Assembly (NCBI RefSeq): GCF_017643475.1 | Contig: NZ_JAEPNI010000005.1 | Coordinates: 1 to 64,000 of the forward strand | From: Maricaulis sp. | GTDB taxonomy: Bacteria > Pseudomonadota > Alphaproteobacteria > Caulobacterales > Maricaulaceae | Direction: 5' to 3' | Length of the DNA stretch: 64,000 bases | Shown: positions 1 through 64,000 of the stretch, piece after piece | Layout: the number at the start of each line of letters is the position of its first letter | How positions within the stretch are numbered: position 1 is the stretch's first letter | The notes under the pieces: model-generated | Database searches by the model: none | Seen by the model: the letters and a program-made list of their open reading frames with translations, nothing else | Told to the model about the DNA's origin: nothing | Position numbers and translations under genes: made by a program

Positions 1-220
1 ATTTAGTTGAATGTGAACGTGACCGCTCGACCACCCCGGAGGGTTGGGAGCTATTCGTCGAACCAGTCCGCGAGATGGTGCTGGACCGACCGGAGGACGA
101 GCACTTGGTGCTGCTTTTTCATGGCGACCTCACTTCACAGTGCTTTCACGGTAGGAGGAATCCTGGCAGCGGCAAGACGGCTAACCCCTGACGCGAATTT
201 CTGTGGCCGCGCCGCAGCAC

Positions 221-252
221 AAAAAATCCGGGGCTGCGATGCGGCCCCGGAT
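221..252 (-). terminator. Rho-independent terminator of the BNR-repeat gene
   Basis: A perfect 9-bp inverted repeat (ATCCGGGGC at 226-234 pairing with GCCCCGGAT at 244-252) has a 9-nt loop. On the minus strand it is followed directly by a six-T run (the A run at 221-226). It lies about 25 bp past the stop codon of the minus-strand gene at 277. The rest of 1-276 shows no convincing gene. Confidence 0.85.
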
Positions 253-276
253 CAATCATTCAAACCTTGCACCAGC

Positions 277-3200
277 CTACCACGGCGGCAGGGTACGGTT
301 GGGTGTCCAGGGGGCACCGGCTTCGCCAAGCGCCGTCTCGAAGGCCGGAATGGCTTCCTCGGTCAGTGCACTCAGACGAGCCCGCAAGCCCTCGAACTCC
401 TCCTCGGCCATGCCCAGCTGGGAAGAGTGAGCCGGAGACGGGCCATAAGTCGCGTTGGACGTGCCCAGTTGGGCAAAGGACAGGCGAGAGCCGACCGTGG
501 ACGGTTCGGCGCCGTAACGACCATTTCTCGACTGGTTACCGCCCATGGCTTCCTGGATAGCGAACAGCTCCTGGCGCAGGCCCTCGAGTTGATCATCCAG
601 TGCACCCGGAGCTGTGCGCGAGCGATGCAGGGCAGACTGCAGAACCGCCAGGCGGGTCTGGGTCTGGCCGATCGTCGCATTGGCTGCGGACAACTGGTGC
701 TGCATCTCGGCGAGACGCTCCCAGAAGGCCACGACCTCGTCATCCGGGGAGCCCGGCAGGGCACCCTCAGTCAGACGAACCACCTCAATGCTCTGGCGGT
801 CACCGATGCTGACCGTCTCACCATTGTGCTGACGCACCAGTTCGACGGAATAGGTGCCCGGCGCGACCAGGTATCCGGATGTGGAACTGTCCGGCGTGTC
901 TGGCTGGGTGACAGCGGACCTGCTCGGATAGGTCAGATCCCAAGCCACACGGTGGAAGCCGGCCGTAACCGGTCCCGGCAGACGGCGAACGACATTGTCA
1001 TTGCTGTCCCGGATCACCAGCCACATGCGCGGCGGCGCCTCACGGCGTTCCGCCTCGACCACATCAAAGCCCGGGAAAGGTGTATCCTCGCCCGCATCAT
1101 TGGCCGGAGCCTCGGCTTCCTGGCGGATTTCCTCGGCCGTCTGCAGGCCTTCGTGCATGTAATAGGTGATCGTGGCGCCAAAGGCCGGGTTCTCGGCCTG
1201 GAAATAGCCATCGCCCTGATAACCCCGGGTGTCGAAGCCCAGCTCATGCTGCTGCTGGTACCACCAGGCCCGGCGGACCGGGAAGAGACGCGTCTCGGTC
1301 TCCAGCATTTCCTCGGTCACCTCACGCAAGGCGGAAATGTCATCCAGCACGTAGATGGACCGCCCGAACGTACCGACAACAAGGTCATCTTCACGCTCGT
1401 GGATCAGCAGGTCACGCGCCGGGATCGGCGGCATGCCGGCCGTCATCTGGGTCCAGTTATCGCCACCGTCGATGGTGAAATAGACGCCAAAATCGGTACC
1501 GATGAACAACAGGTTCGGGTTCTCGTGATCCTGCACGATCCGCCAGACCTGCTGGTCTTCCGGCAGGCCATTGGTGATCATGCGCCAGCTGCGACCGTAA
1601 TTGTCCGAGCGCATCAGGTATGGCGCGAAATCACCTTCCTTGTGATTGTCCATCGCCATGTAGACCGTACCGGCCTCGAAACGGGACGGCTCGAAATCAT
1701 TGATGAAGGCCCGATCCGGAACACCGCGCAGGCTGCCCGCACGTGTCTCGGTCCAGCTCGCACCACCATCCGTGGAGACCTGGATCAGACCATCATCAGT
1801 ACCGGCGTAGAGCACATTCTCGTCGACCGGCGATTCCGCCAGCGCACTGATCGTGTTGTATACGGACATCGCATAGAGGTCCCAGCCCGCATCCCAGGAC
1901 CACTGACGACCCATGATCGGCAGTTGCATGCGATCCTCATCGCGCGTCAGATCGCCTGACAGAGCTGTCCAGGTGTCGCCCCGGTCATCGGACCGCCAGA
2001 CACGCTGGGACGCGTGATAAAGCCGCGTCGGCTCGTGCGAGGAGACGACAATCGGCGCATCCCAGTTGAACCGCTCGGCCGGTTCGCCCGGCTGAGGCTG
2101 GGCGCGGATATAGATCAGTTCGCCGGTGGACCGGTCGAAACGGACTAGATTGCCCTGCTGCCAGCTGGAATAGGCGATGTCGGGATTACCCGGCTCCACA
2201 TCCGGCTCGTGGCCATCACCGAACAGCGTCACTTCCCAGTCGGAATTGCGGATGCCGTGACGGCTGTCCGTGCGCGACGGGCCTACCTGGGTGTTGTTGT
2301 CCTGGGTACCGCCATAGACGTTGTAGAACGGCTCGGCATCATCCAGCGCAATGTCATAGAACTGCGTAATCGGCAGGTTGGAGATAAAGCGCCAGGTTGC
2401 ATCACCGTCCAGCGTCTCGTACAGACCACCATCGGAACCGACCAACATGAAATCCGGGTCGGTGGGATGGAAGGCGATCGCATGATCGTCGACGTGTTTG
2501 TTCTCATTGTTGATGTCACGGAAACTCGCGCCACCATCGCTGGAAATCTGCGTCGTGTTGGAAACCAGGATGATACGGTCGAAATGGTGCGGGTGAGCGT
2601 AGAGCTCCATGTAGTAGTGCGGTCCCGTACCCCCGGAGACCGTGTCGGACATCAGCGTCCAGCTTTCACCGCGATTGCTGGAGCGATAGACACCGCCCTC
2701 GCGGCGGTTTTCCTCGATCGCGGCGTAGAGTACGTCCGGATTTTGCGGGGAGATGGCGAGGCCGATCTTGCCCATGTTCCCGGCTGGCAAACCCGCAGTC
2801 ACTTCGCGCCAGGTTTCACCACCATCATCGGAGACATGCAAGCCGCTTTCCGGGCCAGCCCCCATATACGCGGCGACCGTACGGTGACGCTGCCAGGTTG
2901 CGGCGACCAGGCGGTCAGGATTGCGCGGATCCATGACGATGTCGGTGACACCGGTCCACTGACCTGCGGACAGGACCAGGTTCCAGCTTTCGCCACCATC
3001 GGTGGACTTGTAGAGACCACGCTCACCGCCCGACGACCACAGCGGCCCCTGGGACGCGACCCAGATGGTGTTCGGATCTTCCGGGTGAACGATGATCTCG
3101 GAAATGTGCTCGGAGGATTCCAGGCCGAGATGTTCCCAGCTGCTGCCACCATCGCGGGAGCGGTAGATACCATTGCCGTAACCGACATGGCGGCCGCCAT

Positions 3201-3549
3201 GGTTTTCGCCGGTACCGACCCAGATCGTGTGCGGATTGGACGGATCGACCGTCACCGTACCAATGGAATAGACACCCTGACCATCAAACAGCGACGTCCA
3301 GGTCGTTCCCGCATTGTCCGTGCGCCAGACACCACCGGAACCGACGCCGACAATCCAGGTCGACGGGTCATCCTCCATGATCTCGATATCGCCGATACGG
3401 CCGGACATGAAGGCCGGGCCGATGCTGCGGAACTCAAAGCCACTGAACGTGCCCGAATTCACGACCCCTGCATCGGTATCGTCCTCCTGCTGCGCACACG
3501 CTGCCTGTGGCAGGGTGCACATGAGGACGGCACATAGAATACCTCGCAT
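277..3549 (-). CDS. secreted VPS10/sortilin-like BNR-repeat (beta-propeller) protein
   Basis: This is a 1090-residue protein with an N-terminal signal peptide (hydrophobic core, cleavage probably after CAQ near residue 20), so it should act in the periplasm or outside the cell. The body is a chain of BNR/Asp-box repeats (patterns of the type SxDGGxTW, for example SRDGGSSW, STDGGESW, SDDGGETW, STDGGASW). These mark the large WD40/YVTN/BNR-like glycosyl-hydrolase-related family, typically about 1000-1100 residues with two beta-propellers and a C-terminal beta-sandwich plus coiled region. Members are often found with peptidases or TonB receptors in marine bacteria. The enzymatic role is not established; the Asp-boxes are structural, so calling it a sialidase would be unsafe. 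It is monocistronic, with a strong terminator just downstream. The ATG at 3549 was chosen because it gives a clean signal peptide. Confidence 0.85.
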   Translation of the reverse strand: MRGILCAVLMCTLPQAACAQQEDDTDAGVVNSGTFSGFEFRSIGPAFMSGRIGDIEIMEDDPSTWIVGVGSGGVWRTDNAGTTWTSLFDGQGVYSIGTVTVDPSNPHTIWVGTGENHGGRHVGYGNGIYRSRDGGSSWEHLGLESSEHISEIIVHPEDPNTIWVASQGPLWSSGGERGLYKSTDGGESWNLVLSAGQWTGVTDIVMDPRNPDRLVAATWQRHRTVAAYMGAGPESGLHVSDDGGETWREVTAGLPAGNMGKIGLAISPQNPDVLYAAIEENRREGGVYRSSNRGESWTLMSDTVSGGTGPHYYMELYAHPHHFDRIILVSNTTQISSDGGASFRDINNENKHVDDHAIAFHPTDPDFMLVGSDGGLYETLDGDATWRFISNLPITQFYDIALDDAEPFYNVYGGTQDNNTQVGPSRTDSRHGIRNSDWEVTLFGDGHEPDVEPGNPDIAYSSWQQGNLVRFDRSTGELIYIRAQPQPGEPAERFNWDAPIVVSSHEPTRLYHASQRVWRSDDRGDTWTALSGDLTRDEDRMQLPIMGRQWSWDAGWDLYAMSVYNTISALAESPVDENVLYAGTDDGLIQVSTDGGASWTETRAGSLRGVPDRAFINDFEPSRFEAGTVYMAMDNHKEGDFAPYLMRSDNYGRSWRMITNGLPEDQQVWRIVQDHENPNLLFIGTDFGVYFTIDGGDNWTQMTAGMPPIPARDLLIHEREDDLVVGTFGRSIYVLDDISALREVTEEMLETETRLFPVRRAWWYQQQHELGFDTRGYQGDGYFQAENPAFGATITYYMHEGLQTAEEIRQEAEAPANDAGEDTPFPGFDVVEAERREAPPRMWLVIRDSNDNVVRRLPGPVTAGFHRVAWDLTYPSRSAVTQPDTPDSSTSGYLVAPGTYSVELVRQHNGETVSIGDRQSIEVVRLTEGALPGSPDDEVVAFWERLAEMQHQLSAANATIGQTQTRLAVLQSALHRSRTAPGALDDQLEGLRQELFAIQEAMGGNQSRNGRYGAEPSTVGSRLSFAQLGTSNATYGPSPAHSSQLGMAEEEFEGLRARLSALTEEAIPAFETALGEAGAPWTPNRTLPPW

Positions 3550-3694
3550 GGTTCACTCCCCAATTGATTGAATCGGGGGGACCTTAGCAACCCGAAGGGA
3601 AAATGAAAGGCTGGGGTTATAGTATCACAGAAATCTGAACATCTAGGCAGTTCAAAGCCTTGACCCGATTGGATCCATCGCAAGGATGCGAGTC

Positions 3695-4228
3695 ATGAAA
3701 ATCGGCAAGCTTCTCCGCGACATCCATCACTGGGCCTCTCCTGTCATCATGCTCCCGCTGGGCGTGATGATCATCGCCGGCCTGTTCCTGATGCTGAAAA
3801 AGGATTTCGACTGGATCCAACCGCCGACCCAGCGCAGCGCCGAAGTCGCTGAAGGTGTTCCTGACACGACGCTGGCACAGCTCTATGAAGCCGCCGTGGC
3901 CGTTCCCGAGCTCGAGATTTCAGCCTGGGAAGAGTTCGAGCGAATCGATATCCGCTCGGACCGCGGCATCGCCAAGTTCATTGCGCCAAACCGCTGGGAA
4001 GCACAGATCGACCTGGTGACACTGGATGTGCTGTCTCTGGAGTATCGCCGCTCCGATCTGTTCGAACAGATCCATGACGGCTCGTTTTTTGCCGACTGGG
4101 TGAAGACTTTCATCTTCCTGCCCGTGGGTATCATCCTGCTGGTTCTGTGGCTGACGGGGATCTGGCTTTTCTTCGAGCCCCATATCAAGCGCTGGCAACG
4201 CTCCCGACGCCGCGCGGCAAAACGCTGA
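3695..4228 (+). CDS. PepSY-associated transmembrane protein
   Basis: This small inner-membrane protein has one hydrophobic helix near the N terminus (about residues 15-35), a soluble periplasmic stretch of about 90 residues, a second hydrophobic helix near residues 137-160 and a basic tail (RSRRRAAKR). This helix-loop-helix layout is that of single-module PepSY-associated TM proteins, relatives of iron-uptake reductases without the haem-binding helices. An ATG at 3686 is also in frame, but the one at 3695 has an AAGGA ribosome site about 8 bp upstream and gives the start MKIGKLLRDIHHW. It is followed by a strong hairpin. The function is unknown; a role in metal or siderophore metabolism is only a family association. 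Confidence 0.65.
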   Translation: MKIGKLLRDIHHWASPVIMLPLGVMIIAGLFLMLKKDFDWIQPPTQRSAEVAEGVPDTTLAQLYEAAVAVPELEISAWEEFERIDIRSDRGIAKFIAPNRWEAQIDLVTLDVLSLEYRRSDLFEQIHDGSFFADWVKTFIFLPVGIILLVLWLTGIWLFFEPHIKRWQRSRRRAAKR

Positions 4229-4241
4229 CCCAAAATAAATA

Positions 4242-4273
4242 GCGGAGCGATCCGGGTGAGTGGATCGCTCCGC
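4242..4273. terminator. perfect 12-bp stem-loop, likely bidirectional terminator
   Basis: GCGGAGCGATCC (4242-4253) pairs perfectly with GGATCGCTCCGC (4262-4273) across an 8-nt loop, 13 bp after the stop of the plus-strand membrane protein. There is no T run on the plus strand, but the minus strand continues into TATTTATTTTG. It could therefore end transcription from both this gene and the minus-strand kinase. The remaining 4274-4519 holds nothing I recognise. Confidence 0.55.
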
Positions 4274-4519
4274 CAGTCCATTCTGACTTACCCCCTAGTT
4301 CGTCAGAACGGTATTCTCGACTCTTGCGGGCATCGTAAGCCGAGAACTCACCATCGCTCGAGCCGGAGAGGCGGCAGTCAGAGCAATAGAGATAGCGCTC
4401 GCGTCGTTGCCGATTTCCAGCTGGCGCGAGTTCTGACGGAAAATGATCACGCGAAGAGACCGAACTAAATACGCAGATCGACGTATTTTTTCGAAATTCG
4501 CCTGGTTGTTTCTTTCGCG

Positions 4520-5899
4520 CTACTCACGCGTGTCCGTTCGCGGCAGCCGCAGACAGGCATGCACGCCACGCCCCGGCTCGGATCGCATCACCAGGCGGTA
4601 GTCGCAATTCTGGGCCAGCCGGAAAATCAGGTCCAATCCGTAGCCCGAAGCACGGTCCGCGCTGTGAATGCGGTGTTCAAAATAGGTCTCGCTGTCGAGC
4701 ACGATCGGCTCGCTGGACAGACCGCGCCCATTGTCGACCACACACAGCATGACATCCTTACCACAGCGCCTGACGCCCAGCAGGATGCGCTCGGCCTCGG
4801 CATGGGCCACCGCATTGATGATCAGATTCAGCAGGATGCGCTCGACCATGCTCTTGCTGGCCTCAACATGGAGCGCGCTGCTCACCTCGCGCCATTGCAC
4901 CTGATTGACCGAAATGGTCTCCCGCGCCAGAGCGGTGGTGGTTTCAAACAGGTCGGATACCGCAACGGGGCTGGACCGGTTCCAGTCCGACAGGTTTCGT
5001 TCGGTCCGGGACAGTTCGAGCACCGAGGTCAGGAATTGCGAGATATTCCGGGTGAGGGATTTCTGCTTGTCTGCTGTCTCCTGCGCCGCGGCGAGGTCGC
5101 CGCGGTCGAGCGCCCGGCTGAGCACCGTCGCGTTAAGGTCGAGAGCGAACAGGGGCTGGCGAACATCATGCCCGGTGGACGTCAGCAGGAGTGAGAGAAC
5201 GGAATTGGCCTTCTCTGCCTCGTCCTTCGCGTCCAGATAGACCTTGTTGAGATAGAAATTGCGCCGCGAGACCCGGCCCGACAGGCGCATCGAGACATAC
5301 ATCGCAATTGCAGCCGGGATCATCGTGGTCAGGGTGATCACATATACCCGGGCCTCACCTGGCTGGAAGAACAGCAACAGCGCAAGGTACCAGGCGATAC
5401 AGATTACCGAGAACGCCGCGCTGGCCTGGAACAGGTGATAGTTCAACATCCCGATCAACGCGTAACTCATCGCCATCCAGAAGGAGATGGCGAGAAAGCG
5501 CGCTGAAAGCCCTTCCGGCGTCGTCTCGTAGTTCAGGTAGAACAGGTTTACCACGGCGACGAGCGACACATAAAAAGCGTACCACCCAACCAGCAACCAA
5601 CGTACCCAGGATTTCGGGGCTCGCGTGGCCTCGCTCAGCAAGGCACCAACCACAATCAGGCAATACATGAAAAAGCTGACCCGCCAGGCAATCAGCAGAC
5701 GCACCCCCTGTTGCATGTCCTGGATCTGGAGTTCGTGGGTGACCGAAGTCAGCCAGGTAATCCCCGCAAGAAACGCGGCCAACGCCGCCAGGCGGAAGGC
5801 GACTGGACGGACATTCAGCCAGTATTCCTGCTCCAGCGTGTCGTCCTTGAAACGCCCGCTGAACCAAAACCTGTCAGGAAAGTCTGCATCCCGCATCAA
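4520..5899 (-). CDS. membrane sensor histidine kinase
   Basis: This is a 459-residue kinase. The N-terminal half (about residues 33-205) holds about six hydrophobic segments and no recognisable extracytoplasmic domain, followed by a short coiled linker. The phosphoacceptor helix contains GHDVRQPLFALDLN with His244. The ATPase domain follows, with an N box (LLNLIINAVAHAEA), a G1 motif (VDNGRGLS) and a G2-like GYGLDLIFRLA. It is transcribed divergently from a NarL-type response regulator that begins about 98 bp away, the obvious partner. A truncated paralogue with the same GHD(V/I)RQP(L/V)(F/Y)ALDLN box lies at 22376-23317. The signal is unknown. Confidence 0.85.
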   Translation of the reverse strand: MMRDADFPDRFWFSGRFKDDTLEQEYWLNVRPVAFRLAALAAFLAGITWLTSVTHELQIQDMQQGVRLLIAWRVSFFMYCLIVVGALLSEATRAPKSWVRWLLVGWYAFYVSLVAVVNLFYLNYETTPEGLSARFLAISFWMAMSYALIGMLNYHLFQASAAFSVICIAWYLALLLFFQPGEARVYVITLTTMIPAAIAMYVSMRLSGRVSRRNFYLNKVYLDAKDEAEKANSVLSLLLTSTGHDVRQPLFALDLNATVLSRALDRGDLAAAQETADKQKSLTRNISQFLTSVLELSRTERNLSDWNRSSPVAVSDLFETTTALARETISVNQVQWREVSSALHVEASKSMVERILLNLIINAVAHAEAERILLGVRRCGKDVMLCVVDNGRGLSSEPIVLDSETYFEHRIHSADRASGYGLDLIFRLAQNCDYRLVMRSEPGRGVHACLRLPRTDTRE

Positions 5900-5997
5900 C
5901 GACGCCCTTCACACTCACTCGCTTGCCCCGCCAAGGCTATGTGATACGAAAGCAGAAGACTGTCCAGCCACGCGACCAGAGCGGCCGCCAAGATTAA

Positions 5998-6609
5998 ATG
6001 TCCTTCCCCCGCGTTCTCATCATCGACGACCACCCGCTCGTCAGCGACGGCCTGCAATCCCTGCTGAGCGTTGAGGGCATTGCTGACACGGTGAACACAT
6101 TCACCAGCGCCAGTGCCGCGTTGACAAACGGCACGCCTGAAACCGCCGATCTCGCCCTGGTGGATTTCGGCCTGCCGGACATGACGGGCCTGCAGCTCAT
6201 CTCGGCCTTGCGGGACAGCAATCCGGATCTCATCTGCGTGCTGATGACCGGTTCTCCGCTGACCGTTTCGGAACGCGAGGAGTTGGCGGGTTTTGCCGGT
6301 CATTTCTACCACAAGGGCGACCCTGTAGAGGACCTGGTCGAGGCACTCAAGGCGCCGCTGCCCTCCCCTGCCGCCGACAATGCCGGCAGCGCAGAGCGCA
6401 TCGCCGAGCTGACGCGGCGGGAACTCGAATTGCTGGCCCTGATCGGCGAAGGGCATGAACTGGGTGAAATGGCCAATATGCTTGGCATTTCCGTGGGCAC
6501 GGCCCGCAAACACCGCGAGAACCTGATGAACAAGCTGGACGTACGCTCCAGCCTGCGCCTGATGCGGCTTGCCCTGCAGGCCAATATCACGCGACCTGAC
6601 GCAGACTGA
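5998..6609 (+). CDS. NarL/FixJ (LuxR-type) response regulator
   Basis: This 203-residue regulator has an N-terminal receiver domain: acidic pair Asp10-Asp11, phosphoacceptor Asp56 in LVDFGLPD, the Thr/Ser position in LMTGS and the lysine in HKGD. A C-terminal LuxR-type helix-turn-helix follows (LTRRELELLALIGEGHELGEM then MLGISVGTARKHRENLMNKL). It is divergent from the histidine kinase at 4520-5899, so phosphate probably passes from that kinase to Asp56. The 98-bp gap between them must hold both promoters. The target genes are unknown. Confidence 0.9.
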   Translation: MSFPRVLIIDDHPLVSDGLQSLLSVEGIADTVNTFTSASAALTNGTPETADLALVDFGLPDMTGLQLISALRDSNPDLICVLMTGSPLTVSEREELAGFAGHFYHKGDPVEDLVEALKAPLPSPAADNAGSAERIAELTRRELELLALIGEGHELGEMANMLGISVGTARKHRENLMNKLDVRSSLRLMRLALQANITRPDAD

Positions 6610-6741
6610 CACCAGCGCACCCTGACGGGAACCCGTTCAAACAGGGCGCCGCGTCACGGCATCCGGGATCATCACGGGAGATGGCAAAGGCCGCTTCGCA
6701 CGCATCGACATGATCAGAACGGCCTTGCCTGGGCGGGCTGA

Positions 6742-7509
6742 TCAGCCGAAACGGCCCATGATGTAATCCTGCGTTTTCTGCTCACGCGGATTGGTGAAGA
6801 TCGTCTCGGTCGGGCCATGCTCGACCAGGTCTCCCAGGTGGAAGAAGGCCGTCTGCTGGGAGACACGCGCCGCCTGCTGCATGGAGTGGGTCACGATGAC
6901 GATGCAGTAATTCTCGCGCAGCTCGTCGATCAGCCCCTCGATACGGGCCGTCGCGATCGGGTCGAGTGCCGAACACGGCTCGTCCATCAGGATGACTTCC
7001 GGATTGACGGCGATGGCACGGGCAATCACCAGGCGCTGCTGCTGGCCGCCGGACAGGCTTGTGCCCGGATGTGACAGGCGGTCGGAGACCTCTTCCCACA
7101 GGCCCGCCTTGCGCAGGCTCTGCTCGACAATATCGTCCAGCTCGTCGGAGGACTGCGCCAGGCCGTGAATACGCGGACCATAGGCGACATTGTCATAGAT
7201 GGATTTCGGGAAGGGATTCGGCTTCTGGAACACCATGCCGACACGCGCACGCAGGATCACCGGATCCAGGTGTTTGTCGTTGATCTCCTCGCCATCGATC
7301 TTGATGGAGCCCTCGACCCGGGCGCCCTCAATCGTGTCATTCATGCGGTTCAGACAACGCAGGAAGGTCGACTTGCCGCAACCCGACGGCCCGATGAACG
7401 CGGTGACGCTGTTCTTGGGGATGTCGATGGATACGCTGTTCAGCGCCTGCTTGTCGCCGTAGAAAACGTCGACATCGCGTACTTCGACTTTTGAATTCGT
7501 CTCGCTCAC
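6742..7509 (-). CDS. pstB: phosphate ABC transporter ATPase PstB
   Basis: This is the cytoplasmic ATPase that drives high-affinity phosphate import through PstC-PstA. It shows Walker A (GPSGCGKST), the PstB-typical [15 protein letters not shown] signature, Walker B (VILMDEP) and the H-loop (IVTHSMQQA). The frame is open upstream to 7602, but a GTG at 7509 ([18 protein letters not shown]) preceded by GAGGAC gives the usual PstB length of about 255 residues, so I start there. It is the last gene of pstS-pstC-pstA-pstB. No phoU or phoB follows in the window, because the next gene (5998-6609) converges on it. Confidence 0.95.
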
Positions 7510-7555
7510 TTTGTCCTCACAACCCTGGACCCTGTCTGACAGTGTCCATCCATGC

Positions 7556-9295
7556 CTACCATCTACGTTCAAACTTGTGTCGCAGATAGATGGCGAGCGC
7601 ATTGAAACTGATCATCAAGCCCAGCAGCACCATGATCGCGGCAGCTGCGCGCGGCTCGAAGGCGCGTTCGGCGCCATCATACCAAAGGAAAACCTGTACT
7701 GGCAGAACCGTCGCCGGCTGCGTCATGCCCTCAATGTCCAGGCTCGGCGTCTCGGCGATAAAGGCCACCATGCCGATCATCAGCAGCGGCGCGGTTTCAC
7801 CCAGCGCGCGTGACAGGCCGATAATGGAGCCCGTCAGAATACCCGGAGCGGCCAGCGGCAGGACGTGGTGGAAGACGGTCTGCGTCTGCGACGCACCGAT
7901 ACCCAGCGCAGCATCGCGGATCGAGGGCGGCACAGCCTTCATGGCGGCGCGTGTCGCGATGATGATGGTCGGCAGCGTCATCAGCGACAGGACCAGACCA
8001 CCCAGAACCGGCGAGGATCGCGGCAGGCCGAAGACATTGATGAAGACAGCCAGGCCCAGCATGCCGAACACGATCGACGGCACGGCGGCCAGATTGTTGA
8101 TATTGACCTCGATCAGATCCGTGACCGGATTCTTCGGCGCAAATTCTTCCAGATAGATCGCGGCAAACACACCCACCGGCACCGACAGGATCAGAGCGAT
8201 CAGAATGGTGAGGATCGAACCGTGCAGCGCACCACGCACACCGGCGAGCTCAGGCTCGCGCGAGTCGGCATTGCCGAACAGATAGCGGTTCGTGTGTTCC
8301 TCGATGACACCGCGGTCACGCAGGACACGGGACCAGACCAGCTGGTTGTCCGAGGAACGCCGGCGGCTTTCCGGCACATCCACGACCAGCAGGTTCCAGC
8401 TGTCCGCGCTCTGGCTTTCCGGCTGCACGACCGCACGACCGGTCGCCCGGGTCCCGTCAACAGAAACACCGTCCAGCTTGTAAGCACCGCCTGCCATCTC
8501 CACGATGACACTCGGCAGAGTGTCGTCGAGACGGAAAACGCCATCCTCGGCATCGGCCCAGTCCAGCAGCCCCTGCTGGCGCTCACGCAGATTGGCAATA
8601 CGGTCGACAAGCGCACTGACATCCTCGTCGCCAGCCGCCTGGACCCGCAGGTCCAGCTCGTCGGCACTGGCCCCCAGGGCAACTGCCTCATTGCGCAGGG
8701 CTGCACGCTGGTTTTCAAGCAGAGTTGCAAAACCGGCATTATCGCTGACCAACGCGATCGAGCGTCCCTCCTCCTCGGCGCGCAGCGCGGTATTCATCCG
8801 GGTCTCGGATTGATCCAACAGCTCGCCCTTGAGGTAAAGATCCATGTCGTCCGACAGCGGCATGCGGAAACGATAGCGCGTGCCGACCAGTGACGGATCC
8901 TCGATGACTTCATCCATCAGGCGCGGCGCGTTTAGTGCAGTGTAGAGCTGGAACAGCTGACGCAGATCACGGCGCGCCCGGACTTCCGGGAATTGCTCGC
9001 GCATCGCGTTTTGCAACACGCGGGCATAGGAACCCTCGCGCAGAGACACTTCACTGCCATCACCCTGCGGGTCGACCAGATCACGATCCAGATCGACCTC
9101 CAGGAAAATCTCGTTGGCGGTATAGGCCGGCAGGCTCTGCATGCCGATGGAACCGAGCAGGATCACCAGGATCGCGACCGCGGAGAAAATCGCGGCGAGA
9201 CCCAGGCTGCGGAAACGCGCCTCAGACCGGTAACGCTTCGCCAGGCGGGCTTCGACCGCTGCCTTGATGGCGGGTTTTGACACGGACTCAGTCAT
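7556..9295 (-). CDS. pstA: phosphate ABC transporter permease PstA (long form)
   Basis: This is the inner-membrane permease subunit of the phosphate importer. The C-terminal 280 residues carry the binding-protein-dependent transport core, with the EAA loop near [24 protein letters not shown]. The N-terminal 270 residues form one membrane helix plus a large periplasmic region, the alphaproteobacterial PstA type with a DUF3333-like domain, about twice the length of E. coli PstA. The ATG at 9295 ([11 protein letters not shown]) overlaps the pstC stop by 8 bp and is preferred over the upstream in-frame codon at 9322. pstB starts 46 bp after its stop. Confidence 0.92.
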
Positions 9296-10988
9296 ATTTT
9301 TCCCGGTAACGACGAACAACACGCAGGGCGATGATGTTCATGATCAGTGTGAGGATGAAGAGCACCAGTCCCAGGGCAAAGGCCGAGAGCGTCTTGACGC
9401 TGTCGAATTCCTGGTCGCCGGTCAGCAACATGACGATCTGCACGGTGATGGTCGTGACTGCTTCGAGCGGGTTCGCCGTGAGGTTTGCACCCTGGCCCGC
9501 CGCCATGACCACGATCATGGTCTCGCCGATCGCCCGGCTGATCGCCAGCAGGACAGCACCGACAATCCCGGGAAGGGCCGCCGGCAGAACAACCTGGCGG
9601 ATCGTTTCAGACTTGGTCGCGCCCATTGCATAGGAGCCATCGCGCAGCGTCTGGGGAACCGAGTTGATGACGTCGTCGGACAGCGAGGAGATGAAGGGAA
9701 TGATCATCACACCCATGACCAGACCGGCCGACAGGGCGCTCTGGGTCACCACGTCTTCAAATCCCAGCGCACCGAAAATGCCGCGGATGAACGGACCAAC
9801 CGTCAGCAGGGCGAAGAAGCCGTAGACCACGGTCGGGATGCCGGCGAGGATCTCCAGCAACGGCTTGGCGATCTGGCGGAAACGCGTGCCGGCATATTCC
9901 GACAGATAAATTGCAGAGAAAAGGCCGATCGGCACAGCAACGACCATCGCGATCAGAGTGATCATGGCCGTACCGGCAAACAGCGGCACCGCACCGAACG
10001 CGCCGGACTGACCGACCTGATCCGCACGAATGGCGATCTGCGGGCTCCACTGCAGGCCGAACAGGAATTCCTGTAGCGGAACTTCACGGAAAAAGCGCAG
10101 GCTTTCGAACAACAGGGAGGCCACGATGCCAACCGTTGTCAGGATGGCAATCAGCGACGACAGGAAGAGGACGACCAGGACCAGGCGCTCTACATTGTTG
10201 CGAGCGCGGAAGCTGGGCGCGATCTGGAAACGGGAAAGACCGAAACCTGCAATGGCCATGAGAATGACCAACCCCGCCACCGAACGACGGATAAGGGCCT
10301 CGGTTTCAACGAGCGACGCCGCGGCTGCATCCAGGGCCGGCGAGGTGCGGCTGGCAATACGCCCGTCTGCAATGCGTCGCGCATCGGCCATGAAGAGTTG
10401 TTTGGCTGCATTGCCACCCAGTTCAAGCTGGAAGCCGGCCCTGATGCGATAGCCGCCCGCATCTTCGGCGATACTATCGAGAATGCCCTGGGAGATTTCT
10501 TCCTGGCGTCGGACAGCCTGGGCATCCGTATCCGTTGCCAGATTGAGGACTTCGAGCTGTTCCGCGCGTCGCGCCTCGATCATGGCCGGGTCACGATCCT
10601 CGCCGCGTGTGCTGCGCAGACGGGAAATCTCTTCGTTCAGCTCGACCACACGGCCACGCTGCTGGGCCGCGGCGGCTGTCAGCGCTTGGTAGTCAGCATC
10701 ATTGGTCAGGGTCTCGAGATAGGTCGAGGTCAGCGGCGCTGCTTCCCGGGTCAGTTCGGACACGACCATGCGATCCGCGACCTGGCCACCGATCAGCGCA
10801 TAGGCCATCAGCACCAACAGCGCGGGAAGGCCTGTCCACAGGGCGACATAATATCCGTAATAGTTTGGCAGGGAGTGCAACTCGCGTCGTGCATCACCCA
10901 CCAGGCGGATCGCTCGAGTGCGTCCTGCGTAGAAGCCTCCGGCGACGACCACCAAGAGGCTAAAAGCGATAATCGTATCGATCGACAT
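9288..10988 (-). CDS. pstC: phosphate ABC transporter permease PstC (long form)
   Basis: This is the second permease subunit of the phosphate importer. An N-terminal helix, a stretch of about 170 residues rich in charged helices (rich in RRAEQLEVLN-like patterns) and a second helix precede the classical PstC permease core. The core has GLFSAIYLSEYAG, LEILAGIPTVVYGFFAL and the EAA loop ALSDDVINSVP..GSYAMGATKSETI..VVLPAALPGI. The open frame runs upstream to 11099, but the ATG at 10988 (MSIDTIIAFSLLVVVAGG) places a membrane helix right at the N terminus. It is coupled to pstA by an 8-bp overlap. Confidence 0.92.
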   Translation of the reverse strand: MSIDTIIAFSLLVVVAGGFYAGRTRAIRLVGDARRELHSLPNYYGYYVALWTGLPALLVLMAYALIGGQVADRMVVSELTREAAPLTSTYLETLTNDADYQALTAAAAQQRGRVVELNEEISRLRSTRGEDRDPAMIEARRAEQLEVLNLATDTDAQAVRRQEEISQGILDSIAEDAGGYRIRAGFQLELGGNAAKQLFMADARRIADGRIASRTSPALDAAAASLVETEALIRRSVAGLVILMAIAGFGLSRFQIAPSFRARNNVERLVLVVLFLSSLIAILTTVGIVASLLFESLRFFREVPLQEFLFGLQWSPQIAIRADQVGQSGAFGAVPLFAGTAMITLIAMVVAVPIGLFSAIYLSEYAGTRFRQIAKPLLEILAGIPTVVYGFFALLTVGPFIRGIFGALGFEDVVTQSALSAGLVMGVMIIPFISSLSDDVINSVPQTLRDGSYAMGATKSETIRQVVLPAALPGIVGAVLLAISRAIGETMIVVMAAGQGANLTANPLEAVTTITVQIVMLLTGDQEFDSVKTLSAFALGLVLFILTLIMNIIALRVVRRYREKYD

Positions 10989-11098
10989 CAGTGCCCATTC
11001 CAGCGCCAGAAAAGCGCCTCGCCACAATACCCGCACGCCGCATACGAGCGCAGGCATGTCTCCGTCAACTAATTGTTGATGGCGACATGCCTGACTCA

Positions 11099-11135
11099 AG
11101 CTGTTCCCTGCTACGGCGTGGCCTCACAGGGAGCT
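11099..11135 (-). other. stem-loop between pstS and pstC
   Basis: In the pstS-pstC intergenic region AGCTgttCCCTG (11099-11110) can pair with CAGGGAGCT (11127-11135) with a 3-nt bulge. No T run follows on the minus strand, so it is more likely an mRNA-stabilising or processing hairpin that lets pstS accumulate above the permease genes than a full terminator. That role is inferred from position only. Confidence 0.4.
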
Positions 11136-11146
11136 GAATTTGGTGC

Positions 11147-12208
11147 CTATTCAGGCACTTCCGTCATAGCGGTCAGAGCGCGAGCGCTGGCAGCCATTTC
11201 AGCACGTTCATCATCACCCAGCGGGATCAGGCCACGATCGGTCAGGTAACCAAACTCGCCCCAGGCATCCTCGGAGGTGAATTCACGAACATAACCGGCC
11301 AGACCCGGGACCAGATCCGCATGGCGATTCTTCACATAGAAGAACAGCGAACGGGATACCGGGTAGGAGCCGTCTGCGATGGCTTCGAATTCCGGTCCGA
11401 CACCGTCAATGATCGCACCAGCGAGGCGGTCGGAGTTCTGGTCCAGGAAAGAGAAACCGAAGACGCCGAACGCGGTCGGGGTGTTGACCAAGGTCTGAAC
11501 GATCGCATTGTCGTTCTCGCCGGCATCAACCCAGACACCGTCTTCGCGGATACGGCTGGCGATCTGCTCGAAACGGTCGCTGTCTGCATCGTCCAGCGCT
11601 TCCATGCACGCAATACCGGCAGCGCCACCCTGCATGGCCAGCTCGACGAAAGCGTCTCGCGTGCCGGAGGTCGGCGGCGGGCCAAACACCTCAATGCGCT
11701 GCTGCGGCAGGGAGGCGTCGATCTCGGACCAGTACTGGTACGGGTTTTCCTGGAAGGAAGAGCAGGTGTCGTCGGCGGGAACTTCAGCCGCCAGCGCCAG
11801 CCACAGCTGCGTCAGGGTCAGTTCCATCGGGCCTTCACCATTGTCGGCGGCGCCCAGGACGATGCCGTCGAAACCAATGCGGACCTCGGTGATGTCGCGC
11901 ACGCCATTGTTCTGGCAGTTCTCGAATTCGGATGCCTTCATTCGGCGGGACGCATTGGTGATATCCGGATACTCGACACCGACGCCGGAGCAGAACAGGC
12001 GCAGTCCACCACCGGAACCGGTGGATTCGACAACCGGGGTCGCATTGCCCGTCTTGGCGCCGAAGGACTCAGCTACTGCGGTAGAGAACGGAAAGACCGT
12101 GGACGAACCGACGATGCGGATCTGGTCGCGGCTCTGCGCATCGGCAGCACCGGCAACAGCCAGCGCAGCCGTCATGGCGCAGGTGATAGATTTCAGCGTG
12201 CTCTTCAT
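11147..12208 (-). CDS. pstS: periplasmic phosphate-binding protein PstS
   Basis: This is the substrate-binding component of the phosphate importer. It is 353 residues long, with a Sec signal peptide (cleavage near AGAADAQ, residue 25) and the phosphate-binding opening motif VGSSTVFPFSTAVAESF. Later motifs typical of PstS include VVESTGSGGG, FGPPPTSGTRDAF and SLFFYVKNRH. It is the first gene of the pst operon. A three-unit Pho box lies about 200 bp upstream, so it should be induced by phosphate starvation through PhoB. The adjacent chemoreceptor/porin unit suggests that the periplasmic protein may also serve phosphate sensing. Confidence 0.95.
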   Translation of the reverse strand: MKSTLKSITCAMTAALAVAGAADAQSRDQIRIVGSSTVFPFSTAVAESFGAKTGNATPVVESTGSGGGLRLFCSGVGVEYPDITNASRRMKASEFENCQNNGVRDITEVRIGFDGIVLGAADNGEGPMELTLTQLWLALAAEVPADDTCSSFQENPYQYWSEIDASLPQQRIEVFGPPPTSGTRDAFVELAMQGGAAGIACMEALDDADSDRFEQIASRIREDGVWVDAGENDNAIVQTLVNTPTAFGVFGFSFLDQNSDRLAGAIIDGVGPEFEAIADGSYPVSRSLFFYVKNRHADLVPGLAGYVREFTSEDAWGEFGYLTDRGLIPLGDDERAEMAASARALTAMTEVPE

Positions 12209-12406
12209 TACGAAGCTCCTAAAAGAGGCGTGTTTCCTAAACGCTCTGTCAGCACCAGCCCGAACCGGCTCACCCGCTCCGCGATGTGGCTGATGAGAAC
12301 ATCAGAACACCCCGGAAGCGGATCTGTGATCGGCTTTCACTCGGACCGGCCAAATCCCCATTTCGAATAAATCCGAAAAAACTCACAGCTCGGATACCGA
12401 GTCTGT

Positions 12407-12435
12407 GTGACAGTTTGACGACAATCGGATGACAA
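12407..12435 (-). promoter_or_regulatory. three-heptamer Pho box upstream of pstS
   Basis: Read on the minus strand, TTGTCAT (12435-12429), TTGTCGT (12424-12418) and CTGTCAC (12413-12407) occur with exact 11-bp periodicity and 4-bp spacers. This is the geometry of PhoB-binding direct repeats (consensus CTGTCAT-N4-CTGTCAT). The orientation faces pstS, about 200 bp downstream. The rest of the pstS upstream region (12209-12406) shows no other element I can support. Confidence 0.8.
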
Positions 12436-12516
12436 GTTTGTCTCCACCAATTTTCGTTAACTATAACAGGAAGATAAATTCGAATTGCGGAAACCTGTTT
12501 TCACCACCTCAACGCA

Positions 12517-12545
12517 CAACGCCGCCCCGGTTCGGAGCGGCGTTG
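12517..12545 (-). terminator. stem-loop after the porin gene
   Basis: CAACGCCGC (12517-12525) pairs perfectly with GCGGCGTTG (12537-12545), just past the stop of the minus-strand porin at 12571. The T run is poor, so it is a weak terminator or 3'-end protecting hairpin. Confidence 0.5.
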
Positions 12546-12570
12546 CTGACGATTCTGGTCTTTGTGAAAA

Positions 12571-13764
12571 TCAGAAGTCGATCTGGAAACGGAACTGGGC
12601 TGCATCGCCCTCTTCCACATAACCCGGACCATCATGCTCACCATCAACAAGGTTGAACATGACACGGAAATTGCTGTGAACGTACCAGTTCACGCCCAGC
12701 GTCGTGGTCTGCAGGGTACCGAGACCGGCATCCCCCATATCCGCGTAGTCAAAACGTGCAGCGATCTCGAACGCACCATAGCCTCCGGCTGTCACAGGAG
12801 CATCCGGGCTGGTCCGGTTAAACGTGCCGGAGGACTGCTTGTAACGTCGCGTTTCACCCGTGATGAAATGACCGATGGAGACAAAGCCGCTGACAAATGC
12901 CGGGTCGCCGGCAGGCCCGTCGAGCGATACCCGAGCCAGCTCACCGTGAAGATGCGTCGCGCCCCGGACCATCGCTGCTTCGAAGCCGAGGAAGGTCGAG
13001 CTGTCGGCTTCGCCCAGCGGCCGACCAGTGCGGTAGTCAGCGGCGGCGAAACGGTTGGACAGGTGCGCGTTCGGGCGGACACGTAGGCGCGTGCCGGCAT
13101 CGCCGTGGTCCGTCCGGCGAATGGATGCGCCGAGGTGGTAGAGCGGGCCGCCTTCTTCCTGGTTGGACCAGGTGAATCGCGCTGCAACAGCACTGGAATC
13201 ATTGGCTTCGCGGAAGGCAAAATTGTCATCCAGCGGGGCGCCAAAAATACCGGCGCTCGCCGTGATGCTGTCATTGTTCCAGTAGTAGGCAACGCCGATG
13301 CGGCGGTCGAGACCGAACAGGTCCGTCGCCATGCCGCGCTCCATGAAACTGACATAACGCGAAGAGGTCAGTTCCTCCATCGAGTTCATGGTCTTGAACT
13401 GCCCAACACGCAGCGACCCCTCGCCGACGGAGAAAGTCAGGTGTACGTCCTTGGCATCAACATCATCACCGGAGAAATCGAACTCGGCGACAAGCTTCGT
13501 GCCGTTAAAGCTCGTTTCGATGCCAAGGCGGGCCGTGCGCCATTCTTCGGAGTCACCAGGCTCGGTGCTCAGCGGGCTGTTCCAGTCGATGCTAGCGATA
13601 TCGAAATAGGCACGACCGCGGAATTTGAAGTAGTTGCCAGATTCCTCAGCATCCCAGCGTGGGCCAGGAGACATGTTGAAGTTCCAGTCGTCGGCAAAGG
13701 CCGAGGCCGGCACCGTGAGAGCGAGGGCTGCTGCACCAAGCAGCTTCAGGGTTTGAGTACGCAT
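12571..13764 (-). CDS. OprO/OprP-type phosphate-selective porin
   Basis: This is a 397-residue outer-membrane beta-barrel with a signal peptide (MRTQTLKLLGAAALALTVPASAFA). The barrel has alternating amphipathic strands and ends in a C-terminal aromatic residue (RFQIDF), the sorting signal of outer-membrane porins. The overall pattern (KFRGRAYFDIASIDW near the N terminus, GQFKTMNSMEELTSSRYVSFMERG in the middle) fits the phosphate-selective porin O/P family, which forms anion channels for phosphate or pyrophosphate. It starts only 33 bp after the stop of the chemoreceptor gene, so the two are probably cotranscribed from the Pho-box promoter at 15847. Substrate selectivity is inferred from family and context. 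Confidence 0.85.
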   Translation of the reverse strand: MRTQTLKLLGAAALALTVPASAFADDWNFNMSPGPRWDAEESGNYFKFRGRAYFDIASIDWNSPLSTEPGDSEEWRTARLGIETSFNGTKLVAEFDFSGDDVDAKDVHLTFSVGEGSLRVGQFKTMNSMEELTSSRYVSFMERGMATDLFGLDRRIGVAYYWNNDSITASAGIFGAPLDDNFAFREANDSSAVAARFTWSNQEEGGPLYHLGASIRRTDHGDAGTRLRVRPNAHLSNRFAAADYRTGRPLGEADSSTFLGFEAAMVRGATHLHGELARVSLDGPAGDPAFVSGFVSIGHFITGETRRYKQSSGTFNRTSPDAPVTAGGYGAFEIAARFDYADMGDAGLGTLQTTTLGVNWYVHSNFRVMFNLVDGEHDGPGYVEEGDAAQFRFQIDF

Positions 13765-13797
13765 TCTATTTCGTCCCGTTTGAATAGAGTGTGTGGA

Positions 13798-15762
13798 TCA
13801 GGCTGCCCGTATCTGGTCGATGAATGTGGCCAGATCGGATTTGAGTTTTTCAGCGCCGTCGGAAACGCTCCGTGCGGCATTGAGAACTTCGTCAGAGGCC
13901 CGGTCGGTATCGCGAACGATTGCTGACAGGGCGGTGATGCTCTCGGTCACCTCGGCCGTTCCTTCGGCGGCCTGGGCAACGCTGTGAGCGATTTCATTAG
14001 CAGCCGCATCCTGCTGCTCGACCGCGCTGGAGATGGCGGTGGCGCCGGCGGCGACATTGTCGATGGTTCCGGCCATCGCCTCGATCGCGGCAATGGCCTG
14101 TTTGCCACTGGCCTGGATCGCATCGATCTGATCGGCGATCTCCAGCGTTGCATTACCGGTCTGGTCAGCCAGCGCCTTCACCTCGGAGGCAACAACGGCA
14201 AAGCCCTTGCCTGCATCGCCCGCTCGCGAGGCCTCGATGGTCGCATTGAGAGCCAGAAGATTGGTCTGCTCTGCAATGGACTGGATGAGGGAGACGACTT
14301 CGGAAATTTGTGACACCGCCTCAGCCAGGTCGGATACCGTCTGGCGAGTGGTATTGGCTTCCTCGACCGCGCTCTGGGTATCGGTGGAGGCATCGCTCAC
14401 CTGCCGGTGGATCTCGCGAATGGAACTGGTCAGCTCCTCTGCTGCAGAGGCAACAGTTTGCGTATTGCCCGATGTCCGCTCGGCGGCAGACGCCACGGTC
14501 CCGGCACGTTTGTCAGCGCCCTGGGCAGATCCGTGCAACTCGCCAGCAGAAGCGATCATCTGGCTGGCCGCAGCAGCGAGTTCGTTGACGATCTGACCTA
14601 TACGGTTGTCGAATTCATCGGCAAGATCATTACGGGCCTTCGCGGCAGTCTCGGCCTCACGGGCCTCGGTCTCTGCACGCTGCGCACGCATCGTCTCCAT
14701 CTCGTGATACCCGTCCTGGAAAATCCGGAGCGTGCGAGCCATTTCGCCAATCTCGCCGCCGTCCTTGCTGTGTGGCACGTCCGCATCCACTTCGCCGCGC
14801 GCCAGTCCGCTCATCACATCAGTGATGGCTCGGATCGGATGGGCGATGGAGCGGGCAACGATCCAGGTCACACCGAAGGTGAGCAGAACCACCACCGCCA
14901 TGACCGCCAGGCTGACAATCAGGATCTGAGACCGGGATGCCGCCAGCTCGACCAGAGCGGCTTCGCTACCGGCTTGAGCGTGCTCGAGAATGACATCAAA
15001 GTCGGTGCTCATCTCGGCGAAAATCGCAGAGAGCGTGGACACGTCTTCATCGAACTGCAGACGCGTTTGCGCCCAGGTTCGGAAATCGCGGCCATAGTTC
15101 TGCATCAGCTGGGAGATTTCAGCCTGGTCAGCTGCGCTGTAGCTACGGGTCGCCATCAGTTCGGCGAACTCGACCTGGCGCGTTGCCAACCGGTCGATAT
15201 AGCGAGACTCAACACGCAGCATGAAGTCCTTCTCGTGCCGGCGCATCATCAACATCAGCACGGTCAGTTCCGCGTCGCCAAACTCGTTGAGGCGGGTCTC
15301 GACTGCATGCACAGCGGAGCGTAACCGACCTTCCAGGCCCTCGCTGGGCGTCAGCCCCAGCTCAACGGCCTGGGCAACGACGCTTTCAAACGCGGTCCGG
15401 TGACGTGGCAACGCTGTTGCCAGACGCGCCGCCGCGGCGGCGGTTTCGGTGTCCAGATCATGCGACTGAATCTCGCTGATGACCCGCGCAACCGTGTCCG
15501 CGTCGGTCAGGTAGCGATCGAGGTACTGGACATCCCGGCGCAGGAGGAAGTCCTTTTCCCGGCGGCGCATCTGCAGCGCACCGATTTCCATCTCGAGCGC
15601 CAGGCGCTCGATCTCGGCAAACTCGAGCCCGCGCTCGATCGCCGCATCGGTCTGGGCGCGACTGATGAAGAAGATCGAGAGAAGCGCGATAACTGCGAAC
15701 GCGGAAAAGCCAGCGAGAATGCCGACCCGCGCGTGGATGGAAAGTCGATTAATAGCTGCCAT
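13798..15762 (-). CDS. methyl-accepting chemotaxis protein with HBM-type sensor, probable phosphate-starvation chemoreceptor
   Basis: This is a 654-residue transmembrane chemoreceptor. TM1 lies at about residues 13-34, a helical periplasmic domain at about 35-280, TM2 at about 280-303, then a HAMP domain ([22 protein letters not shown]) and the MCP signalling hairpin with the tip motif around [20 protein letters not shown]. The sensor contains two copies of one motif, [19 protein letters not shown] (65-83) and [20 protein letters not shown] (172-191). This is the hallmark of the helical bimodular (HBM) fold. The family includes McpS and, as I recall, the P. aeruginosa phosphate receptor CtpL. 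A Pho box lies 85 bp upstream and a phosphate porin follows within 33 bp, so I infer chemotaxis toward phosphate, perhaps via PstS. Confidence 0.9.
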
Positions 15763-15846
15763 GGAATACGGCCCTGTTCCTGAAACAACGATTGCACGAG
15801 ATTTCGCGCATATTCGGATTTCGGTTCTGCCGTATCGCTCGTTTAC

Positions 15847-15864
15847 GTGACAGTTTTATAAAAC
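15847..15864 (-). promoter_or_regulatory. Pho box upstream of the chemoreceptor-porin unit
   Basis: The minus strand reads GTTTTATAAAACTGTCAC, which matches the E. coli Pho-box consensus CTGTCATAAAACTGTCAT at 14 of 18 positions, including the complete AAAA spacer and second heptamer core. It lies 85 bp upstream of the chemoreceptor ATG and in the right orientation. The remaining part of 15763-16117 is AT-rich and shows no gene. Confidence 0.65.
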
Positions 15865-16117
15865 ATTTGGGAATTCACGAATTTTTCACCATAAAATGCC
15901 TTGAATTTCCTTCGGTAGCGAAACAGTCAACCGCCCCCCTTTCAGACACGCGTGCAAGTCGCAGAAATCACTTGATTTCAATTATTTCGGGTATTCTCGT
16001 AGGGTTGATTGAATCGAACTAACGAGCCGTATTTCCCACTCGGGGGCCCCGCATAATTTTTTTCAATCGACGTTTTCGAAGCCTGTTTCGACCTGGTTTG
16101 CGGGAGAGAATCAGCGT

Positions 16118-16564
16118 TCAGGCAGCGCGTCTCGGCTTCATCGCTCCCGCGATTTCACCCTTGAGGGCGACAAAGTCGACAGGCTTGGTCAGGCACGCAG
16201 TGGCACCGGCCTGGCGCAAAGTCTCGCTGGTTCCGGTGTCTGCATCCGCTGTGACCATGATGACCGGCACATCGCGATAAGCTTCCTCGGTAGCGCGGAT
16301 TTCGCGCAAGGCATCATCACCGGACATGACCGGCATTTGCAGGTCCATCAGAACAACATCAATGGCCGCGTCTTCATCGAGACGGTTGAGTGCCTCCTGG
16401 CCGTTTTCCGCCTCGATCACAATATGACCAGAAGCCTTGAGGAATTGCGCCAGCAGGAAGCGGTTGGAGGCAATATCCTCAACGATGAGCACATTGAAAC
16501 CGCCGCTCTTGTCCGCCCCCGCTGGTGTGGCATCTGGCGTGGGGAGCGCCTCCGGCTTACTCAC
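16118..16564 (-). CDS. single-domain response regulator (CheY-like receiver)
   Basis: This 148-residue protein has only a receiver domain after a Pro/Ala-rich leader of about 22 residues. Its features are LIVEDIASNRF (acidic site), VVLMDLQMPVMSGDDA (phosphoacceptor Asp), IMVTADAD and the lysine in CLTKPVD. It starts with GTG at 16564, 3 bp after the stop of the upstream kinase gene, so it was translationally coupled to it. In related proteins this is the C-terminal receiver of a hybrid kinase; here it is a separate polypeptide. There is no output domain, so it acts through protein contacts or a phosphorelay. If the kinase is dead it may be orphaned. Confidence 0.85.
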   Translation of the reverse strand: MSKPEALPTPDATPAGADKSGGFNVLIVEDIASNRFLLAQFLKASGHIVIEAENGQEALNRLDEDAAIDVVLMDLQMPVMSGDDALREIRATEEAYRDVPVIMVTADADTGTSETLRQAGATACLTKPVDFVALKGEIAGAMKPRRAA

Positions 16565-16567
16565 CTG

Positions 16568-18326
16568 CTACCGCGGAAGAAGCACAGTGAAACAGCTTCC
16601 AACACCAGGCTTGCTGCGCGCCGAGATATCGCCGCCCATAAGGCGCGCAAACTGGCGGGAAATCGCCAGACCCAGTCCAGAACCACCAAACTCCCGCGTG
16701 TCGGATTCGTCGATCTGGCTAAAGCGGTCGAAAACGCGAACAAGGTTTGCCTTGGCGATACCCGGACCGGTGTCTTCGACCCGGGTCCACACCTGCCCGC
16801 TCTTGCCAGCCCGGTACACATGGATTGCGACATGACCGGTATCCGTGAATTTGACGGCGTTGCCGGCAAGGTTCGTAACGATCTGGCAGACTCGCGTTTC
16901 ATCGCCCCGGAAAGAACAATCTAGCTCGGGAGAAATCTCCACTCGCATATCCAGCCCCTTGCCGGTCGCCATCGCGCCAACAGCGTCAGCCGAGCGCTGG
17001 ATCACGTCGGTGAGACGGAATTCATCGGATGCAAGCCGGATCTGTCCCGACTCGATCTTGGACAGATCCAGCACATCTCGGATCAGGTCGAACAGCATGG
17101 CTCCGGATGAACGAATAATGCGCAAATATTCTGCCTGGTCCTCGGATAACTCCGTCTTGTCCAGCATCTGTGAAGCGGCCAGCACGCCATTCAGCGGCGT
17201 TCGGATTTCATGGCTCATATTGGCCAGGAACTGGGATTTGGCGCGGTCGGCGGCTTCCAGTTCCTGAACCTGATTCAAGCTGTCGCGGAAGCTGAGCAGA
17301 GCGCGATTGATATCCCCGATTTCGTCGCGGCGCTTCGTTTCAGGGATGGGCGTTGCCAGCTGGCCAGCTTCCAGGGCCTGAATGGCTTCAATGGAGCGAT
17401 GGATCGGCTGGCGCACCAGCAGGTGGGACACCGCCAGAAGCGCAAGGATCACGCAGACCACCAGGCCGACACCCGTATAAAGCACCAGCTGCCGGATCTG
17501 GATGGCATCCGCCATCACCGTGGCCTCCGGGACCGAGATGACGACCATCCAAGGCTGGTCGAACTGGCGAAGATGGATCGGCGACAACAGGTGCAGCAGC
17601 CCGTTCTCCCCCCGCACAATCGTCACATCCTGGGGAATTCCCGGTCCAGTAGCGGACGCCGGCCAGAAATCAGCGGCTGGCGCAACGGGCTCACCCAACT
17701 GGCTCTCATCACTGGTCGCGGCCCACATCAGGTCATGCGAGACCAGGCACACCATGCCGTCGCCGTACGGCTTGATACCGGCAAAATGCTCGGACAGCGC
17801 TGACAGATCAAAATCAACGCCCACAACGCCGATTGTTTCCCCATCGCGCGAGACCGGAAAAGCCGCCGAGAGAAGCAGCACCCACTGGCCTTCAATCAAA
17901 TAGGGGGCCCGGGTTCATCACATAGGGCTGCCCAGACGTCAGCGGCACACGATAATAGTCCGACTGTGCCCCTTCGGCGTCAGCGAAGGTCAGGTGATGA
18001 CACTGGGCACCATTGCCGAAATTGTACACATAAGGCCGGAAATGCCCGGTATCCGGATGGGCCAACCAACCATCGCGCTCCACATTGGCGTCGTTTCCGT
18101 CGAGCGCATTCGCCTCGACAACAAACCAGGCGCCCGCGAATATCGGCTCTCCATCGACAAATTGATAGAGCACCTCGGCCGCAGCCGTCTCGGTGAGTTC
18201 CCGGGTTGTCAGGCGGGCCACGGTCGCGTCGACGAAATGGGAAATAATCAAAATGGACGCTATCACCAACACCGATGCCAGCACACTGGCAGCAAACGCC
18301 ATCCGTCCCCCCAGAGACGTCGGCAT
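16568..18326 (-). pseudogene. dCache sensor histidine kinase disrupted by a one-base frameshift
   Basis: Two overlapping frames encode consecutive parts of one kinase. The 5' frame (18326 to 17892) gives an N-terminal helix and the first half of a periplasmic Cache-type domain ending ...PYVMNPGPLFD. The 3' frame (about 17900 to 16568) continues with YLIEGQWVLLLSAAFPV, the rest of the Cache domain, a membrane helix, HAMP, the phosphoacceptor motif (FLANMSHEIRTPLNG), N box (TNLAGNAVKF) and the G1/G2 ATPase motifs. The frames join at a run of five Cs (minus strand, 17903-17907). Removing one C restores NPGPYLIEGQW and an intact kinase of about 585 residues. The cause could be a true mutation, a phase-variable tract or a sequencing error. 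The downstream receiver gene was probably its partner. Confidence 0.8.
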
Positions 18327-18524
18327 CAGCGCACGAAGCGCCGCCCCCCGCCCTCCCCGACCGGTTCCGGTTTCATCAATTTAAGACGACGTCTGCAAAG
18401 GCGAACATCCGAACAACAACATCGATGGTGATGACTGGCATCACTCAAACAATACCTGATTGTGGATAAGAGTTCGTTAGTGCAACCAAAGGATAAGACC
18501 GCACATCACCGGCGTAAACGCGGA

Positions 18525-19385
18525 TCAGACGGCGCCAATCATCAGACCCTCAACATCTGCGCGCAGCGGCAATGATGGCTGGGCGCCCGCTTTCAGGGTG
18601 GAGGCGGCTCCGGCGGCACAGGCAAAGGCCAGCGCGTCGGAAGGCGTCATCTGTTCAAGTAGAGCCAGGCTCAATGCCGCGACGAATGTATCTCCGGCAC
18701 CGGTTGCATCAATCGCCTCGACCTGGGGCGGTGCGCACCGGGCAATCTCCTGGCCGTCGCGGAACAGGGCAGCGCCCCGAACTCCCAGCGTCAGCGCTGT
18801 CAGACCTCCGGCCGCAAACAGTCGACCCAGACCGTAATGCTCGCCCTCTGCTTCATTGACGATCAACACATCGGCGCGTTCAAGCAATTCGTTCGGCACC
18901 TCGGCGGCCGGCGCGAGATTGAGCACGACCAGTCCCTCGCAACGCCTGGCCGCTTCGGATAGGACCTCGACTGGCGTTTCCAGCTGACCAATCAGAGCCC
19001 CCTCAATCCGATCCGGCAAGTCCGCTATGGTCAAACCACCGTTCGCCCCGGAAGCCACGACAATCTGGTTGTCGCCGTCGGGCGCCACGGCGATCATCGC
19101 CACGCCGGTGGGCGCCGCTTCGCTCACGCGGCAACGGTCAAGATCCACACCATTTTCACGCAACAGAGCGAGCGCCGCTTCCGCCTCATCATCCGCGCCT
19201 ACACAGCCAATCATGCTCACAGCTGCCCCAAGGCGCGATGCAGCCAGAGCCTGGTTGGCACCCTTGCCGCCTGGAAATTTCGCGAAACCATCGCCCAGCA
19301 CGGTCTCTCCGGCCTTCGGCAACTGATCGCAGCGCACGACCAGATCCAGATTGATTGACCCCAGAACCGTGATTACCTGGCTCAT
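18525..19385 (-). CDS. rbsK: ribokinase (PfkB family)
   Basis: This cytoplasmic sugar kinase phosphorylates ribose, here presumably the ribose released by the adjacent nucleoside hydrolase. It shows the PfkB signatures: N-terminal GSINLDLVVRCDQLPKAGET, the GGKGANQALAASRLG box (about residues 39-53) and the catalytic DATGAGDTFVAAL motif near residue 230, with the catalytic Asp in GAGD. It is about 286 residues long, slightly short of the usual 305. The ATG at 19385 overlaps the TGA of the hydrolase gene (ATGA), so the two are translationally coupled. A TTG one codon upstream is also in frame. Confidence 0.9.
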   Translation of the reverse strand: MSQVITVLGSINLDLVVRCDQLPKAGETVLGDGFAKFPGGKGANQALAASRLGAAVSMIGCVGADDEAEAALALLRENGVDLDRCRVSEAAPTGVAMIAVAPDGDNQIVVASGANGGLTIADLPDRIEGALIGQLETPVEVLSEAARRCEGLVVLNLAPAAEVPNELLERADVLIVNEAEGEHYGLGRLFAAGGLTALTLGVRGAALFRDGQEIARCAPPQVEAIDATGAGDTFVAALSLALLEQMTPSDALAFACAAGAASTLKAGAQPSLPLRADVEGLMIGAV

Positions 19386-20311
19386 CAAAGGCGCTCCATC
19401 GAGGTGACAAGAAGGTCGAACAGAGCATCATCATCCAGCCCGGTGACCCAGTTAACACCATTGGCGCATTCAGCTCCGAGCGCGGTATTGCCGCGTTTTT
19501 CGTCGTCGGATGTGGTCACCGTCACAGAAACCGACTTGCTGGAGAACAGGCCCGGGTCGAGCAGGTAGCCAATCGTGCAGGGATCGTGCAGCGCGGCACC
19601 ATCCGCGCCATAGACCTCGCCATAGATCCGGTTGACGTGGGAGATCATCGCTGCTGATGCATGACAGGCCGGATGCCCGGAGGCTTCAAGTCGTTGCATG
19701 CGCGGTGGTGTGCAACGGATCTGCAAGGTGGCGTCGAGACCGATCAGCGTCGTGGCACAGCCGCTTTCCAGCACGATCTTGGCTGCGTCGGGGTCTGCAT
19801 AGATATTGAACTCGGCATGGGCAGTGATATTGCCGCCCTCGATCGCGGCGCCGCCCATGATCACCAGCTCGCGGACACCGCGCATGATCGAGGCGTCGCG
19901 CTTCAACGCGGTCGCGAAATTGGTCATCGGCCCCGTGATCACCAGGGTAATCGAGCCCGGCTCGGCCGCAGAGAGCGTATCGCACAGATAATCAACCGCG
20001 TGGGTCGTGCTGACCGGTACGCTCGCTTCGGGCAGGCGAGCATCACCCAGCCCCGAAGCCCCATGGATATGTTCGGCGAATTCGGGGTCGACCCGCATCG
20101 GACGATCACAGCCGGCATAGACCGGTATGTCCTCGCGCCCGGCCAGCGCCAGCACCCCGCGGGCATTGCGGGCACAAGTTTCCACCGGAACATTGCCGGC
20201 AACGACCGTGATAGCCTTCAGATCGAAACGATCCGGCGCACCCAGAGCGGCGAGCAGCGCGATGCAATCATCAACACCGGGGTCACAATCGATGATGATG
20301 GATCGCGTCAC
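19385..20311 (-). CDS. inosine/uridine-preferring nucleoside hydrolase
   Basis: This 308-residue enzyme hydrolyses the N-glycosidic bond of nucleosides to base plus ribose. The N-terminal DCDPGVDD calcium-binding motif (residues 8-15) is complete, and later family motifs TGPMTNFA, ELVIMGGA and the Asn-rich AEFNIYADPDAA are present, so catalysis should be intact. There is no signal peptide, so it is cytoplasmic. It lies between the nucleoside transporter (4-bp gap) and ribokinase (4-bp overlap). Whether it prefers purines or pyrimidines (RihA/B/C-like) cannot be read from sequence. Confidence 0.9.
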   Translation of the reverse strand: MTRSIIIDCDPGVDDCIALLAALGAPDRFDLKAITVVAGNVPVETCARNARGVLALAGREDIPVYAGCDRPMRVDPEFAEHIHGASGLGDARLPEASVPVSTTHAVDYLCDTLSAAEPGSITLVITGPMTNFATALKRDASIMRGVRELVIMGGAAIEGGNITAHAEFNIYADPDAAKIVLESGCATTLIGLDATLQIRCTPPRMQRLEASGHPACHASAAMISHVNRIYGEVYGADGAALHDPCTIGYLLDPGLFSSKSVSVTVTTSDDEKRGNTALGAECANGVNWVTGLDDDALFDLLVTSMERL

Positions 20312-20315
20312 CTCG

Positions 20316-21542
20316 TCACCCCACGAACAGCATACCCGCTATCGCCGCACTCATCAGATTTGACAGGGAACCGGCAAGAACGGCGCGGAAACCGAATTTG
20401 GCGATCTGGCCCATGCGCTCCGGGATCAGGCTGCCCAGCCCGCCGAGCAGAATGCCGACAGAACTCAGATTGGCAAAACCGCACAAAGCAATAGTCAGGA
20501 TCGCCTGGCTGCGCGGTGAGAAATCTTCCAGGCTGCCGGACAGGGTCAGGTAGGCGACGAACTCGTTGATCACCAGTTTTTCGCCGACAATGGCGCCTGC
20601 GGCCTGGGCCTCGGCAGGCGGAATGCTGAGCACCATCATCAGAGGGGCAAACAGCATGCCCAGCAGGCTCTGAATGGTCACACCCTCAATACCGAACAGG
20701 CCACCGACCATCGCAATCAGCCCGTTAACCAGGGCAATCAGCGAGACGAAAGCGATCAGCATCGCTCCGATATTCAAAGCCAGGCTCAGGCCGTCCTTGG
20801 CGCCAACAGCAGCGGCCATCACCACATTGGCGTGCGGTTCACGCGCCGGCGGGGCGTTGACGATGTCCTGTTCCTCATCCTTTTCATCGTCCGCCGGCAT
20901 GATGATGCTGGCCATCAGCAGACCACCCGGAGCCGCCATGAAACTGGCGGCGAGCAGGTATTCAATGCTGATGCCAATCTGGGCGTAGGCCGCCAGGACA
21001 GTACCGGCCACAGATGCGAGACCGGAGGTCATGATCGCAAACAATTGCGGCTTGGTGATGCCATCCAGATACGGGCGGATGACCAGCGGCGCCTCTGTCT
21101 GGCCGACAAAAATATTCGCGGCCGCATTGAGCGATTCAACCCGTCCGGTCCCCAGCAGAACATTGAGAACCATGCCGACGACACGAACGATCCACTGCAT
21201 GATGCCGATATGATAGAGCACGGACATCAGCGCGGAGAAGAAGATCACGACCGGCAGGACGTTGAGCGCGAAACTGAATCCAACGGACTCAGACACAAGC
21301 GGTCCGAAAACCATTTCAATACCGGCGGCAGAGAATGCGAGCAGCTGGGTCACACCGGCAGACAGGCCGGAAAGCATTTCACGCCCTGCTGGCAGATAGA
21401 GCACAAAGCCGCCAATCGCTGCCTGTAACAGCAAGGCGCTGAGCACCGTGCGCAGGCGAATTTTGCGACGATTGGTCGAGAATACAAAGGCGATGACCAG
21501 AAGCGTAAGCGCTCCGACACCCGCTAACATATTGGCACTCAT
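20316..21542 (-). CDS. nupC: NupC/CNT-family concentrative nucleoside transporter
   Basis: This 408-residue inner-membrane symporter has about 8-10 hydrophobic segments. It carries CNT family motifs such as [22 protein letters not shown], the [13 protein letters not shown] nucleoside-binding segment, [24 protein letters not shown] and the C-terminal [32 protein letters not shown] box. It imports nucleosides with H+ or Na+ and feeds the hydrolase and ribokinase encoded downstream in the same operon. The thymidine kinase gene lies 129 bp upstream on the same strand. Confidence 0.93.
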
Positions 21543-21671
21543 GCGGCTGCCCCCACTACTGGCTCGCCTGGAAACGGAACTTCAGAAATTGTTCTGCCAC
21601 GCGAGCGCACGCGGTGAAAGCACGGATTCACATCTCGGCTCGCATCCGGCCCGGCCAACGGGTCCAGCAGA

Positions 21672-22304
21672 TCAGGCGTCAACAGTATCGAGCGCGCCTT
21701 CAACACGCGCCTCTTCGCTGGCTGCTGCCTGCATACGCTCTAGCCAGTGCTTGCGACAGAGCGAGAGATAATTCGCCTTGGCCACGCCGACCTGGACACC
21801 TTCAGTGACCGCATCACCCGACGCGTCGAAACGCAGATTCATTGTCGCCTTGCGACCACAGTGACAGATCGTGCGTGCTTCTCGCAGATCATCAGCGATG
21901 GCCAAAAGCTCGGCGGCCCCCTCAAACAGCTTGCCCTGGAAATCCGTACGCAGTCCGTAACACAGGACCGGAAGGCCCAACTCGTCTCCAACCCGGGCCA
22001 ATTGCCAGACCTGGTCGCGGGAGAGGAATTGCGCCTCGTCGACAAAAACCGCATCCAGCCCGTCCGCCTCCCGGAACGCAAGGATCTGCGAATACATGTC
22101 CGTACCGTCACGATAGAGATGCGCGGGCGCGTTGAGGCCGATACGCGACTCGATTTCACCGGCATCGCTGTCGTCAGCGGCGCCATGCTGCGAGGTCCAC
22201 AACATGACCTTCATGCCCTGCTCACCATAGTTGTGAGCGGCCTGGAGAAGAATGGCGGACTTGCCAGCATTCATTGCGCTGTATGTAAAATAGAGTTTGC
22301 CCAT
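21672..22304 (-). CDS. tdk: thymidine kinase (type II)
   Basis: This 210-residue cytosolic kinase makes dTMP from thymidine. It shows the P-loop SAMNAGKS (residues 9-16), the Walker-B-like VFVDEAQFL, and a zinc lasso region with ICHCG near residue 160 and a further Cys in LSLCRKHW. It starts with ATG at 22304. It lies just upstream of nupC in the same direction, which makes one salvage unit of uptake, kinase and nucleoside breakdown. The 129-bp gap could allow separate control. Confidence 0.93.
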   Translation of the reverse strand: MGKLYFTYSAMNAGKSAILLQAAHNYGEQGMKVMLWTSQHGAADDSDAGEIESRIGLNAPAHLYRDGTDMYSQILAFREADGLDAVFVDEAQFLSRDQVWQLARVGDELGLPVLCYGLRTDFQGKLFEGAAELLAIADDLREARTICHCGRKATMNLRFDASGDAVTEGVQVGVAKANYLSLCRKHWLERMQAAASEEARVEGALDTVDA

Positions 22305-22375
22305 ATCCCGGTGCTAATCCGATTCCCGACCGGGTCGACCCCTCGTGACCGTGGACAAATGTGATCACGTGTACA

Positions 22376-23317
22376 TCAGGTCAATCCCTGCCCAAGCCGC
22401 GCCAGCGTGCCGTGGCCGGGACGGGAATGGATCTGCATACGCATCCGTCCTTTTTCTGCCAGTCTGAAGATGATCTCCAGGCCAAGACCCGCGCGGCGAT
22501 GGCCGGTTTTCCGGCTCTCCTCCACCATCAACATGCTGTCCAGCATCATGACTTCACGGCCAATACCATTGCCGTCATCCACAACCAGCAAATCAATGCC
22601 GCCGGCGTTTCGTATGGCCCCGATCAGCACACGCTTGCCACCGGAATGAGTGATCGCGTTGGAGACAAGATTGGTCAGGATATGTTCGACGATGCCGCGA
22701 TCGATCTCGATGGTCTGGCTGCTGCCAATCCAGCGGACCTCGATCCCCTTGCTGCGCCCGACTTCCTCCAGCGGGGTCACGACCTCGCGGACAAGGTCGC
22801 CGATCGCCACCCGCTCCCGATCGACCGGTCGCCGGTCCGTGTCAAGATAGGAAAGTTCAAGAACCGAAGAGAGCAGCGAGGAGACATTCCGAACCACCTC
22901 GCGCTGACGGCCGGCCACTTCCTTGGCCTTCTCCCAGTTCTCGGCTTCCAGCAAATCCTCGAGCAAGCTGGCATTGAGGTCGAGCGCGTAGACAGGCTGA
23001 CGGATATCATGACCTGTTGCAGCCAGGAGGAAGGTCGAGAATTCCTGCGCCTTCTCGGCCGCGATACGGGCTTTCTCGTAAAGCTCGGTCAGATAGAAAC
23101 GCCGCCGGGCCCGCATGGAAAAGGTCACAGACATGATCCAGGCAAAGGCGCAGCTGGTCCACACCAGCACAGCCTGGGAAAAAACCGGATGCTCCGAAGT
23201 GTCATGCCAGTAGATCGCCAGAAAGGCATAGGTCAGCGCATAGGTCACCGAGATCAACGCGATCCAGTTTGCATATGCCGCCAGCGCCACCCCCATCGCC
23301 ATAACGTGCAGGGACAT
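22376..23317 (-). pseudogene. histidine kinase, 5'-truncated remnant
   Basis: The C-terminal 260 residues are an intact kinase core: phosphoacceptor box ATGHDIRQPVYALDLN, N box (TNLVSNAITHSGG), G1 (VDDGNGIG) and GLGLEIIFRLAEKGR. It is clearly paralogous to the kinase at 4520-5899. Compared with that protein it lacks roughly the first 155 residues: only the last membrane helices remain, from about MSLHVMAMGVALAAYANW. The open frame continues upstream to 23722, but that part is antisense to a MarR fragment and does not look like protein. No ribosome site precedes the ATGs at 23317 or 23302. It is probably non-functional, although a short membrane kinase cannot be excluded. Confidence 0.65.
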
Positions 23318-23588
23318 CCAGGAACTGGTACGCCGGGATCGCTCCGCCTCTGACAAGCGCGTCGTGCTGGCCTGTCTCACCGACGAGGGACTGAATGCTG
23401 CCGCAGCGGCTCCGGAATTGTTACAGGCTGGTTTCCTCCGTGAGTTTCGCAAACTGCAGGACTGGGAGCGCGGGATGCTCATCGCATCTCTCCAGCGGAT
23501 CGCCGAAATGATGGATGCCGAAGACCTCGACGCTTCACCCATCCTGGAGACCGGTGAAATCGAGCCAGACGAACACGGCAACCGGTAA
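23268..23588 (+). pseudogene. MarR-family regulator, 3' remnant
   Basis: The plus-strand frame ending at 23588 encodes the C-terminal half of a MarR-type regulator: the winged part RRDRSASDKRVVLACLTDEG, then the dimerisation helices (APELLQAGFLREFRKLQDWE, MLIASLQRIAEMMDAEDLDA) and the conserved tail SPILETG. The N-terminal helix-turn-helix region is missing. The frame is open only from 23244, and upstream of about 23290 the sequence instead encodes, on the other strand, the histidine kinase. It has no start or ribosome site. It shares its broken edge with the truncated kinase. Confidence 0.65.
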
Positions 23589-23675
23589 GGGGTTTTCTGC
23601 ACACCACGCCCATGACAGCCTCCTCGGGCGCAGGTAACATGCCACTGAACCATTTCTGATTGGGAACAAGCGCTT

Positions 23676-25313
23676 ATGAGACGTGTAGTGATTGTTGGTG
23701 GCGGCTCCGCCGGTTGGATCATGGCGGCCTATCTGAATGGCGCGATCAATGCGCGCGGTCGCGACAAGAAAATCGACATAACGCTTGTCGAATCTCCAGA
23801 TGTGCCACGCATCTCGGTCGGCGAGGCCACCGTTCCTTCAATCCATCACGTGCTGGAAGTGATCGGTATCGACGAAAAGGAATTCATGCGCGAAACGGAT
23901 GCCAGCTTCAAACAGTCGATCAAATACGTGAACTGGCTGGAGAATAACGGATCCGGATATCACCACCCCTTCAACCGCGCGACGCTCGGGCCTATCGACA
24001 ATAGTGGTGCCAATTGGATGGTCTCGCGGCGCGACATCCCGTTCATGGAAACGGTCAGCGCCCAGACCCTGATCGCCGAAGCATGCCGCGGCCCGAAAAC
24101 CGGTGATGGCCGCCCCTTCGTGGCTCCAATCAAATACGCATACCATTTCGATGCCCAGCTTTTCGCCGACTATCTGACCAAGATCGCGACAGCGGCCGGC
24201 GTTACCCATGTCCGAGCCAATGTGGTCAAGGTGAATACCGGCGAGGATGGGCTGATCAAGACACTCGACCTCGACACAGACAACCAGCTCGAAGGCGATC
24301 TGTTTGTCGACTGTACAGGCTTCAAGGCCCTGCTCATCGAAAAGACCATGGGCGTGCCCTTCGAGGACTTTTCCCAATGGCTCTTCTGCAATCAGGCTGT
24401 CGTTGCCCAGTTTGGTTATGAGGACCATTTCCCCGGCGTCGTTCGCCCCTATACCACGGCAACCGCCATGTCGGCGGGCTGGATCTGGGACACGCCCACA
24501 CAGACCCGTCGCGCAATCGGCTATGTACACGCGACCGACTTCATCAGCGCCGATGATGCAGCCCGCGAGCTCCTCGCCTATCAGGGCGTCGACGAGAACA
24601 AGGCCGACACGCGAATCGTCAAGTTCAAGGTGGGCAAACGCCAGAAAGCCTGGGCGGGAAATTGCATCGCCGCGGGTCTCGCGAGCGGCTTCATCGAACC
24701 ACTTGAATCAACCGGCATTTACCTCGCGGAGCTGGCAGCCGTGTTGCTGGCCGAACATTTCCCCTATCGCGATGAGGATCTGGAACCGCTGGCCTTCCGC
24801 TTCAATCGTGTGGTTTCGAACAGATATTATGAAGTGCTCGACTTCATCAACATGCACTATTGCCTGACCCGCCGCACCGACACCGAGTTCTGGAGAGCGG
24901 TGCAGCGTCCGGAGCACATCACTGACCGCCTGAAAGCAAAGCTGGAACACTGGCGGATGAAACCGCCTTCAATGTCCGATTTTCAGGACCAGGCATTCTC
25001 GGGCTTCACCTACGGTCAAACCGTGACGGACGACCCGGAAATCGATCCGCGCCCGCCCGTCGACACCGGAAGTTTGTGGGACCATTCAAGTTACGAAGCC
25101 ATCCTGTTCGGCATGGACTTCCGTGGACCGGAATTCGAGAATCTCGGCACGAACAGACCGCGCTCGCAGATGCTTGAAATCGTAGCAAACGTGCTGCGCG
25201 CAGCGCCGTCCCGGCTGGCGCCGCACCACGCGTGGCTGCATCATAATCTGGGCATGAAGGCCTGGCCGACAGGACCGCGGCCGGCCGGCTGGGTGGATCA
25301 CCCTCACCTGTAG
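23676..25313 (+). CDS. PrnA-type flavin-dependent halogenase family protein with altered WxWxIP motif
   Basis: This 545-residue FAD protein of the tryptophan-halogenase family shows the N-terminal GGGSAG dinucleotide site (8-13), VGEATVP (48-54), the catalytic-lysine segment ASFKQSIKYVNW with Lys79 (same number as PrnA) and GFIEPLEST near 338-346. The flavin-monooxygenase-discriminating WxWxIP motif appears as WIWDTP (269-274), so the Ile is replaced. It would need FADH2 from a separate flavin reductase, and none is nearby. Its 3' end overlaps the convergent sulfotransferase by 10 bp. A receptor gene beyond that suggests action on an imported substrate. Actual halogenation is unproven. Confidence 0.8.
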   Translation: MRRVVIVGGGSAGWIMAAYLNGAINARGRDKKIDITLVESPDVPRISVGEATVPSIHHVLEVIGIDEKEFMRETDASFKQSIKYVNWLENNGSGYHHPFNRATLGPIDNSGANWMVSRRDIPFMETVSAQTLIAEACRGPKTGDGRPFVAPIKYAYHFDAQLFADYLTKIATAAGVTHVRANVVKVNTGEDGLIKTLDLDTDNQLEGDLFVDCTGFKALLIEKTMGVPFEDFSQWLFCNQAVVAQFGYEDHFPGVVRPYTTATAMSAGWIWDTPTQTRRAIGYVHATDFISADDAARELLAYQGVDENKADTRIVKFKVGKRQKAWAGNCIAAGLASGFIEPLESTGIYLAELAAVLLAEHFPYRDEDLEPLAFRFNRVVSNRYYEVLDFINMHYCLTRRTDTEFWRAVQRPEHITDRLKAKLEHWRMKPPSMSDFQDQAFSGFTYGQTVTDDPEIDPRPPVDTGSLWDHSSYEAILFGMDFRGPEFENLGTNRPRSQMLEIVANVLRAAPSRLAPHHAWLHHNLGMKAWPTGPRPAGWVDHPHL

Positions 25314-26086
25314 CCGAGAAGCTCGCGCAGGCCGGGATTGGTGTGATCAACCAGTATCTTTTGCGTTTCCGGGAGTTCCGAAGGAACTTCCTGGCCTTGC
25401 AGCTTGAGATTTTCACGCGCGGTGCCGCTTTGCTTGCGATCTGACCCGACCGCGATGCGTTCCTTCCAGTCGGACGGCATATCAATGCCACCGAAGGCCA
25501 GCAACTCGCCAAAAAATGCCTCGGCCTCCGGCTTGTCGATATTCTTGAGATGGTGAACGACGTCTTCGTACTTCACGATACGGGCGCTCGTTCCCAACCA
25601 CGCCACGACGTTATTGTGGTAGATTTCCTGCATCGTCGGAAAGCGGTTGTGGGCTCCGAAGATCATCATGTTCAGATAGTCATGGATCTCGACACGGCCT
25701 CCCTTGAGGTGGTCGATATTGGCCTGGAAATTGTCCGACAGGAAAAAGCGCGCACGCGCCAGAACCCAACTATAGGGATCGCGCACCAAGAGCAGGTGAT
25801 TGACATCCTTCAACAGGATTGCCGGGCCTTCACCGAACAGCAAATGCCCCCATGAGAGCGTGGGATCGCCCTGCAAGGCTTTGGCATGCTGGTTCAGGTT
25901 GGGGTACTGGATGAAATCTGCGCTGTACTGCTGCTCGACCGGAACGAACATCCGCACGATGTTCTTCATCAGATGACTGCCGCTCTTCGGGACGCTGTTC
26001 AGGAAGAAATGCTTTTTCAGCGGCACCTGGGCGAAGTCGGCATTCTTCTCATCAAGATTGTCCGGGTCGGCGAGTACGATTGGCAT
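25304..26086 (-). CDS. sulfotransferase-like protein
   Basis: This 260-residue cytoplasmic protein of the sulfotransferase type transfers sulfate from PAPS to an acceptor. It has a PAPS 5'-phosphosulfate loop-like segment (SVPKSGSHLMKNIV, residues 31-44) and a 3'-phosphate-binding-like segment (LLVRDPYSWVLARARFFLS). The final helix contains DHTNPGLRELLGY, typical of sulfotransferase tails. It is transcribed convergently to the halogenase homologue and lies downstream of the TonB-dependent receptor, from which a terminator separates it. The acceptor is unknown; the neighbourhood suggests a small molecule or glycan. Confidence 0.7.
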   Translation of the reverse strand: MPIVLADPDNLDEKNADFAQVPLKKHFFLNSVPKSGSHLMKNIVRMFVPVEQQYSADFIQYPNLNQHAKALQGDPTLSWGHLLFGEGPAILLKDVNHLLLVRDPYSWVLARARFFLSDNFQANIDHLKGGRVEIHDYLNMMIFGAHNRFPTMQEIYHNNVVAWLGTSARIVKYEDVVHHLKNIDKPEAEAFFGELLAFGGIDMPSDWKERIAVGSDRKQSGTARENLKLQGQEVPSELPETQKILVDHTNPGLRELLGYR

Positions 26087-26105
26087 GTTTCATGTCCATG
26101 TTGTG

Positions 26106-26133
26106 AAAAAGGCGGGCCACCAGGGCCCGCCTT
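26106..26133 (-). terminator. Rho-independent terminator of the TonB-dependent receptor
   Basis: AAGGCGGGCC (26109-26118) pairs perfectly with GGCCCGCCTT (26124-26133) over a 5-nt loop, and the minus strand continues with TTTTT. It lies 26 bp after the receptor's stop and 20 bp before the sulfotransferase ATG. Confidence 0.88.
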
Positions 26134-26159
26134 CTCCAGATACTACAACTTCTCTGAGA

Positions 26160-29100
26160 TTAGAACGTCTTGGAGATGTTGAGGAATGCGCGACGGCCGA
26201 GCAGGTCGTACTGCGAGACAATCGGAGAATTGCCTGCAAAGACCAGATCTGGGCTGTCATTGATGTTCGTCAGTGCCGGCGGATGCTCGTCAAAGACGTT
26301 GTTGATACCCGCACGGATCGTCCAGCCACCGTCAAGCAGCAGCTCGCCAGAAACGTGGTGGTAGAACATGGCTTCAGCTTCGGTCTTGGTGTTTACCGTC
26401 TCACCCAGCTGGGTGATCGTGTACGCACCGCCACCAGCAGGCTGCTCCGACAGCGGAACGCTGGCGAAAACAGACTGGAGCGTGCTGGCTTCACCGACAT
26501 AGTTCATGCCCCAGCGCAGGGACAGGTCTTCGGTCGGCGACAGCGTCATGTTCATCAGTGCAACCCACTCGGGCTCACCAACAGCGCCGTTCAGGTGACG
26601 CGTTGCGGACGCGCCGAGCAGCTGGATGTTGTCTTCAAGCTGTTTGGACAGCTGAAGGTTCATGTCCAGGAAGCCCCACGGCGTGTCACGGTTGGCATTC
26701 ATCGTGATATCGATACCGCGGTTGGTCTGGGTGTCGATATTGATGAAGGTCGCGGATACGGTCTGGATCCGGTACTCACCACCGATGATGTTGCCGCGAG
26801 AGAACAGGTCACAGAGCGGCTCGGAAGCGAAGTTCTGGGACGAGTAACAACCGTTGACGATCTGCGGGCCAGACAGGGTCGAAATCTGATCGTTGATCTC
26901 GATTTCGAAGTAGTCCATCGCGAAGCTGACGTTCGCGAACTCGAAGTCCGGCGTCAGGATGAAACCGACGGTCATGTTGTCGGATTCTTCCGGCTTCAGG
27001 AAGCCGAAGCCACCACCGCGGAATTCCTGAGCAGAGATCGGCGCACCCGAATAGGTGTCCGGAATACCGTCAGCTGCACAGTTGTCTGCGACCGTCTGGG
27101 AAATGTCACCATTGCCCAGTGCGACGCCCCAACCGATACACGGGTCGAGGTCAGACTGACGACGCGAACGCGATTCAGCTGCCAGGAACTGCTCGTACAG
27201 CGCCGGGGCACGGAAGGACGTACCGATGGAACCACGGAAACGCAGTGCATCGTTAACAGCCCAATCCAGCGTGAAGCGGTAGTTGGAACCATCAACCGTC
27301 AGGGAACGACCGTCACGGTGAGACGACGTGATCTCGTTGTAACGACCGGATGCGATGACGTTCAGGCTCTGAACCAGCGGCATGTCGCCAAAGAGCGGGA
27401 TGGAAACCTCACCATAGATGGACTGGGTTTCCTGCTCACCGGTGGTGATACCAGCGCTGGAGCCGAAGAACTCGTTACCGGTCAGGGTCGTGTCAGACGG
27501 ACGGTCCATGATCTCGTCGCGCTGATAGAAGATGCCGAGAGCAGCACTCATCGGACCTTGCGGCAGTTCCCAAACATCACCCGTGATGTAACCATCGAAG
27601 GTCGTCTGGGTGAAGTCCGTGGTGCCCGTATCGGTGCCGAGCAGGAAGTCACGCTCACCATCGGTCAGGTTACCAGCAAGGAAGCCCGGATCGAACCAGC
27701 GAACGTCGACACAGGAGACGCCAGCAACCGTGACGGTTTCACCGGTGTTCGTCGTAGCAGACGCACCACCGGAGTTCTGGCCCACACAGGACGCCATCTG
27801 GTAGTTGGTCGAACGGATCGAGTCGTTACGAACGAACTGTTCGGTGTACTCACCGGCACTGTCTGAGTGCTGGACATACATATCCCAGGACACGTTGGAG
27901 AACATGCCGACATCACCGAGGTCGCCACGCAGGCCACCGAGAAGACGCATGTACTCGACAGTTACCTCTTCATCACCCCACTCGACGACTGGCGTCGGGC
28001 TGAATTCGATGTTGAGGCCCGGCATCAGCCAGTTCTCACCGCCGTCACCGGACAGGTTCGGGTTACCAGCATAGTCGGTCGCACCATAACGGTAGGACCA
28101 GTACTGGTCGTGGCTGTTCACGTAGGTGGAACGACGGTTGAACAGGAACTCACCGTAAGCAGTGATGTTGTCCGTCAGGTCGTACTCGACGTCACCCATG
28201 ACAGTGACACGCTCGAGTTCACCGGCGACAGAGTCATTGCGCTGCATTTCCGGATACAGGTCGGTGACGCGGTCCGGGTTGCGGTTGCTGACGTCGATAC
28301 CCGCAAACGCCGGCAGGCCAGCGATGTGATCCGGGGTGTACTCAACCTGGTACCAGTTGGCCGGAGCCGAGATACCGGTGCCGTCCAGTGATGCCGGAAT
28401 GCCCGGGACCAGACCCGCCATGGTGTTGGTGTAGTCGTACTGGAAGATACGGTTACGCGGGTTCCAGGCGACGTTGTCCGGATTGGCGAGGCCGCTGTAG
28501 TTGTAAGCCCAGACGTGACCCCAGATCGTACCGGAACACTGATTGGTGCCGAAACGCGGATCGATAACGTCTGCACGGGTGCCCATTGTGGCATCCGTAA
28601 AGGTGTAGCTCTCGCGGCAATCGAGATAGTCGCGGTCGCGACGTGCGAGCTCATTGCGCATATAGTAGTCAGCCGTGACGCGGAAACGACCGCGCTCGAA
28701 GCTGTCACCGTGCGTCACGCTTGCGCGGAAGACTTCACCACCGGACTCGAACGGTGCCTCTGTGTAAAAATCGATCTCGCTGCCGTCGCTACGATCGGTG
28801 ATGTAGTTCACAACGCCCGCGATGGCATCAGAACCGTAGATCGAGGACGCGCCGTCCTTGAGGACGTCAACACGCTCGATACCAACCAGCGGAATGGAAC
28901 CGAGGTCGAATGCGTTGATAGAACCACGCGTACCGGACGGACCTGCACGGCGACCGTTGATGAGGTCGAGCGTACGGCCAGCGCCAAGGCCACGCAGACC
29001 AACGGTTTCCGCGCCAACACCGCCATCAGAGACGTATGCGACGGAAACAGCATTGGTGATCTGGTTGGAACCAGCAGCAGCAGAGGAGCTCTGCAGCAGG

Positions 29101-29348
29101 CCGGAAACGTCAGCTACACCAGCGGAACGGGCGTCGTCCACCGAGAGAACGTCCATGGAAACCGGGCTAGTGATGGTCGACTGACGGATACGCGTACCGG
29201 TAACGACAATGCGTTCAGCCGGTTGCTGATCCTCAGCCGCCGCCGGTGTCTGATCGACACCGCCGTCCTGCGCGAGTGCCGGGCTGATGCCGATTGCGAT
29301 CAGCGCCGAGCTCGAAAGCAGGGCTTTGGAAAGAGAAAATGATTTCAT
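26160..29348 (-). CDS. TonB-dependent outer-membrane receptor
   Basis: This 1062-residue receptor has a signal peptide (MKSFSLSKALLSSSALIAIGISPALAQ), a plug domain (ERIVVTGTRIRQSTITSPVSMDVLS; GLRGLGAGRTLDLINGRR; VDVLKDGASSIYGSDAIAGVVN) and a 22-strand barrel. It ends in the terminal strand motif GRRAFLNISKTF with the sorting Phe. The VTGTRIR opening and RTLDLINGRR plug motif are those of the large receptors of Caulobacterales and Xanthomonadales that import oligosaccharides, peptides or plant compounds rather than iron. No TonB-box regulator is next to it. The substrate is unknown. Confidence 0.92.
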   Translation of the reverse strand: MKSFSLSKALLSSSALIAIGISPALAQDGGVDQTPAAAEDQQPAERIVVTGTRIRQSTITSPVSMDVLSVDDARSAGVADVSGLLQSSSAAAGSNQITNAVSVAYVSDGGVGAETVGLRGLGAGRTLDLINGRRAGPSGTRGSINAFDLGSIPLVGIERVDVLKDGASSIYGSDAIAGVVNYITDRSDGSEIDFYTEAPFESGGEVFRASVTHGDSFERGRFRVTADYYMRNELARRDRDYLDCRESYTFTDATMGTRADVIDPRFGTNQCSGTIWGHVWAYNYSGLANPDNVAWNPRNRIFQYDYTNTMAGLVPGIPASLDGTGISAPANWYQVEYTPDHIAGLPAFAGIDVSNRNPDRVTDLYPEMQRNDSVAGELERVTVMGDVEYDLTDNITAYGEFLFNRRSTYVNSHDQYWSYRYGATDYAGNPNLSGDGGENWLMPGLNIEFSPTPVVEWGDEEVTVEYMRLLGGLRGDLGDVGMFSNVSWDMYVQHSDSAGEYTEQFVRNDSIRSTNYQMASCVGQNSGGASATTNTGETVTVAGVSCVDVRWFDPGFLAGNLTDGERDFLLGTDTGTTDFTQTTFDGYITGDVWELPQGPMSAALGIFYQRDEIMDRPSDTTLTGNEFFGSSAGITTGEQETQSIYGEVSIPLFGDMPLVQSLNVIASGRYNEITSSHRDGRSLTVDGSNYRFTLDWAVNDALRFRGSIGTSFRAPALYEQFLAAESRSRRQSDLDPCIGWGVALGNGDISQTVADNCAADGIPDTYSGAPISAQEFRGGGFGFLKPEESDNMTVGFILTPDFEFANVSFAMDYFEIEINDQISTLSGPQIVNGCYSSQNFASEPLCDLFSRGNIIGGEYRIQTVSATFINIDTQTNRGIDITMNANRDTPWGFLDMNLQLSKQLEDNIQLLGASATRHLNGAVGEPEWVALMNMTLSPTEDLSLRWGMNYVGEASTLQSVFASVPLSEQPAGGGAYTITQLGETVNTKTEAEAMFYHHVSGELLLDGGWTIRAGINNVFDEHPPALTNINDSPDLVFAGNSPIVSQYDLLGRRAFLNISKTF

Positions 29349-29474
29349 CGCCTAAAACCTTTAGAATGAATAGTCACGAACTCGGCCACCGAAAGCCATG
29401 TGAATCCTAGGGTCAACTGACATCGCCTTAATGGCAGCTCTCCGGTCACAGTTGCGACAAAAATGTATCAATTT

Positions 29475-29490
29475 ATTACAGAGATGTAAT
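29475..29490. promoter_or_regulatory. inverted repeat upstream of the TonB-dependent receptor
   Basis: ATTACA (29475-29480) and TGTAAT (29485-29490) form a 6-bp inverted repeat with a 4-bp spacer, about 127 bp before the receptor ATG in an otherwise non-coding, AT-rich stretch (29349-29593). It resembles a dimeric repressor site, but no cognate regulator is identified. Confidence 0.25.
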
Positions 29491-29593
29491 GTTATGGCCG
29501 GGCTCGTATATCGACCCCGGTGTTTTGCGTTCAAAGATTACAAATCAGCCATTTCTCGGCAGAAGCCGGGGACATAGTCTCGGAGCAACTCGA

Positions 29594-29968
29594 CTAAGCC
29601 AGGCGGGCGCCATTCGGCGCATCCTGATCGGGTCACGCCAGGACAATGGCGCCATCGGCATCCGGAAAACCCAGCACCAGCACTTCCGATCTGACCGGTC
29701 CAATCTAGCGCGGCGGGAAATTGACCACCGCCATCACCCGGCTCCCCGCCAGCTCCGACGTGGTATAGAGAGTTGTGATCTGCGCAGCGCTGCGTCGCAC
29801 ACCAACACCCGGACCAAAATCGATGCGCAGTTTGAAGGACGGATTGCGGGCCTCCGGGAAGGGCTCGGCCTCGACGATGCTCCCGAGTCGAATGTCGACT
29901 TTCAGAAAGTTATCAAACCCGATTTCCTCCGCTGCCGGCGCATCGGGATCATGCGTGAGATGCATCAC
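29594..29968 (-). pseudogene. CsaA/YgjH-type tRNA-binding-domain protein with two nonsense codons
   Basis: The intact first 87 residues match the small OB-fold tRNA-binding family (CsaA type): FLKVDIRLGSIVEAEPFPEAR, FKLRIDFGPGVGVRRSAAQI and VMAVVNFPPR. The family normally continues for about 25 more residues. Here a TAG (29705-29707) follows VNFPPR, yet the same frame goes on with IGPVRSEVLVLGFP and then ADGAIVLA. A TGA (29633-29635) is followed by PDQDAPNGARLA and the final TAG at 29594-29596. Both interruptions are single-codon changes inside an otherwise perfectly conserved frame (plausibly CAG to TAG and TCA to TGA). An N-terminal 87-residue product may still be made but would lack the last strand and dimer interface. 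Confidence 0.85.
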
Positions 29969-30070
29969 AAACCTCGTTCAATGTGATCCGCTTCACCAGG
30001 CCCTTTTTATGTCGACCCCGGGCGCACCGTCAGCCACCCGTCTGGCGAGCGTGACCGCTGTGGCCCCCAA

Positions 30071-31516
30071 TCACTCGGCTGCGCCTGGCACAGCGTATTG
30101 AGGCGCCGGGCGTGCGAAGACACACAGCTCGGATTCCGCGACCGACAGCATTGCCTCAGGGGTTTCCATAAAGCGTCCGACCATCAACATGGCACATCCA
30201 TCCCCACCCCATTGCTGGGTTGGACCATGCGCTTCCCCCCTCACGCTGACCACGCGGCTGTTCGCGAGGGTCTCGGCGGCGCGCAGCCCCCAGGCTGGAG
30301 GCGTCAGGGGATCGAACTCTCCCGCGACGATCAGGGTCGGCACTTCGGAAACCACCGGCGCAATGAACTCGGCGCCCAGCGGCGGCACATCCCAGGCGGC
30401 GCAAAGCTCTGGCCGGATCGCGGCGCTTTCATATCCGCCCAGTGCCGGCCCGGCTTGCGAACGCCGGCTCCGGTCACTGAAGGGCAAGGCCTCACGGCAC
30501 CAGACCGACAGGCGCATGCCCCAGGCAAGATTGCTGGCCGCTCTCGGTCTGGACATCACACCGGCTATGCCTGGGTCGAGATTTGCAACGGCATCCATCC
30601 TGCCCGGAGCTGCGATGACATCGCGTCCCGAAGACAGGACAATCAGCGCGGCCAGGTCGGCCCCCGTCGCAGGTTCGGCAAGACCTTCCATGCGGAACGG
30701 GGCACGTGTGGACGCTTCGATCCGATTGAAAAAGCGCGCTTCCAGGTCCGGATAGGCCGCCGCGCACGCCGGTTGCGCGGCACAATCTGTTGCGATTGCG
30801 CGCAGCGCCGCCTCGAAATTGCCCGCGCTTTCATCGTCATAAATGGCATTGGGCGGCAGGGGTGAATCAAGCACCATGGCCCGCAGGCTCGCGCTGTGAT
30901 CTCGCGCATATGACAGCGCCAGCCGGGTCCCGTACGACACCGCATAGAAATTCCAGGTCTCGATCTCCAGCACCTGGCGCAGATCCTCGAGATCGGCAAC
31001 GCTGGCCGGGCTGTGGTAGTGCTCCACGCCTATTCCCGCTGCGGTGAGGCGGTCGCGGCACTGGCGCACGGCATCGGCGAGATCGCTGCCGGAACTCACC
31101 GCATCCCGATACTCTGGGCACATCAAGGCCGGCTGTGCACTGGCAGTTCCGCGCTGACCGAAAACGATGAAATCCCGGTCTTCAAGCCAGGGGTAGGCGC
31201 CCGGATAGGCCGCCGCCGGAAGTCCTGATGCGCCAGGTCCACCGGCGAGATAAAGGACCGGTTCGCCTCCCCGTCCAGAGCGATTGTGTACGACGGCAAC
31301 AGGCAGTCTGATCTCCGGGGACTGCGGATCTGTGCGATCCTCCGCGACCACCAGCCAGCCGCGGGTCGAGGCGAAGGACGATGGCACTTGAACCGGAAAA
31401 TCCTCACCCGCCGCCACCGGCTCGAACCGGGGCAATGATCGCTGCGGTTCACTGGCAGGTTGGCACGCCGCCAACAAGATCACGAGACACAAGGACCAGA
31501 CGAACAGACGGCTCAT
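30071..31516 (-). CDS. secreted S33-type alpha/beta-hydrolase lipoprotein
   Basis: This 481-residue protein has a lipoprotein signal (VILLAACQP, lipid on Cys18 or so). The alpha/beta-hydrolase fold has an oxyanion segment (LYLAGGPGASG), a nucleophile elbow with Ser in AVSYGTRLAL, and the acid and His in a TAP-type C-terminal domain (LIVAGEFDPLTPPAWG then VRGEAHG). This is the layout of peptidase family S33 / tripeptidyl-aminopeptidase-like hydrolases, which release N-terminal residues from short peptides. It is anchored in an envelope membrane and is divergent from the KAS III operon that starts 312 bp away. I see no reason in the sequence to add it to that pathway. Confidence 0.82.
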   Translation of the reverse strand: MSRLFVWSLCLVILLAACQPASEPQRSLPRFEPVAAGEDFPVQVPSSFASTRGWLVVAEDRTDPQSPEIRLPVAVVHNRSGRGGEPVLYLAGGPGASGLPAAAYPGAYPWLEDRDFIVFGQRGTASAQPALMCPEYRDAVSSGSDLADAVRQCRDRLTAAGIGVEHYHSPASVADLEDLRQVLEIETWNFYAVSYGTRLALSYARDHSASLRAMVLDSPLPPNAIYDDESAGNFEAALRAIATDCAAQPACAAAYPDLEARFFNRIEASTRAPFRMEGLAEPATGADLAALIVLSSGRDVIAAPGRMDAVANLDPGIAGVMSRPRAASNLAWGMRLSVWCREALPFSDRSRRSQAGPALGGYESAAIRPELCAAWDVPPLGAEFIAPVVSEVPTLIVAGEFDPLTPPAWGLRAAETLANSRVVSVRGEAHGPTQQWGGDGCAMLMVGRFMETPEAMLSVAESELCVFARPAPQYAVPGAAE

Positions 31517-31827
31517 ATTCTCTCCTTGCGACTTGTCGAAAACGGCTGTGGTACAGACGGGAAACGTACCGACAGTCTAGCTGATCGCCCTTGTAACTCA
31601 AGATTTCGAGCGCCGCAGGGTGCCACTCGCTAAGAAAACACGACGAAAGCTGTCACTGACTATCTGTGAGGGCAAATACTAGGACGGATGGTCGAACCGG
31701 GACACAACCATCAACGATGTCCACCAATCAGGCTGATCCCACACGCCGACTGCATGTGAATCGAAATTTCATAGCCAAGCAAAAACCCAGGTTTTAGGAT
31801 TCCCGCATCCCGGCAGAAGGCAATGAC
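31517..31827. other. divergent intergenic region, no gene seen
   Basis: This 311-bp gap separates the secreted hydrolase (minus) and the KAS III operon (plus), so it must hold both promoters. I see no tRNA, strong palindrome or terminator in it. An AGAAGG ribosome site lies about 8 bp before the synthase ATG at 31828. Confidence 0.6.
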
Positions 31828-32844
31828 ATGCAGCACAGGACAGCGGGCCATGGATCCGCGGCGATTACAGGCACCGGAATATTCCTGCCTGGCGCGCCGG
31901 TCAGATCGGACGAGCTGGATCAGCGTCTCGGCATGCCGCGCGGCTGGCTCGAGGAAAAATGCGGCGTTCAGACCCGCCATTATGCGACCGAAGCCGACAG
32001 CCAGGAAAGCATGGGCGTGGCTGCGGCGCATGCGGCCCTTACGGATGCCGGAATTGAACCGGGTGAGCTGGACCTGCTGATCTTTTGCGGCGCTGTCGGC
32101 CGACAGCCCGTGCCCGCGACCGCGCCGCTGATCAAACGGGAACTCGGACTGTCAGCCCATGCTTTCCCGGCCTATGACGTCAACGCGACGTGCCTGGGCA
32201 CGCTGCTCGGCCTTGACCATGCCGCGATGGCGATCGCCACCGGGCGCGCCAGGACCGTGCTTGTTGTGGTGTCGGAAATGCCCTCACAGGCCATACCGTG
32301 GAAACAGGACCCCGCCACAGCCGGACTGTTCGGCGACGGGGCCGCGGCCCTTGTGGTCCAGGCCGGTTCAACAGGCGATATGCGCCTCGGCCCGTTGCTG
32401 ATGGAAACCCATGCCGACGGTTACGAATACTGCCAGGTCGGCTCCGGAGGTACGCGCTACAACCCGGTCACAGAGGCAGCGGCCTTTGAGGACAATGCCG
32501 TCTTCTCCATGGACGGCAAGGGCGTGTTCAGGCTCTCATCGAAAACCTTCCCGCGTTTCCTCGAACAGGTGCTGGACAAGACCGGCTGGTCGCTGGGCGA
32601 GGTCGATCTTGTGGTGCCCCACCAGGCCAGCCCGCACGCCATCTCCCTGATGGTCAAACGCTGTGGCATTAGACCCGAACAGATCTTTGATGTCGCCAGG
32701 ACCATGGGCAACCAGGTTGCGGCCTCCCTGCCCATCGCCCTGCACCAGGCGCGTCTGGCAGGACGTATCCAGTCGGGCATGAAAATCCTGATGGCCGGCA
32801 CATCCGCGGGTATCTCGCTGGGCGCCATGGCAGTGACGACGTGA
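31828..32844 (+). CDS. KAS III (FabH/OleA-like) condensing enzyme
   Basis: This is a 338-residue thiolase-fold synthase with a complete Cys-His-Asn triad: Cys122 in DVNATCLGTLLG, His265 in VVPHQASPHA and Asn295 in RTMGNQVAASLP. It should therefore perform Claisen condensation of an acyl thioester. Differences from housekeeping FabH (for example a bulky GYEYCQVGSGGTRYNP segment at about 198-212, and no plsX/fabD neighbours) suggest a secondary-metabolism or OleA-like role with unusual acyl donors. It is the first gene of a six-gene operon, and its stop overlaps the next start (GTGA). I infer that it makes the beta-keto acyl precursor for the pathway. Confidence 0.88.
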   Translation: MQHRTAGHGSAAITGTGIFLPGAPVRSDELDQRLGMPRGWLEEKCGVQTRHYATEADSQESMGVAAAHAALTDAGIEPGELDLLIFCGAVGRQPVPATAPLIKRELGLSAHAFPAYDVNATCLGTLLGLDHAAMAIATGRARTVLVVVSEMPSQAIPWKQDPATAGLFGDGAAALVVQAGSTGDMRLGPLLMETHADGYEYCQVGSGGTRYNPVTEAAAFEDNAVFSMDGKGVFRLSSKTFPRFLEQVLDKTGWSLGEVDLVVPHQASPHAISLMVKRCGIRPEQIFDVARTMGNQVAASLPIALHQARLAGRIQSGMKILMAGTSAGISLGAMAVTT

Positions 32845-33821
32845 CGATGCAGACGATCTGGGTCACCGGCGCGACCGGGTTTCTGGGCGGCCGGGTGGTC
32901 GAGGACCTGCTGGAGAGCGGCCATACGGTCATCGCCAGCGGTCGCCAGGCCCATGTCCTCGAGCGGTTTCAGCAGAAGGGCGCCCGAACACTCGCCTTCG
33001 ACCTTGCCGACCCGACCCCGCCTGACCTGCCGGCGGTGGACGCGGTTGTGCACTGCGCCGCGCTGTCCAGCCCCTGGGGCCGTTATGCGGACTTTCACCT
33101 TGCCAATGTCCTTGGCACTCGATCCGCGCTGAAGCTGGCCCGGCAGGCGAGCGCAAAACGCTTCGTCCACATCTCCACCCCCAGCGTCTATTTTCGTTTT
33201 CGCGACCAGTTCAACGTCCGCGAAACACAGCCCCTGCCATCACCGGTCAATGCCTATGCCGCCACCAAGGCCCGGGCCGAACAAGAGGTGCTGGCGCAGG
33301 AGGCGCTCGACCCGGTCATCCTGCGCCCGCGCGGGCTTTACGGACGCGGCGACACCGCCCTGCTCCCGCGCCTCCTGGCGGCAGCCCGGGAACGTCCACT
33401 GCCCCTGATGAACAAGGGCAAGACGGTTACCGATCTGACCCATGTCGACGATGTTGTCTCAGCAGTTCGTGCAGCGCTCAATCTCGCGCCTGCCCCGACG
33501 CAGCGCCTGTTCAACATCTCGGGTGGTGAAGCTCTGACACTGAAATCCGTCACCGAAGACGCAGCCCGCCGCGCCGGTGTCCAGGTGCGCTGGCGCCCCG
33601 TCCCCAGCTGGGTCGCCCTGGCCTATGCACGCGGCCTTGAGACGATTGCGCGCCTTCGCCCCGGCTACCCGGAACCGCGGATCACCGCCTATGGAGTCGG
33701 CCTGTTCGCCTACAGCCAGACGCTCGACATTTCTGCGGCGCGGGAGGTGATGGGATGGACACCCAAAATCAGCATTCAAGAGGGCCTGGATCGCACTTTT
33801 TGCGAGGACACCGCCCAATGA
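32841..33821 (+). CDS. extended SDR, NAD(P)-dependent epimerase / 3-beta-HSD (OleD-like) family
   Basis: This 326-residue Rossmann enzyme has TGATGFLGG (9-17), the active-site Ser/Thr region HISTPSVYF and the catalytic YAATK (Tyr139, Lys143). The C-terminal half fits 3-beta-hydroxysteroid dehydrogenase/isomerase-like or OleD-like ketoacyl reductases. Next to a condensing enzyme, reduction of a beta-keto product to a beta-hydroxy product is the natural role. The start is taken as the GTG at 32841, which overlaps the previous stop by 4 bp; the ATG at 32847 is equally possible. Its stop overlaps the next gene (ATGA). Confidence 0.85.
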   Translation: MTMQTIWVTGATGFLGGRVVEDLLESGHTVIASGRQAHVLERFQQKGARTLAFDLADPTPPDLPAVDAVVHCAALSSPWGRYADFHLANVLGTRSALKLARQASAKRFVHISTPSVYFRFRDQFNVRETQPLPSPVNAYAATKARAEQEVLAQEALDPVILRPRGLYGRGDTALLPRLLAAARERPLPLMNKGKTVTDLTHVDDVVSAVRAALNLAPAPTQRLFNISGGEALTLKSVTEDAARRAGVQVRWRPVPSWVALAYARGLETIARLRPGYPEPRITAYGVGLFAYSQTLDISAAREVMGWTPKISIQEGLDRTFCEDTAQ

Positions 33822-34588
33822 TGCCCAGCTTCCCAGACAGCGCCACGGTGCGCGCACCGGAGCGGCTGGTGCTTCACGGCGGTCGCTGGACAAGCCTCGA
33901 GCTGACCGTGCGTTACGGGCGTTTCGAACATCCCGAGGCGGGTACTTGCCTGATCGATACGGGCTACACCTCGCGTGTGACCGAGGGCCGGCGTTCCTTC
34001 GCCCTGCGTTTTTACAATGCGTTGCTCAAGCCCGAACTGTCCGCCGATGCCCTGCCTGCAGCCTGGCCAAAGGTCGACACCATTCTGCTCAGCCACCTGC
34101 ATGCCGACCATGTGTCCGGACTGCGCGATTATCCAGACGCGAAAATCTATGCCCATGGCGGCAGCGTTGACCATTTCACCCAGGCCAGCTGGCTGCATCG
34201 CGCGACCCACGGGGTCTTTGCCGAACTGCTCCCGGATGATCTCGCAGACCGGATAATCCGGTTCGAGGACCTGCCGATCGTCTCGGCCCCGCTGGGTCTT
34301 GGCCTCGCCTACGACATCTTCGGTGATCAAAGCGTGCTGGCCGTGCCACTGCCCGGGCACATGCTCGGCCATATGGGCTTTTGCTGGCCGGTGCCGGACA
34401 CGCCCATTCTCTATGCCGCCGATGCGCAATGGCTCCACCAGGCGGCGGTCGAGGGCACTCTGCCACCGCCGCCAGCCCGCTGGATCCTGCATGATCCAAA
34501 GGCGGCGCTTGCCACGTCTGCGCGCATCGCCGACTTCGCACGCCAGGGCGGCCGGGTCATTTACTGCCACGATCCGGAGACCGTGTAA
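33818..34588 (+). CDS. metallo-beta-lactamase-fold hydrolase
   Basis: This is a protein of about 256 residues with the metal motif HLHADH (His93, His95, Asp97, His98), a later metal His in PLPGHMLGHMG, an Asp in LYAADAQW and a final His in IYCHDPE, so a two-metal site is complete. The N-terminal part (RYGRFEHPEAGTCLIDTGY) resembles lactonase/AHL-lactonase-type members that open cyclic esters or thioesters. The ATG at 33818 overlaps the preceding stop and was chosen over the longer frame from 33755. In the operon it may hydrolyse a thioester or lactone intermediate; the substrate is unknown. Confidence 0.83.
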   Translation: MMPSFPDSATVRAPERLVLHGGRWTSLELTVRYGRFEHPEAGTCLIDTGYTSRVTEGRRSFALRFYNALLKPELSADALPAAWPKVDTILLSHLHADHVSGLRDYPDAKIYAHGGSVDHFTQASWLHRATHGVFAELLPDDLADRIIRFEDLPIVSAPLGLGLAYDIFGDQSVLAVPLPGHMLGHMGFCWPVPDTPILYAADAQWLHQAAVEGTLPPPPARWILHDPKAALATSARIADFARQGGRVIYCHDPETV

Positions 34589-35871
34589 TGGCACGGACGT
34601 CGGCTAAAATCCTGCTGGAGACCGCCCGCACCTGGCTGCAAACCCGCTGGCGTGCATCACGCCTTGCAACCCGCGAAGCGATCGAGCAGCATCGGGTCCG
34701 ACAACTCCGTCGCTTCCTCAAAGAGGTCGCGCCACGGGCCGAGGCCTTCCGCGATCTGGCGGGAAAGCTGCTGGACGACTTCCCGCGCATGGACAAGGCC
34801 AGGCTGATGGCCGGGTTTCATCGTTATAACCGCTACGGGATCAGTGCCGAGGATGCCTGGGCGGCCATGGAGCGCGGCGACACGCTGCACGGCTGCCATG
34901 TCGGCGCCAGCACAGGCACGAGCGGCAATCGCGGCCTCTACCTGGTCAATCCGATGGAGCGGGCACGCTGGCTGGGCGTGATGCTGGCCAAGACCGGTAT
35001 CGATATCCTTCGCACCCGACAGCGTGTCGCCATCCTTCTGCCCACCAACAGCCAGCTCTATGAAACTGCCAATGAAAGCGGGCGGCTCCAGCTGGTCTTC
35101 TTTGATCTCAATGAGGGGGTTGCCGCTCACGCGGAGGCGCTGTCCAGCTTCGACCCGACGGTGCTGGTCGCCACACCTCACGTGCTCACCTTGCTGGCCG
35201 ACATGGATATCGCGCTGAACCCCGAAGTGATCTTTTCCGGCGCAGAGGTTCTCGACCCCACGGATCGCAAGAAGATCGAAACCCGTTTCCAGCGCACCGT
35301 GCGCGAAATCTACATGGCGACCGAGGGCCTGTTCGCAGTCGCCTGTTCCCATGGCCGCCTACACCTCACCGAGGATGTGATGGCGTTCGAATGGGACAGC
35401 CAGCCGGACCTGCCCGGCCTGCTTGCCCCGGTGATCACGGACTACTCGCGCACCTCCCAGATGATGGTGCGCTATCAGATGAATGACCTCCTGCGCCTGT
35501 CCGACACACCCTGCCCCTGCGGATCAGCCCTGCAGGCGGTCGACGAGATCGTCGGGCGGCGTGATGACATTTTCGACCTGCCGGGCACAGCAGCCCGCAT
35601 CCCGGTCACCCCGGATATAATCCGCAATGCGATCATTCGCACCAGTCCGCGCATCGAGGATTTCCGGGTCACCCAGACCGGCGAGGCCGAGATCGCCCTC
35701 GCGCTACCCGAGGCCTGTTCGGATTTGACAGGTGATGCGGCACAGGCGCTGAACACATTATTCGCCCGGCTGGGGGCAAACGCCGACATCACCGCACAGA
35801 CCGCCCCGCTGGTCAGCCCGCAGACCCGCAAGCTTCGTCGGGTTGTTCGCGAATGGCAGGGACCGGCATGA
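34588..35871 (+). CDS. PaaK / F390-synthetase-like adenylate-forming enzyme
   Basis: This 427-residue protein has the ATP phosphate-binding loop GASTGTSGNRG (about 106-116), the IFSGAEVLD segment, MATEG (A5-like) and DYSRTSQMM..YQMNDLL. The C-terminal CPCG followed by VGRRDDIFDLP is the pattern of PaaK-type CoA ligases and coenzyme F390 synthetases. It should activate a carboxylate as acyl-AMP, possibly to thioester, amide or beta-lactone (as OleC does in a different adenylation family). It overlaps the previous stop by 1 bp (TAATG) and the following start by 4 bp. There is no separate carrier protein in the operon. Confidence 0.82.
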   Translation: MARTSAKILLETARTWLQTRWRASRLATREAIEQHRVRQLRRFLKEVAPRAEAFRDLAGKLLDDFPRMDKARLMAGFHRYNRYGISAEDAWAAMERGDTLHGCHVGASTGTSGNRGLYLVNPMERARWLGVMLAKTGIDILRTRQRVAILLPTNSQLYETANESGRLQLVFFDLNEGVAAHAEALSSFDPTVLVATPHVLTLLADMDIALNPEVIFSGAEVLDPTDRKKIETRFQRTVREIYMATEGLFAVACSHGRLHLTEDVMAFEWDSQPDLPGLLAPVITDYSRTSQMMVRYQMNDLLRLSDTPCPCGSALQAVDEIVGRRDDIFDLPGTAARIPVTPDIIRNAIIRTSPRIEDFRVTQTGEAEIALALPEACSDLTGDAAQALNTLFARLGANADITAQTAPLVSPQTRKLRRVVREWQGPA

Positions 35872-36845
35872 ACCGCGCCGCCTGGTATCCTGTCGCTGCG
35901 ACACGCGACCTGCGCACCGGTCCCGCAAAGGCTCAGCTGCTGGGAACGCCGCTTGTCATCTGGCGAGGCGAGGACGGTTACGGCGCCCTCGCCGACATCT
36001 GCCCGCACCGGGGCGCGCCGCTGTCGGAAGGGTGTGTGAACAAGGGCGCGATCGCCTGCCCCTATCATGGATGGCGCTTTGATACTGAAGGACAGTGCGT
36101 GGCGATGCCGGCCCTGGCGGAAACACCCCCCCGCATCCGTGCCCAGGCCTTTGCGACCGCGGAACATGACGGGCTGGTCTTCGTCCGGATGGAAGGCTCG
36201 GGACACGGTTTCACACCGCCCCCTCCGCAACAGGACATCGCGTCCGCCACCCGCGCGGATGACGTCACCATTCGCGCCTCGCTGGCCGACATGGCGGAGA
36301 ATATCCTGGATACGACCCATACCTCTGTCGTGCACGCCGGCTATCTGCGCCAGGCCAACCGGCGGCAACTCGTCCAGCCCGGCGTACGCTGCGGGGCGGA
36401 CTGGATCGAGGTGGTCTATCCGGAAAGCGCCACGCCCAGCGGCCTTGTCTCCCGCCTGTTCGGAACGGAGTGTTACGAGATCACCGACCGGTTTCGCGCG
36501 CCCGGCATTGCCGAGGTCGAATACCGGCGCAACGGCCGGATCGAATTCGCCTCGCGCTTTTACCTGTCCCCTGCCAGCGAAAACGAAACCCGGATCTTTT
36601 CCAGACTCTCCATTCGCGGCACATCGCTGTTGTCCCAGCTGAAAGTCTCCATAGTCCGGGCCATGCTGCGCCGGGTGGTCTCCGAGGACGAGGACATTCT
36701 GGGGCTGGTGACCGACAATGCTGAACGCTTTGGGCGTCGCCCCGGTCTCATCGCTCCACAGGACTTCCTGCGTGCGGGCATCGACGCCATCCTGCGCGGT
36801 GAGGCGCCAGCGCGGCCCGACCACATCCCGCCGATCTACGTGTGA
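35868..36845 (+). CDS. Rieske-type non-haem iron oxygenase
   Basis: This 325-residue protein has a Rieske [2Fe-2S] cluster motif (Cys45-x-His47 ... Cys64-x2-His67, in CPHRGAP and CPYHGW). A catalytic domain follows with the mononuclear iron signature ENILDTTHTSVVHAG (His150, His155). This fits single-component-oxygenase subunits of the vanillate-demethylase / KshA-like branch, which hydroxylate or dealkylate. Electrons must come from a separate reductase not encoded here. ATGA overlap with the upstream gene fixes the start at 35868 (MNRAAWYP). I infer late-stage oxidation of the product made by the operon. Confidence 0.88.
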   Translation: MNRAAWYPVAATRDLRTGPAKAQLLGTPLVIWRGEDGYGALADICPHRGAPLSEGCVNKGAIACPYHGWRFDTEGQCVAMPALAETPPRIRAQAFATAEHDGLVFVRMEGSGHGFTPPPPQQDIASATRADDVTIRASLADMAENILDTTHTSVVHAGYLRQANRRQLVQPGVRCGADWIEVVYPESATPSGLVSRLFGTECYEITDRFRAPGIAEVEYRRNGRIEFASRFYLSPASENETRIFSRLSIRGTSLLSQLKVSIVRAMLRRVVSEDEDILGLVTDNAERFGRRPGLIAPQDFLRAGIDAILRGEAPARPDHIPPIYV

Positions 36846-36852
36846 GACCGCG

Positions 36853-37932
36853 ATGTCATTTGCCACGAGCCTGAACTTCACCTCGTCGAATGAAGATGGC
36901 CGCACCGAGCTGGCCGCGCTCGACCTGTCACCGGAGGACCGCGTGCTCTGCCTCACGGCCAGTGGCACCCGGCCGCTTGATCTCCTGTTGGGAGATCCCG
37001 GCGACATCCTCGCCATCGACATCAACCCGGCCCAGAACCACCTGCTGAGGCTCAAAATCGCGGCGTTCAAGACCCTGGCCGATGACGAATTATATGCCTA
37101 TCTGGGGCTTCAGCAGACGCCAGACCGGCTGGCCCTGCATGCCCGGGTCGAAACCGTATTGTCAGAGGACGCGCGCCGGTTCTGGAGCACGAGAACGGGT
37201 CTTGTCCGCAAGGGCGTCTGGAATACCGGGCGCTGGGAACGGGTGCTGCGCTTCCTGGCGCGCATACTACGCCTGGTCAGGGGCCGACGGCTCGATCAGC
37301 TTTTTGCGGCCCGGACGGTCGAGGAGCAACATCAGATCTGGCTGGAGCATTTCGAGGATGCCTTCTGGAAATCCAGTATTCACCTGCTGTCCAGCCGTTT
37401 CTTCTGGACCCATGTCATCGGCGAACCAGGCGGACAATTCCTTCCCGACCGCACAGAAACCACCCGTCGCCTGACCGCAGCCTTCCACAATGCCAGCAAA
37501 CAATTCCTCTTCGGCCAGTCCGATTTCGCGACCCTGATCTTTCTGGGCCAGCACACATCCAGCAGCGCTCTGCCCCTGCACCTGCAGCGCGCCAATCTCG
37601 CGCGTGTGCGCGACCGCCTGGATCGGATTGAGATCGCCGATACCGACCTTGCCGCGCTGGAGCCTGATCAGCACGGAAGCTTTACGGCCTTTTCGCTGTC
37701 CGATTTCGGGTCCTACTGTACGCCCCAAGCCTATGCGGCGTGCTGGGACGGCGTGCTGAAAACCGCCCGACCCGGCGCGCGCTTCTGCGAACGCGTCTTC
37801 ATGAATCCGCTCGCCCTGCCGGCCTCGTTGGAACCCCGGATATCACTGGACAAAACCCTGTCAGACCAGTTCTCCAACAGCGACGGCGCAATCATCTATG
37901 ACATCCGCGCCGGGAGGCTGGAAATCAGCTAG
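36853..37932 (+). CDS. BtaA-like (DUF3419) aminocarboxypropyl transferase
   Basis: This 359-residue protein has a SAM-binding N-terminal fold: LDLSPEDRVLCLTASG (24-38), ILAIDINPAQNHLLRLK (52-68). The family (BtaA, first enzyme of betaine-lipid synthesis) moves the 3-amino-3-carboxypropyl group of SAM onto a hydroxyl such as diacylglycerol. The start is the ATG at 36853, 7 bp after the oxygenase stop; the longer frame from 36718 overlaps that gene and is not needed. No BtaB-type N-methyltransferase follows, so the product would stay a homoserine ether rather than a trimethylated betaine. It is the last gene of the operon. Confidence 0.8.
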   Translation: MSFATSLNFTSSNEDGRTELAALDLSPEDRVLCLTASGTRPLDLLLGDPGDILAIDINPAQNHLLRLKIAAFKTLADDELYAYLGLQQTPDRLALHARVETVLSEDARRFWSTRTGLVRKGVWNTGRWERVLRFLARILRLVRGRRLDQLFAARTVEEQHQIWLEHFEDAFWKSSIHLLSSRFFWTHVIGEPGGQFLPDRTETTRRLTAAFHNASKQFLFGQSDFATLIFLGQHTSSSALPLHLQRANLARVRDRLDRIEIADTDLAALEPDQHGSFTAFSLSDFGSYCTPQAYAACWDGVLKTARPGARFCERVFMNPLALPASLEPRISLDKTLSDQFSNSDGAIIYDIRAGRLEIS

Positions 37933-37974
37933 CCGCGAGACCGTTACAGGTCAGCTCACAGGAGCAAACACACC

Positions 37975-40023
37975 CTATCCGCTGCCACCCCGGATCCGTA
38001 CGCGGGCGCGTGTTGTGCGGCCCTGGTCGTCCACCGCCTCGATCTCGTAGAAGCCGGGACCGCCCGGCACCCAGACAGCATCCCCGGCGGCGTTGCGAGC
38101 GACTTCTTCGCCGTCTGCATACCAGCTCACCGACTGGCTGGACTGGGCGGCCAGCACAAAGCCGCGTCCTGCGCGGTCGGCCCAGACCTCGGCTCCATCC
38201 GGTGGAAAGAGGATGTGTGGCGCGACATCGGCGGTGAAGCGTTCCAGTGTGGGCGGTGTCTCGAGGGCCTCTGGCTCGCGCGTGCGGACAAATGCCGGTG
38301 ACGGGTCGAACTGTTCAACCAGGTCGAACATGCGGAACAGGACGGGCAAGGCGGCCTCGCGACCGGTCAGCCCGTTGCGTGCTGCCCCGTCCGCCCGCCC
38401 ACTCCAGACAATGATCGTGTATCGTCCCGATATCCCGGCAGCCCAGGCGTCACGGAAACCGTAGGACGTGCCGGTCTTGAAGGCGATGTCCGGCGCCGAA
38501 CGTGTCAGGCTGGCCGGCATGCGCCCGCCGGGATGCGGAGCCCGGCGCAGGATGTCGACAATCTCGCCCGCGGACTCTGCGCTCAACACGGAAAACCCGC
38601 CCTCGGACACAGGCGCCGCCTCGCTCCAGCGCAAGGGCTGGGCAACGCCCTCATCGGCCAGAGCGGAATAGAGCACCGCCAGTTCCCGCACACTCAGCCC
38701 AGCCCCGCCAAGCGCCACCGCCAGTCCGTCATCCTGCCCAGCTGTCCGCCGCCGTTCGGGCGCAGCACCGGCAAACCCTAAAACCGCACTGAAACGCCGC
38801 GCGCCAACACCGTCCAGCGTCGCGACAGCGGGCACGTTCAGGGAATGCTGGAGCGCTTCGGCAATCGTCACATCACCGCGGAAAGTCCGGTCAAAATTGT
38901 CCGGTCGATAACCGGCAAAACGTGTGGGCAGGTCAGCGATCCGTGTGTGCGCAGCCGCCAACCCGTCATCAAAGGCCATGCCGTAGATAAAGGGCTTCAG
39001 CGTCGATCCCGGCGAGCGCGCGCGATCTGTCAGATCAATCCAGCCACCTGGACGCGATCGGGACGCAGACCCCAGCGCCGCACGAACCGCGCGGGTCTCG
39101 TTCTCGACCACAAGCACCGCCAGCTGGCTGGTGTCATCACCCGTCGGCAATTCGTCGATGATCGCTGTTTCCAGGGCGGACTGGAGGGCGAAATCAAGTG
39201 TGGAGACAAGATCAACACCGCCCTGCACTCCACCCCGCTCGCGGACCAGGCTCTCGCTGGCATGCCAGGCCAGGGCCGGAAAGGCCCGGCGCTGTGGCGC
39301 GGGATCGAGCGCGGCATCTCGCGCGGCTTCTCTTGAAGCCAGTCCGACCGCGGCCAGCCGGTCCAGGACCCGCCCCCGGGCAATAACGGCCTGCTCCGGT
39401 CGACGGTCCGGGCGTCGGGCTTCCGGTGATTGTGGCAGGGCGATCAGCATGGCGATCTGCTCGATCGTCAGCACGTCCGGCTCCCGCCCGAAATACGCCC
39501 AGCTGGCCGCACGCACACCTTCAAGATTACCGCCATAGGGGGCCAGGGTCAGATAGGCCTCCAGGATCTCGTCCTTGGACAGGCGCATCTCGATCTGAAC
39601 GGCGCGGATCATCTGCAGGAATTTGGCGCCCAGAGTGCGTTCCCGCGGCTCAAGCAGGCGCGCCAGCTGCATGCTCAGCGTCGAGGCCCCGGAGACAACC
39701 CGCCCTGCCGCCAGGCTGTCGCGGGACGCACGCAGGACGGCCAGCAGGTCGACCCCGGCATGGCTGAAGAAACGCTCATCCTCATAGGCCAGCAGCGCTT
39801 CGACAAAATCCGGATCAAGCGTGTCGAGGTCTGCGGGCAGACGCCAGCGCCCCTCCTCGACCGGAAAGGCGCGCAGGACGATGCCATTGCGGTCCCGCAC
39901 CACATGCGACACCTCCGCGACCTGTGACAGCGGCGGCGGGAAGATCCGGTCGAGCACAAACAGGCCCAGCACAAGGCCGAGCACTCCCAGCAGCAAGCGA
40001 TATCGGCGCCTCAGTGCGGGCAT
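37975..40023 (-). CDS. pbpC: penicillin-binding protein 1C
   Basis: This 682-residue bifunctional cell-wall enzyme is anchored by an N-terminal helix (LLLGVLGLVLGLFVLD). The GT51 glycosyltransferase domain has YEDERFF and GASTLSMQLARLL. The transpeptidase domain has SPGSTLKPFIYG (catalytic Ser in SxxK), an SLN motif (HSLNVPAV) and FKTGTSYGFRDAW (KTG). A C-terminal beta domain typical of PBP1C (BiPBP_C, residues about 600-680) follows. It lies 9 bp downstream of the alpha-2-macroglobulin gene, the classic envelope-defence pair. PBP1C is thought to repair peptidoglycan when the partner traps proteases. Confidence 0.93.
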   Translation of the reverse strand: MPALRRRYRLLLGVLGLVLGLFVLDRIFPPPLSQVAEVSHVVRDRNGIVLRAFPVEEGRWRLPADLDTLDPDFVEALLAYEDERFFSHAGVDLLAVLRASRDSLAAGRVVSGASTLSMQLARLLEPRERTLGAKFLQMIRAVQIEMRLSKDEILEAYLTLAPYGGNLEGVRAASWAYFGREPDVLTIEQIAMLIALPQSPEARRPDRRPEQAVIARGRVLDRLAAVGLASREAARDAALDPAPQRRAFPALAWHASESLVRERGGVQGGVDLVSTLDFALQSALETAIIDELPTGDDTSQLAVLVVENETRAVRAALGSASRSRPGGWIDLTDRARSPGSTLKPFIYGMAFDDGLAAAHTRIADLPTRFAGYRPDNFDRTFRGDVTIAEALQHSLNVPAVATLDGVGARRFSAVLGFAGAAPERRRTAGQDDGLAVALGGAGLSVRELAVLYSALADEGVAQPLRWSEAAPVSEGGFSVLSAESAGEIVDILRRAPHPGGRMPASLTRSAPDIAFKTGTSYGFRDAWAAGISGRYTIIVWSGRADGAARNGLTGREAALPVLFRMFDLVEQFDPSPAFVRTREPEALETPPTLERFTADVAPHILFPPDGAEVWADRAGRGFVLAAQSSQSVSWYADGEEVARNAAGDAVWVPGGPGFYEIEAVDDQGRTTRARVRIRGGSG

Positions 40024-40032
40024 GGTCCCGTC

Positions 40033-43000
40033 CTAGCCCTCGCGCGGTGCAATACTGACCGATCGGGATTCGGACCGGCCGAACACATCGGGACGATACA
40101 TGTCCTCCATCACCGCGCCCGGGAAGGTGTACGTACCCGGGGTAACGGCTCGAACGATATAGGCCAGGCGGATCGGGCGGCGCTCCCGCAGATCGATGGC
40201 GGCCACAAACCGGTCATCCCGCGCCTCGGCAATCCGCGGTGAATTCAGCTGGCGAAGCCAGGAATAGGCACCGTTTGCGCCCGCATCGCCAGGATCAACA
40301 ACCGCCTCGATCTCGAATCCGGCCGGCAGGAGATCAACCACGATCGCCGGGATGGTCCGCATTTCGCTGGGAGCCACGATGATGTCGATGATCATGCGGT
40401 CACCCTGGGTGATGGCGTCGAGCGCAACCGGCTGGCCATCCATCGTGCTGAGACGTTTCTGGACAACGACGCCTTGCATCGCGACGGGTGGCGCGCTGAC
40501 CGGATCACCATGCGCGATCTGGGTCACCCAGACCGGTCCGGAACCAGCATTGTCGAAGCCGAACTGGGCTTGCAGGTCACCCGCCATCAACTCGAATTCC
40601 GACTGCCCCGGATTGGCCGCCAGCTCGCCCGCCGAAATATTGATGGTGATGGCCTCACCGCCCATTGCCCGCGCGGCGAGCAGCAGGAAGGCCTTCTCCT
40701 GGGTCGTCAGACGGCTGGGCTCGGGAAGCTCGGCAGCCACACGTTCCGCCAGACGTTCGACCCGCTCTGTTTCGCCAGCCTCAGCGGCCAACGCCAGCAC
40801 ACCGGCCAGGTCCCGGCGGGAGGACTGGTACCAGTCACCCGTATTGGCATATCCCAGTGCAGATTCTGCGGCATCGAACGCGCTCTGCGAGCGCGCCCGG
40901 TCACCGATCAGGTACAGCGCCACGGCCAGCTGGGCCCGTGCCAGCGGGCTGGCGATCTGTTGCAGGCGTTCATCATGCATGTAGCGAAGACGCGACCGGT
41001 CCGCCCGGCCGTCTCGCGCCAGCACATAAAGCGCATAGGCCGCACTGCGGTCGGTCAGGCGCTGGTCCGTATCCGTCTGGCCACGCCACATGCTGATCGT
41101 GCGGTCATAGCCATTGACCCGCCAGAGCTCCTGATTGCCGATATGGACAAGCGATTGATAGGCCCGCTCCAGCGCAGCATCCGGAACCGTGTATCCCGCC
41201 TCCGCAGCACGCGCGAGGAAGTCGACTGCATAAACACCCAGCCAGGGCGTTGAACCGCGGTCACCGACACGCCATAGCCCGAACGTCCCGTCCGCAGCCT
41301 GCCTTGACAACAGGGTGCCGATGGATTCCTGCACGCGTGCCCGCGCCTCGTTCACCCCGTCCGCGCCAGACAGCTGCGCCAGCTGGTCGGCATAGAGCAG
41401 CGGCATGGCCCGGCTGGTGATCTGTTCCGAGCAGCCATAGGGATAGCGGCTGAGCGAGCGCAGCAGCGCTGCCTCGTCCAGCGGTGTCGGAGAGAAGCTC
41501 ACACTGAGCACGCCCGTACCTGGCATGAAGCTGCCGAGCGCATCCGCGCTCACCGTCCAGCTGTCTCCCGGACTCAACCGGCCACGGTCAATGCTGGAAT
41601 AGGGCAACCAGGCCGAACGAACCTCAAGCGGATAGGATCGCTCGACGGCAAACCCGTCCGGGCCTGTGACGCTGAGCGAAAGCTCGCCAATACCGGTATC
41701 GCTCGCAGCGATCGGATGGCGCGGATCGACGCGCTCGCCGGAGGCCAGCTCGTAACGCGTCTCGATATCGGCATTCACCGGCAGCTCGGCGCCGATACGG
41801 GCCGCGTACTGACCGGCAGCACCTTCGACATTGTCCAGCGTCAGCGTCGTCATCGACGAATCGCCCGGCGCCAGGAAGCGCGGCAGGATGAGTTCCGCCG
41901 GCACCTGATCCCGTACCGTGAGCGGCTGGGCTGCAGACCCGACGCCATTGCCAGACCAGGCCACAGCCATCAGTCGCAACTCGCCATTGAAGTCGGGAAT
42001 GTCCAGCTCGACCGTCGCGCGTCCGTTGCGATCCAGCGGAACCGGTCCGGAATAAAGCGCCACCGTGCGCGTCGGCACCACGCTCAGCCCGGCTCCACCG
42101 ATCTGGTCACCCCCGGAGCGAATGGCAGCAGCAGCCCCCTGGTTGGGGTCGAGCAGACGGCCATAATCATCCAGAAGATCCACATCCAGCGTGGTTTTGC
42201 CGAAATACCATTCCGCCGGATCAGGGGACTGGAAACGGGTCAGCGCCAGAATGCCTTCATCAACCGCCGCCACGGTGATCCAGGCGCCATCGCGCACCGG
42301 CCCGTCAGCCTCGACCTCGAGCGCTAGCGTCTGGCGCGGCCGGACCAGATCCGGAGCATTCAGTGCAATCTCGAATGTGCGATCGGAGACATCGACCGGC
42401 AGGTGCATCACCCCGACAGCACGGCGAGGTCTCGGCTCGGCGACCGGATCGCGTGGGGTCAGGACGGACACCATGACGTAGGCGCCAGCCCCCCAGTCCT
42501 CATCGACACGCAGCGAAATCTCGGCGCCATCTTCCGGCACGGTAATCGCCCGGGTTTCCAGGACCCGGTCCGTCGCGATGACAATCTCGGCTTCACCGGC
42601 ATAGGGCGGCAGGATATTGATCACGGCTTCGCCGCCAACAGCCAGCGCTTCATCCGGTCCGGCCAGGCGCACCCGGTCCGGCGCCTGGTTGCCCGAGGAT
42701 GCCCGCGCACCCCAGCCAACCCAGAAACCCGTCGATGAGGTCACGCCCGTCGTGTCATGCGTCAGCACAAGCTGGTAATCGCCCCAATCCATTGGCGGCA
42801 ATTGCAACTCGGTCGGGGCGTCATTCGCCAGACCGGCCACACCTTCCTCAACCAGGACAACATTGCGCGACCGGCGCCATTGCCAGCGGCCACCAGAGGT
42901 GCGGTACCAGTCATATTCCCAGTCGATACGCAGCAATTGCCAGCTTGCGCTGCCGGCCTCAAGCTGGCCCTGCGCATCCAGGGCGACAAGGTTGAAACCG

Positions 43001-44901
43001 ATTGCCTGCTGGCGCCGCGCCCGTCCCTCGAACTGGGGTTCAACACCCAAATAGACCGGTTGCGGGCGATAGGGCAGACGAACATCATCCGCTACCGCGC
43101 GGCCTCCGGGTTCGATGGCACTGATCACCGCGCGAATGCGCAAGGGCACTGAGGCATCAAGACCGGAATTGGCAGGCGTGACCACGATATTTGCCCGCCC
43201 TGCGCCGTCAGCCACCGTATCCGGCAGGTCCCGGCTGATTTCGCGGAAAGCCTGATCATGGCGCCCGAAACGAAAGCCCGAATAGTCCGGGAAGGGATTG
43301 GGGTCGGTCTCTACCCGGATCCGGCTCTCCACTGTCAGCCCGGCACCGGGCGCACCATAGAGAAAGCGCACATCCGCCGAGACATCCCGCGTCTCGCCGG
43401 CCAGCACCGGCGTCTCGCTGTCTGCCTCCAGATCCAGCGCGATGCGCTGTGGAACAAAATCCTCGACCGAGAAACGCGTCTGCGCGACACGGCCATGCCC
43501 GTCCAGCTCGGCGTCGATCCGCCACTGGCCGCGCGCAGCTTGCGCGGGAAGATCGAACTCCCAGAATACCGCCCCGGCGGCCTCGGCCGTCTCGAACCGA
43601 CGGCGATCGGCCTCCAGACCGTTCGGGCCATAGAGGATCAGCGTGCCGGGACGGTCCGTCACCGCCCGCGCCTCGACATCCCGGAAAAGCGCATTGGCAT
43701 AAACATGCTCGCCCGGCCGATAGATGCCGCGGTCAAGATACAGATAGCCGTCCGCGCCATCGGGACGCTGACGCCCGCCGACGTCCTGACCGGACAGGTC
43801 AACCGGGGCCCTTTGCAGGTCCAGCACGGCAAAATCATTATCCGGGCCATAAGCGGTCAGCAGACGCGGAGCCATGACCCCGTCGCCACGTGTCAACGGC
43901 GCATCAAACCGGGCGCGACCGCCCTGGTCGGTTGTCGCGCTTGCCAGGATCTCATTGTTGCGGGCGACCAGCTCGACCTCGACGCCCGGCACCGGCCGCG
44001 CGGTCTGCAGGGAGCGCACGACATAGTCGATCCCGCCCTCACCGCGATAGGCGGTCAGCGCCAGGTCCGTAATCACCAGCCAGCGACGTGCCCGCGCCGG
44101 ATTGCGATAACTGCCTTCCTGTTCGGCCGCGTCATCGACCTCGATGAAATAGGCACCCGGCTGCAGCGTTCCGATGGCATCGGCGATCGGGAAAACCGTG
44201 GTAACCGGCGTGTTGAGCGCACCGGCCGTATCCATCTCCCCATCCCAGATCCGCTCGGCCACAGAGAACGGATCCTCATCACCGCCAAGCCAGCTATATT
44301 CGCCCTCGGCCGCATTGAAGCCGGAAGAAATGGACCGGAAGGCCAGGGCGCGATCGGTGATCCGCCACAGGCGAATGCTGACCGCTTCGACATTGACCGT
44401 CTCGATCGCCAACCCGTCCGCATCCAACCGCGGCAGGATCACCCCATCCCCGGCAATGCCGACATAGGCCGGTCGATCGCCAAAATCGATCTCGATGGTC
44501 TCGTCCTGGCGCAGGGCCAGGCCATCCGCGGCCGGGAACCCGGCCCGCAGGGTCAGCTGCATGCTCTCGCCAAAACTCATCCCGCCCAGACAGAGAGTCT
44601 GTCCCTCGGCAGAAACAGCCAGGCTCTCACCGCTCTCCAGCGCGATATAGGATTGGTAATCGGCGGCCGGGTCGAGCGGGTGGGTAAAGCCGAGACAGAT
44701 GCCGGGCGCATCAGCGCTGAAATCGACGCGATATCGCAGGAAGGCAAACTGGCTGGCCTGTTCAGGCGCCGCACGCGGTGCATCTGCAGGCCGGGTCTCG
44801 AACTCCGGCCCGGGGGCCGTCTCCACATCACTGGCCGGAGAACACGCAGCCAGCAGACCTGCCGCCAGTCCCATCACGGTAAAAACACGCCAGAATGCCA
44901 T
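40033..44901 (-). CDS. bacterial alpha-2-macroglobulin lipoprotein
   Basis: This protein of about 1622 residues has a lipoprotein signal (GLAAGLLAACSP). It has several macroglobulin-like beta domains and a bait-region-like segment, then the thioester motif CSEQ in YPYGCSEQITSR, so the covalent protease-trapping Cys-Gln bond can form. The terpenoid-cyclase-like thioester domain and the C-terminal receptor-like domain follow. The ATG at 44901 (MAFWRVF) gives a proper lipoprotein signal; the frame is open to 44940. It is cotranscribed with pbpC. It protects the cell envelope by inhibiting foreign proteases after PBP-made wall damage. Confidence 0.92.
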   Translation of the reverse strand: MAFWRVFTVMGLAAGLLAACSPASDVETAPGPEFETRPADAPRAAPEQASQFAFLRYRVDFSADAPGICLGFTHPLDPAADYQSYIALESGESLAVSAEGQTLCLGGMSFGESMQLTLRAGFPAADGLALRQDETIEIDFGDRPAYVGIAGDGVILPRLDADGLAIETVNVEAVSIRLWRITDRALAFRSISSGFNAAEGEYSWLGGDEDPFSVAERIWDGEMDTAGALNTPVTTVFPIADAIGTLQPGAYFIEVDDAAEQEGSYRNPARARRWLVITDLALTAYRGEGGIDYVVRSLQTARPVPGVEVELVARNNEILASATTDQGGRARFDAPLTRGDGVMAPRLLTAYGPDNDFAVLDLQRAPVDLSGQDVGGRQRPDGADGYLYLDRGIYRPGEHVYANALFRDVEARAVTDRPGTLILYGPNGLEADRRRFETAEAAGAVFWEFDLPAQAARGQWRIDAELDGHGRVAQTRFSVEDFVPQRIALDLEADSETPVLAGETRDVSADVRFLYGAPGAGLTVESRIRVETDPNPFPDYSGFRFGRHDQAFREISRDLPDTVADGAGRANIVVTPANSGLDASVPLRIRAVISAIEPGGRAVADDVRLPYRPQPVYLGVEPQFEGRARRQQAIGFNLVALDAQGQLEAGSASWQLLRIDWEYDWYRTSGGRWQWRRSRNVVLVEEGVAGLANDAPTELQLPPMDWGDYQLVLTHDTTGVTSSTGFWVGWGARASSGNQAPDRVRLAGPDEALAVGGEAVINILPPYAGEAEIVIATDRVLETRAITVPEDGAEISLRVDEDWGAGAYVMVSVLTPRDPVAEPRPRRAVGVMHLPVDVSDRTFEIALNAPDLVRPRQTLALEVEADGPVRDGAWITVAAVDEGILALTRFQSPDPAEWYFGKTTLDVDLLDDYGRLLDPNQGAAAAIRSGGDQIGGAGLSVVPTRTVALYSGPVPLDRNGRATVELDIPDFNGELRLMAVAWSGNGVGSAAQPLTVRDQVPAELILPRFLAPGDSSMTTLTLDNVEGAAGQYAARIGAELPVNADIETRYELASGERVDPRHPIAASDTGIGELSLSVTGPDGFAVERSYPLEVRSAWLPYSSIDRGRLSPGDSWTVSADALGSFMPGTGVLSVSFSPTPLDEAALLRSLSRYPYGCSEQITSRAMPLLYADQLAQLSGADGVNEARARVQESIGTLLSRQAADGTFGLWRVGDRGSTPWLGVYAVDFLARAAEAGYTVPDAALERAYQSLVHIGNQELWRVNGYDRTISMWRGQTDTDQRLTDRSAAYALYVLARDGRADRSRLRYMHDERLQQIASPLARAQLAVALYLIGDRARSQSAFDAAESALGYANTGDWYQSSRRDLAGVLALAAEAGETERVERLAERVAAELPEPSRLTTQEKAFLLLAARAMGGEAITINISAGELAANPGQSEFELMAGDLQAQFGFDNAGSGPVWVTQIAHGDPVSAPPVAMQGVVVQKRLSTMDGQPVALDAITQGDRMIIDIIVAPSEMRTIPAIVVDLLPAGFEIEAVVDPGDAGANGAYSWLRQLNSPRIAEARDDRFVAAIDLRERRPIRLAYIVRAVTPGTYTFPGAVMEDMYRPDVFGRSESRSVSIAPREG

Positions 44902-45022
44902 GGAAAATCCCTGTCTCTTTCCTCTGTCCCGGGAGCACAATACGGCGCTTGCAACCGAAATACAGCTCTCAGGGAATAAAAAGACGCGCGATCACCCAAA
45001 CGTCGCGCCTGAAGGCACAGGG

Positions 45023-46060
45023 CTATCCCGGGTGGGCAACCAGGTGGCGCTGATCATCACGCCCCATAGAAACGAGAAATGGCGAAGCTGATTGCAAGGT
45101 CTGGAACGCGGTCTTGTCATTCATTCCGCGCCAGTCGGCGAGGATTAGGGACTGCGCCACGGCGCCACCGAGCGTCGTGCCCGGTCCGGCAACGATGAAG
45201 TAGTCCGGCGCAAATTCACGGGCTGCAACTTCGATGGCGCGGGTGAAGTCGTAAGTCTCAACGACCTGGTGATCGAGCGTATAGGACCACAAGGCCTGCA
45301 GATCGCACGCGCCGGGCCACCAGATTGCACCCCGCCCGTCAATCAGCGGGGTTGCTGGCTGTCGAAACCGCTCTGCCGCCAGCAGGGCACGCCCCTCGGC
45401 CGCGACCGGGTCTTGCAGGCGGGAATGGAAAGCCGCGTGATTGGACAGGCGCATCGGAAAATTGTCCTGCACCGGCACCGCCGCCTCGAAAGCCGAAAGC
45501 CCCGCTTCATCACCCGCCAGCACAAGCATGCCCCCGAGGTCGATCGACAGGGTCAGGACGTGGCCTGCTCGATCATTGATCTCATCAACCAGCGCCAGCA
45601 GTGCGGCCCGTCGTTCGGGGTCCGGTGTCCAGTTTTCCGCCAGATGCGGATAGACAAGCTGTCCTCCGATGAGGCTCTCCTGCATCAGGCGCCCCATCGT
45701 GTTGACGACGTCAAAACCGTCCTGGGCAGAGAGGGCACCACCACATGCCAGGGCCGAATACCAGCCCATGGAATTGCCAGTGACCGCCACGATGTCGATC
45801 TCGCGCGCATCGATGGACAGGAAGTCACCATAAGTCGCCGCATAGATCAGCGCAGACGCATTGTCGCCGCGCGTATGCTTGGCAACCGAATAGCGCTGAG
45901 CACTGTCCAGCGCAGTCAGCGTTTCCTGCCCCAGACCCGCACGCCGGGCATCAAATTCCGACAGGAGCGCCGAGTTCGGAAACGATCGCCCCAGCACACC
46001 GAGCTCTGACTTGTTGTAGGTGCCGCGCCCCGGGCAGATCAGTACCGCTGTCTTGCTCAT
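45023..46060 (-). CDS. FabD-like acyltransferase (malonyltransferase fold)
   Basis: This 345-residue protein of the acyl-transferase (MCAT) fold has the nucleophile elbow GNSMG (Ser97), an early LICPGRGTY opening that mirrors the FabD start, and the His region NHAAFHSRLQ near residue 205. Housekeeping FabD has GHSLGE and the arginine that selects malonyl. Here the elbow and the following YSALACGG differ, so a different acyl unit is likely. The ATG at 46060 overlaps the TGA of the E1 alpha/beta fusion gene (ATGA), strongly coupling the two. No ACP or ketosynthase gene is adjacent, which is unusual for this family. Confidence 0.75.
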   Translation of the reverse strand: MSKTAVLICPGRGTYNKSELGVLGRSFPNSALLSEFDARRAGLGQETLTALDSAQRYSVAKHTRGDNASALIYAATYGDFLSIDAREIDIVAVTGNSMGWYSALACGGALSAQDGFDVVNTMGRLMQESLIGGQLVYPHLAENWTPDPERRAALLALVDEINDRAGHVLTLSIDLGGMLVLAGDEAGLSAFEAAVPVQDNFPMRLSNHAAFHSRLQDPVAAEGRALLAAERFRQPATPLIDGRGAIWWPGACDLQALWSYTLDHQVVETYDFTRAIEVAAREFAPDYFIVAGPGTTLGGAVAQSLILADWRGMNDKTAFQTLQSASPFLVSMGRDDQRHLVAHPG

Positions 46061-48246
46061 CACTCGCCTCCCAGGGCCGATTTGGCAGCTGCGTAGATGC
46101 TTTCTTCCGAGGGCAGCGTGGCGCCGTATGCGGGGCCTGTCGCAATGAAACTGTCTTCAGCAGCCAGGCGCGAAAGCGGCACATCCACTTCCTCCGCCAG
46201 CATCGCCATCAGCGCCTCTGACATCCCGCCTGTGCGCCGGGTCTCGTCGACAATGAGGACACGTTCGCAGTCCCTGACCGCGTCGACCAGAGCCTCTTGC
46301 GGCAGAGGATTGAGCCAGCGCAGGTCAATGACCCGTGCGGACACACCCTCGTCCTCGAGGCGTTTCTGAACCCGGCGGGACAGGTAATACCCGTTGGCAT
46401 AACTGACGATCGCCAGCTTTTTGCCGGAGCCGGACTGACCGATTTCACCCATCGCGATGCGCTCGTTCTGGGGCGGATACTCGGTCATCCAGCCGCCATC
46501 CTTGTCTTCCAGGAGGTCACGCATCGGGTAGAGCGCGATCGGTTCCAGGAAGACCACCAGGCGCTGTTCCTCTCGCGCCAGACGGACACATTCGCGGAGC
46601 ATGCGCGCAGCGTCAGCGCCATTCGACGGGCACGCCAGGATCAGACCGGGAATATCGCGCAGGACGGCGACGGAATTGTCATTGTGGAAATGCCCGCCGA
46701 AACCCTTCTGGTATCCCAGCCCGGCAATGCGGACCACCATGGGATTGGTGAACTGGCCGTTCGAGAAGAATGGCAGGGTCGCCGCCTCGCCCCGCAACTG
46801 GTCCTCGGCATTGTGCAGGTAGGCGAGGAACTGGATCTCGGGCATCGGGACAAAGCCGTTGTGGGCCATGCCGATACCGAAACCGAGAATGGACTGCTCG
46901 TCGAGCAAAGTATCGATCACCCGGTCCTGACCGAAGCGGGTCTGGAGTTTCTGGGTGACGCCATAAACGCCGCCCTTGCGGCCGACATCCTCGCCCATCA
47001 TGACGATTTCCGGGTGTTCCAGCATCAGGTCGGCGAGCGCCCAGTTAATGATCCGGCTCATGGGCTGGGGATCTTTCTGGGCTTTCAGTTCGCCGCGGAA
47101 CATTTCCGCGCGGGCTTCGGCCGACGGGCCGTTGGTCGGCGCGCACTCCCGTTTCGGCGGGACAATGCTGGCCATGACGTCGTCGGCTGTAGACAGGCGT
47201 GGACGCGTCACGGTCTCACCGGCGACACGGGCAACACGCGCCCGCGTCTGTTCGTAGACATCCAGCGTCTGGGAAGGCGTCGATGCGCCACTTTGCGCCA
47301 GCAGGCGCGCGGAATGCAGAAGCGGATCATTTGCCTCATCGGCCTCAACCTCTGCCTTGGACAGATAGGTCGTGGCGACATCCGCTCCGGCATGCCCGTA
47401 GAGCCGCACGGTGCGAACATGCAGGAAGGCGGGACGCCGGCGTGTACGCACATACTCCGCCGCCTCGAGCGCAACCCGATAGGTGTCAAAGATATCGAGA
47501 CCATCACAGAAGAAGTACTTCAGTCCCGGCCGGTGTTCGAACGTCTGGCGGATCCAGCCTGTCGGGGTCTTGGTCGAGATGCCGATGCCATTGTCTTCGC
47601 AGACAAAAAGAAGCGGCAGGGGGATGGACTGGAAACAGGTCCACTGGGCGGTGTTGAAGGCTCCCTGCGCCGTCGAGTGGTTGGCCGAGGCATCACCGAA
47701 GGAACAGGCCACAATCGCATCTTCAGGGAATTCGCGATGTTCCGGGTCATGTCGCGCGGCGGAAGCCACCGAATAGGCAGCACCGATCGCCTTGGGCAGG
47801 TGGCTGGCGATCGTCGAGGTCTGCGGCGGAATGCTGAGCGCCTTCGAACCGAGAACCTTGTGACGCCCGCCGGAAATCGGGTCTTCGGAGGAACAGGAAA
47901 AACTCAGCAACATGTCCCAGGCAATCGTCTGCCCGGCTACCTGGGCGCTCCGGGCGATCTGGAACGCTGCATCCCGATAATGAAGGAAGGCCGGATCAGT
48001 CGGCCGAAGGGCGTGCGCGACGGCGGCCAGGCCTTCATGTCCCGAGGAGCCAATGGTGTAGTAACCCTCGCCGACCTGCTGCAGGCGGCGGCTTTCCAGA
48101 TCGAGGGCACGGCTCAGGCACTGGGCCCGAAACACCGACATCGCGTCACTGGCCGTCAACGGGCCCCGAGGCGGCTCGCCTTCGGGCCAATCGGCCGCCG
48201 CTACGCGCTGACGAAAATTCGTCTCAACAATGCCGGCTCTGTCCAT
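46060..48246 (-). CDS. thiamine-diphosphate 2-oxo acid dehydrogenase E1, alpha-beta fusion
   Basis: This is a 728-residue fused E1. The alpha part (about 35-370) has HEGLAA and a ThDP motif GD-x-N (Gly184-Asp185 to Asn219, in FGDASANHS...CEDNGIG). The beta part (from about 395) has MGEDVGRKGGVYGVT, LDEQSILGFGIGMA and the transketolase-C segment LRWLNPLPQEAL. It matches BCDH/acetoin-type E1 enzymes with both chains joined, and would decarboxylate a 2-oxo acid. No lipoyl E2 or E3 gene is nearby; instead an acyltransferase gene overlaps it. The ATG at 48246 is chosen, although the frame is open to 48336. The substrate is unknown; branched-chain 2-oxo acids are plausible from the family. Confidence 0.82.
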   Translation of the reverse strand: MDRAGIVETNFRQRVAAADWPEGEPPRGPLTASDAMSVFRAQCLSRALDLESRRLQQVGEGYYTIGSSGHEGLAAVAHALRPTDPAFLHYRDAAFQIARSAQVAGQTIAWDMLLSFSCSSEDPISGGRHKVLGSKALSIPPQTSTIASHLPKAIGAAYSVASAARHDPEHREFPEDAIVACSFGDASANHSTAQGAFNTAQWTCFQSIPLPLLFVCEDNGIGISTKTPTGWIRQTFEHRPGLKYFFCDGLDIFDTYRVALEAAEYVRTRRRPAFLHVRTVRLYGHAGADVATTYLSKAEVEADEANDPLLHSARLLAQSGASTPSQTLDVYEQTRARVARVAGETVTRPRLSTADDVMASIVPPKRECAPTNGPSAEARAEMFRGELKAQKDPQPMSRIINWALADLMLEHPEIVMMGEDVGRKGGVYGVTQKLQTRFGQDRVIDTLLDEQSILGFGIGMAHNGFVPMPEIQFLAYLHNAEDQLRGEAATLPFFSNGQFTNPMVVRIAGLGYQKGFGGHFHNDNSVAVLRDIPGLILACPSNGADAARMLRECVRLAREEQRLVVFLEPIALYPMRDLLEDKDGGWMTEYPPQNERIAMGEIGQSGSGKKLAIVSYANGYYLSRRVQKRLEDEGVSARVIDLRWLNPLPQEALVDAVRDCERVLIVDETRRTGGMSEALMAMLAEEVDVPLSRLAAEDSFIATGPAYGATLPSEESIYAAAKSALGGE

Positions 48247-48369
48247 GGGTCTCACAACACGTGTTTGGGTGGGGATGAATTCAGGAGGAAAATCGTATCG
48301 CCCGTTTACGTGGCCAGATCCAGCCTCGATGCGCACTCCGATGCTGCCGGAATGCCGGGCAAGGTACAG

Positions 48370-48407
48370 AAATGAAACTGCCGCGCCGGGTCTGTCCGGC
48401 GCGGCAG
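48370..48407 (-). terminator. Rho-independent terminator of acnB
   Basis: CTGCCGCGCCGG (48378-48389) pairs perfectly with CCGGCGCGGCAG (48396-48407) across a 6-nt loop, and the minus strand goes on with TTTCATTT. It lies 50 bp after the acnB stop and before the E1 fusion gene, separating the two transcripts. Confidence 0.8.
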
Positions 48408-48455
48408 GCTCATAACGTCAGGCAGGACCGGCGAGCGGCCAGCCCTATCTGTGGA

Positions 48456-51227
48456 TCAGTAGTGTACCGAGCGCGGATCGAGCGGCGCCTGGTTCGGCGG
48501 CGCGAACTTGGTCAGGTCAATGCCGTCGACTGCAGCTGTGTATTCGTCCAGGCTCGGAGTGCGGCCCAGGATCGCGGAGAGCACCACGACCGGAGTGGAT
48601 GCCAGCAGGGACTCACCCTTCTTGTCGGCAGCATCCTCGACCACGCGCCCCTGGAAGAGGCGTGTCGACGTGGCCAGGACGGTGTCACCCTTGGCGGCCT
48701 TTTCCTGGTTACCCATGCACAGGTTACAGCCTGGACGTTCAAGGTAGAGAATATTCTCGTACTCGGTCCGCGCTGCGCTCTTGGGCGCATCATCGTCGAA
48801 TTCGAAGCCGGAATACTTCTGGAGGATGGCCCAGTCGCCCTCTTCCTTCAGCTCGTCGATTATGTTGTAGGTCGGCGCGGCCACCACCAGCGGCGCATTG
48901 AACTCGACACGACCATGGTGCTTTTCGAGGTTCTTGAGCATCTGGGCGACGATCTTCATGTCACCCTTGTGCACCATGCAAGACCCCACAAAACCGAGAT
49001 CCACGTGCTTTTCGGCGCCGTAATAGGAAATCGGGCGAATGGTGTCGTGGGTATAACGCTTGGAGACATCGTTATTGTTCACGTCGGGATCAGCGATCAT
49101 CGGTTCGTTGATCTCGTCCAGATCCACAACAAACTCGGCGAAATAGCTGGCATCGGCATCGGGCTGCAACGCCGGGCGCTCGCCGGAACGGATCTCGGCG
49201 ATACGGTCATCAGCAATCTTGACCAGGCCCGCCAGGGTCTGGGCGGCATTGTCCATGCCCTTGTCGATCATGATCTGGATGCGGCTCTTGGCGATTTCCA
49301 GGGATTCGATCAGCGTCTCGTCCTCGGAGATACAGATCGCCGCCTTGGCCTTCATCTCTGCCGTCCAGTCGGTGAAGGTGAAGGCCTGGTCGGCCAGCAA
49401 GGTGCCGATATGCACCTCGATCACCCGGCCCTGGAAGACGTTCTCACCGAACTTGCGCAACATCTGGGCCTGGGTCGCATGAACCACGTCACGGAAATCC
49501 ACATGGTCCTGCAGGCTGCCCTTGAAGGTCACCTTCACCGATTGCGGGATCGGCATGGTCGCCTCACCGGTCGCCAGGGCCAGGGCCACCGTTCCCGAAT
49601 CCGCACCAAAGGCGACGCCCTTGGACATGCGCGTGTGGGAATCGCCACCGATGATGACCGACCAGTCATCCACCGTGATGTCATTGAGCACCTTGTGGAT
49701 GACGTCCGTCATCGCATGATATTCGCCCTTGGGATCACGCGCCGTGATCAGGCCGAACCGGTTCATGAACTCCATCAGTTTCGGGATATTGCGCTGGGCC
49801 TTGATGTCCCAGACCGAAGCCGTGTGACAGCCAGACTGGTACGCGCCGTCCACGGAGGGCGAGATCACCGTTGCCGCCATCGCCTCGAGCTCCTGCGAGG
49901 TCATCAGACCGGTGGTGTCCTGGGAGCCAACGATATTGACGCGAACGCGCACGTCAGAGCCGGCGTGAAGCGCCTTGTCACCCTCAACGCCGACAGCGTT
50001 CTTGTTGAAGATTTTCTCGACGGCTGTCAGGCCCTCATCCGGATTGGTCACTTCCTTCGGCGCTGCAAAGACGGCTGGCTTTTCAATGCCGAGGGCGCTG
50101 GCAGCGAAGCTCTGGAGTTTCTTGCCGAAAACGATCGCATAGGAACCGCCTGCGCGGATGAATTCGACTTTCTGAGGCGTCAGTGAATCGGCGATATCAG
50201 CCAGTTCCTTCTGACCGGTCTCGTCATAGAGTTTCTTGGCCTTGGTGTTGATCGTCAGCACCGTGCCATTGTCGACGGAATAGACCTGTTCCAGCTCCGG
50301 ATCGCCGACGTTTCCGCCCGATTTCTTGACCCAGTTTTTCAGATCAATGCCGATACCGCCGGTCACACCAACAGTCGTAAGGAAGATCGGGGAAATCCCG
50401 TTCGTGCCACCAACAATCGGGGCGATGTTCACGAACGGCACGTAGGGACTGGCCTGTTTACCCGTCCACAGCGCGACATTATTGACGCCGGACATGCGCG
50501 AAGAGCCGACACCCATCGTGCCCTTTTCCGCGACAAGCATGACCTGCTTGTCCGGATGCTGGGCCTGCAGCGCCTCGATCTCGGCCTGCGCCTCCTTGGA
50601 AATCATGCACTTGCCGTGCAGCTCGCGGTCCGAACGGGAGTGCGCCTGATTGCCGGGCGAAAGCAGGTCGGTTGATACGTCACCTTCGGCGGTGATGTAT
50701 GTGACGACCTTGATCTCTTCATCGATCTCGGGAAGCGCGGTGAAGAAATCGGCGCGTGCGTAACTTTCGAGGATGTCGCGGGCAACGGCATTGCCAGCCT
50801 CAAGGGCTGCCGCCAGGCGATCCGTGTCAGCCTCGTAGAGGAAGACCTGCGTCTTCAGCACGCTTGCCGCCTGCTGGGAGATTTCGGCGTCATCGCCGAG
50901 CGCCAGGTCAAGCAGAACCTCGACGGACGGTCCGCCTTTCATGTGAGATAATTGTTCGAAGGCAAACGCCTGGGAAATCTCGTCAATCGCGATCTCACCG
51001 GAGGCGACTGCCTTGAGAAAACGCGCTTTCTCGGCTGCGGCCGGCGTTGTGCCCGGAAGCGTATTGTAGATCAGGAAGTCCAGTGCCTGGGCCCGATGAG
51101 GACTGTCGGCATCCTTGATGTGTGCAATGATTTCGAGCGTCAGGCCCGCAGCATCAATCGGTTTTGCGCCCAGGCCCTCGCCCTTGCGCGTCTCAATTTC
51201 GGAGAGATAGTCAGAATAAGCGCTCAT
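48456..51227 (-). CDS. acnB: aconitate hydratase B / 2-methylisocitrate dehydratase
   Basis: This cytoplasmic [4Fe-4S] TCA-cycle enzyme interconverts citrate and isocitrate, and family members also hydrate 2-methyl-cis-aconitate. It is about 923 residues in AcnB domain order: N-terminal HEAT-like domain (to about 150), swivel domain, then the catalytic domains. Cluster cysteines are visible in SGCHTASVWD and in PGCNLCMGNQ, and GGDSHTRMSKGVAFGADSG is intact. The ATG at 51227 (MSAYSDYLSEIE) is the natural AcnB start; the frame is open to 51284. It is monocistronic with its own terminator. The gap to the GH3 gene (51228-51555) must hold its promoter and shows nothing else. Confidence 0.97.
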   Translation of the reverse strand: MSAYSDYLSEIETRKGEGLGAKPIDAAGLTLEIIAHIKDADSPHRAQALDFLIYNTLPGTTPAAAEKARFLKAVASGEIAIDEISQAFAFEQLSHMKGGPSVEVLLDLALGDDAEISQQAASVLKTQVFLYEADTDRLAAALEAGNAVARDILESYARADFFTALPEIDEEIKVVTYITAEGDVSTDLLSPGNQAHSRSDRELHGKCMISKEAQAEIEALQAQHPDKQVMLVAEKGTMGVGSSRMSGVNNVALWTGKQASPYVPFVNIAPIVGGTNGISPIFLTTVGVTGGIGIDLKNWVKKSGGNVGDPELEQVYSVDNGTVLTINTKAKKLYDETGQKELADIADSLTPQKVEFIRAGGSYAIVFGKKLQSFAASALGIEKPAVFAAPKEVTNPDEGLTAVEKIFNKNAVGVEGDKALHAGSDVRVRVNIVGSQDTTGLMTSQELEAMAATVISPSVDGAYQSGCHTASVWDIKAQRNIPKLMEFMNRFGLITARDPKGEYHAMTDVIHKVLNDITVDDWSVIIGGDSHTRMSKGVAFGADSGTVALALATGEATMPIPQSVKVTFKGSLQDHVDFRDVVHATQAQMLRKFGENVFQGRVIEVHIGTLLADQAFTFTDWTAEMKAKAAICISEDETLIESLEIAKSRIQIMIDKGMDNAAQTLAGLVKIADDRIAEIRSGERPALQPDADASYFAEFVVDLDEINEPMIADPDVNNNDVSKRYTHDTIRPISYYGAEKHVDLGFVGSCMVHKGDMKIVAQMLKNLEKHHGRVEFNAPLVVAAPTYNIIDELKEEGDWAILQKYSGFEFDDDAPKSAARTEYENILYLERPGCNLCMGNQEKAAKGDTVLATSTRLFQGRVVEDAADKKGESLLASTPVVVLSAILGRTPSLDEYTAAVDGIDLTKFAPPNQAPLDPRSVHY

Positions 51228-51555
51228 CGAGACCCCGTCTAAAGCGTGTTTTCCCCTGAGGGCGCACGCCATCCGGCGCAGCACGAAGGCCCAGGGTTTC
51301 GTTGATGTTGAGATAATTTAGTGCCGAACGCGTTGCAAGATAGCAAACGCGGGTGAGGTCGAGCAAACGCATCGCCTTACCGATGCTTTTCGACACCAGC
51401 CTGGTCGTAACTATAGCGCGCCAGTTCTTTGCTCGCGCGCGGTCACTTCCCCAATAATGGAGACGTGACCAGCACGGAGACCGACGCAGCAGCGGCCGCT
51501 ATCTCACAGATGACCAAGCTGCGGGAACAGGCCATCTGCTCGACATGCGAAGTTT

Positions 51556-54153
51556 CTAGAGCTCACACGCCATGTCACTCGATGCCTCACCCGCGATCCG
51601 GATGTCATCGATCCACAGCTCCAGCCCCGGCGCACCTTCCACGACAAAGGATGCGTCCACGGATGACAAGTCAACGCCAGCGTCCGCGAAACAGGACAGC
51701 GGCAGGACAGCGCTCTGCCACCCCTTGCTCTCTGCCCAGCGGATACCGGCGGTGATGTCGAGGCGGCCCTCGCAAGCTTCTCCGCAGGACATGCCCAAAT
51801 GTACGGGGCCCTCACCGCGCGCGGTAACCTGATACGAGATCTGCAGCAGGCTGTTGGCATCGAGTGTCGCGGAAGAATTCTCAACGCGTAATCCTGCCAC
51901 TGCCGACCACGTGGCGCGAAGGCTGTCATCCTGCACATCGCGGTCGTCCAGCGTCACGCTAAGCGCCCCGTCTGCAGTCGCGGCGTCCGGCAAGGCCACC
52001 GCGACCCGCTCTGCACCACTGACCAGCGCGACTTCATGACCGGCAGCCGCACGACCGTTAGCCAGCAATGCCACAGACCCGGCGCCGACCAGGTCGGCCA
52101 GACCGCTCGCCTCGCTCAATACGCCAACAGCCTCACCGGGCTCGGCGTAACTCAGGCCGTAACCATATGCGAACAACGGCTCATAATTCTCATCATGGGG
52201 ATTGAGCACGGTCTGATCGGCTGAACGCGGCCACGAATATGACAGGCGACCGGAAAAATCATGGCGGGGCTCGCCTGTCTCATCGGAAATCAGAACGTCG
52301 GCAATGCCGCCACCTTCCGACCCCGGCAACCAGGCCGCGACAAAGGCATCGGACGCATTGAGTTCGCGGTTCATCCATAACGGTCGACCGGAAATGAAAA
52401 CGGCAACGGTCGGAATGCCTTCGACCTGGAACTGACGCAGCAATTCCAGACCCCGTTCGTCAGAGAAATTCACATAGTCCTGGTCCCCAAGGAACTCGGC
52501 ATAGGGGTCCTCGCCAAACACAACGACTGCAACATCAGGCCGATCGGTATAGCTGCCATCTTCACTGACCGTGACCGTGCCACCAGCGGCAGAAACGACC
52601 TCATTAAAACCGTCATAGACCGACTGTCCGCCCGGGAAGTCGTCATTGTCATGCCCATCACCTTGCCAGTTGATGGTCCAGCCACCGGACTGCTTGCCAA
52701 TATTGTCGGCGCCGTCGCCGGCGAGAAGGATATTGGCGGTCGGATCGAGCGGAAGCAGACCGGAGTCGTTCTTCAAGAGCACGAGCGACTCGCGCACGGC
52801 CTGTCGCGCCAGCGCCCGATTCGCCTCGCCACCAATGAGCTCGAAATTGCCCGCATGTGTCCGCTCTGACGGCGCCAGCCCGTCGAACATGCCGGCGCGT
52901 GCCTTGACCCGCAGGATGCGCGTGACAGCCTCATCCAGGCGCTGCATCGGAATGGTCCCGTCCTGCACCTGGGTCAGCAGGCTCTCATACAAACCCTGCC
53001 AGCTTCCTGACGCCATATACATGTCCACACCGGCGAGCAGGGCCTGGGGACAGTTCTCCGGATCACAGCCCGCAATCTGTCCATGCCCCTCCCAGTCACC
53101 GATGACAAAGCCGTCAAAACCCATGCGATCGACAAGAACATCGGTCAGCATGGCGCCATTGCCGTGCATCTTGACGCCATGCCAGGAATTGAAGGACGCC
53201 ATGACGGTCTGCACACCAGCCGCAATGGCCGGCGGATATCCGGCCGCGTGAATGTCGCGCATGTCGGCTTCGCTGGCGCGGTTGTCTCCCTGGTCGATAC
53301 CGCGATCGGTACCGCCATCGCCTACCCAGTGCTTGGCGGTGGCAACAATATGATCAGCACCGAGCAGGTCATCGCTGTCCGCTGCGCCTTGCAGCCCCTC
53401 GACCATGGGCCCGCTCAGATTGGCGACGATTTCCGGGCGCTCGGAATACCCTTCATAGGTCCGTCCCCAGGTGTCATTCTGCACAACCGCCAGGGTGGGC
53501 GCAAAGGTCCAGTCCTGGCCGGTGGCCCGGATTTCCAGTGCGGTTGCTTCGCCAATCCGTCGGATCAGGTCAGCATTATTGGCAGCGCCCAATCCGATAT
53601 TGTGGGGAAAGAGCGTGGCGCCAACGATGTTGGAGTGGCCGTGTACCGCGTCAGTGCCCCAGATAATGGGAATGCCGACACCACCGTCTGAAGTGTCCGT
53701 AGTCGCAGCATAATAGGCGTCTGCGAGATCCAGCCACGCTTGCGGAGGCGCGAAATTATCGTCACCGGGACCGGAGTTGCCGCCATTGAGCACGGAGCCA
53801 AGGTGATATTGCGCGGCCAGCTCGGGCGTAACGGTGGAAATATCGGCCTGCAGGACCTGGCCGACCTTTTCCTCAACGCTCATACGCGAAACGAGATCAG
53901 CAACAAAAGCCTCGACGTCCGCGTCACGCGCAATTCCTGACTGTCCCTCGGGCCAGTTCGCCGGATCGACAACAAGGGAGCTGGTTCCATTTGATACCGT
54001 GATTGCGGAGGCCATGGCCGCGGCGGCATCCACCGGCGCTTCAGATGCCGGCTCGGTCGTCGTCTCCGGTGCAGGCTGGCACGCCGCCAACGAGATTGCG
54101 GCGAGCGAAACGCCCAGTGTCCACGCTGCGGGCTTCATCTTCGTATGGGTCAT
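51556..54153 (-). CDS. glycoside hydrolase family 3 beta-glucosidase-type lipoprotein
   Basis: This envelope lipoprotein of about 865 residues (ISLAACQP lipobox) has a complete GH3 catalytic domain: VLQADIST, PIIWGTDAVHGH, FAPTLAVVQNDTWGRTYEGYSE, AKHWVGDGGTDRG and the nucleophile Asp in GFVIGDWEGHG. The (alpha/beta)6 sandwich domain follows, then a C-terminal carbohydrate-binding-like beta domain (ExoP-type, about 690-865). It cleaves terminal beta-glucosyl (or xylosyl) residues of oligosaccharides in the periplasm or outer surface. The ATG at 54153 has GGAG 8 bp upstream; one at 54165 is also open. It lies downstream of the receptor gene at 54387, with a terminator between. It probably supplies sugars to, or is induced with, that uptake locus. 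Confidence 0.9.
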   Translation of the reverse strand: MTHTKMKPAAWTLGVSLAAISLAACQPAPETTTEPASEAPVDAAAAMASAITVSNGTSSLVVDPANWPEGQSGIARDADVEAFVADLVSRMSVEEKVGQVLQADISTVTPELAAQYHLGSVLNGGNSGPGDDNFAPPQAWLDLADAYYAATTDTSDGGVGIPIIWGTDAVHGHSNIVGATLFPHNIGLGAANNADLIRRIGEATALEIRATGQDWTFAPTLAVVQNDTWGRTYEGYSERPEIVANLSGPMVEGLQGAADSDDLLGADHIVATAKHWVGDGGTDRGIDQGDNRASEADMRDIHAAGYPPAIAAGVQTVMASFNSWHGVKMHGNGAMLTDVLVDRMGFDGFVIGDWEGHGQIAGCDPENCPQALLAGVDMYMASGSWQGLYESLLTQVQDGTIPMQRLDEAVTRILRVKARAGMFDGLAPSERTHAGNFELIGGEANRALARQAVRESLVLLKNDSGLLPLDPTANILLAGDGADNIGKQSGGWTINWQGDGHDNDDFPGGQSVYDGFNEVVSAAGGTVTVSEDGSYTDRPDVAVVVFGEDPYAEFLGDQDYVNFSDERGLELLRQFQVEGIPTVAVFISGRPLWMNRELNASDAFVAAWLPGSEGGGIADVLISDETGEPRHDFSGRLSYSWPRSADQTVLNPHDENYEPLFAYGYGLSYAEPGEAVGVLSEASGLADLVGAGSVALLANGRAAAGHEVALVSGAERVAVALPDAATADGALSVTLDDRDVQDDSLRATWSAVAGLRVENSSATLDANSLLQISYQVTARGEGPVHLGMSCGEACEGRLDITAGIRWAESKGWQSAVLPLSCFADAGVDLSSVDASFVVEGAPGLELWIDDIRIAGEASSDMACEL

Positions 54154-54318
54154 CCGGGTCTCCATCAGGCCGTCATTAAGAGCGTCAGTGTCCTGGGGAC
54201 AGACAAATCCGCTCGCACTCAGTGTAACAAGAATGGGAATTCACGACGCGGCATTGCTGATCTTGGGTGAAAGCCAGGCCGTATCCGCTGATTGCCGGAA
54301 CAATAGCCGGCACAATCC

Positions 54319-54348
54319 AAAAAAGGGGCAGGTCGTTAAACCTGCCCC
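54319..54348 (-). terminator. Rho-independent terminator of the TonB-dependent receptor
   Basis: GGGGCAGGT (54325-54333) pairs perfectly with ACCTGCCCC (54340-54348) over a 6-nt loop. The minus strand continues into a six-T run (A run at 54319-54324). It lies about 40 bp after the receptor stop and well before the GH3 ATG. Confidence 0.9.
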
Positions 54349-54386
54349 CAATTTTCAGGGCTTGAAACCGTTCGGTTTCAACATGC

Positions 54387-57300
54387 CTAGAATTCGTAAC
54401 GAAGGCCGAATTCAAAGCGACGGTCATTGTCGAAGACCGAGCGGGCATAAGTCTGCCCGGCAGCATCAACTTGCTGAGACGCCGTTGCTTGCGTGTCGAG
54501 CAGGTTCGCCGCCTGAACACGGAATTCGAGATTGTCCGTCACATCCCAGCGGAAGGACGCATCCAGGAAACCGATATCATCCTGCGAGATCGGGTTACCG
54601 GTGACGTAGTCACGGTAGGAGCTCACATACTCCGAACGCCAGTTATAGGCGAGACGGACTTCGAAGCGGTCATCCTGGTAGATACCAATCAGGTTGTAGG
54701 ACGTGTCGGAAAGACCGAGCAGATCGTCCACACCCCAGCGATAAACTGTCAGGAAGCCCTCAACACCATCACCTTCCGTGTCACGAACAGACGGCAGAGC
54801 GGTTGCTTCGGAGTCCAGCAGCGTCAGGTTTGCCTGAACACCGAGGTTTCCGAACAGGCCCGGCCATTCGGTGAAGAATTGCTGGTAGGAGAACTCGATA
54901 CCTTCAACCGTACCATCATTCAGATTGGTATTGCCGTTGAAGACGATCGGAATGGTGTAACCATCCACGGTGATCGTATCGATCGTTTCCTCACCGTAGA
55001 CGATGATGTTCTTCAGATCCTTGTAGAACAGGGATGCGGAGAACAGGCCGTCGGAGCCGAAATACCATTCGTAAGAGAGATCGAAATTCGTTGCCTCGAT
55101 CGGCTCCAGGTTCGGGTTTCCGCCGAACACATTCAGCTGTCCCGGAATGATGTCGGTAACTACCGACGGAGTGACCGAATCGTCAACCACGTATCCAAGC
55201 TCGGCGACTGTCGTCTGGTTGGAATTCAGCGCCGCGATATCTGCCGGCGTGATAGCCTGGCTGGCGGCGAAACGAATGATCATCTCGTCGTTCAGGTCCC
55301 AGCGCAGGTTGAAGGACGGCAGGATGTACTCGTAGCTGTCGTCGATCGAATTGGCGATGTTGGCCTGATCGAGATAAGCCGCCAGCTCCGGCAGGAAGTC
55401 ACGCTCCTGCGTGGTGTTGGCCGGATCGTCCTCGGCAAACTCCGCAAACGCTGCAATGCCGCCGCCCGTGGTTTCGGTGCTGACATAGCGCAGACCGAAA
55501 TTACCAGTGACCGACTGGCCGTTGGAGAATTCCTGGCCGTAGTTGAACTGGACGTAGAAATTGGTCGTTTCCTCGCGGACCGTGCCCTCGGAGCCGCGAC
55601 CGACATAGTCGACAGAACCGTTCTGGCGCAGCGGCACCCAGTCGCCAACCTGAAGATTTCCGTCACCGTTCACGCCGACACCGATCAGCGTCTCTCCAGC
55701 CAGAGAATTCACAAATGCATCATAGTCCTGCATCTGCATGCGGCTCGGGAAGACAATGGACGACATGCCGGTGAAGACACCACCACCCATGAAGTCAGAG
55801 AAGTCGGCAACGTCATAGGCACCGGCATCGACGCGGTTGGCGTACGGCAGGTAACCACCTGCCCATGGCGGTGCAATCGCAGCCCAGTTCAGGCCCGCAT
55901 TGCGGTTTGTCTGCTCACGCTGTGAGAAGCGAGCACCGAACTCAACGGAGTCAAACCAGCCGTCACCATCAAACTCATACTCGGCGTCCGCACGGAATGC
56001 GTAGAGATCACCGGCATTGTCCTCGAACTGGTCGGCTGCGTACAGCAGGAAGGCGTAACGCGGATCCGCCAGGTCACCCAGCACACCCGGATCGTCGCCT
56101 CGGAAGGTCCCACCCCAGTCGGCAAGACGAACGTCATCAGACAGGAAGAGGTCGATTTCCGGATTTTCGGTGTCGGAGAAATCGAAACGGTAATCAGCGA
56201 AGTGGTTACCACCCGCCCAGAGGCGATTCATGGACGCTTCGGCATCCGTGTAGTGACCGTCCAGTTCGATGTACAGGCGATCATTCACGCGCCATTTGAA
56301 GTTCGCGCTGATGTCCTGCGTCATCGATTCATTGGTCTGAGCGATTGCCAACGACTGCAACGGCGTTTGCAGATTGCCGGTCTGACCCAGCCAGTCACGC
56401 AGGTTGTTGGAAACCACACCGGATTCCATCAGCCCTCCGTCGACACCAATGAGGTTTTCACAGATACCGAGGCCACCGTTCGCCGCTTCACCAGCACCGT
56501 TACAACGCGGAATGCCCGCAGAGGTGAACGGCACGATGCTGCGCGAGTCAGGGCCTTCAAGGATAGACCAGGCTGCCCAGGACTCAGCGTCGGTGAAGAA
56601 CTCGATCGTACGCTCGTCGGTACGGGTAAAGTTTTCGACGCGCGTCGCCTTCAGCGTCAGTTCCATGTCGCCATCGTTCGAGCGCCACTGGCCTGCGACG
56701 TAGAAGCTGTCACGTTCACGACCGATTTCCGCATCACGCGCCTGCCAGCCGCCCGGCAGTGCCATGGTCGTACCCGGAGCATCCGGATTCGGAACCGCCA
56801 GAAGCGGGCCGTACTGGAAACCGTTAATCGAGGACTCGAGGTCAGACGTCGAGAAAGAGCCCATCAGGCCGAATTCGCCTGCGTCATTCTCCCAGCGGTC
56901 ACCGAGGATGACGCTGAAGCCCGGGCTCCATTCCTCTGCCTGGTCGGTGTAGATGGTGTCAGCTACAACAACCGCGACACGACCATCGCGATCGAACGGC
57001 TCGAGCGTGCGCAGATTAACGGTACCGGCGATACCGCCCTCGATCATGCTGGCTGTCTGGTTTTTGTAAACGTCAACACCGCCGATGAGTTCCGGCGGGA
57101 TGCTGGCCCATTCCAGAGCACGACCACCGTTCGCGGAGAATGCGTCACGGCCGTTGAACTCCGAACGTACGTACTGGAGACCACGAACAATGTTGCCCGA
57201 GCCTTCCGGGGACGGGAAGTCGCCGTCGCTGCCGCCAAGCTCGAAACGCTGGGTCACAACGCCCGGCACACGCGCCAGGGCTTCGGCAACGGATAGATCC

Positions 57301-57551
57301 GGCAGCTGCGAGACATCGGTCGCGGTAATGGAGTCGACGAAAGTGTCGGCTTCCCGCTTGATGTTTCGCGCGTTCAGAAGGGCGCCGCGCACACCTTCGA
57401 CCACGATTACTTCGGTCGGACCGCTCTCGTCTGCATCTTCCGCTTCCTGGGCGAATGCAGGCTGAGCACCCAGCGCCGCCACGAGTGCTGACGTTCCCAG
57501 CAAAGCGTAGCGAGTAGACCGCCACCGGTCTGGATTGTTCATTTTGCTCAC
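54387..57551 (-). CDS. TonB-dependent outer-membrane receptor
   Basis: This receptor of about 1054 residues has a signal peptide (GTSALVAALGAQPAFAQ) and a plug domain with VIVVEGVRGALLNARNIKREA, SVAEALARVPGVVTQRF, GLQYVRSEFNGRDAFS and VDVYKNQTASMIEGGIAGTVN. The barrel ends in DNDRRFEFGLRYEF. The GVRGALLNARNIKR opening is that of the large TonB receptors of Caulobacter/Xanthomonas/Sphingomonas carbohydrate-utilisation loci. GTG at 57551 has GGGGAGA 5 bp upstream and is preferred; an ATG at 57542 is also in frame. It is divergent from four halogenase homologues, and two LacI-type palindromes lie in the shared promoter, so receptor and enzymes should be coinduced. The ligand is probably a glycoside or oligosaccharide. 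Confidence 0.92.
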   Translation of the reverse strand: MSKMNNPDRWRSTRYALLGTSALVAALGAQPAFAQEAEDADESGPTEVIVVEGVRGALLNARNIKREADTFVDSITATDVSQLPDLSVAEALARVPGVVTQRFELGGSDGDFPSPEGSGNIVRGLQYVRSEFNGRDAFSANGGRALEWASIPPELIGGVDVYKNQTASMIEGGIAGTVNLRTLEPFDRDGRVAVVVADTIYTDQAEEWSPGFSVILGDRWENDAGEFGLMGSFSTSDLESSINGFQYGPLLAVPNPDAPGTTMALPGGWQARDAEIGRERDSFYVAGQWRSNDGDMELTLKATRVENFTRTDERTIEFFTDAESWAAWSILEGPDSRSIVPFTSAGIPRCNGAGEAANGGLGICENLIGVDGGLMESGVVSNNLRDWLGQTGNLQTPLQSLAIAQTNESMTQDISANFKWRVNDRLYIELDGHYTDAEASMNRLWAGGNHFADYRFDFSDTENPEIDLFLSDDVRLADWGGTFRGDDPGVLGDLADPRYAFLLYAADQFEDNAGDLYAFRADAEYEFDGDGWFDSVEFGARFSQREQTNRNAGLNWAAIAPPWAGGYLPYANRVDAGAYDVADFSDFMGGGVFTGMSSIVFPSRMQMQDYDAFVNSLAGETLIGVGVNGDGNLQVGDWVPLRQNGSVDYVGRGSEGTVREETTNFYVQFNYGQEFSNGQSVTGNFGLRYVSTETTGGGIAAFAEFAEDDPANTTQERDFLPELAAYLDQANIANSIDDSYEYILPSFNLRWDLNDEMIIRFAASQAITPADIAALNSNQTTVAELGYVVDDSVTPSVVTDIIPGQLNVFGGNPNLEPIEATNFDLSYEWYFGSDGLFSASLFYKDLKNIIVYGEETIDTITVDGYTIPIVFNGNTNLNDGTVEGIEFSYQQFFTEWPGLFGNLGVQANLTLLDSEATALPSVRDTEGDGVEGFLTVYRWGVDDLLGLSDTSYNLIGIYQDDRFEVRLAYNWRSEYVSSYRDYVTGNPISQDDIGFLDASFRWDVTDNLEFRVQAANLLDTQATASQQVDAAGQTYARSVFDNDRRFEFGLRYEF

Positions 57552-57614
57552 AATGGTCTCCCCTAGACGCACATCATTTATGTTTCCCCGAGCCATATTT
57601 CGGCATCGTCTGGA

Positions 57615-57628
57615 TGATAACGTTATCA
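57615..57628. promoter_or_regulatory. LacI-type operator 1 (perfect palindrome)
   Basis: TGATAACGTTATCA is a perfect 14-bp palindrome with the central CG of LacI/GalR-family operators. It lies in the 176-bp divergent region between the receptor (GTG 57551) and the halogenase array (GTG 57728). The likely reader is the LacI-family regulator whose 3' end is at 63769. Confidence 0.7.
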
Positions 57629-57643
57629 TGACAATTGGGACAA

Positions 57644-57657
57644 TGATAGCGTTATCA
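57644..57657. promoter_or_regulatory. LacI-type operator 2
   Basis: TGATAGCGTTATCA differs from a perfect palindrome at one pair and from operator 1 at one base. The two sites are 29 bp apart centre to centre, so one regulator could cover both divergent promoters, side by side on the DNA. Confidence 0.65.
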
Positions 57658-57727
57658 GAAGTGCTTTCCTTTTTTCGGGGCGCACTCCATATTCAAACGG
57701 TAGTTTTGTTACGTAAAAGGACCAGTC

Positions 57728-59257
57728 GTGGGCTCGTTTTCCCGAATTTGCATTGTGGGCGGAGGTACAGCCGGCTGGATGACCGCGGCCGCACTATCAA
57801 ACAAATTCAAGGCCTTAGGATTTGATCTCACTTTGATTGAATCAGATCAGATCGGAACTGTCGGTGTAGGTGAGGCAACTTTGCCACATATCCGATATTT
57901 CAATCAGGCGCTTGGAATTGACGAGCCGGAATTCATGAAATTGACCGAGGCCACCTTCAAGCTCGGCATCGAATTCCGTAACTGGGGGAAGGTCGGGGAC
58001 CACTATATTCACCCCTTCGGCGACTATGGTTTGCCCGCTGACGATCTGGACTTCCATCAGCTCTGGCTCAAACAGCACCAGAACGGTGGAGCAGGACGCT
58101 TGAGCGACTACTCCTATCCCATTATCGCTGCCGAACAGGGCCGCTTCAGACTGCCGGGTGAGAACCCGAACGAGATCGGCTCCAACTTTGGCTATGCCTA
58201 TCAGTTCGACGCCGGCCTCTACGCGAAATTTCTGCGACGCTACAGCGAGCATCGCGGTGTAAAGCGGATCGAAGGTCGGATCGTCGACACCACACTGGAC
58301 GCCGAGACAGGCGATATTGAGTGCGTTAAACTCGATGATGGCCAGACCGTCGATGCAGACCTGTTCATCGACTGCTCCGGGTTCAGAGGCCTGCTGATCG
58401 AGAAAACCCTCAAAACCGGGTATGATGACTGGAGCGAATGGCTACCCTGCAACCGTGCTGTCGCTGTTCCCTGCGAATCCCGCGGCCCCCTGTTGCCCTA
58501 CACCCGGGCCACGGCGCGCACCGCGGGATGGCAGTGGCGAATTCCGCTGCAGCACAGGACCGGCAATGGTCACGTCTACTGGAGCGACCACATCTCGGAT
58601 GACGAGGCAACCCATCAATTGATGAGCTCTCTTGAAGGGCCGGCGCTGGCCGAGCCCAAACAGCTCTTCTTCAAGACCGGGCGACGAAAGAAATTCTGGA
58701 ATCGCAATGTCGTCAGCATCGGCCTGTCTGCAGGCTTCCTGGAACCACTGGAGTCCACGTCCATTCATCTGATCCAGGAGGGCATCACGACGCTCATCGA
58801 ACTGTTTCCTCACCGCAGCATCAACACGCTCGATGTGGAAGAATACAATGAAAGAATGGGATTGAACTTTGAACGGGTCAGAGATTTCCTTCTGCTCCAC
58901 TATGTCGCGACACAACGCGAGGACAGCTCGATGTGGCGCCACTTCCGGGATCTGAAACTGCCAGATAGTCTGCAGGAGAAAATCGATGCGTGGATGCACC
59001 GCGGCTACGTGATCAAGTATGAATTCGGGGTTTTCCTGCCACCCAGCTGGGTAGCGGTGATGCTCGGACAAAACTTGCAGCCCCGCGGGCATGACCCGCG
59101 AATTGATCGATTTGACATGCGCGAACTCCGGCAGAAACTTGATACCATCCGTGATGAAACAGCGCTTCAGGCATCCCGGACCCCGATGCAGGCCGATTTC
59201 CTAAAACAACACGGCGGCGCGTCCAGCACGCCGCTCGCCACCGCAACCCAGACCTAG
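57728..59257 (+). CDS. PrnA-type flavin-dependent halogenase family protein, first of four in tandem
   Basis: This 509-residue FAD protein has GGGTAG (11-16), GVGEATLP (46-53), the catalytic-Lys segment ATFKLGIEFRNW (Lys78), the WQWRIP motif (268-273) that separates halogenases from monooxygenases, and GFLEPLEST (337-344) with the glutamate thought to act with the lysine. All hallmark residues of the tryptophan-halogenase family are present. GTG at 57728 follows an AAAGGA ribosome site. It is the first gene of the plus-strand array, 12 bp before the next. Caulobacterales carry many such genes next to TonB receptors, and their true substrates are mostly unknown. Flavin reductase must come from elsewhere. 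Confidence 0.85.
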   Translation: MGSFSRICIVGGGTAGWMTAAALSNKFKALGFDLTLIESDQIGTVGVGEATLPHIRYFNQALGIDEPEFMKLTEATFKLGIEFRNWGKVGDHYIHPFGDYGLPADDLDFHQLWLKQHQNGGAGRLSDYSYPIIAAEQGRFRLPGENPNEIGSNFGYAYQFDAGLYAKFLRRYSEHRGVKRIEGRIVDTTLDAETGDIECVKLDDGQTVDADLFIDCSGFRGLLIEKTLKTGYDDWSEWLPCNRAVAVPCESRGPLLPYTRATARTAGWQWRIPLQHRTGNGHVYWSDHISDDEATHQLMSSLEGPALAEPKQLFFKTGRRKKFWNRNVVSIGLSAGFLEPLESTSIHLIQEGITTLIELFPHRSINTLDVEEYNERMGLNFERVRDFLLLHYVATQREDSSMWRHFRDLKLPDSLQEKIDAWMHRGYVIKYEFGVFLPPSWVAVMLGQNLQPRGHDPRIDRFDMRELRQKLDTIRDETALQASRTPMQADFLKQHGGASSTPLATATQT

Positions 59258-59269
59258 CCGGAAGACACA

Positions 59270-60712
59270 GTGAATTCTCCATCACCTGCAGTCAAAACTA
59301 TCGTGGTTTGTGGCGGCGGCCTCGCCGGCCATATGGCAACATTGAGCCTCGTGAATGCGCTGGGCAGTGACCATCACATCGCACAGGTCAATGCCTCTGC
59401 CACACCTCCCGCAGACGATATTTACGGGGGCGCGACATCACCGGAGAGCTATAACTTCCTGCGCGGTCTGGGCCTCGACGAACCGTTGCTGATGCTCGAA
59501 GGGCGCGCCTCATTTTCGCTCGGAACGCATTTCCGGCGCTGGCGTCCCGGCCAAACCTGGCATCAATGCCACCACGCCCCCTTTCCCACGATTGACGGCA
59601 CCCCCCTGATTCATCATCTAACCCGAAGCAGGACCCCGCTTTCCGAGGTGCTGATCTCGGCTCAGGCGGCACTGGCCGGGCGCTTTGCCCACCCGCCTGC
59701 GGATCCGGCCACCCCCCTCGCTCTGGCTGAGTATGGCTATCAGTTCGATCCACTTGATTGGGTCAGGCTTCTTGATGCCAGGATCGAAACGACCCGCGTC
59801 GAACGCCTCAAGGCCGAGACAATCACGGTTCAGTCCCAGGTAGCCGGGCGCACAGTTCTGGCCCTGGACGACGACATCGCCCTTGAGGCAGATCTGATCA
59901 TTGATGCAACCGGACCGGCGCGCACAGTGATCTCTCAGACCGGATCGCATTTCATCGCGGACCGGACGGTCAATGCCCGCATCTCACGCCAGGCCGCGAC
60001 GCAAACAGGTCAGCCCGGTCGCGTCATCGAAGCCAGCGAGGAAGGCTGGACACTGAAGGTGTTCCCGCAGGAAACCGAACTCAGTCTGGCCATCACCTCG
60101 CCCGCAGAGCCAAATGAAACCTTGAAGGGATTTGACGTGGAACTCGGCCGGGTCAGCGAGGCATGGCAAGGTAACTGTATCGCCATTGGCCACGCCGCCT
60201 GGACCATCGAACCGCTCTCTCCGGCACCGATGATGCTGCTGCAGCGCGATATCGAACGGCTGCTCGAACTGATCCCGACCACAGCGGAAGCCAACACCGA
60301 ACGGCGTGAATACAATCGGCGCTTTCGAGACGATGTCGACCACGCCGGCCTGTTCCACGAGGCGCTGCTCCGACAGGAAGGCGCGATGAACAGCGCATAC
60401 TGGAAATCTGCAGCAGGCGGTGAGCCCAGTGAAAAGCTGGCGCGAAAACTGCGGCAGTACGGTCATCGCGGCATCGTGCCCCGATATGACCTTGAACCTT
60501 TCAATAACGAAGACTGGATCATCCTGCTCGAGGGTCTGGGCAAGACACCTCAAGATTATGACAGGCAGGCAGACAGGCTGCCCGAAGCGGAGACACAAAA
60601 CCAGTTGAGACAGATGAAAGCGACGATCGACAATCTGATCCCGCGCATGCCTCCGCACCACATCTATGTGGCTAAGCTGAAGCAATACCTCGAGAAAAAG
60701 CGCCATGTCTGA
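59270..60712 (+). CDS. degenerate halogenase-family flavoprotein lacking catalytic residues
   Basis: This 480-residue member of the same fold keeps the dinucleotide site CGGGLAG (14-20) and the overall length and order. The GxGEATxP loop is YGGATSPES (52-60). The catalytic-Lys segment reads ASFSLGTHFRRW, with Ser83 where Lys is expected. WxWxIP is WTLKVFP (260-266), and the EPLEST glutamate is replaced (EPLSPA, 314-319). Halogenation by the PrnA mechanism is therefore unlikely. Its ribosome-site spacing is close (12-bp gap) and it overlaps the next gene by 8 bp, so it is translated in step with its active-looking paralogues. That fits a partner or regulatory subunit of a hetero-oligomer, but this is inference. 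Confidence 0.8.
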   Translation: MNSPSPAVKTIVVCGGGLAGHMATLSLVNALGSDHHIAQVNASATPPADDIYGGATSPESYNFLRGLGLDEPLLMLEGRASFSLGTHFRRWRPGQTWHQCHHAPFPTIDGTPLIHHLTRSRTPLSEVLISAQAALAGRFAHPPADPATPLALAEYGYQFDPLDWVRLLDARIETTRVERLKAETITVQSQVAGRTVLALDDDIALEADLIIDATGPARTVISQTGSHFIADRTVNARISRQAATQTGQPGRVIEASEEGWTLKVFPQETELSLAITSPAEPNETLKGFDVELGRVSEAWQGNCIAIGHAAWTIEPLSPAPMMLLQRDIERLLELIPTTAEANTERREYNRRFRDDVDHAGLFHEALLRQEGAMNSAYWKSAAGGEPSEKLARKLRQYGHRGIVPRYDLEPFNNEDWIILLEGLGKTPQDYDRQADRLPEAETQNQLRQMKATIDNLIPRMPPHHIYVAKLKQYLEKKRHV

Positions 60713-62228
60713 GACGAATAGCCAATCTCCGAAGCGCATCATCATTGTCGGCGGTGGATCCGCGGGCTGGATGACGGCGGCAGCCCTTTCCAGTGTATTG
60801 CCGGAGAACGCAGCCCGGATCTGCCTGGTCGAATCCGAACAAATCGGAACCATCGGAGTCGGCGAAGCAACAATACCCGACATCATCAACTTCAATGCCA
60901 TGCTGGGCATCCCCGAGGCGGAGTTTCTGAAGGCGACAAACGGGACGTTCAAACTGGGCATCCAGTTTGTGAATTGGGGCAGGCAAGGCGAAAGCTACAT
61001 GCACCCATTTGGCCAACATGGCGTCGATATGAACGGCATCGACTTCCATCAGTACTGGCTGAAGTACCGACAGGATCATCCTGACAGCTCGATCGAGGAT
61101 TTCAGCCTCAGCGCCATTGCCGCTCAAGGCGGCAAGTTTGCAATGCCGGACCCGAATCCGCGCTCAGTGCTCTCACAGCTCAGATACGCGTATCATTTCG
61201 ACGCGACCGCCTACGCCAGATATCTCCGCGGGTTTGCGGAACAGCGCGGAGTTCGGCGCATTGAGGGCAAGGTCACCCATATCGGCCAACACCCCGAGAC
61301 AGGCTTCATCACCCATATCGATCTTGAAAGCGGCGAATCCCTCGACGGCGACCTGTTTTTCGATTGCACCGGCTTCCGGGGAATGCTCATCAGCCAGACG
61401 CTTGGCGTTTCCTTCCAGGACTGGTCTCACTGGCTCCCCTGCGATACCGCCCAAGCCATCGCGTGCGAACGAACGGGCGAAATTCTCCCCTACACCATCT
61501 CCACCGCCAAGCAGGCTGGGTGGCAATGGCGAATTCCCACACAGCACCGAACCGGCAACGGCCATATCTACTCCAGCAAGCTGCTGAGCGATGACGAGGC
61601 GATCGACAGCCTGCTGCAAGATCTCGATGGTCCGGCACTCGGCTCTCCGCGCAAGATCCGCTTTCAAACGGGTCACCGGACCAAGCTCTGGGAAAAGAAC
61701 TGTGTTGCTATCGGACTGTCCGGCGGTTTTCTGGAACCTCTGGAATCGACATCGCTCTTCCTGATCCAGGAAGGCATCAGCAAGTTTATTTCGCTCTATC
61801 CAACAGCGGCTATGCCAGCGGTCGTGAGCGATGAATACAACCGTCAGCTGGTGAAAAAATTCGAACAGGTGCGCGACTTCATCATCCTTCACTACAAGGC
61901 CACTGAACGGGATGACAGCGAGTTCTGGAACTATACACGGACGATGGACATTCCGGATTCATTGAGTGCGCGGATGGAGCTGTTCCAGGAAGCGGGACGG
62001 ATCTTCCGCTACGAAGACGAGCTCTTTGCCAAACCAAACTGGATCGCGGTACTTTTGGGTCAGAATATCGCTCCAAAATCAGTTGATCCGATTATAGGTG
62101 CTGTAGGCGCAGCAGATATTACGCGCAGTCTGCAGTCCATGCGCTCGGCAATGCAGGGCGCTGTCGCCAAGATGCAGACACACCGCGCATTTCTGGAACA
62201 TTATGCGTGGTCCGGTGAGACCGTGTAG
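60705..62228 (+). CDS. PrnA-type flavin-dependent halogenase family protein, third in tandem
   Basis: This 507-residue protein has VGGGSAGW (15-22), GVGEATIP (51-58), the lysine segment GTFKLGIQFVNW (Lys83), AGWQWRIPTQHRTGNGH and GFLEPLEST, so the halogenase hallmarks are complete. Close similarity to the first and fourth paralogues in motif order and spacing indicates repeated tandem duplication. The ATG at 60705 overlaps the previous gene by 8 bp, which implies coupling. The C-terminal IAVLLGQNIAP segment is shared with the paralogues (VAVMLGQNLQP). The substrate is unknown. Confidence 0.85.
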   Translation: MSETNSQSPKRIIIVGGGSAGWMTAAALSSVLPENAARICLVESEQIGTIGVGEATIPDIINFNAMLGIPEAEFLKATNGTFKLGIQFVNWGRQGESYMHPFGQHGVDMNGIDFHQYWLKYRQDHPDSSIEDFSLSAIAAQGGKFAMPDPNPRSVLSQLRYAYHFDATAYARYLRGFAEQRGVRRIEGKVTHIGQHPETGFITHIDLESGESLDGDLFFDCTGFRGMLISQTLGVSFQDWSHWLPCDTAQAIACERTGEILPYTISTAKQAGWQWRIPTQHRTGNGHIYSSKLLSDDEAIDSLLQDLDGPALGSPRKIRFQTGHRTKLWEKNCVAIGLSGGFLEPLESTSLFLIQEGISKFISLYPTAAMPAVVSDEYNRQLVKKFEQVRDFIILHYKATERDDSEFWNYTRTMDIPDSLSARMELFQEAGRIFRYEDELFAKPNWIAVLLGQNIAPKSVDPIIGAVGAADITRSLQSMRSAMQGAVAKMQTHRAFLEHYAWSGETV

Positions 62229-62243
62229 GGAGTGGGGAAAAAC

Positions 62244-63752
62244 ATGCAAGACATGAACATCAAACAGATCGTCATCGTCGGAGGCGGAACTGCCGGATGG
62301 ATGGCTGCGGCGGCACTCTCGATCCTGTTACGGGACCCCAGCGTCAAGATCCGCCTCGTCGAGTCCGAGGAAATCGGAACGGTTGGCGTCGGTGAGGCGA
62401 CCATCCCGCACATCCGCTACTTCAACACGCTGGTGGGCCTGAAGGAAAAGGACTATCTGAACCGCACGAATGCGACCTTCAAACTGGGTATCGAGTTCGT
62501 GAACTGGGGGCAGGTCGGCGATCGTTACTTCCACCCTTTCAGCCCGTACGGGGTGAATATGGATGGCATTCATTTTCACCATTTCTGGCTGCGGCATATC
62601 CAGAAGCCAGGCGCTCAGCCCATCGACGACTACAACCTTCAGGTCCTCGCCTCGAAGCTGAACAAGTTCTCCCACCCCAACCCGAACATCAAGGGCTCAC
62701 CGCTCGCCAGCATTGACTATGCCTACCAGTTCGACGCCAGTCTGTACGGCAAATACATGCGGGAGGTCGCCGAGTCGCGCGGCGTGGAACGTATCGAGGG
62801 CAAGGTTGTCGACGTCGTCCAGAACAGTGAGACCGGCCATGTCGAGAGCCTGAAGCTGGAATCCGGAACGGAAGTCGCCGGCGAACTCTTTATCGACTGT
62901 ACAGGCTTCCGCGGCCTGTTGATCGAGCAAACGCTCCAGTCAGGATATGATGACTGGTCGAACTACCTGCCCGTTGACCGCGCTGTCGCTCAGACCTGCG
63001 AGCTCGCTGGTCCGCTGACACCCTATACCCGCGCCACGGCGCACGAGGCCGGCTGGCAGTGGCGAATTCCGCTGCAAAACCGGCTCGGCAACGGACACGT
63101 CTATTGCAGCGAGTATATCAGCGATGATGAAGCCTGCGCCAAGCTACAGGAGGGCCTGGATGGCAAGCCGCTCTCTGACCCGCGCTTCCTGCGCTTCAAG
63201 ACAGGCATTCGCAAGAAACCTTGGAACAAGAATGTCGTCTCCCTCGGCCTGGCCAGCGGCTTCCTGGAACCACTCGAATCGACTTCCATTCACCTGGTCC
63301 AGACTGCCATCGCGCGCCTGTTGACCAATTTCCCGGACAAGCATTTCAATGAGCGCGACATCGAATACTACAACCAGCGCACGCTGGCCGAATTCGAACA
63401 GGTTCGAGACTTCCTGATCCTTCACTATTGTGCCACCCAGCGGACGGACAGCCCGTTCTGGAACTACGTGCGCACAATGGAAATCCCGGAGACGCTGCGC
63501 CAACGCATCGACATCTATCTGGAGAATGGCCGCCTCTATCGCCACGACAATGAACTGTTCGGCGAACACAGCTGGTTTGCAGTCTTCGAGGGCCAGAATC
63601 TGCGTCCGAAACGCTATCACCCGGTCATCAACGCTCTACCCGACGACATGCTGGAAAAACGCATGGCAGAAGTGCGTCGCGCCATGCACAAATGCCTCGA
63701 GCAATTCGATGACCACGAAGTCTATCTGAATAGGGCAAGACAGTCGGCCTGA
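62244..63752 (+). CDS. PrnA-type flavin-dependent halogenase family protein, fourth in tandem
   Basis: This protein of about 502 residues has VGGGTAGW (12-19), GVGEATIP, ATFKLGIEFVNW (Lys80), EAGWQWRIPLQNRLGNGH and GFLEPLEST, all intact. The frame opens with a GTG at 62232, but the ATG at 62244 (MQDMNIKQIVIVGGG) is preceded by a GTGGGGA ribosome site at good spacing. It lies 15 bp after the third paralogue. It is very similar to the first one, including the C-terminal FEGQNLRPKRYHP. It is the last of the array; the LacI-family gene converges on it. Confidence 0.85.
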   Translation: MQDMNIKQIVIVGGGTAGWMAAAALSILLRDPSVKIRLVESEEIGTVGVGEATIPHIRYFNTLVGLKEKDYLNRTNATFKLGIEFVNWGQVGDRYFHPFSPYGVNMDGIHFHHFWLRHIQKPGAQPIDDYNLQVLASKLNKFSHPNPNIKGSPLASIDYAYQFDASLYGKYMREVAESRGVERIEGKVVDVVQNSETGHVESLKLESGTEVAGELFIDCTGFRGLLIEQTLQSGYDDWSNYLPVDRAVAQTCELAGPLTPYTRATAHEAGWQWRIPLQNRLGNGHVYCSEYISDDEACAKLQEGLDGKPLSDPRFLRFKTGIRKKPWNKNVVSLGLASGFLEPLESTSIHLVQTAIARLLTNFPDKHFNERDIEYYNQRTLAEFEQVRDFLILHYCATQRTDSPFWNYVRTMEIPETLRQRIDIYLENGRLYRHDNELFGEHSWFAVFEGQNLRPKRYHPVINALPDDMLEKRMAEVRRAMHKCLEQFDDHEVYLNRARQSA

Positions 63753-63768
63753 CCCGGCCCTACCTCTG

Positions 63769-64000
63769 TCAGCCCTTGCCGGCCGGAGGCGCCGCCGACT
63801 CTCGGATCACCAGATCGTAAGGCAATCTGAGCTTTTCCGGCGGGGCGGCGTTCTTCGCTTCCGGGCCACGGACGCCCCGTTCGAGCGTCTCGATGGCGGC
63901 ATTCGCCATCTCCCGGATGGGCTGGCGGATTGTCGTCAGAGGCGGCCAGATTGCAGATGCAGTCGCCGTGTCATCGAAACCGACGACCGAGAGATCTTCC
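63769..64000 (-). CDS. LacI/GalR-family transcriptional regulator, C-terminal part (cut by window edge)
   Basis: The minus-strand frame running off the right edge encodes about 76 residues of a periplasmic-binding-like effector domain. They include DLSVVGFDDTATASAIWPPLTTIRQP, the classic C-terminal LacI-family segment, and a tail ending LPYDLVIRESAAPPAGKG before TGA at 63769-63771. The DNA-binding half lies outside the window. It converges on the halogenase array. The two palindromes in the receptor-halogenase promoter are of the type its family binds, so it likely represses both until a sugar-like inducer is present. Confidence 0.85.
   Translation of the reverse strand, partial: EDLSVVGFDDTATASAIWPPLTTIRQPIREMANAAIETLERGVRGPEAKNAAPPEKLRLPYDLVIRESAAPPAGKG

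Follow-up and report, generated by a model that had tools for sequence, protein, structure and literature searches.

A conserved four-gene core with exchangeable head modules in an operon of Maricaulis sp. and in related bacterial loci

The locus lies on contig NZ_JAEPNI010000005.1 of Maricaulis sp., in a window that comprises the 64,000 nucleotides analysed here, and contains six complete open reading frames (31828-37932), all on the plus strand. These genes and the features on both sides of them are the following:

30071-31516, minus strand: divergent upstream flank, 481 aa, read as a lipoprotein-like alpha/beta-hydrolase, outside the operon
31517-31827, no strand: upstream intergenic region, likely location of the promoter
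31828-32844, plus strand: KAS, FabH-like beta-ketoacyl-ACP synthase III (C122-H265-N295), core gene 1
32841-33821, plus strand: SDR, extended short-chain dehydrogenase with a GTG start, core gene 2
33818-34588, plus strand: MBL, metallo-beta-lactamase-fold hydrolase of the AHL-lactonase structural group, core gene 3
34588-35871, plus strand: ADE, PaaK-like adenylate-forming enzyme, TIGR02304 'F390 synthetase-related', core gene 4
35868-36845, plus strand: RIE, Rieske non-haem iron oxygenase of the VanA_C type, tailoring gene
36853-37932, plus strand: BTA, DUF3419 protein, distant BtaA relative and predicted aminocarboxypropyl (head-group) transferase
37975-40023, minus strand: convergent downstream flank, read as penicillin-binding protein 1C-like, outside the operon

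The junctions, from KAS-SDR to RIE-BTA, measure -4, -4, -1, -4 and +7 bp. Four of the five overlap; the first-pass annotation had counted five overlaps, one too many, and had correctly placed the 7-bp gap before the last gene. Its family names agree with the Pfam and NCBIfam matches, and the motifs with established roles in these enzymes are intact in all six genes, as it had claimed. All six are genuine and intact genes in an operon-like layout, and chance does not account for their grouping, since the same genes recur jointly across many genomes.

The closest relative (L034) does not conserve the start codon assigned to KAS (31828), which leaves the start of this gene uncertain by about five codons; RIE begins with an ATGA overlap if 35868 is taken as its start, and with an overlap of 19 bp if the alternative at 35853 is taken. 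The upstream intergenic region is 97.1% identical to that of L034 and the operon genes 89.0-93.0%. Among 19 genomes of the genus, the divergent flanking gene has a close orthologue (98%) in G093 only. No consensus sigma-70 site was identified in 31517-31827. The promoter scan of 31500-38050 gave one site (34155-34128, minus strand) for 1.0 expected and the terminator scan five matches for 3.6 expected, both at chance level; Rfam gave no match in 29000-41000. Phosphate control was considered and rejected: the PHO-box pattern has 12 matches in the window for 8.2 expected, none of them between 24403 and 46482. Genes for an ACP, a Rieske reductase or a ferredoxin were not found in the operon.

The first core enzyme, KAS, presents an ACP_syn_III domain and the FabH-type Cys-His-Asn triad (C122, H265 and N295). 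Its scores lie below the cut-offs of TIGR00747 (FabH; 199.3 bits of 292.1), PRK09352 (222 of 249) and PRK07204 (286.5 of 402), and it reaches 126 bits with PRK09258, which we take to be the model nearest OleA. Among solved structures, 4v2p ('ketosynthase', presumably MxnB) ranked second and 4yuc (CorB) fourth; both are, we assume, enzymes that join two chains. SDR contains the motifs TGATGFLGG and YxxxK. Its best NCBIfam models are the OleD models NF042422 and NF042423, with 170.4 and 140.7 bits for a cut-off of 580, and the profile of the cluster SDRs scores 234-243 bits with the OleD proteins of four genomes. MBL is a Lactamase_B protein with HxHxDH, H181, D202 and H251, the metal ligands (dinuclear lactonase set) being invariant in 12 sequences, and its model matches the fold of the lactonase AhlX (TM 0.77). 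Fold and ligands are thus shared with AHL lactonases of the AttM/AiiA type, but MBL differs from them in Trp205, invariant in 12 of 12 where AhlX and 4-pyridoxolactonase carry Tyr, and in its 41.8 bits with the AttM model of NCBIfam, under the cut-off of 390. A Tyr three residues past the metal Asp is presumably an active-site residue of AHL lactonases.

The fourth core enzyme, ADE, passes the cut-off of TIGR02304 (271.2 bits over residues 14-424 of 427; cut-off 251.9) and contains STGTSGNRG, YMATEG and K415; the family's member in E. coli reaches 755 bits. TIGR02304 is the best of its six NCBIfam matches, and none of them is an OleC model, in a library that may hold none. The family is known by its name, with no reported activity found in the open-access literature. 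RIE, which is not part of the core, passes the cut-offs of Rieske (89.3 bits; 20.3) and VanA_C (33.0 bits; 23.5) and contains CPH..CPYH and DxxHxxxxH.

A condensing enzyme, a 3-oxoacid SDR and an acid-activating enzyme are also clustered in OleABCD and in oleADC, and PMC7064751 describes an oleADC cluster decorated with glycosyltransferase and P450 genes. The four core genes correspond one to one with the four Ole steps. KAS would then carry out a head-to-head condensation of two acyl chains, SDR would reduce the keto group, ADE would close a beta-lactone as OleC does, and MBL, in the place of OleB, would open it to a branched, mycolate-like 2-alkyl-3-hydroxy acid that is afterwards oxidised and given a head group. 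The OleD matches of SDR in both directions, the lactonase fold of MBL, the proximity of KAS to 4v2p and CorB and the decorated Ole clusters all fit this route, which we nevertheless consider unlikely. All four KAS III proteins encoded next to genuine OleD genes have the Glu117-Pro of OleA, whereas each of the 11 aligned cluster KAS has Val/Ile-Pro there; the FabH-type models give KAS 199-222 bits and PRK07204 gives it 286, compared with the 126 of PRK09258; and ADE is a PaaK-like enzyme of TIGR02304. No OleB-type alpha/beta-hydrolase was found among the six operon genes, where the MBL-fold gene stands instead, and the present loci are further set apart from Ole clusters by the head modules described below. 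Membership in OleABCD is rejected on the absent OleA glutamate and on scores under the cut-offs, so that the comparison made in the first-pass annotation survives as an analogy of step logic and fails for the KAS and the SDR themselves (170 bits of 580).

BTA matches PF11899 (DUF3419) with 193 bits, over the cut-off of 28.2, and contains G38 and DINPAQN. The cluster DUF3419 proteins have E14, D15, G38, D56 and N58 in common with BtaA (SAM-site residues). BtaA transfers the aminocarboxypropyl group in betaine lipid synthesis, according to PMC10491745. The domain match and the shared residues would also suit a BtaA-like enzyme that makes the homoserine ether of ordinary diacylglycerol, the other five genes being a separate neighbouring pathway. 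We hold this to be very improbable on the following grounds. The cluster proteins (BTA1 and BTA2) form one clade with a starred SH-aLRT of 96, and 30 BtaA-type proteins lie beyond a starred branch of 99, in a quick tree that carries a long-branch warning; in the data examined here this clade was seen in these clusters only. Among 398 genomes of the order, the full-length cluster-type genes adjoin RIE and ADE in seven of seven cases, the one of the window included, against 0 of 13 genes of other clades with a cluster gene within a flank of up to 1.5 kb; for the best 30 BtaA-type genes of the class search the count is 0 of 30 within the same flank. In seven DUF3419-type genomes no clear orthologue of a BtaB-like partner was found (best 29.4 bits), the query being a methyltransferase named BtaB solely because its gene neighbours one of the BtaA type. 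Finally, on the ADE tree the DUF3419 label changes five times, at least four of them forced by starred branches, so this module has been acquired, dropped or swapped several times. On the tree, the gene context and the lack of a partner, membership in the BtaA/BtaB system is rejected, and from that system the cluster proteins differ also in the putative acceptor site: the LLDxxDWM of BtaA is SLSDFGSYC and its conserved Trp is Asn13. These changes leave room for an acceptor other than that of BtaA, and even for another transferred group.

The AF2 model of BTA (pLDDT 92.8) retrieved in Foldseek mostly SAM-dependent methyltransferases, weakly and with no match at E <= 0.001; the best was an uncharacterised Leptospira protein, whose TM of 0.34 by query length was the highest among the best 50 matches listed. 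The PDB search with the DUF3419 profile gave one match (E 0.37). The open-access papers found on DUF3419 concern algae, betaine lipids and anther smut, and no report of an activity for this clade was found. Aminocarboxypropyl transfer by the cluster protein is somewhat favoured.

The related loci comprise 65 gene maps, made with a simple gene caller that drops some genes. All four core genes were identified in 56 of them, including the window; SDR and MBL are absent in seven and KAS in nine, several contigs being cut. The four are consecutive in only 27 of the 65 maps and KAS-SDR-MBL in 41, and in many ATP-grasp clusters ADE is divergent and separated from the core. Three head modules were identified and never two of them together: DUF3419 in 15 loci, ATP-grasp plus GNAT-like in 24 and a glycosyltransferase in 15; the last 11 contain none. 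The DUF3419 type includes a locus of the marine strain Roseisalinus antarcticus CECT 7023 (L089), and the glycosyltransferase type one of Maricaulis maris DSM 4734 (L044). The Rieske gene accompanies 12 of the 15 DUF3419 loci, 23 of the 24 ATP-grasp loci and none of the 15 glycosyltransferase loci. The names ATP-grasp and GNAT are weak Pfam matches, and PDB profile searches with both alignments gave nothing convincing. The glycosyltransferase of the third type (type B) contains Glyco_transf_28 and EryCIII-like_C, which we take to be the domains of RhlB. These clusters would thereby resemble the rhamnolipid system RhlAB, with the difference that the scaffold comes there from RhlA and here from the four-gene core.

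Related clusters also carry genes for PAP2, for desaturases, for VTT-domain (DedA-like) proteins and for a hydroxylase that resembles OlsE weakly (66.6 bits for a cut-off of 475). In E. coli a version that includes PAP2, desaturase and hydroxylase-like genes forms a seven-gene block, present in 672 of the 5,426 complete genomes (12.4%). In G1041 (L190), from outside the class, the core is present and the lipid-enzyme genes are absent after it. The distribution of the clusters is patchy and partly plasmid-borne.

The first-pass annotation would have given up its six-enzyme pathway if homologues almost never co-occurred; they do recur together, and a conserved functional unit is supported. The unit is a four-gene core with exchangeable tailoring, in which DUF3419 and Rieske are variable, and not one fixed pathway of six enzymes. 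The core is conserved, and we infer its chemistry from the enzyme families. The genes almost certainly work together with head modules that vary, and the best explanation, to which we give about an even chance, treats this operon as one of several forms of a modular system of biosynthesis. KAS would form a beta-ketoacyl chain and SDR would reduce it to the beta-hydroxy form; MBL would free or open an acyl intermediate (thioester or lactone), and ADE would adenylate the free carboxylate for transfer to an acceptor (CoA, ACP, hydroxyl or amine). The beta-hydroxy fatty-acyl product would then be oxidised and receive a SAM-derived aminocarboxypropyl head, while in related clusters the same scaffold would receive a sugar (glycosyltransferase) or, as we read the ATP-grasp and GNAT-like pair, an amino acid or N-acylated amine. 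The homoserine ether, the oxidation by the Rieske enzyme and the 'lipid or signal molecule' of the first-pass annotation are putative. Taken as a whole, the scheme is doubtful in this exact form. Against it weigh the weak Foldseek matches and altered acceptor-site residues of BTA, the lack of ACP, Rieske reductase and ferredoxin genes in the operon, the loci with an incomplete or non-consecutive core or with none of the three head modules, the core of G1041 and the weak Pfam matches behind the ATP-grasp and GNAT names. The FabH-like KAS, together with PAP2, the OlsE-like hydroxylase and the desaturases of related clusters, indicates acyl chains; a fatty-acyl-derived product, proposed already in the first-pass annotation, is quite probable.

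The product could otherwise be a secreted signal or antibiotic instead of a membrane lipid. The PaaK-like enzyme would then activate an aromatic or short acyl acid, KAS III would extend it by a single round and decoration would follow, with MBL serving for self-protection or product release. The nearest solved structures of ADE are PaaK, AjiA1 and other PaaK-like ligases, and the patchy, partly plasmid-borne distribution fits a dispensable metabolite. We consider this unlikely, slightly more so than the Ole-like route: the desaturase, hydroxylase, PAP2 and VTT-domain genes fit lipids better, and no dedicated exporter was noticed among the neighbour genes read. Returning to the modular system, a conserved core with varying head modules makes a lipid family with exchangeable polar heads the most likely product. 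Tentatively, it may be a hitherto undescribed class of membrane lipids with a four-enzyme core and interchangeable heads of SAM-derived homoserine (new DUF3419 subfamily), amino acid (ATP-grasp plus GNAT-like) or sugar, spread horizontally, partly on plasmids, in Bacillota and in alpha-, beta- and gammaproteobacteria, including about one eighth of complete E. coli genomes.

No description of this gene system, nor a paper on the E. coli gene set, was found in the open-access literature, subscription literature being outside the scope of the search; the system is widespread and apparently undescribed. For a Desulfotalea cluster related to the ladderane genes, PMC2649909 offers the guess that a PaaK-like ligase annotated 'F390 synthetase' links acyl chains with glycerol. 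The FASII clusters for ladderanes and polyunsaturated hydrocarbons of Kuenenia and Desulfotalea share with the present loci a PaaK-like ligase beside fatty-acid genes, but in the passages considered, and by description rather than sequence, they are large and have neither the KAS-SDR-MBL-ADE core nor DUF3419. PMC5501837, an Acinetobacter phenol expression study, names an F390 synthetase and describes no cluster in the passages considered, and the match to ATP-grasp, GNAT and Rieske in PMC2922099 is a different, tRNA-synthetase-based system. The core may provide a first functional context for TIGR02304, for the DUF3419 subfamily that stands apart from BtaA and for the seven-gene block of E. coli. 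If the proposal is true, nature would have run an experiment in the diversification of membrane lipids or signals by varying the head on a single scaffold, and the alternation between an ATP-grasp and a SAM-dependent enzyme would clearly illustrate how non-homologous enzymes can occupy the same step of a pathway.

The operon comprises six intact open reading frames on the plus strand, coding in order for a KAS III enzyme (KAS), an OleD-like SDR, an MBL-fold hydrolase (MBL), a PaaK-like adenylating enzyme (ADE, family TIGR02304), a Rieske oxygenase (RIE) and a BtaA-related DUF3419 protein. Reading of the window placed them where the first-pass annotation had, and profile searches and a motif check agreed with its naming of families and motifs. 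Its count of five overlapping genes was one too many: four of the five junctions overlap, the spacings being -4, -4, -1, -4 and +7 bp. The arrangement is as follows:

30071-31516, minus strand, upstream neighbour
31828-37932, plus strand, six-gene operon
37975-40023, minus strand, downstream neighbour

The transcription unit is thus bounded on both sides, since the neighbours point the opposite way. The nearest relative does not share the start codon of KAS at 31828.

That these genes co-operate as a conserved, modular biosynthetic system is well supported, and the system is apparently undescribed. A search of 398 genomes of the order with a profile made from 12 DUF3419 proteins of the clusters matched 20: seven by full-length strong matches (E <= 1.8e-166, own genome included), one (G666) by a fragment where its contig ends, and the other 12 by weaker matches (163-185 bits) at 13 places. 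RIE and ADE lie within 1.5 kb of all seven strong matches, and the fragment has RIE, so the near-absence of co-occurrence that the first-pass annotation had named as refuting its reading is not what is seen. No cluster gene was found in the flanks (up to 1.5 kb) of the 13 weaker places, one of which, L148, is truncated by a contig end. In the wider class, 44 of 385 genomes had a PF11899 match exceeding its cut-off; around the 30 best of these places the flanks, a few of them shorter than 1.5 kb, contained no cluster gene.

Of 150 genomes of the order searched with ADE, 10 gave strong matches (E <= 7.8e-101, own genome included) and another 7 gave weaker ones. Among 14 larger stretches fetched, core genes were beside ADE in ten (L020-L029); in L030 tblastn found MBL and SDR while the gene caller gave no map, and L031-L033, three weak matches, had no core genes beside ADE in the fetched stretches. 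A scan of named genomes with the ten-ADE alignment, restricted to contigs with one of two conserved peptides, provided 64 loci, 65 with the window. Genes were counted anywhere in the fetched stretch, using profiles built from the same loci with chosen thresholds of 80-100 bits, so that the counts describe this set and are not an independent test: ADE 65, SDR 58, MBL 58, KAS 56, RIE 37, DUF3419 15, glycosyltransferase (GT) 15, VTT 14, P450 6, and, both named from weak Pfam matches, GNAT-like 29 and ATP-grasp-like 24. The four-gene core (KAS, SDR, MBL and ADE) is complete in 56 of 65 loci. KAS-SDR-MBL are consecutive in 41 of the 65 maps and KAS-SDR-MBL-ADE in 27, the gene caller dropping some overlapping genes; in many clusters of the ATP-grasp type, ADE is transcribed divergently from the remaining genes. 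ADE was alone in five loci: in L058, L088, L095 and L096 the contig breaks off near ADE, and the fifth, L097, is a remote relative from an archaeon. L039, titled Candidatus Sulfopaludibacter, shows the gene pattern surrounding Hyphomonadaceae loci and is probably mis-binned. A P450 gene, in several pieces in L038, stands directly upstream of KAS in six DUF3419-type clusters of the Hyphomonas group (L036-L038, L040, L045 and L070).

The proposed head-group modules are alternatives: no locus of the 65 carries two of DUF3419, ATP-grasp and GT, and 11 carry none. RIE accompanies DUF3419 in 12 of 15 loci, ATP-grasp in 23 of 24 and GT in none of 15; for the GNAT-like gene the counts are 4, 24 and 0. 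The ADE tree (74 proteins, quick-method support) was made with two short rows dropped, L097 left out, 10 unlabelled rows uncounted and three long rows (L154-L156) kept. On it the DUF3419 label, given to 15 rows for BTA1 or BTA2, changes 5 times and ATP-grasp 6 times, at least 4 changes of each being forced by starred branches, and GT and the E. coli type change once each, counts that do not separate gain from loss. The simplest reading is of a dedicated DUF3419 gene gained and lost over time in alternation with ATP-grasp, because the DUF3419 proteins of the clusters form a single clade. Both modules would add an amino-acid-like head.

The DUF3419 tree, built by the quick method from 60 sequences with SH-aLRT as its only support and flagged for long branches at L145, L105 and L089, separates 30 BtaA-type proteins, a third group of 13 and the cluster proteins, the latter with 14 BTA1 and 3 BTA2 (99 each, jointly 96, all starred). 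The third group (L135-L146, L148) has a WEDA motif; four of its loci, by reading, have phytol/dolichol-kinase-like and PEP-utiliser-like neighbours. BTA1 and BTA2 are both present within one cluster in L056 (3748-4809, 11257-12336) and again in L075 (4518-5600, 7965-9059), which suggests two successive transfers or two acceptors; L084 has BTA2 only. Cluster proteins share E14, D15, G38, D56, N58 and other residues with BtaA, but have Asn13 for its Trp and SLSDFGSYC for its LLDxxDWM. The AF2 model has high confidence (pLDDT 92.8). Foldseek matched it weakly throughout, the lowest E being 0.002 and TM by query never above 0.34 among the matches listed; an uncharacterised Leptospira protein ranks first, and the others are mostly SAM-dependent methyltransferases.

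Among solved structures KAS matched a FabH-type enzyme first, the 'ketosynthase' 4v2p second and CorB (4yuc) fourth. OleA-type KAS III carries Glu-Pro, whereas cluster KAS has Val or Ile-Pro in 11 of 11 aligned; Phe-Pro occupies the site in the own genome's other FabH-like protein. True OleD genes, over cut-off, occur in 4 of 299 genomes, and the KAS III taken beside them carry Glu-Pro. For the SDR, OleD models are the top NCBIfam matches, far under cut-off. The MBL model (AF2 pLDDT 88.9) is structurally closest to the AHL lactonase AhlX (TM 0.77), with metal ligands invariant in 12 sequences, although Trp205 replaces a Tyr of AhlX and 4-pyridoxolactonase; action on homoserine lactone is unlikely because MBL is also found in clusters lacking DUF3419. 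ADE is closest to PaaK, AjiA1 and other PaaK-like ligases of solved structure, and RIE is related to SxtT, SxtDIOX, DdmC and NdmA. KAS, the E. coli-type desaturase, weakly OlsE-like and PAP2 genes, and BtaA's activity (PMC10491745) suggest that fatty-acyl chains are involved.

TIGR02304 was over cut-off in 7 of 398 evenly drawn Pseudomonadota genomes and 1 of 14 controls, and is therefore wide but patchy in distribution. Of seven further neighbourhoods, G975 and G1104 match E. coli in arrangement and have two desaturase-like genes, G1041 has the core without the E. coli-type lipid-enzyme genes, and G927, G824, G819 and G471 are ATP-grasp types, of which G819 and G471 fall short of the TIGR02304 cut-off. 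The E. coli block has seven genes, KAS, SDR, MBL, TIGR02304, PAP2, sterol-desaturase family and desaturase (L153 6203-13084; L158 3001-9882), and a search of open-access literature found no description of this set. It occurs in 672 of 5,426 complete E. coli genomes (at least 80% of the block in 671), at 671 chromosomal places and 2 on plasmids; in JJ2434 it sits between narI and tRNA-Tyr/purU. Plasmid records with an ADE relative at E <= 1e-20 numbered 26, and five were read: Paenibacillus urinalis and Paraburkholderia (ATP-grasp and GNAT), Shinella (GNAT, Rieske and ATP-grasp), Ketogulonicigenium (core, then a VOC-family gene) and E. coli KE48 (core with PAP2, sterol-desaturase-family and acyl-CoA desaturase genes), the last named a plasmid, yet with nar, purU and galU surrounding the block.

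Within its own genus the order-wide profile search identified the DUF3419 type in two genomes only, the own one and G093. Of 19 genomes, G093 alone has a close orthologue of the 481-aa gene upstream; for the gene downstream, orthologues about 70% identical occur in 13 other genomes but not in G093. Identity to the related locus L034 (window 31517-37932) is about 97-98% upstream and 89-93% inside the operon, and similarity stops precisely where the DUF3419 gene ends. These sequence comparisons fit, and do not prove, an exchange at the locus.

No PHO-box-like match was found near the operon by pattern search of the window; pstA-, pstC- and pstS-like phosphate uptake genes lie about 20 kb upstream (7556-12208, by reading). 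A halogenase-like gene at 23676-25313 stands beside a TonB receptor (26160-29348), and four consecutive flavin-dependent tryptophan halogenase-like genes (57728-63752) are preceded by TonB-receptor- and GH3-like genes (51556-57629), all likewise by reading.
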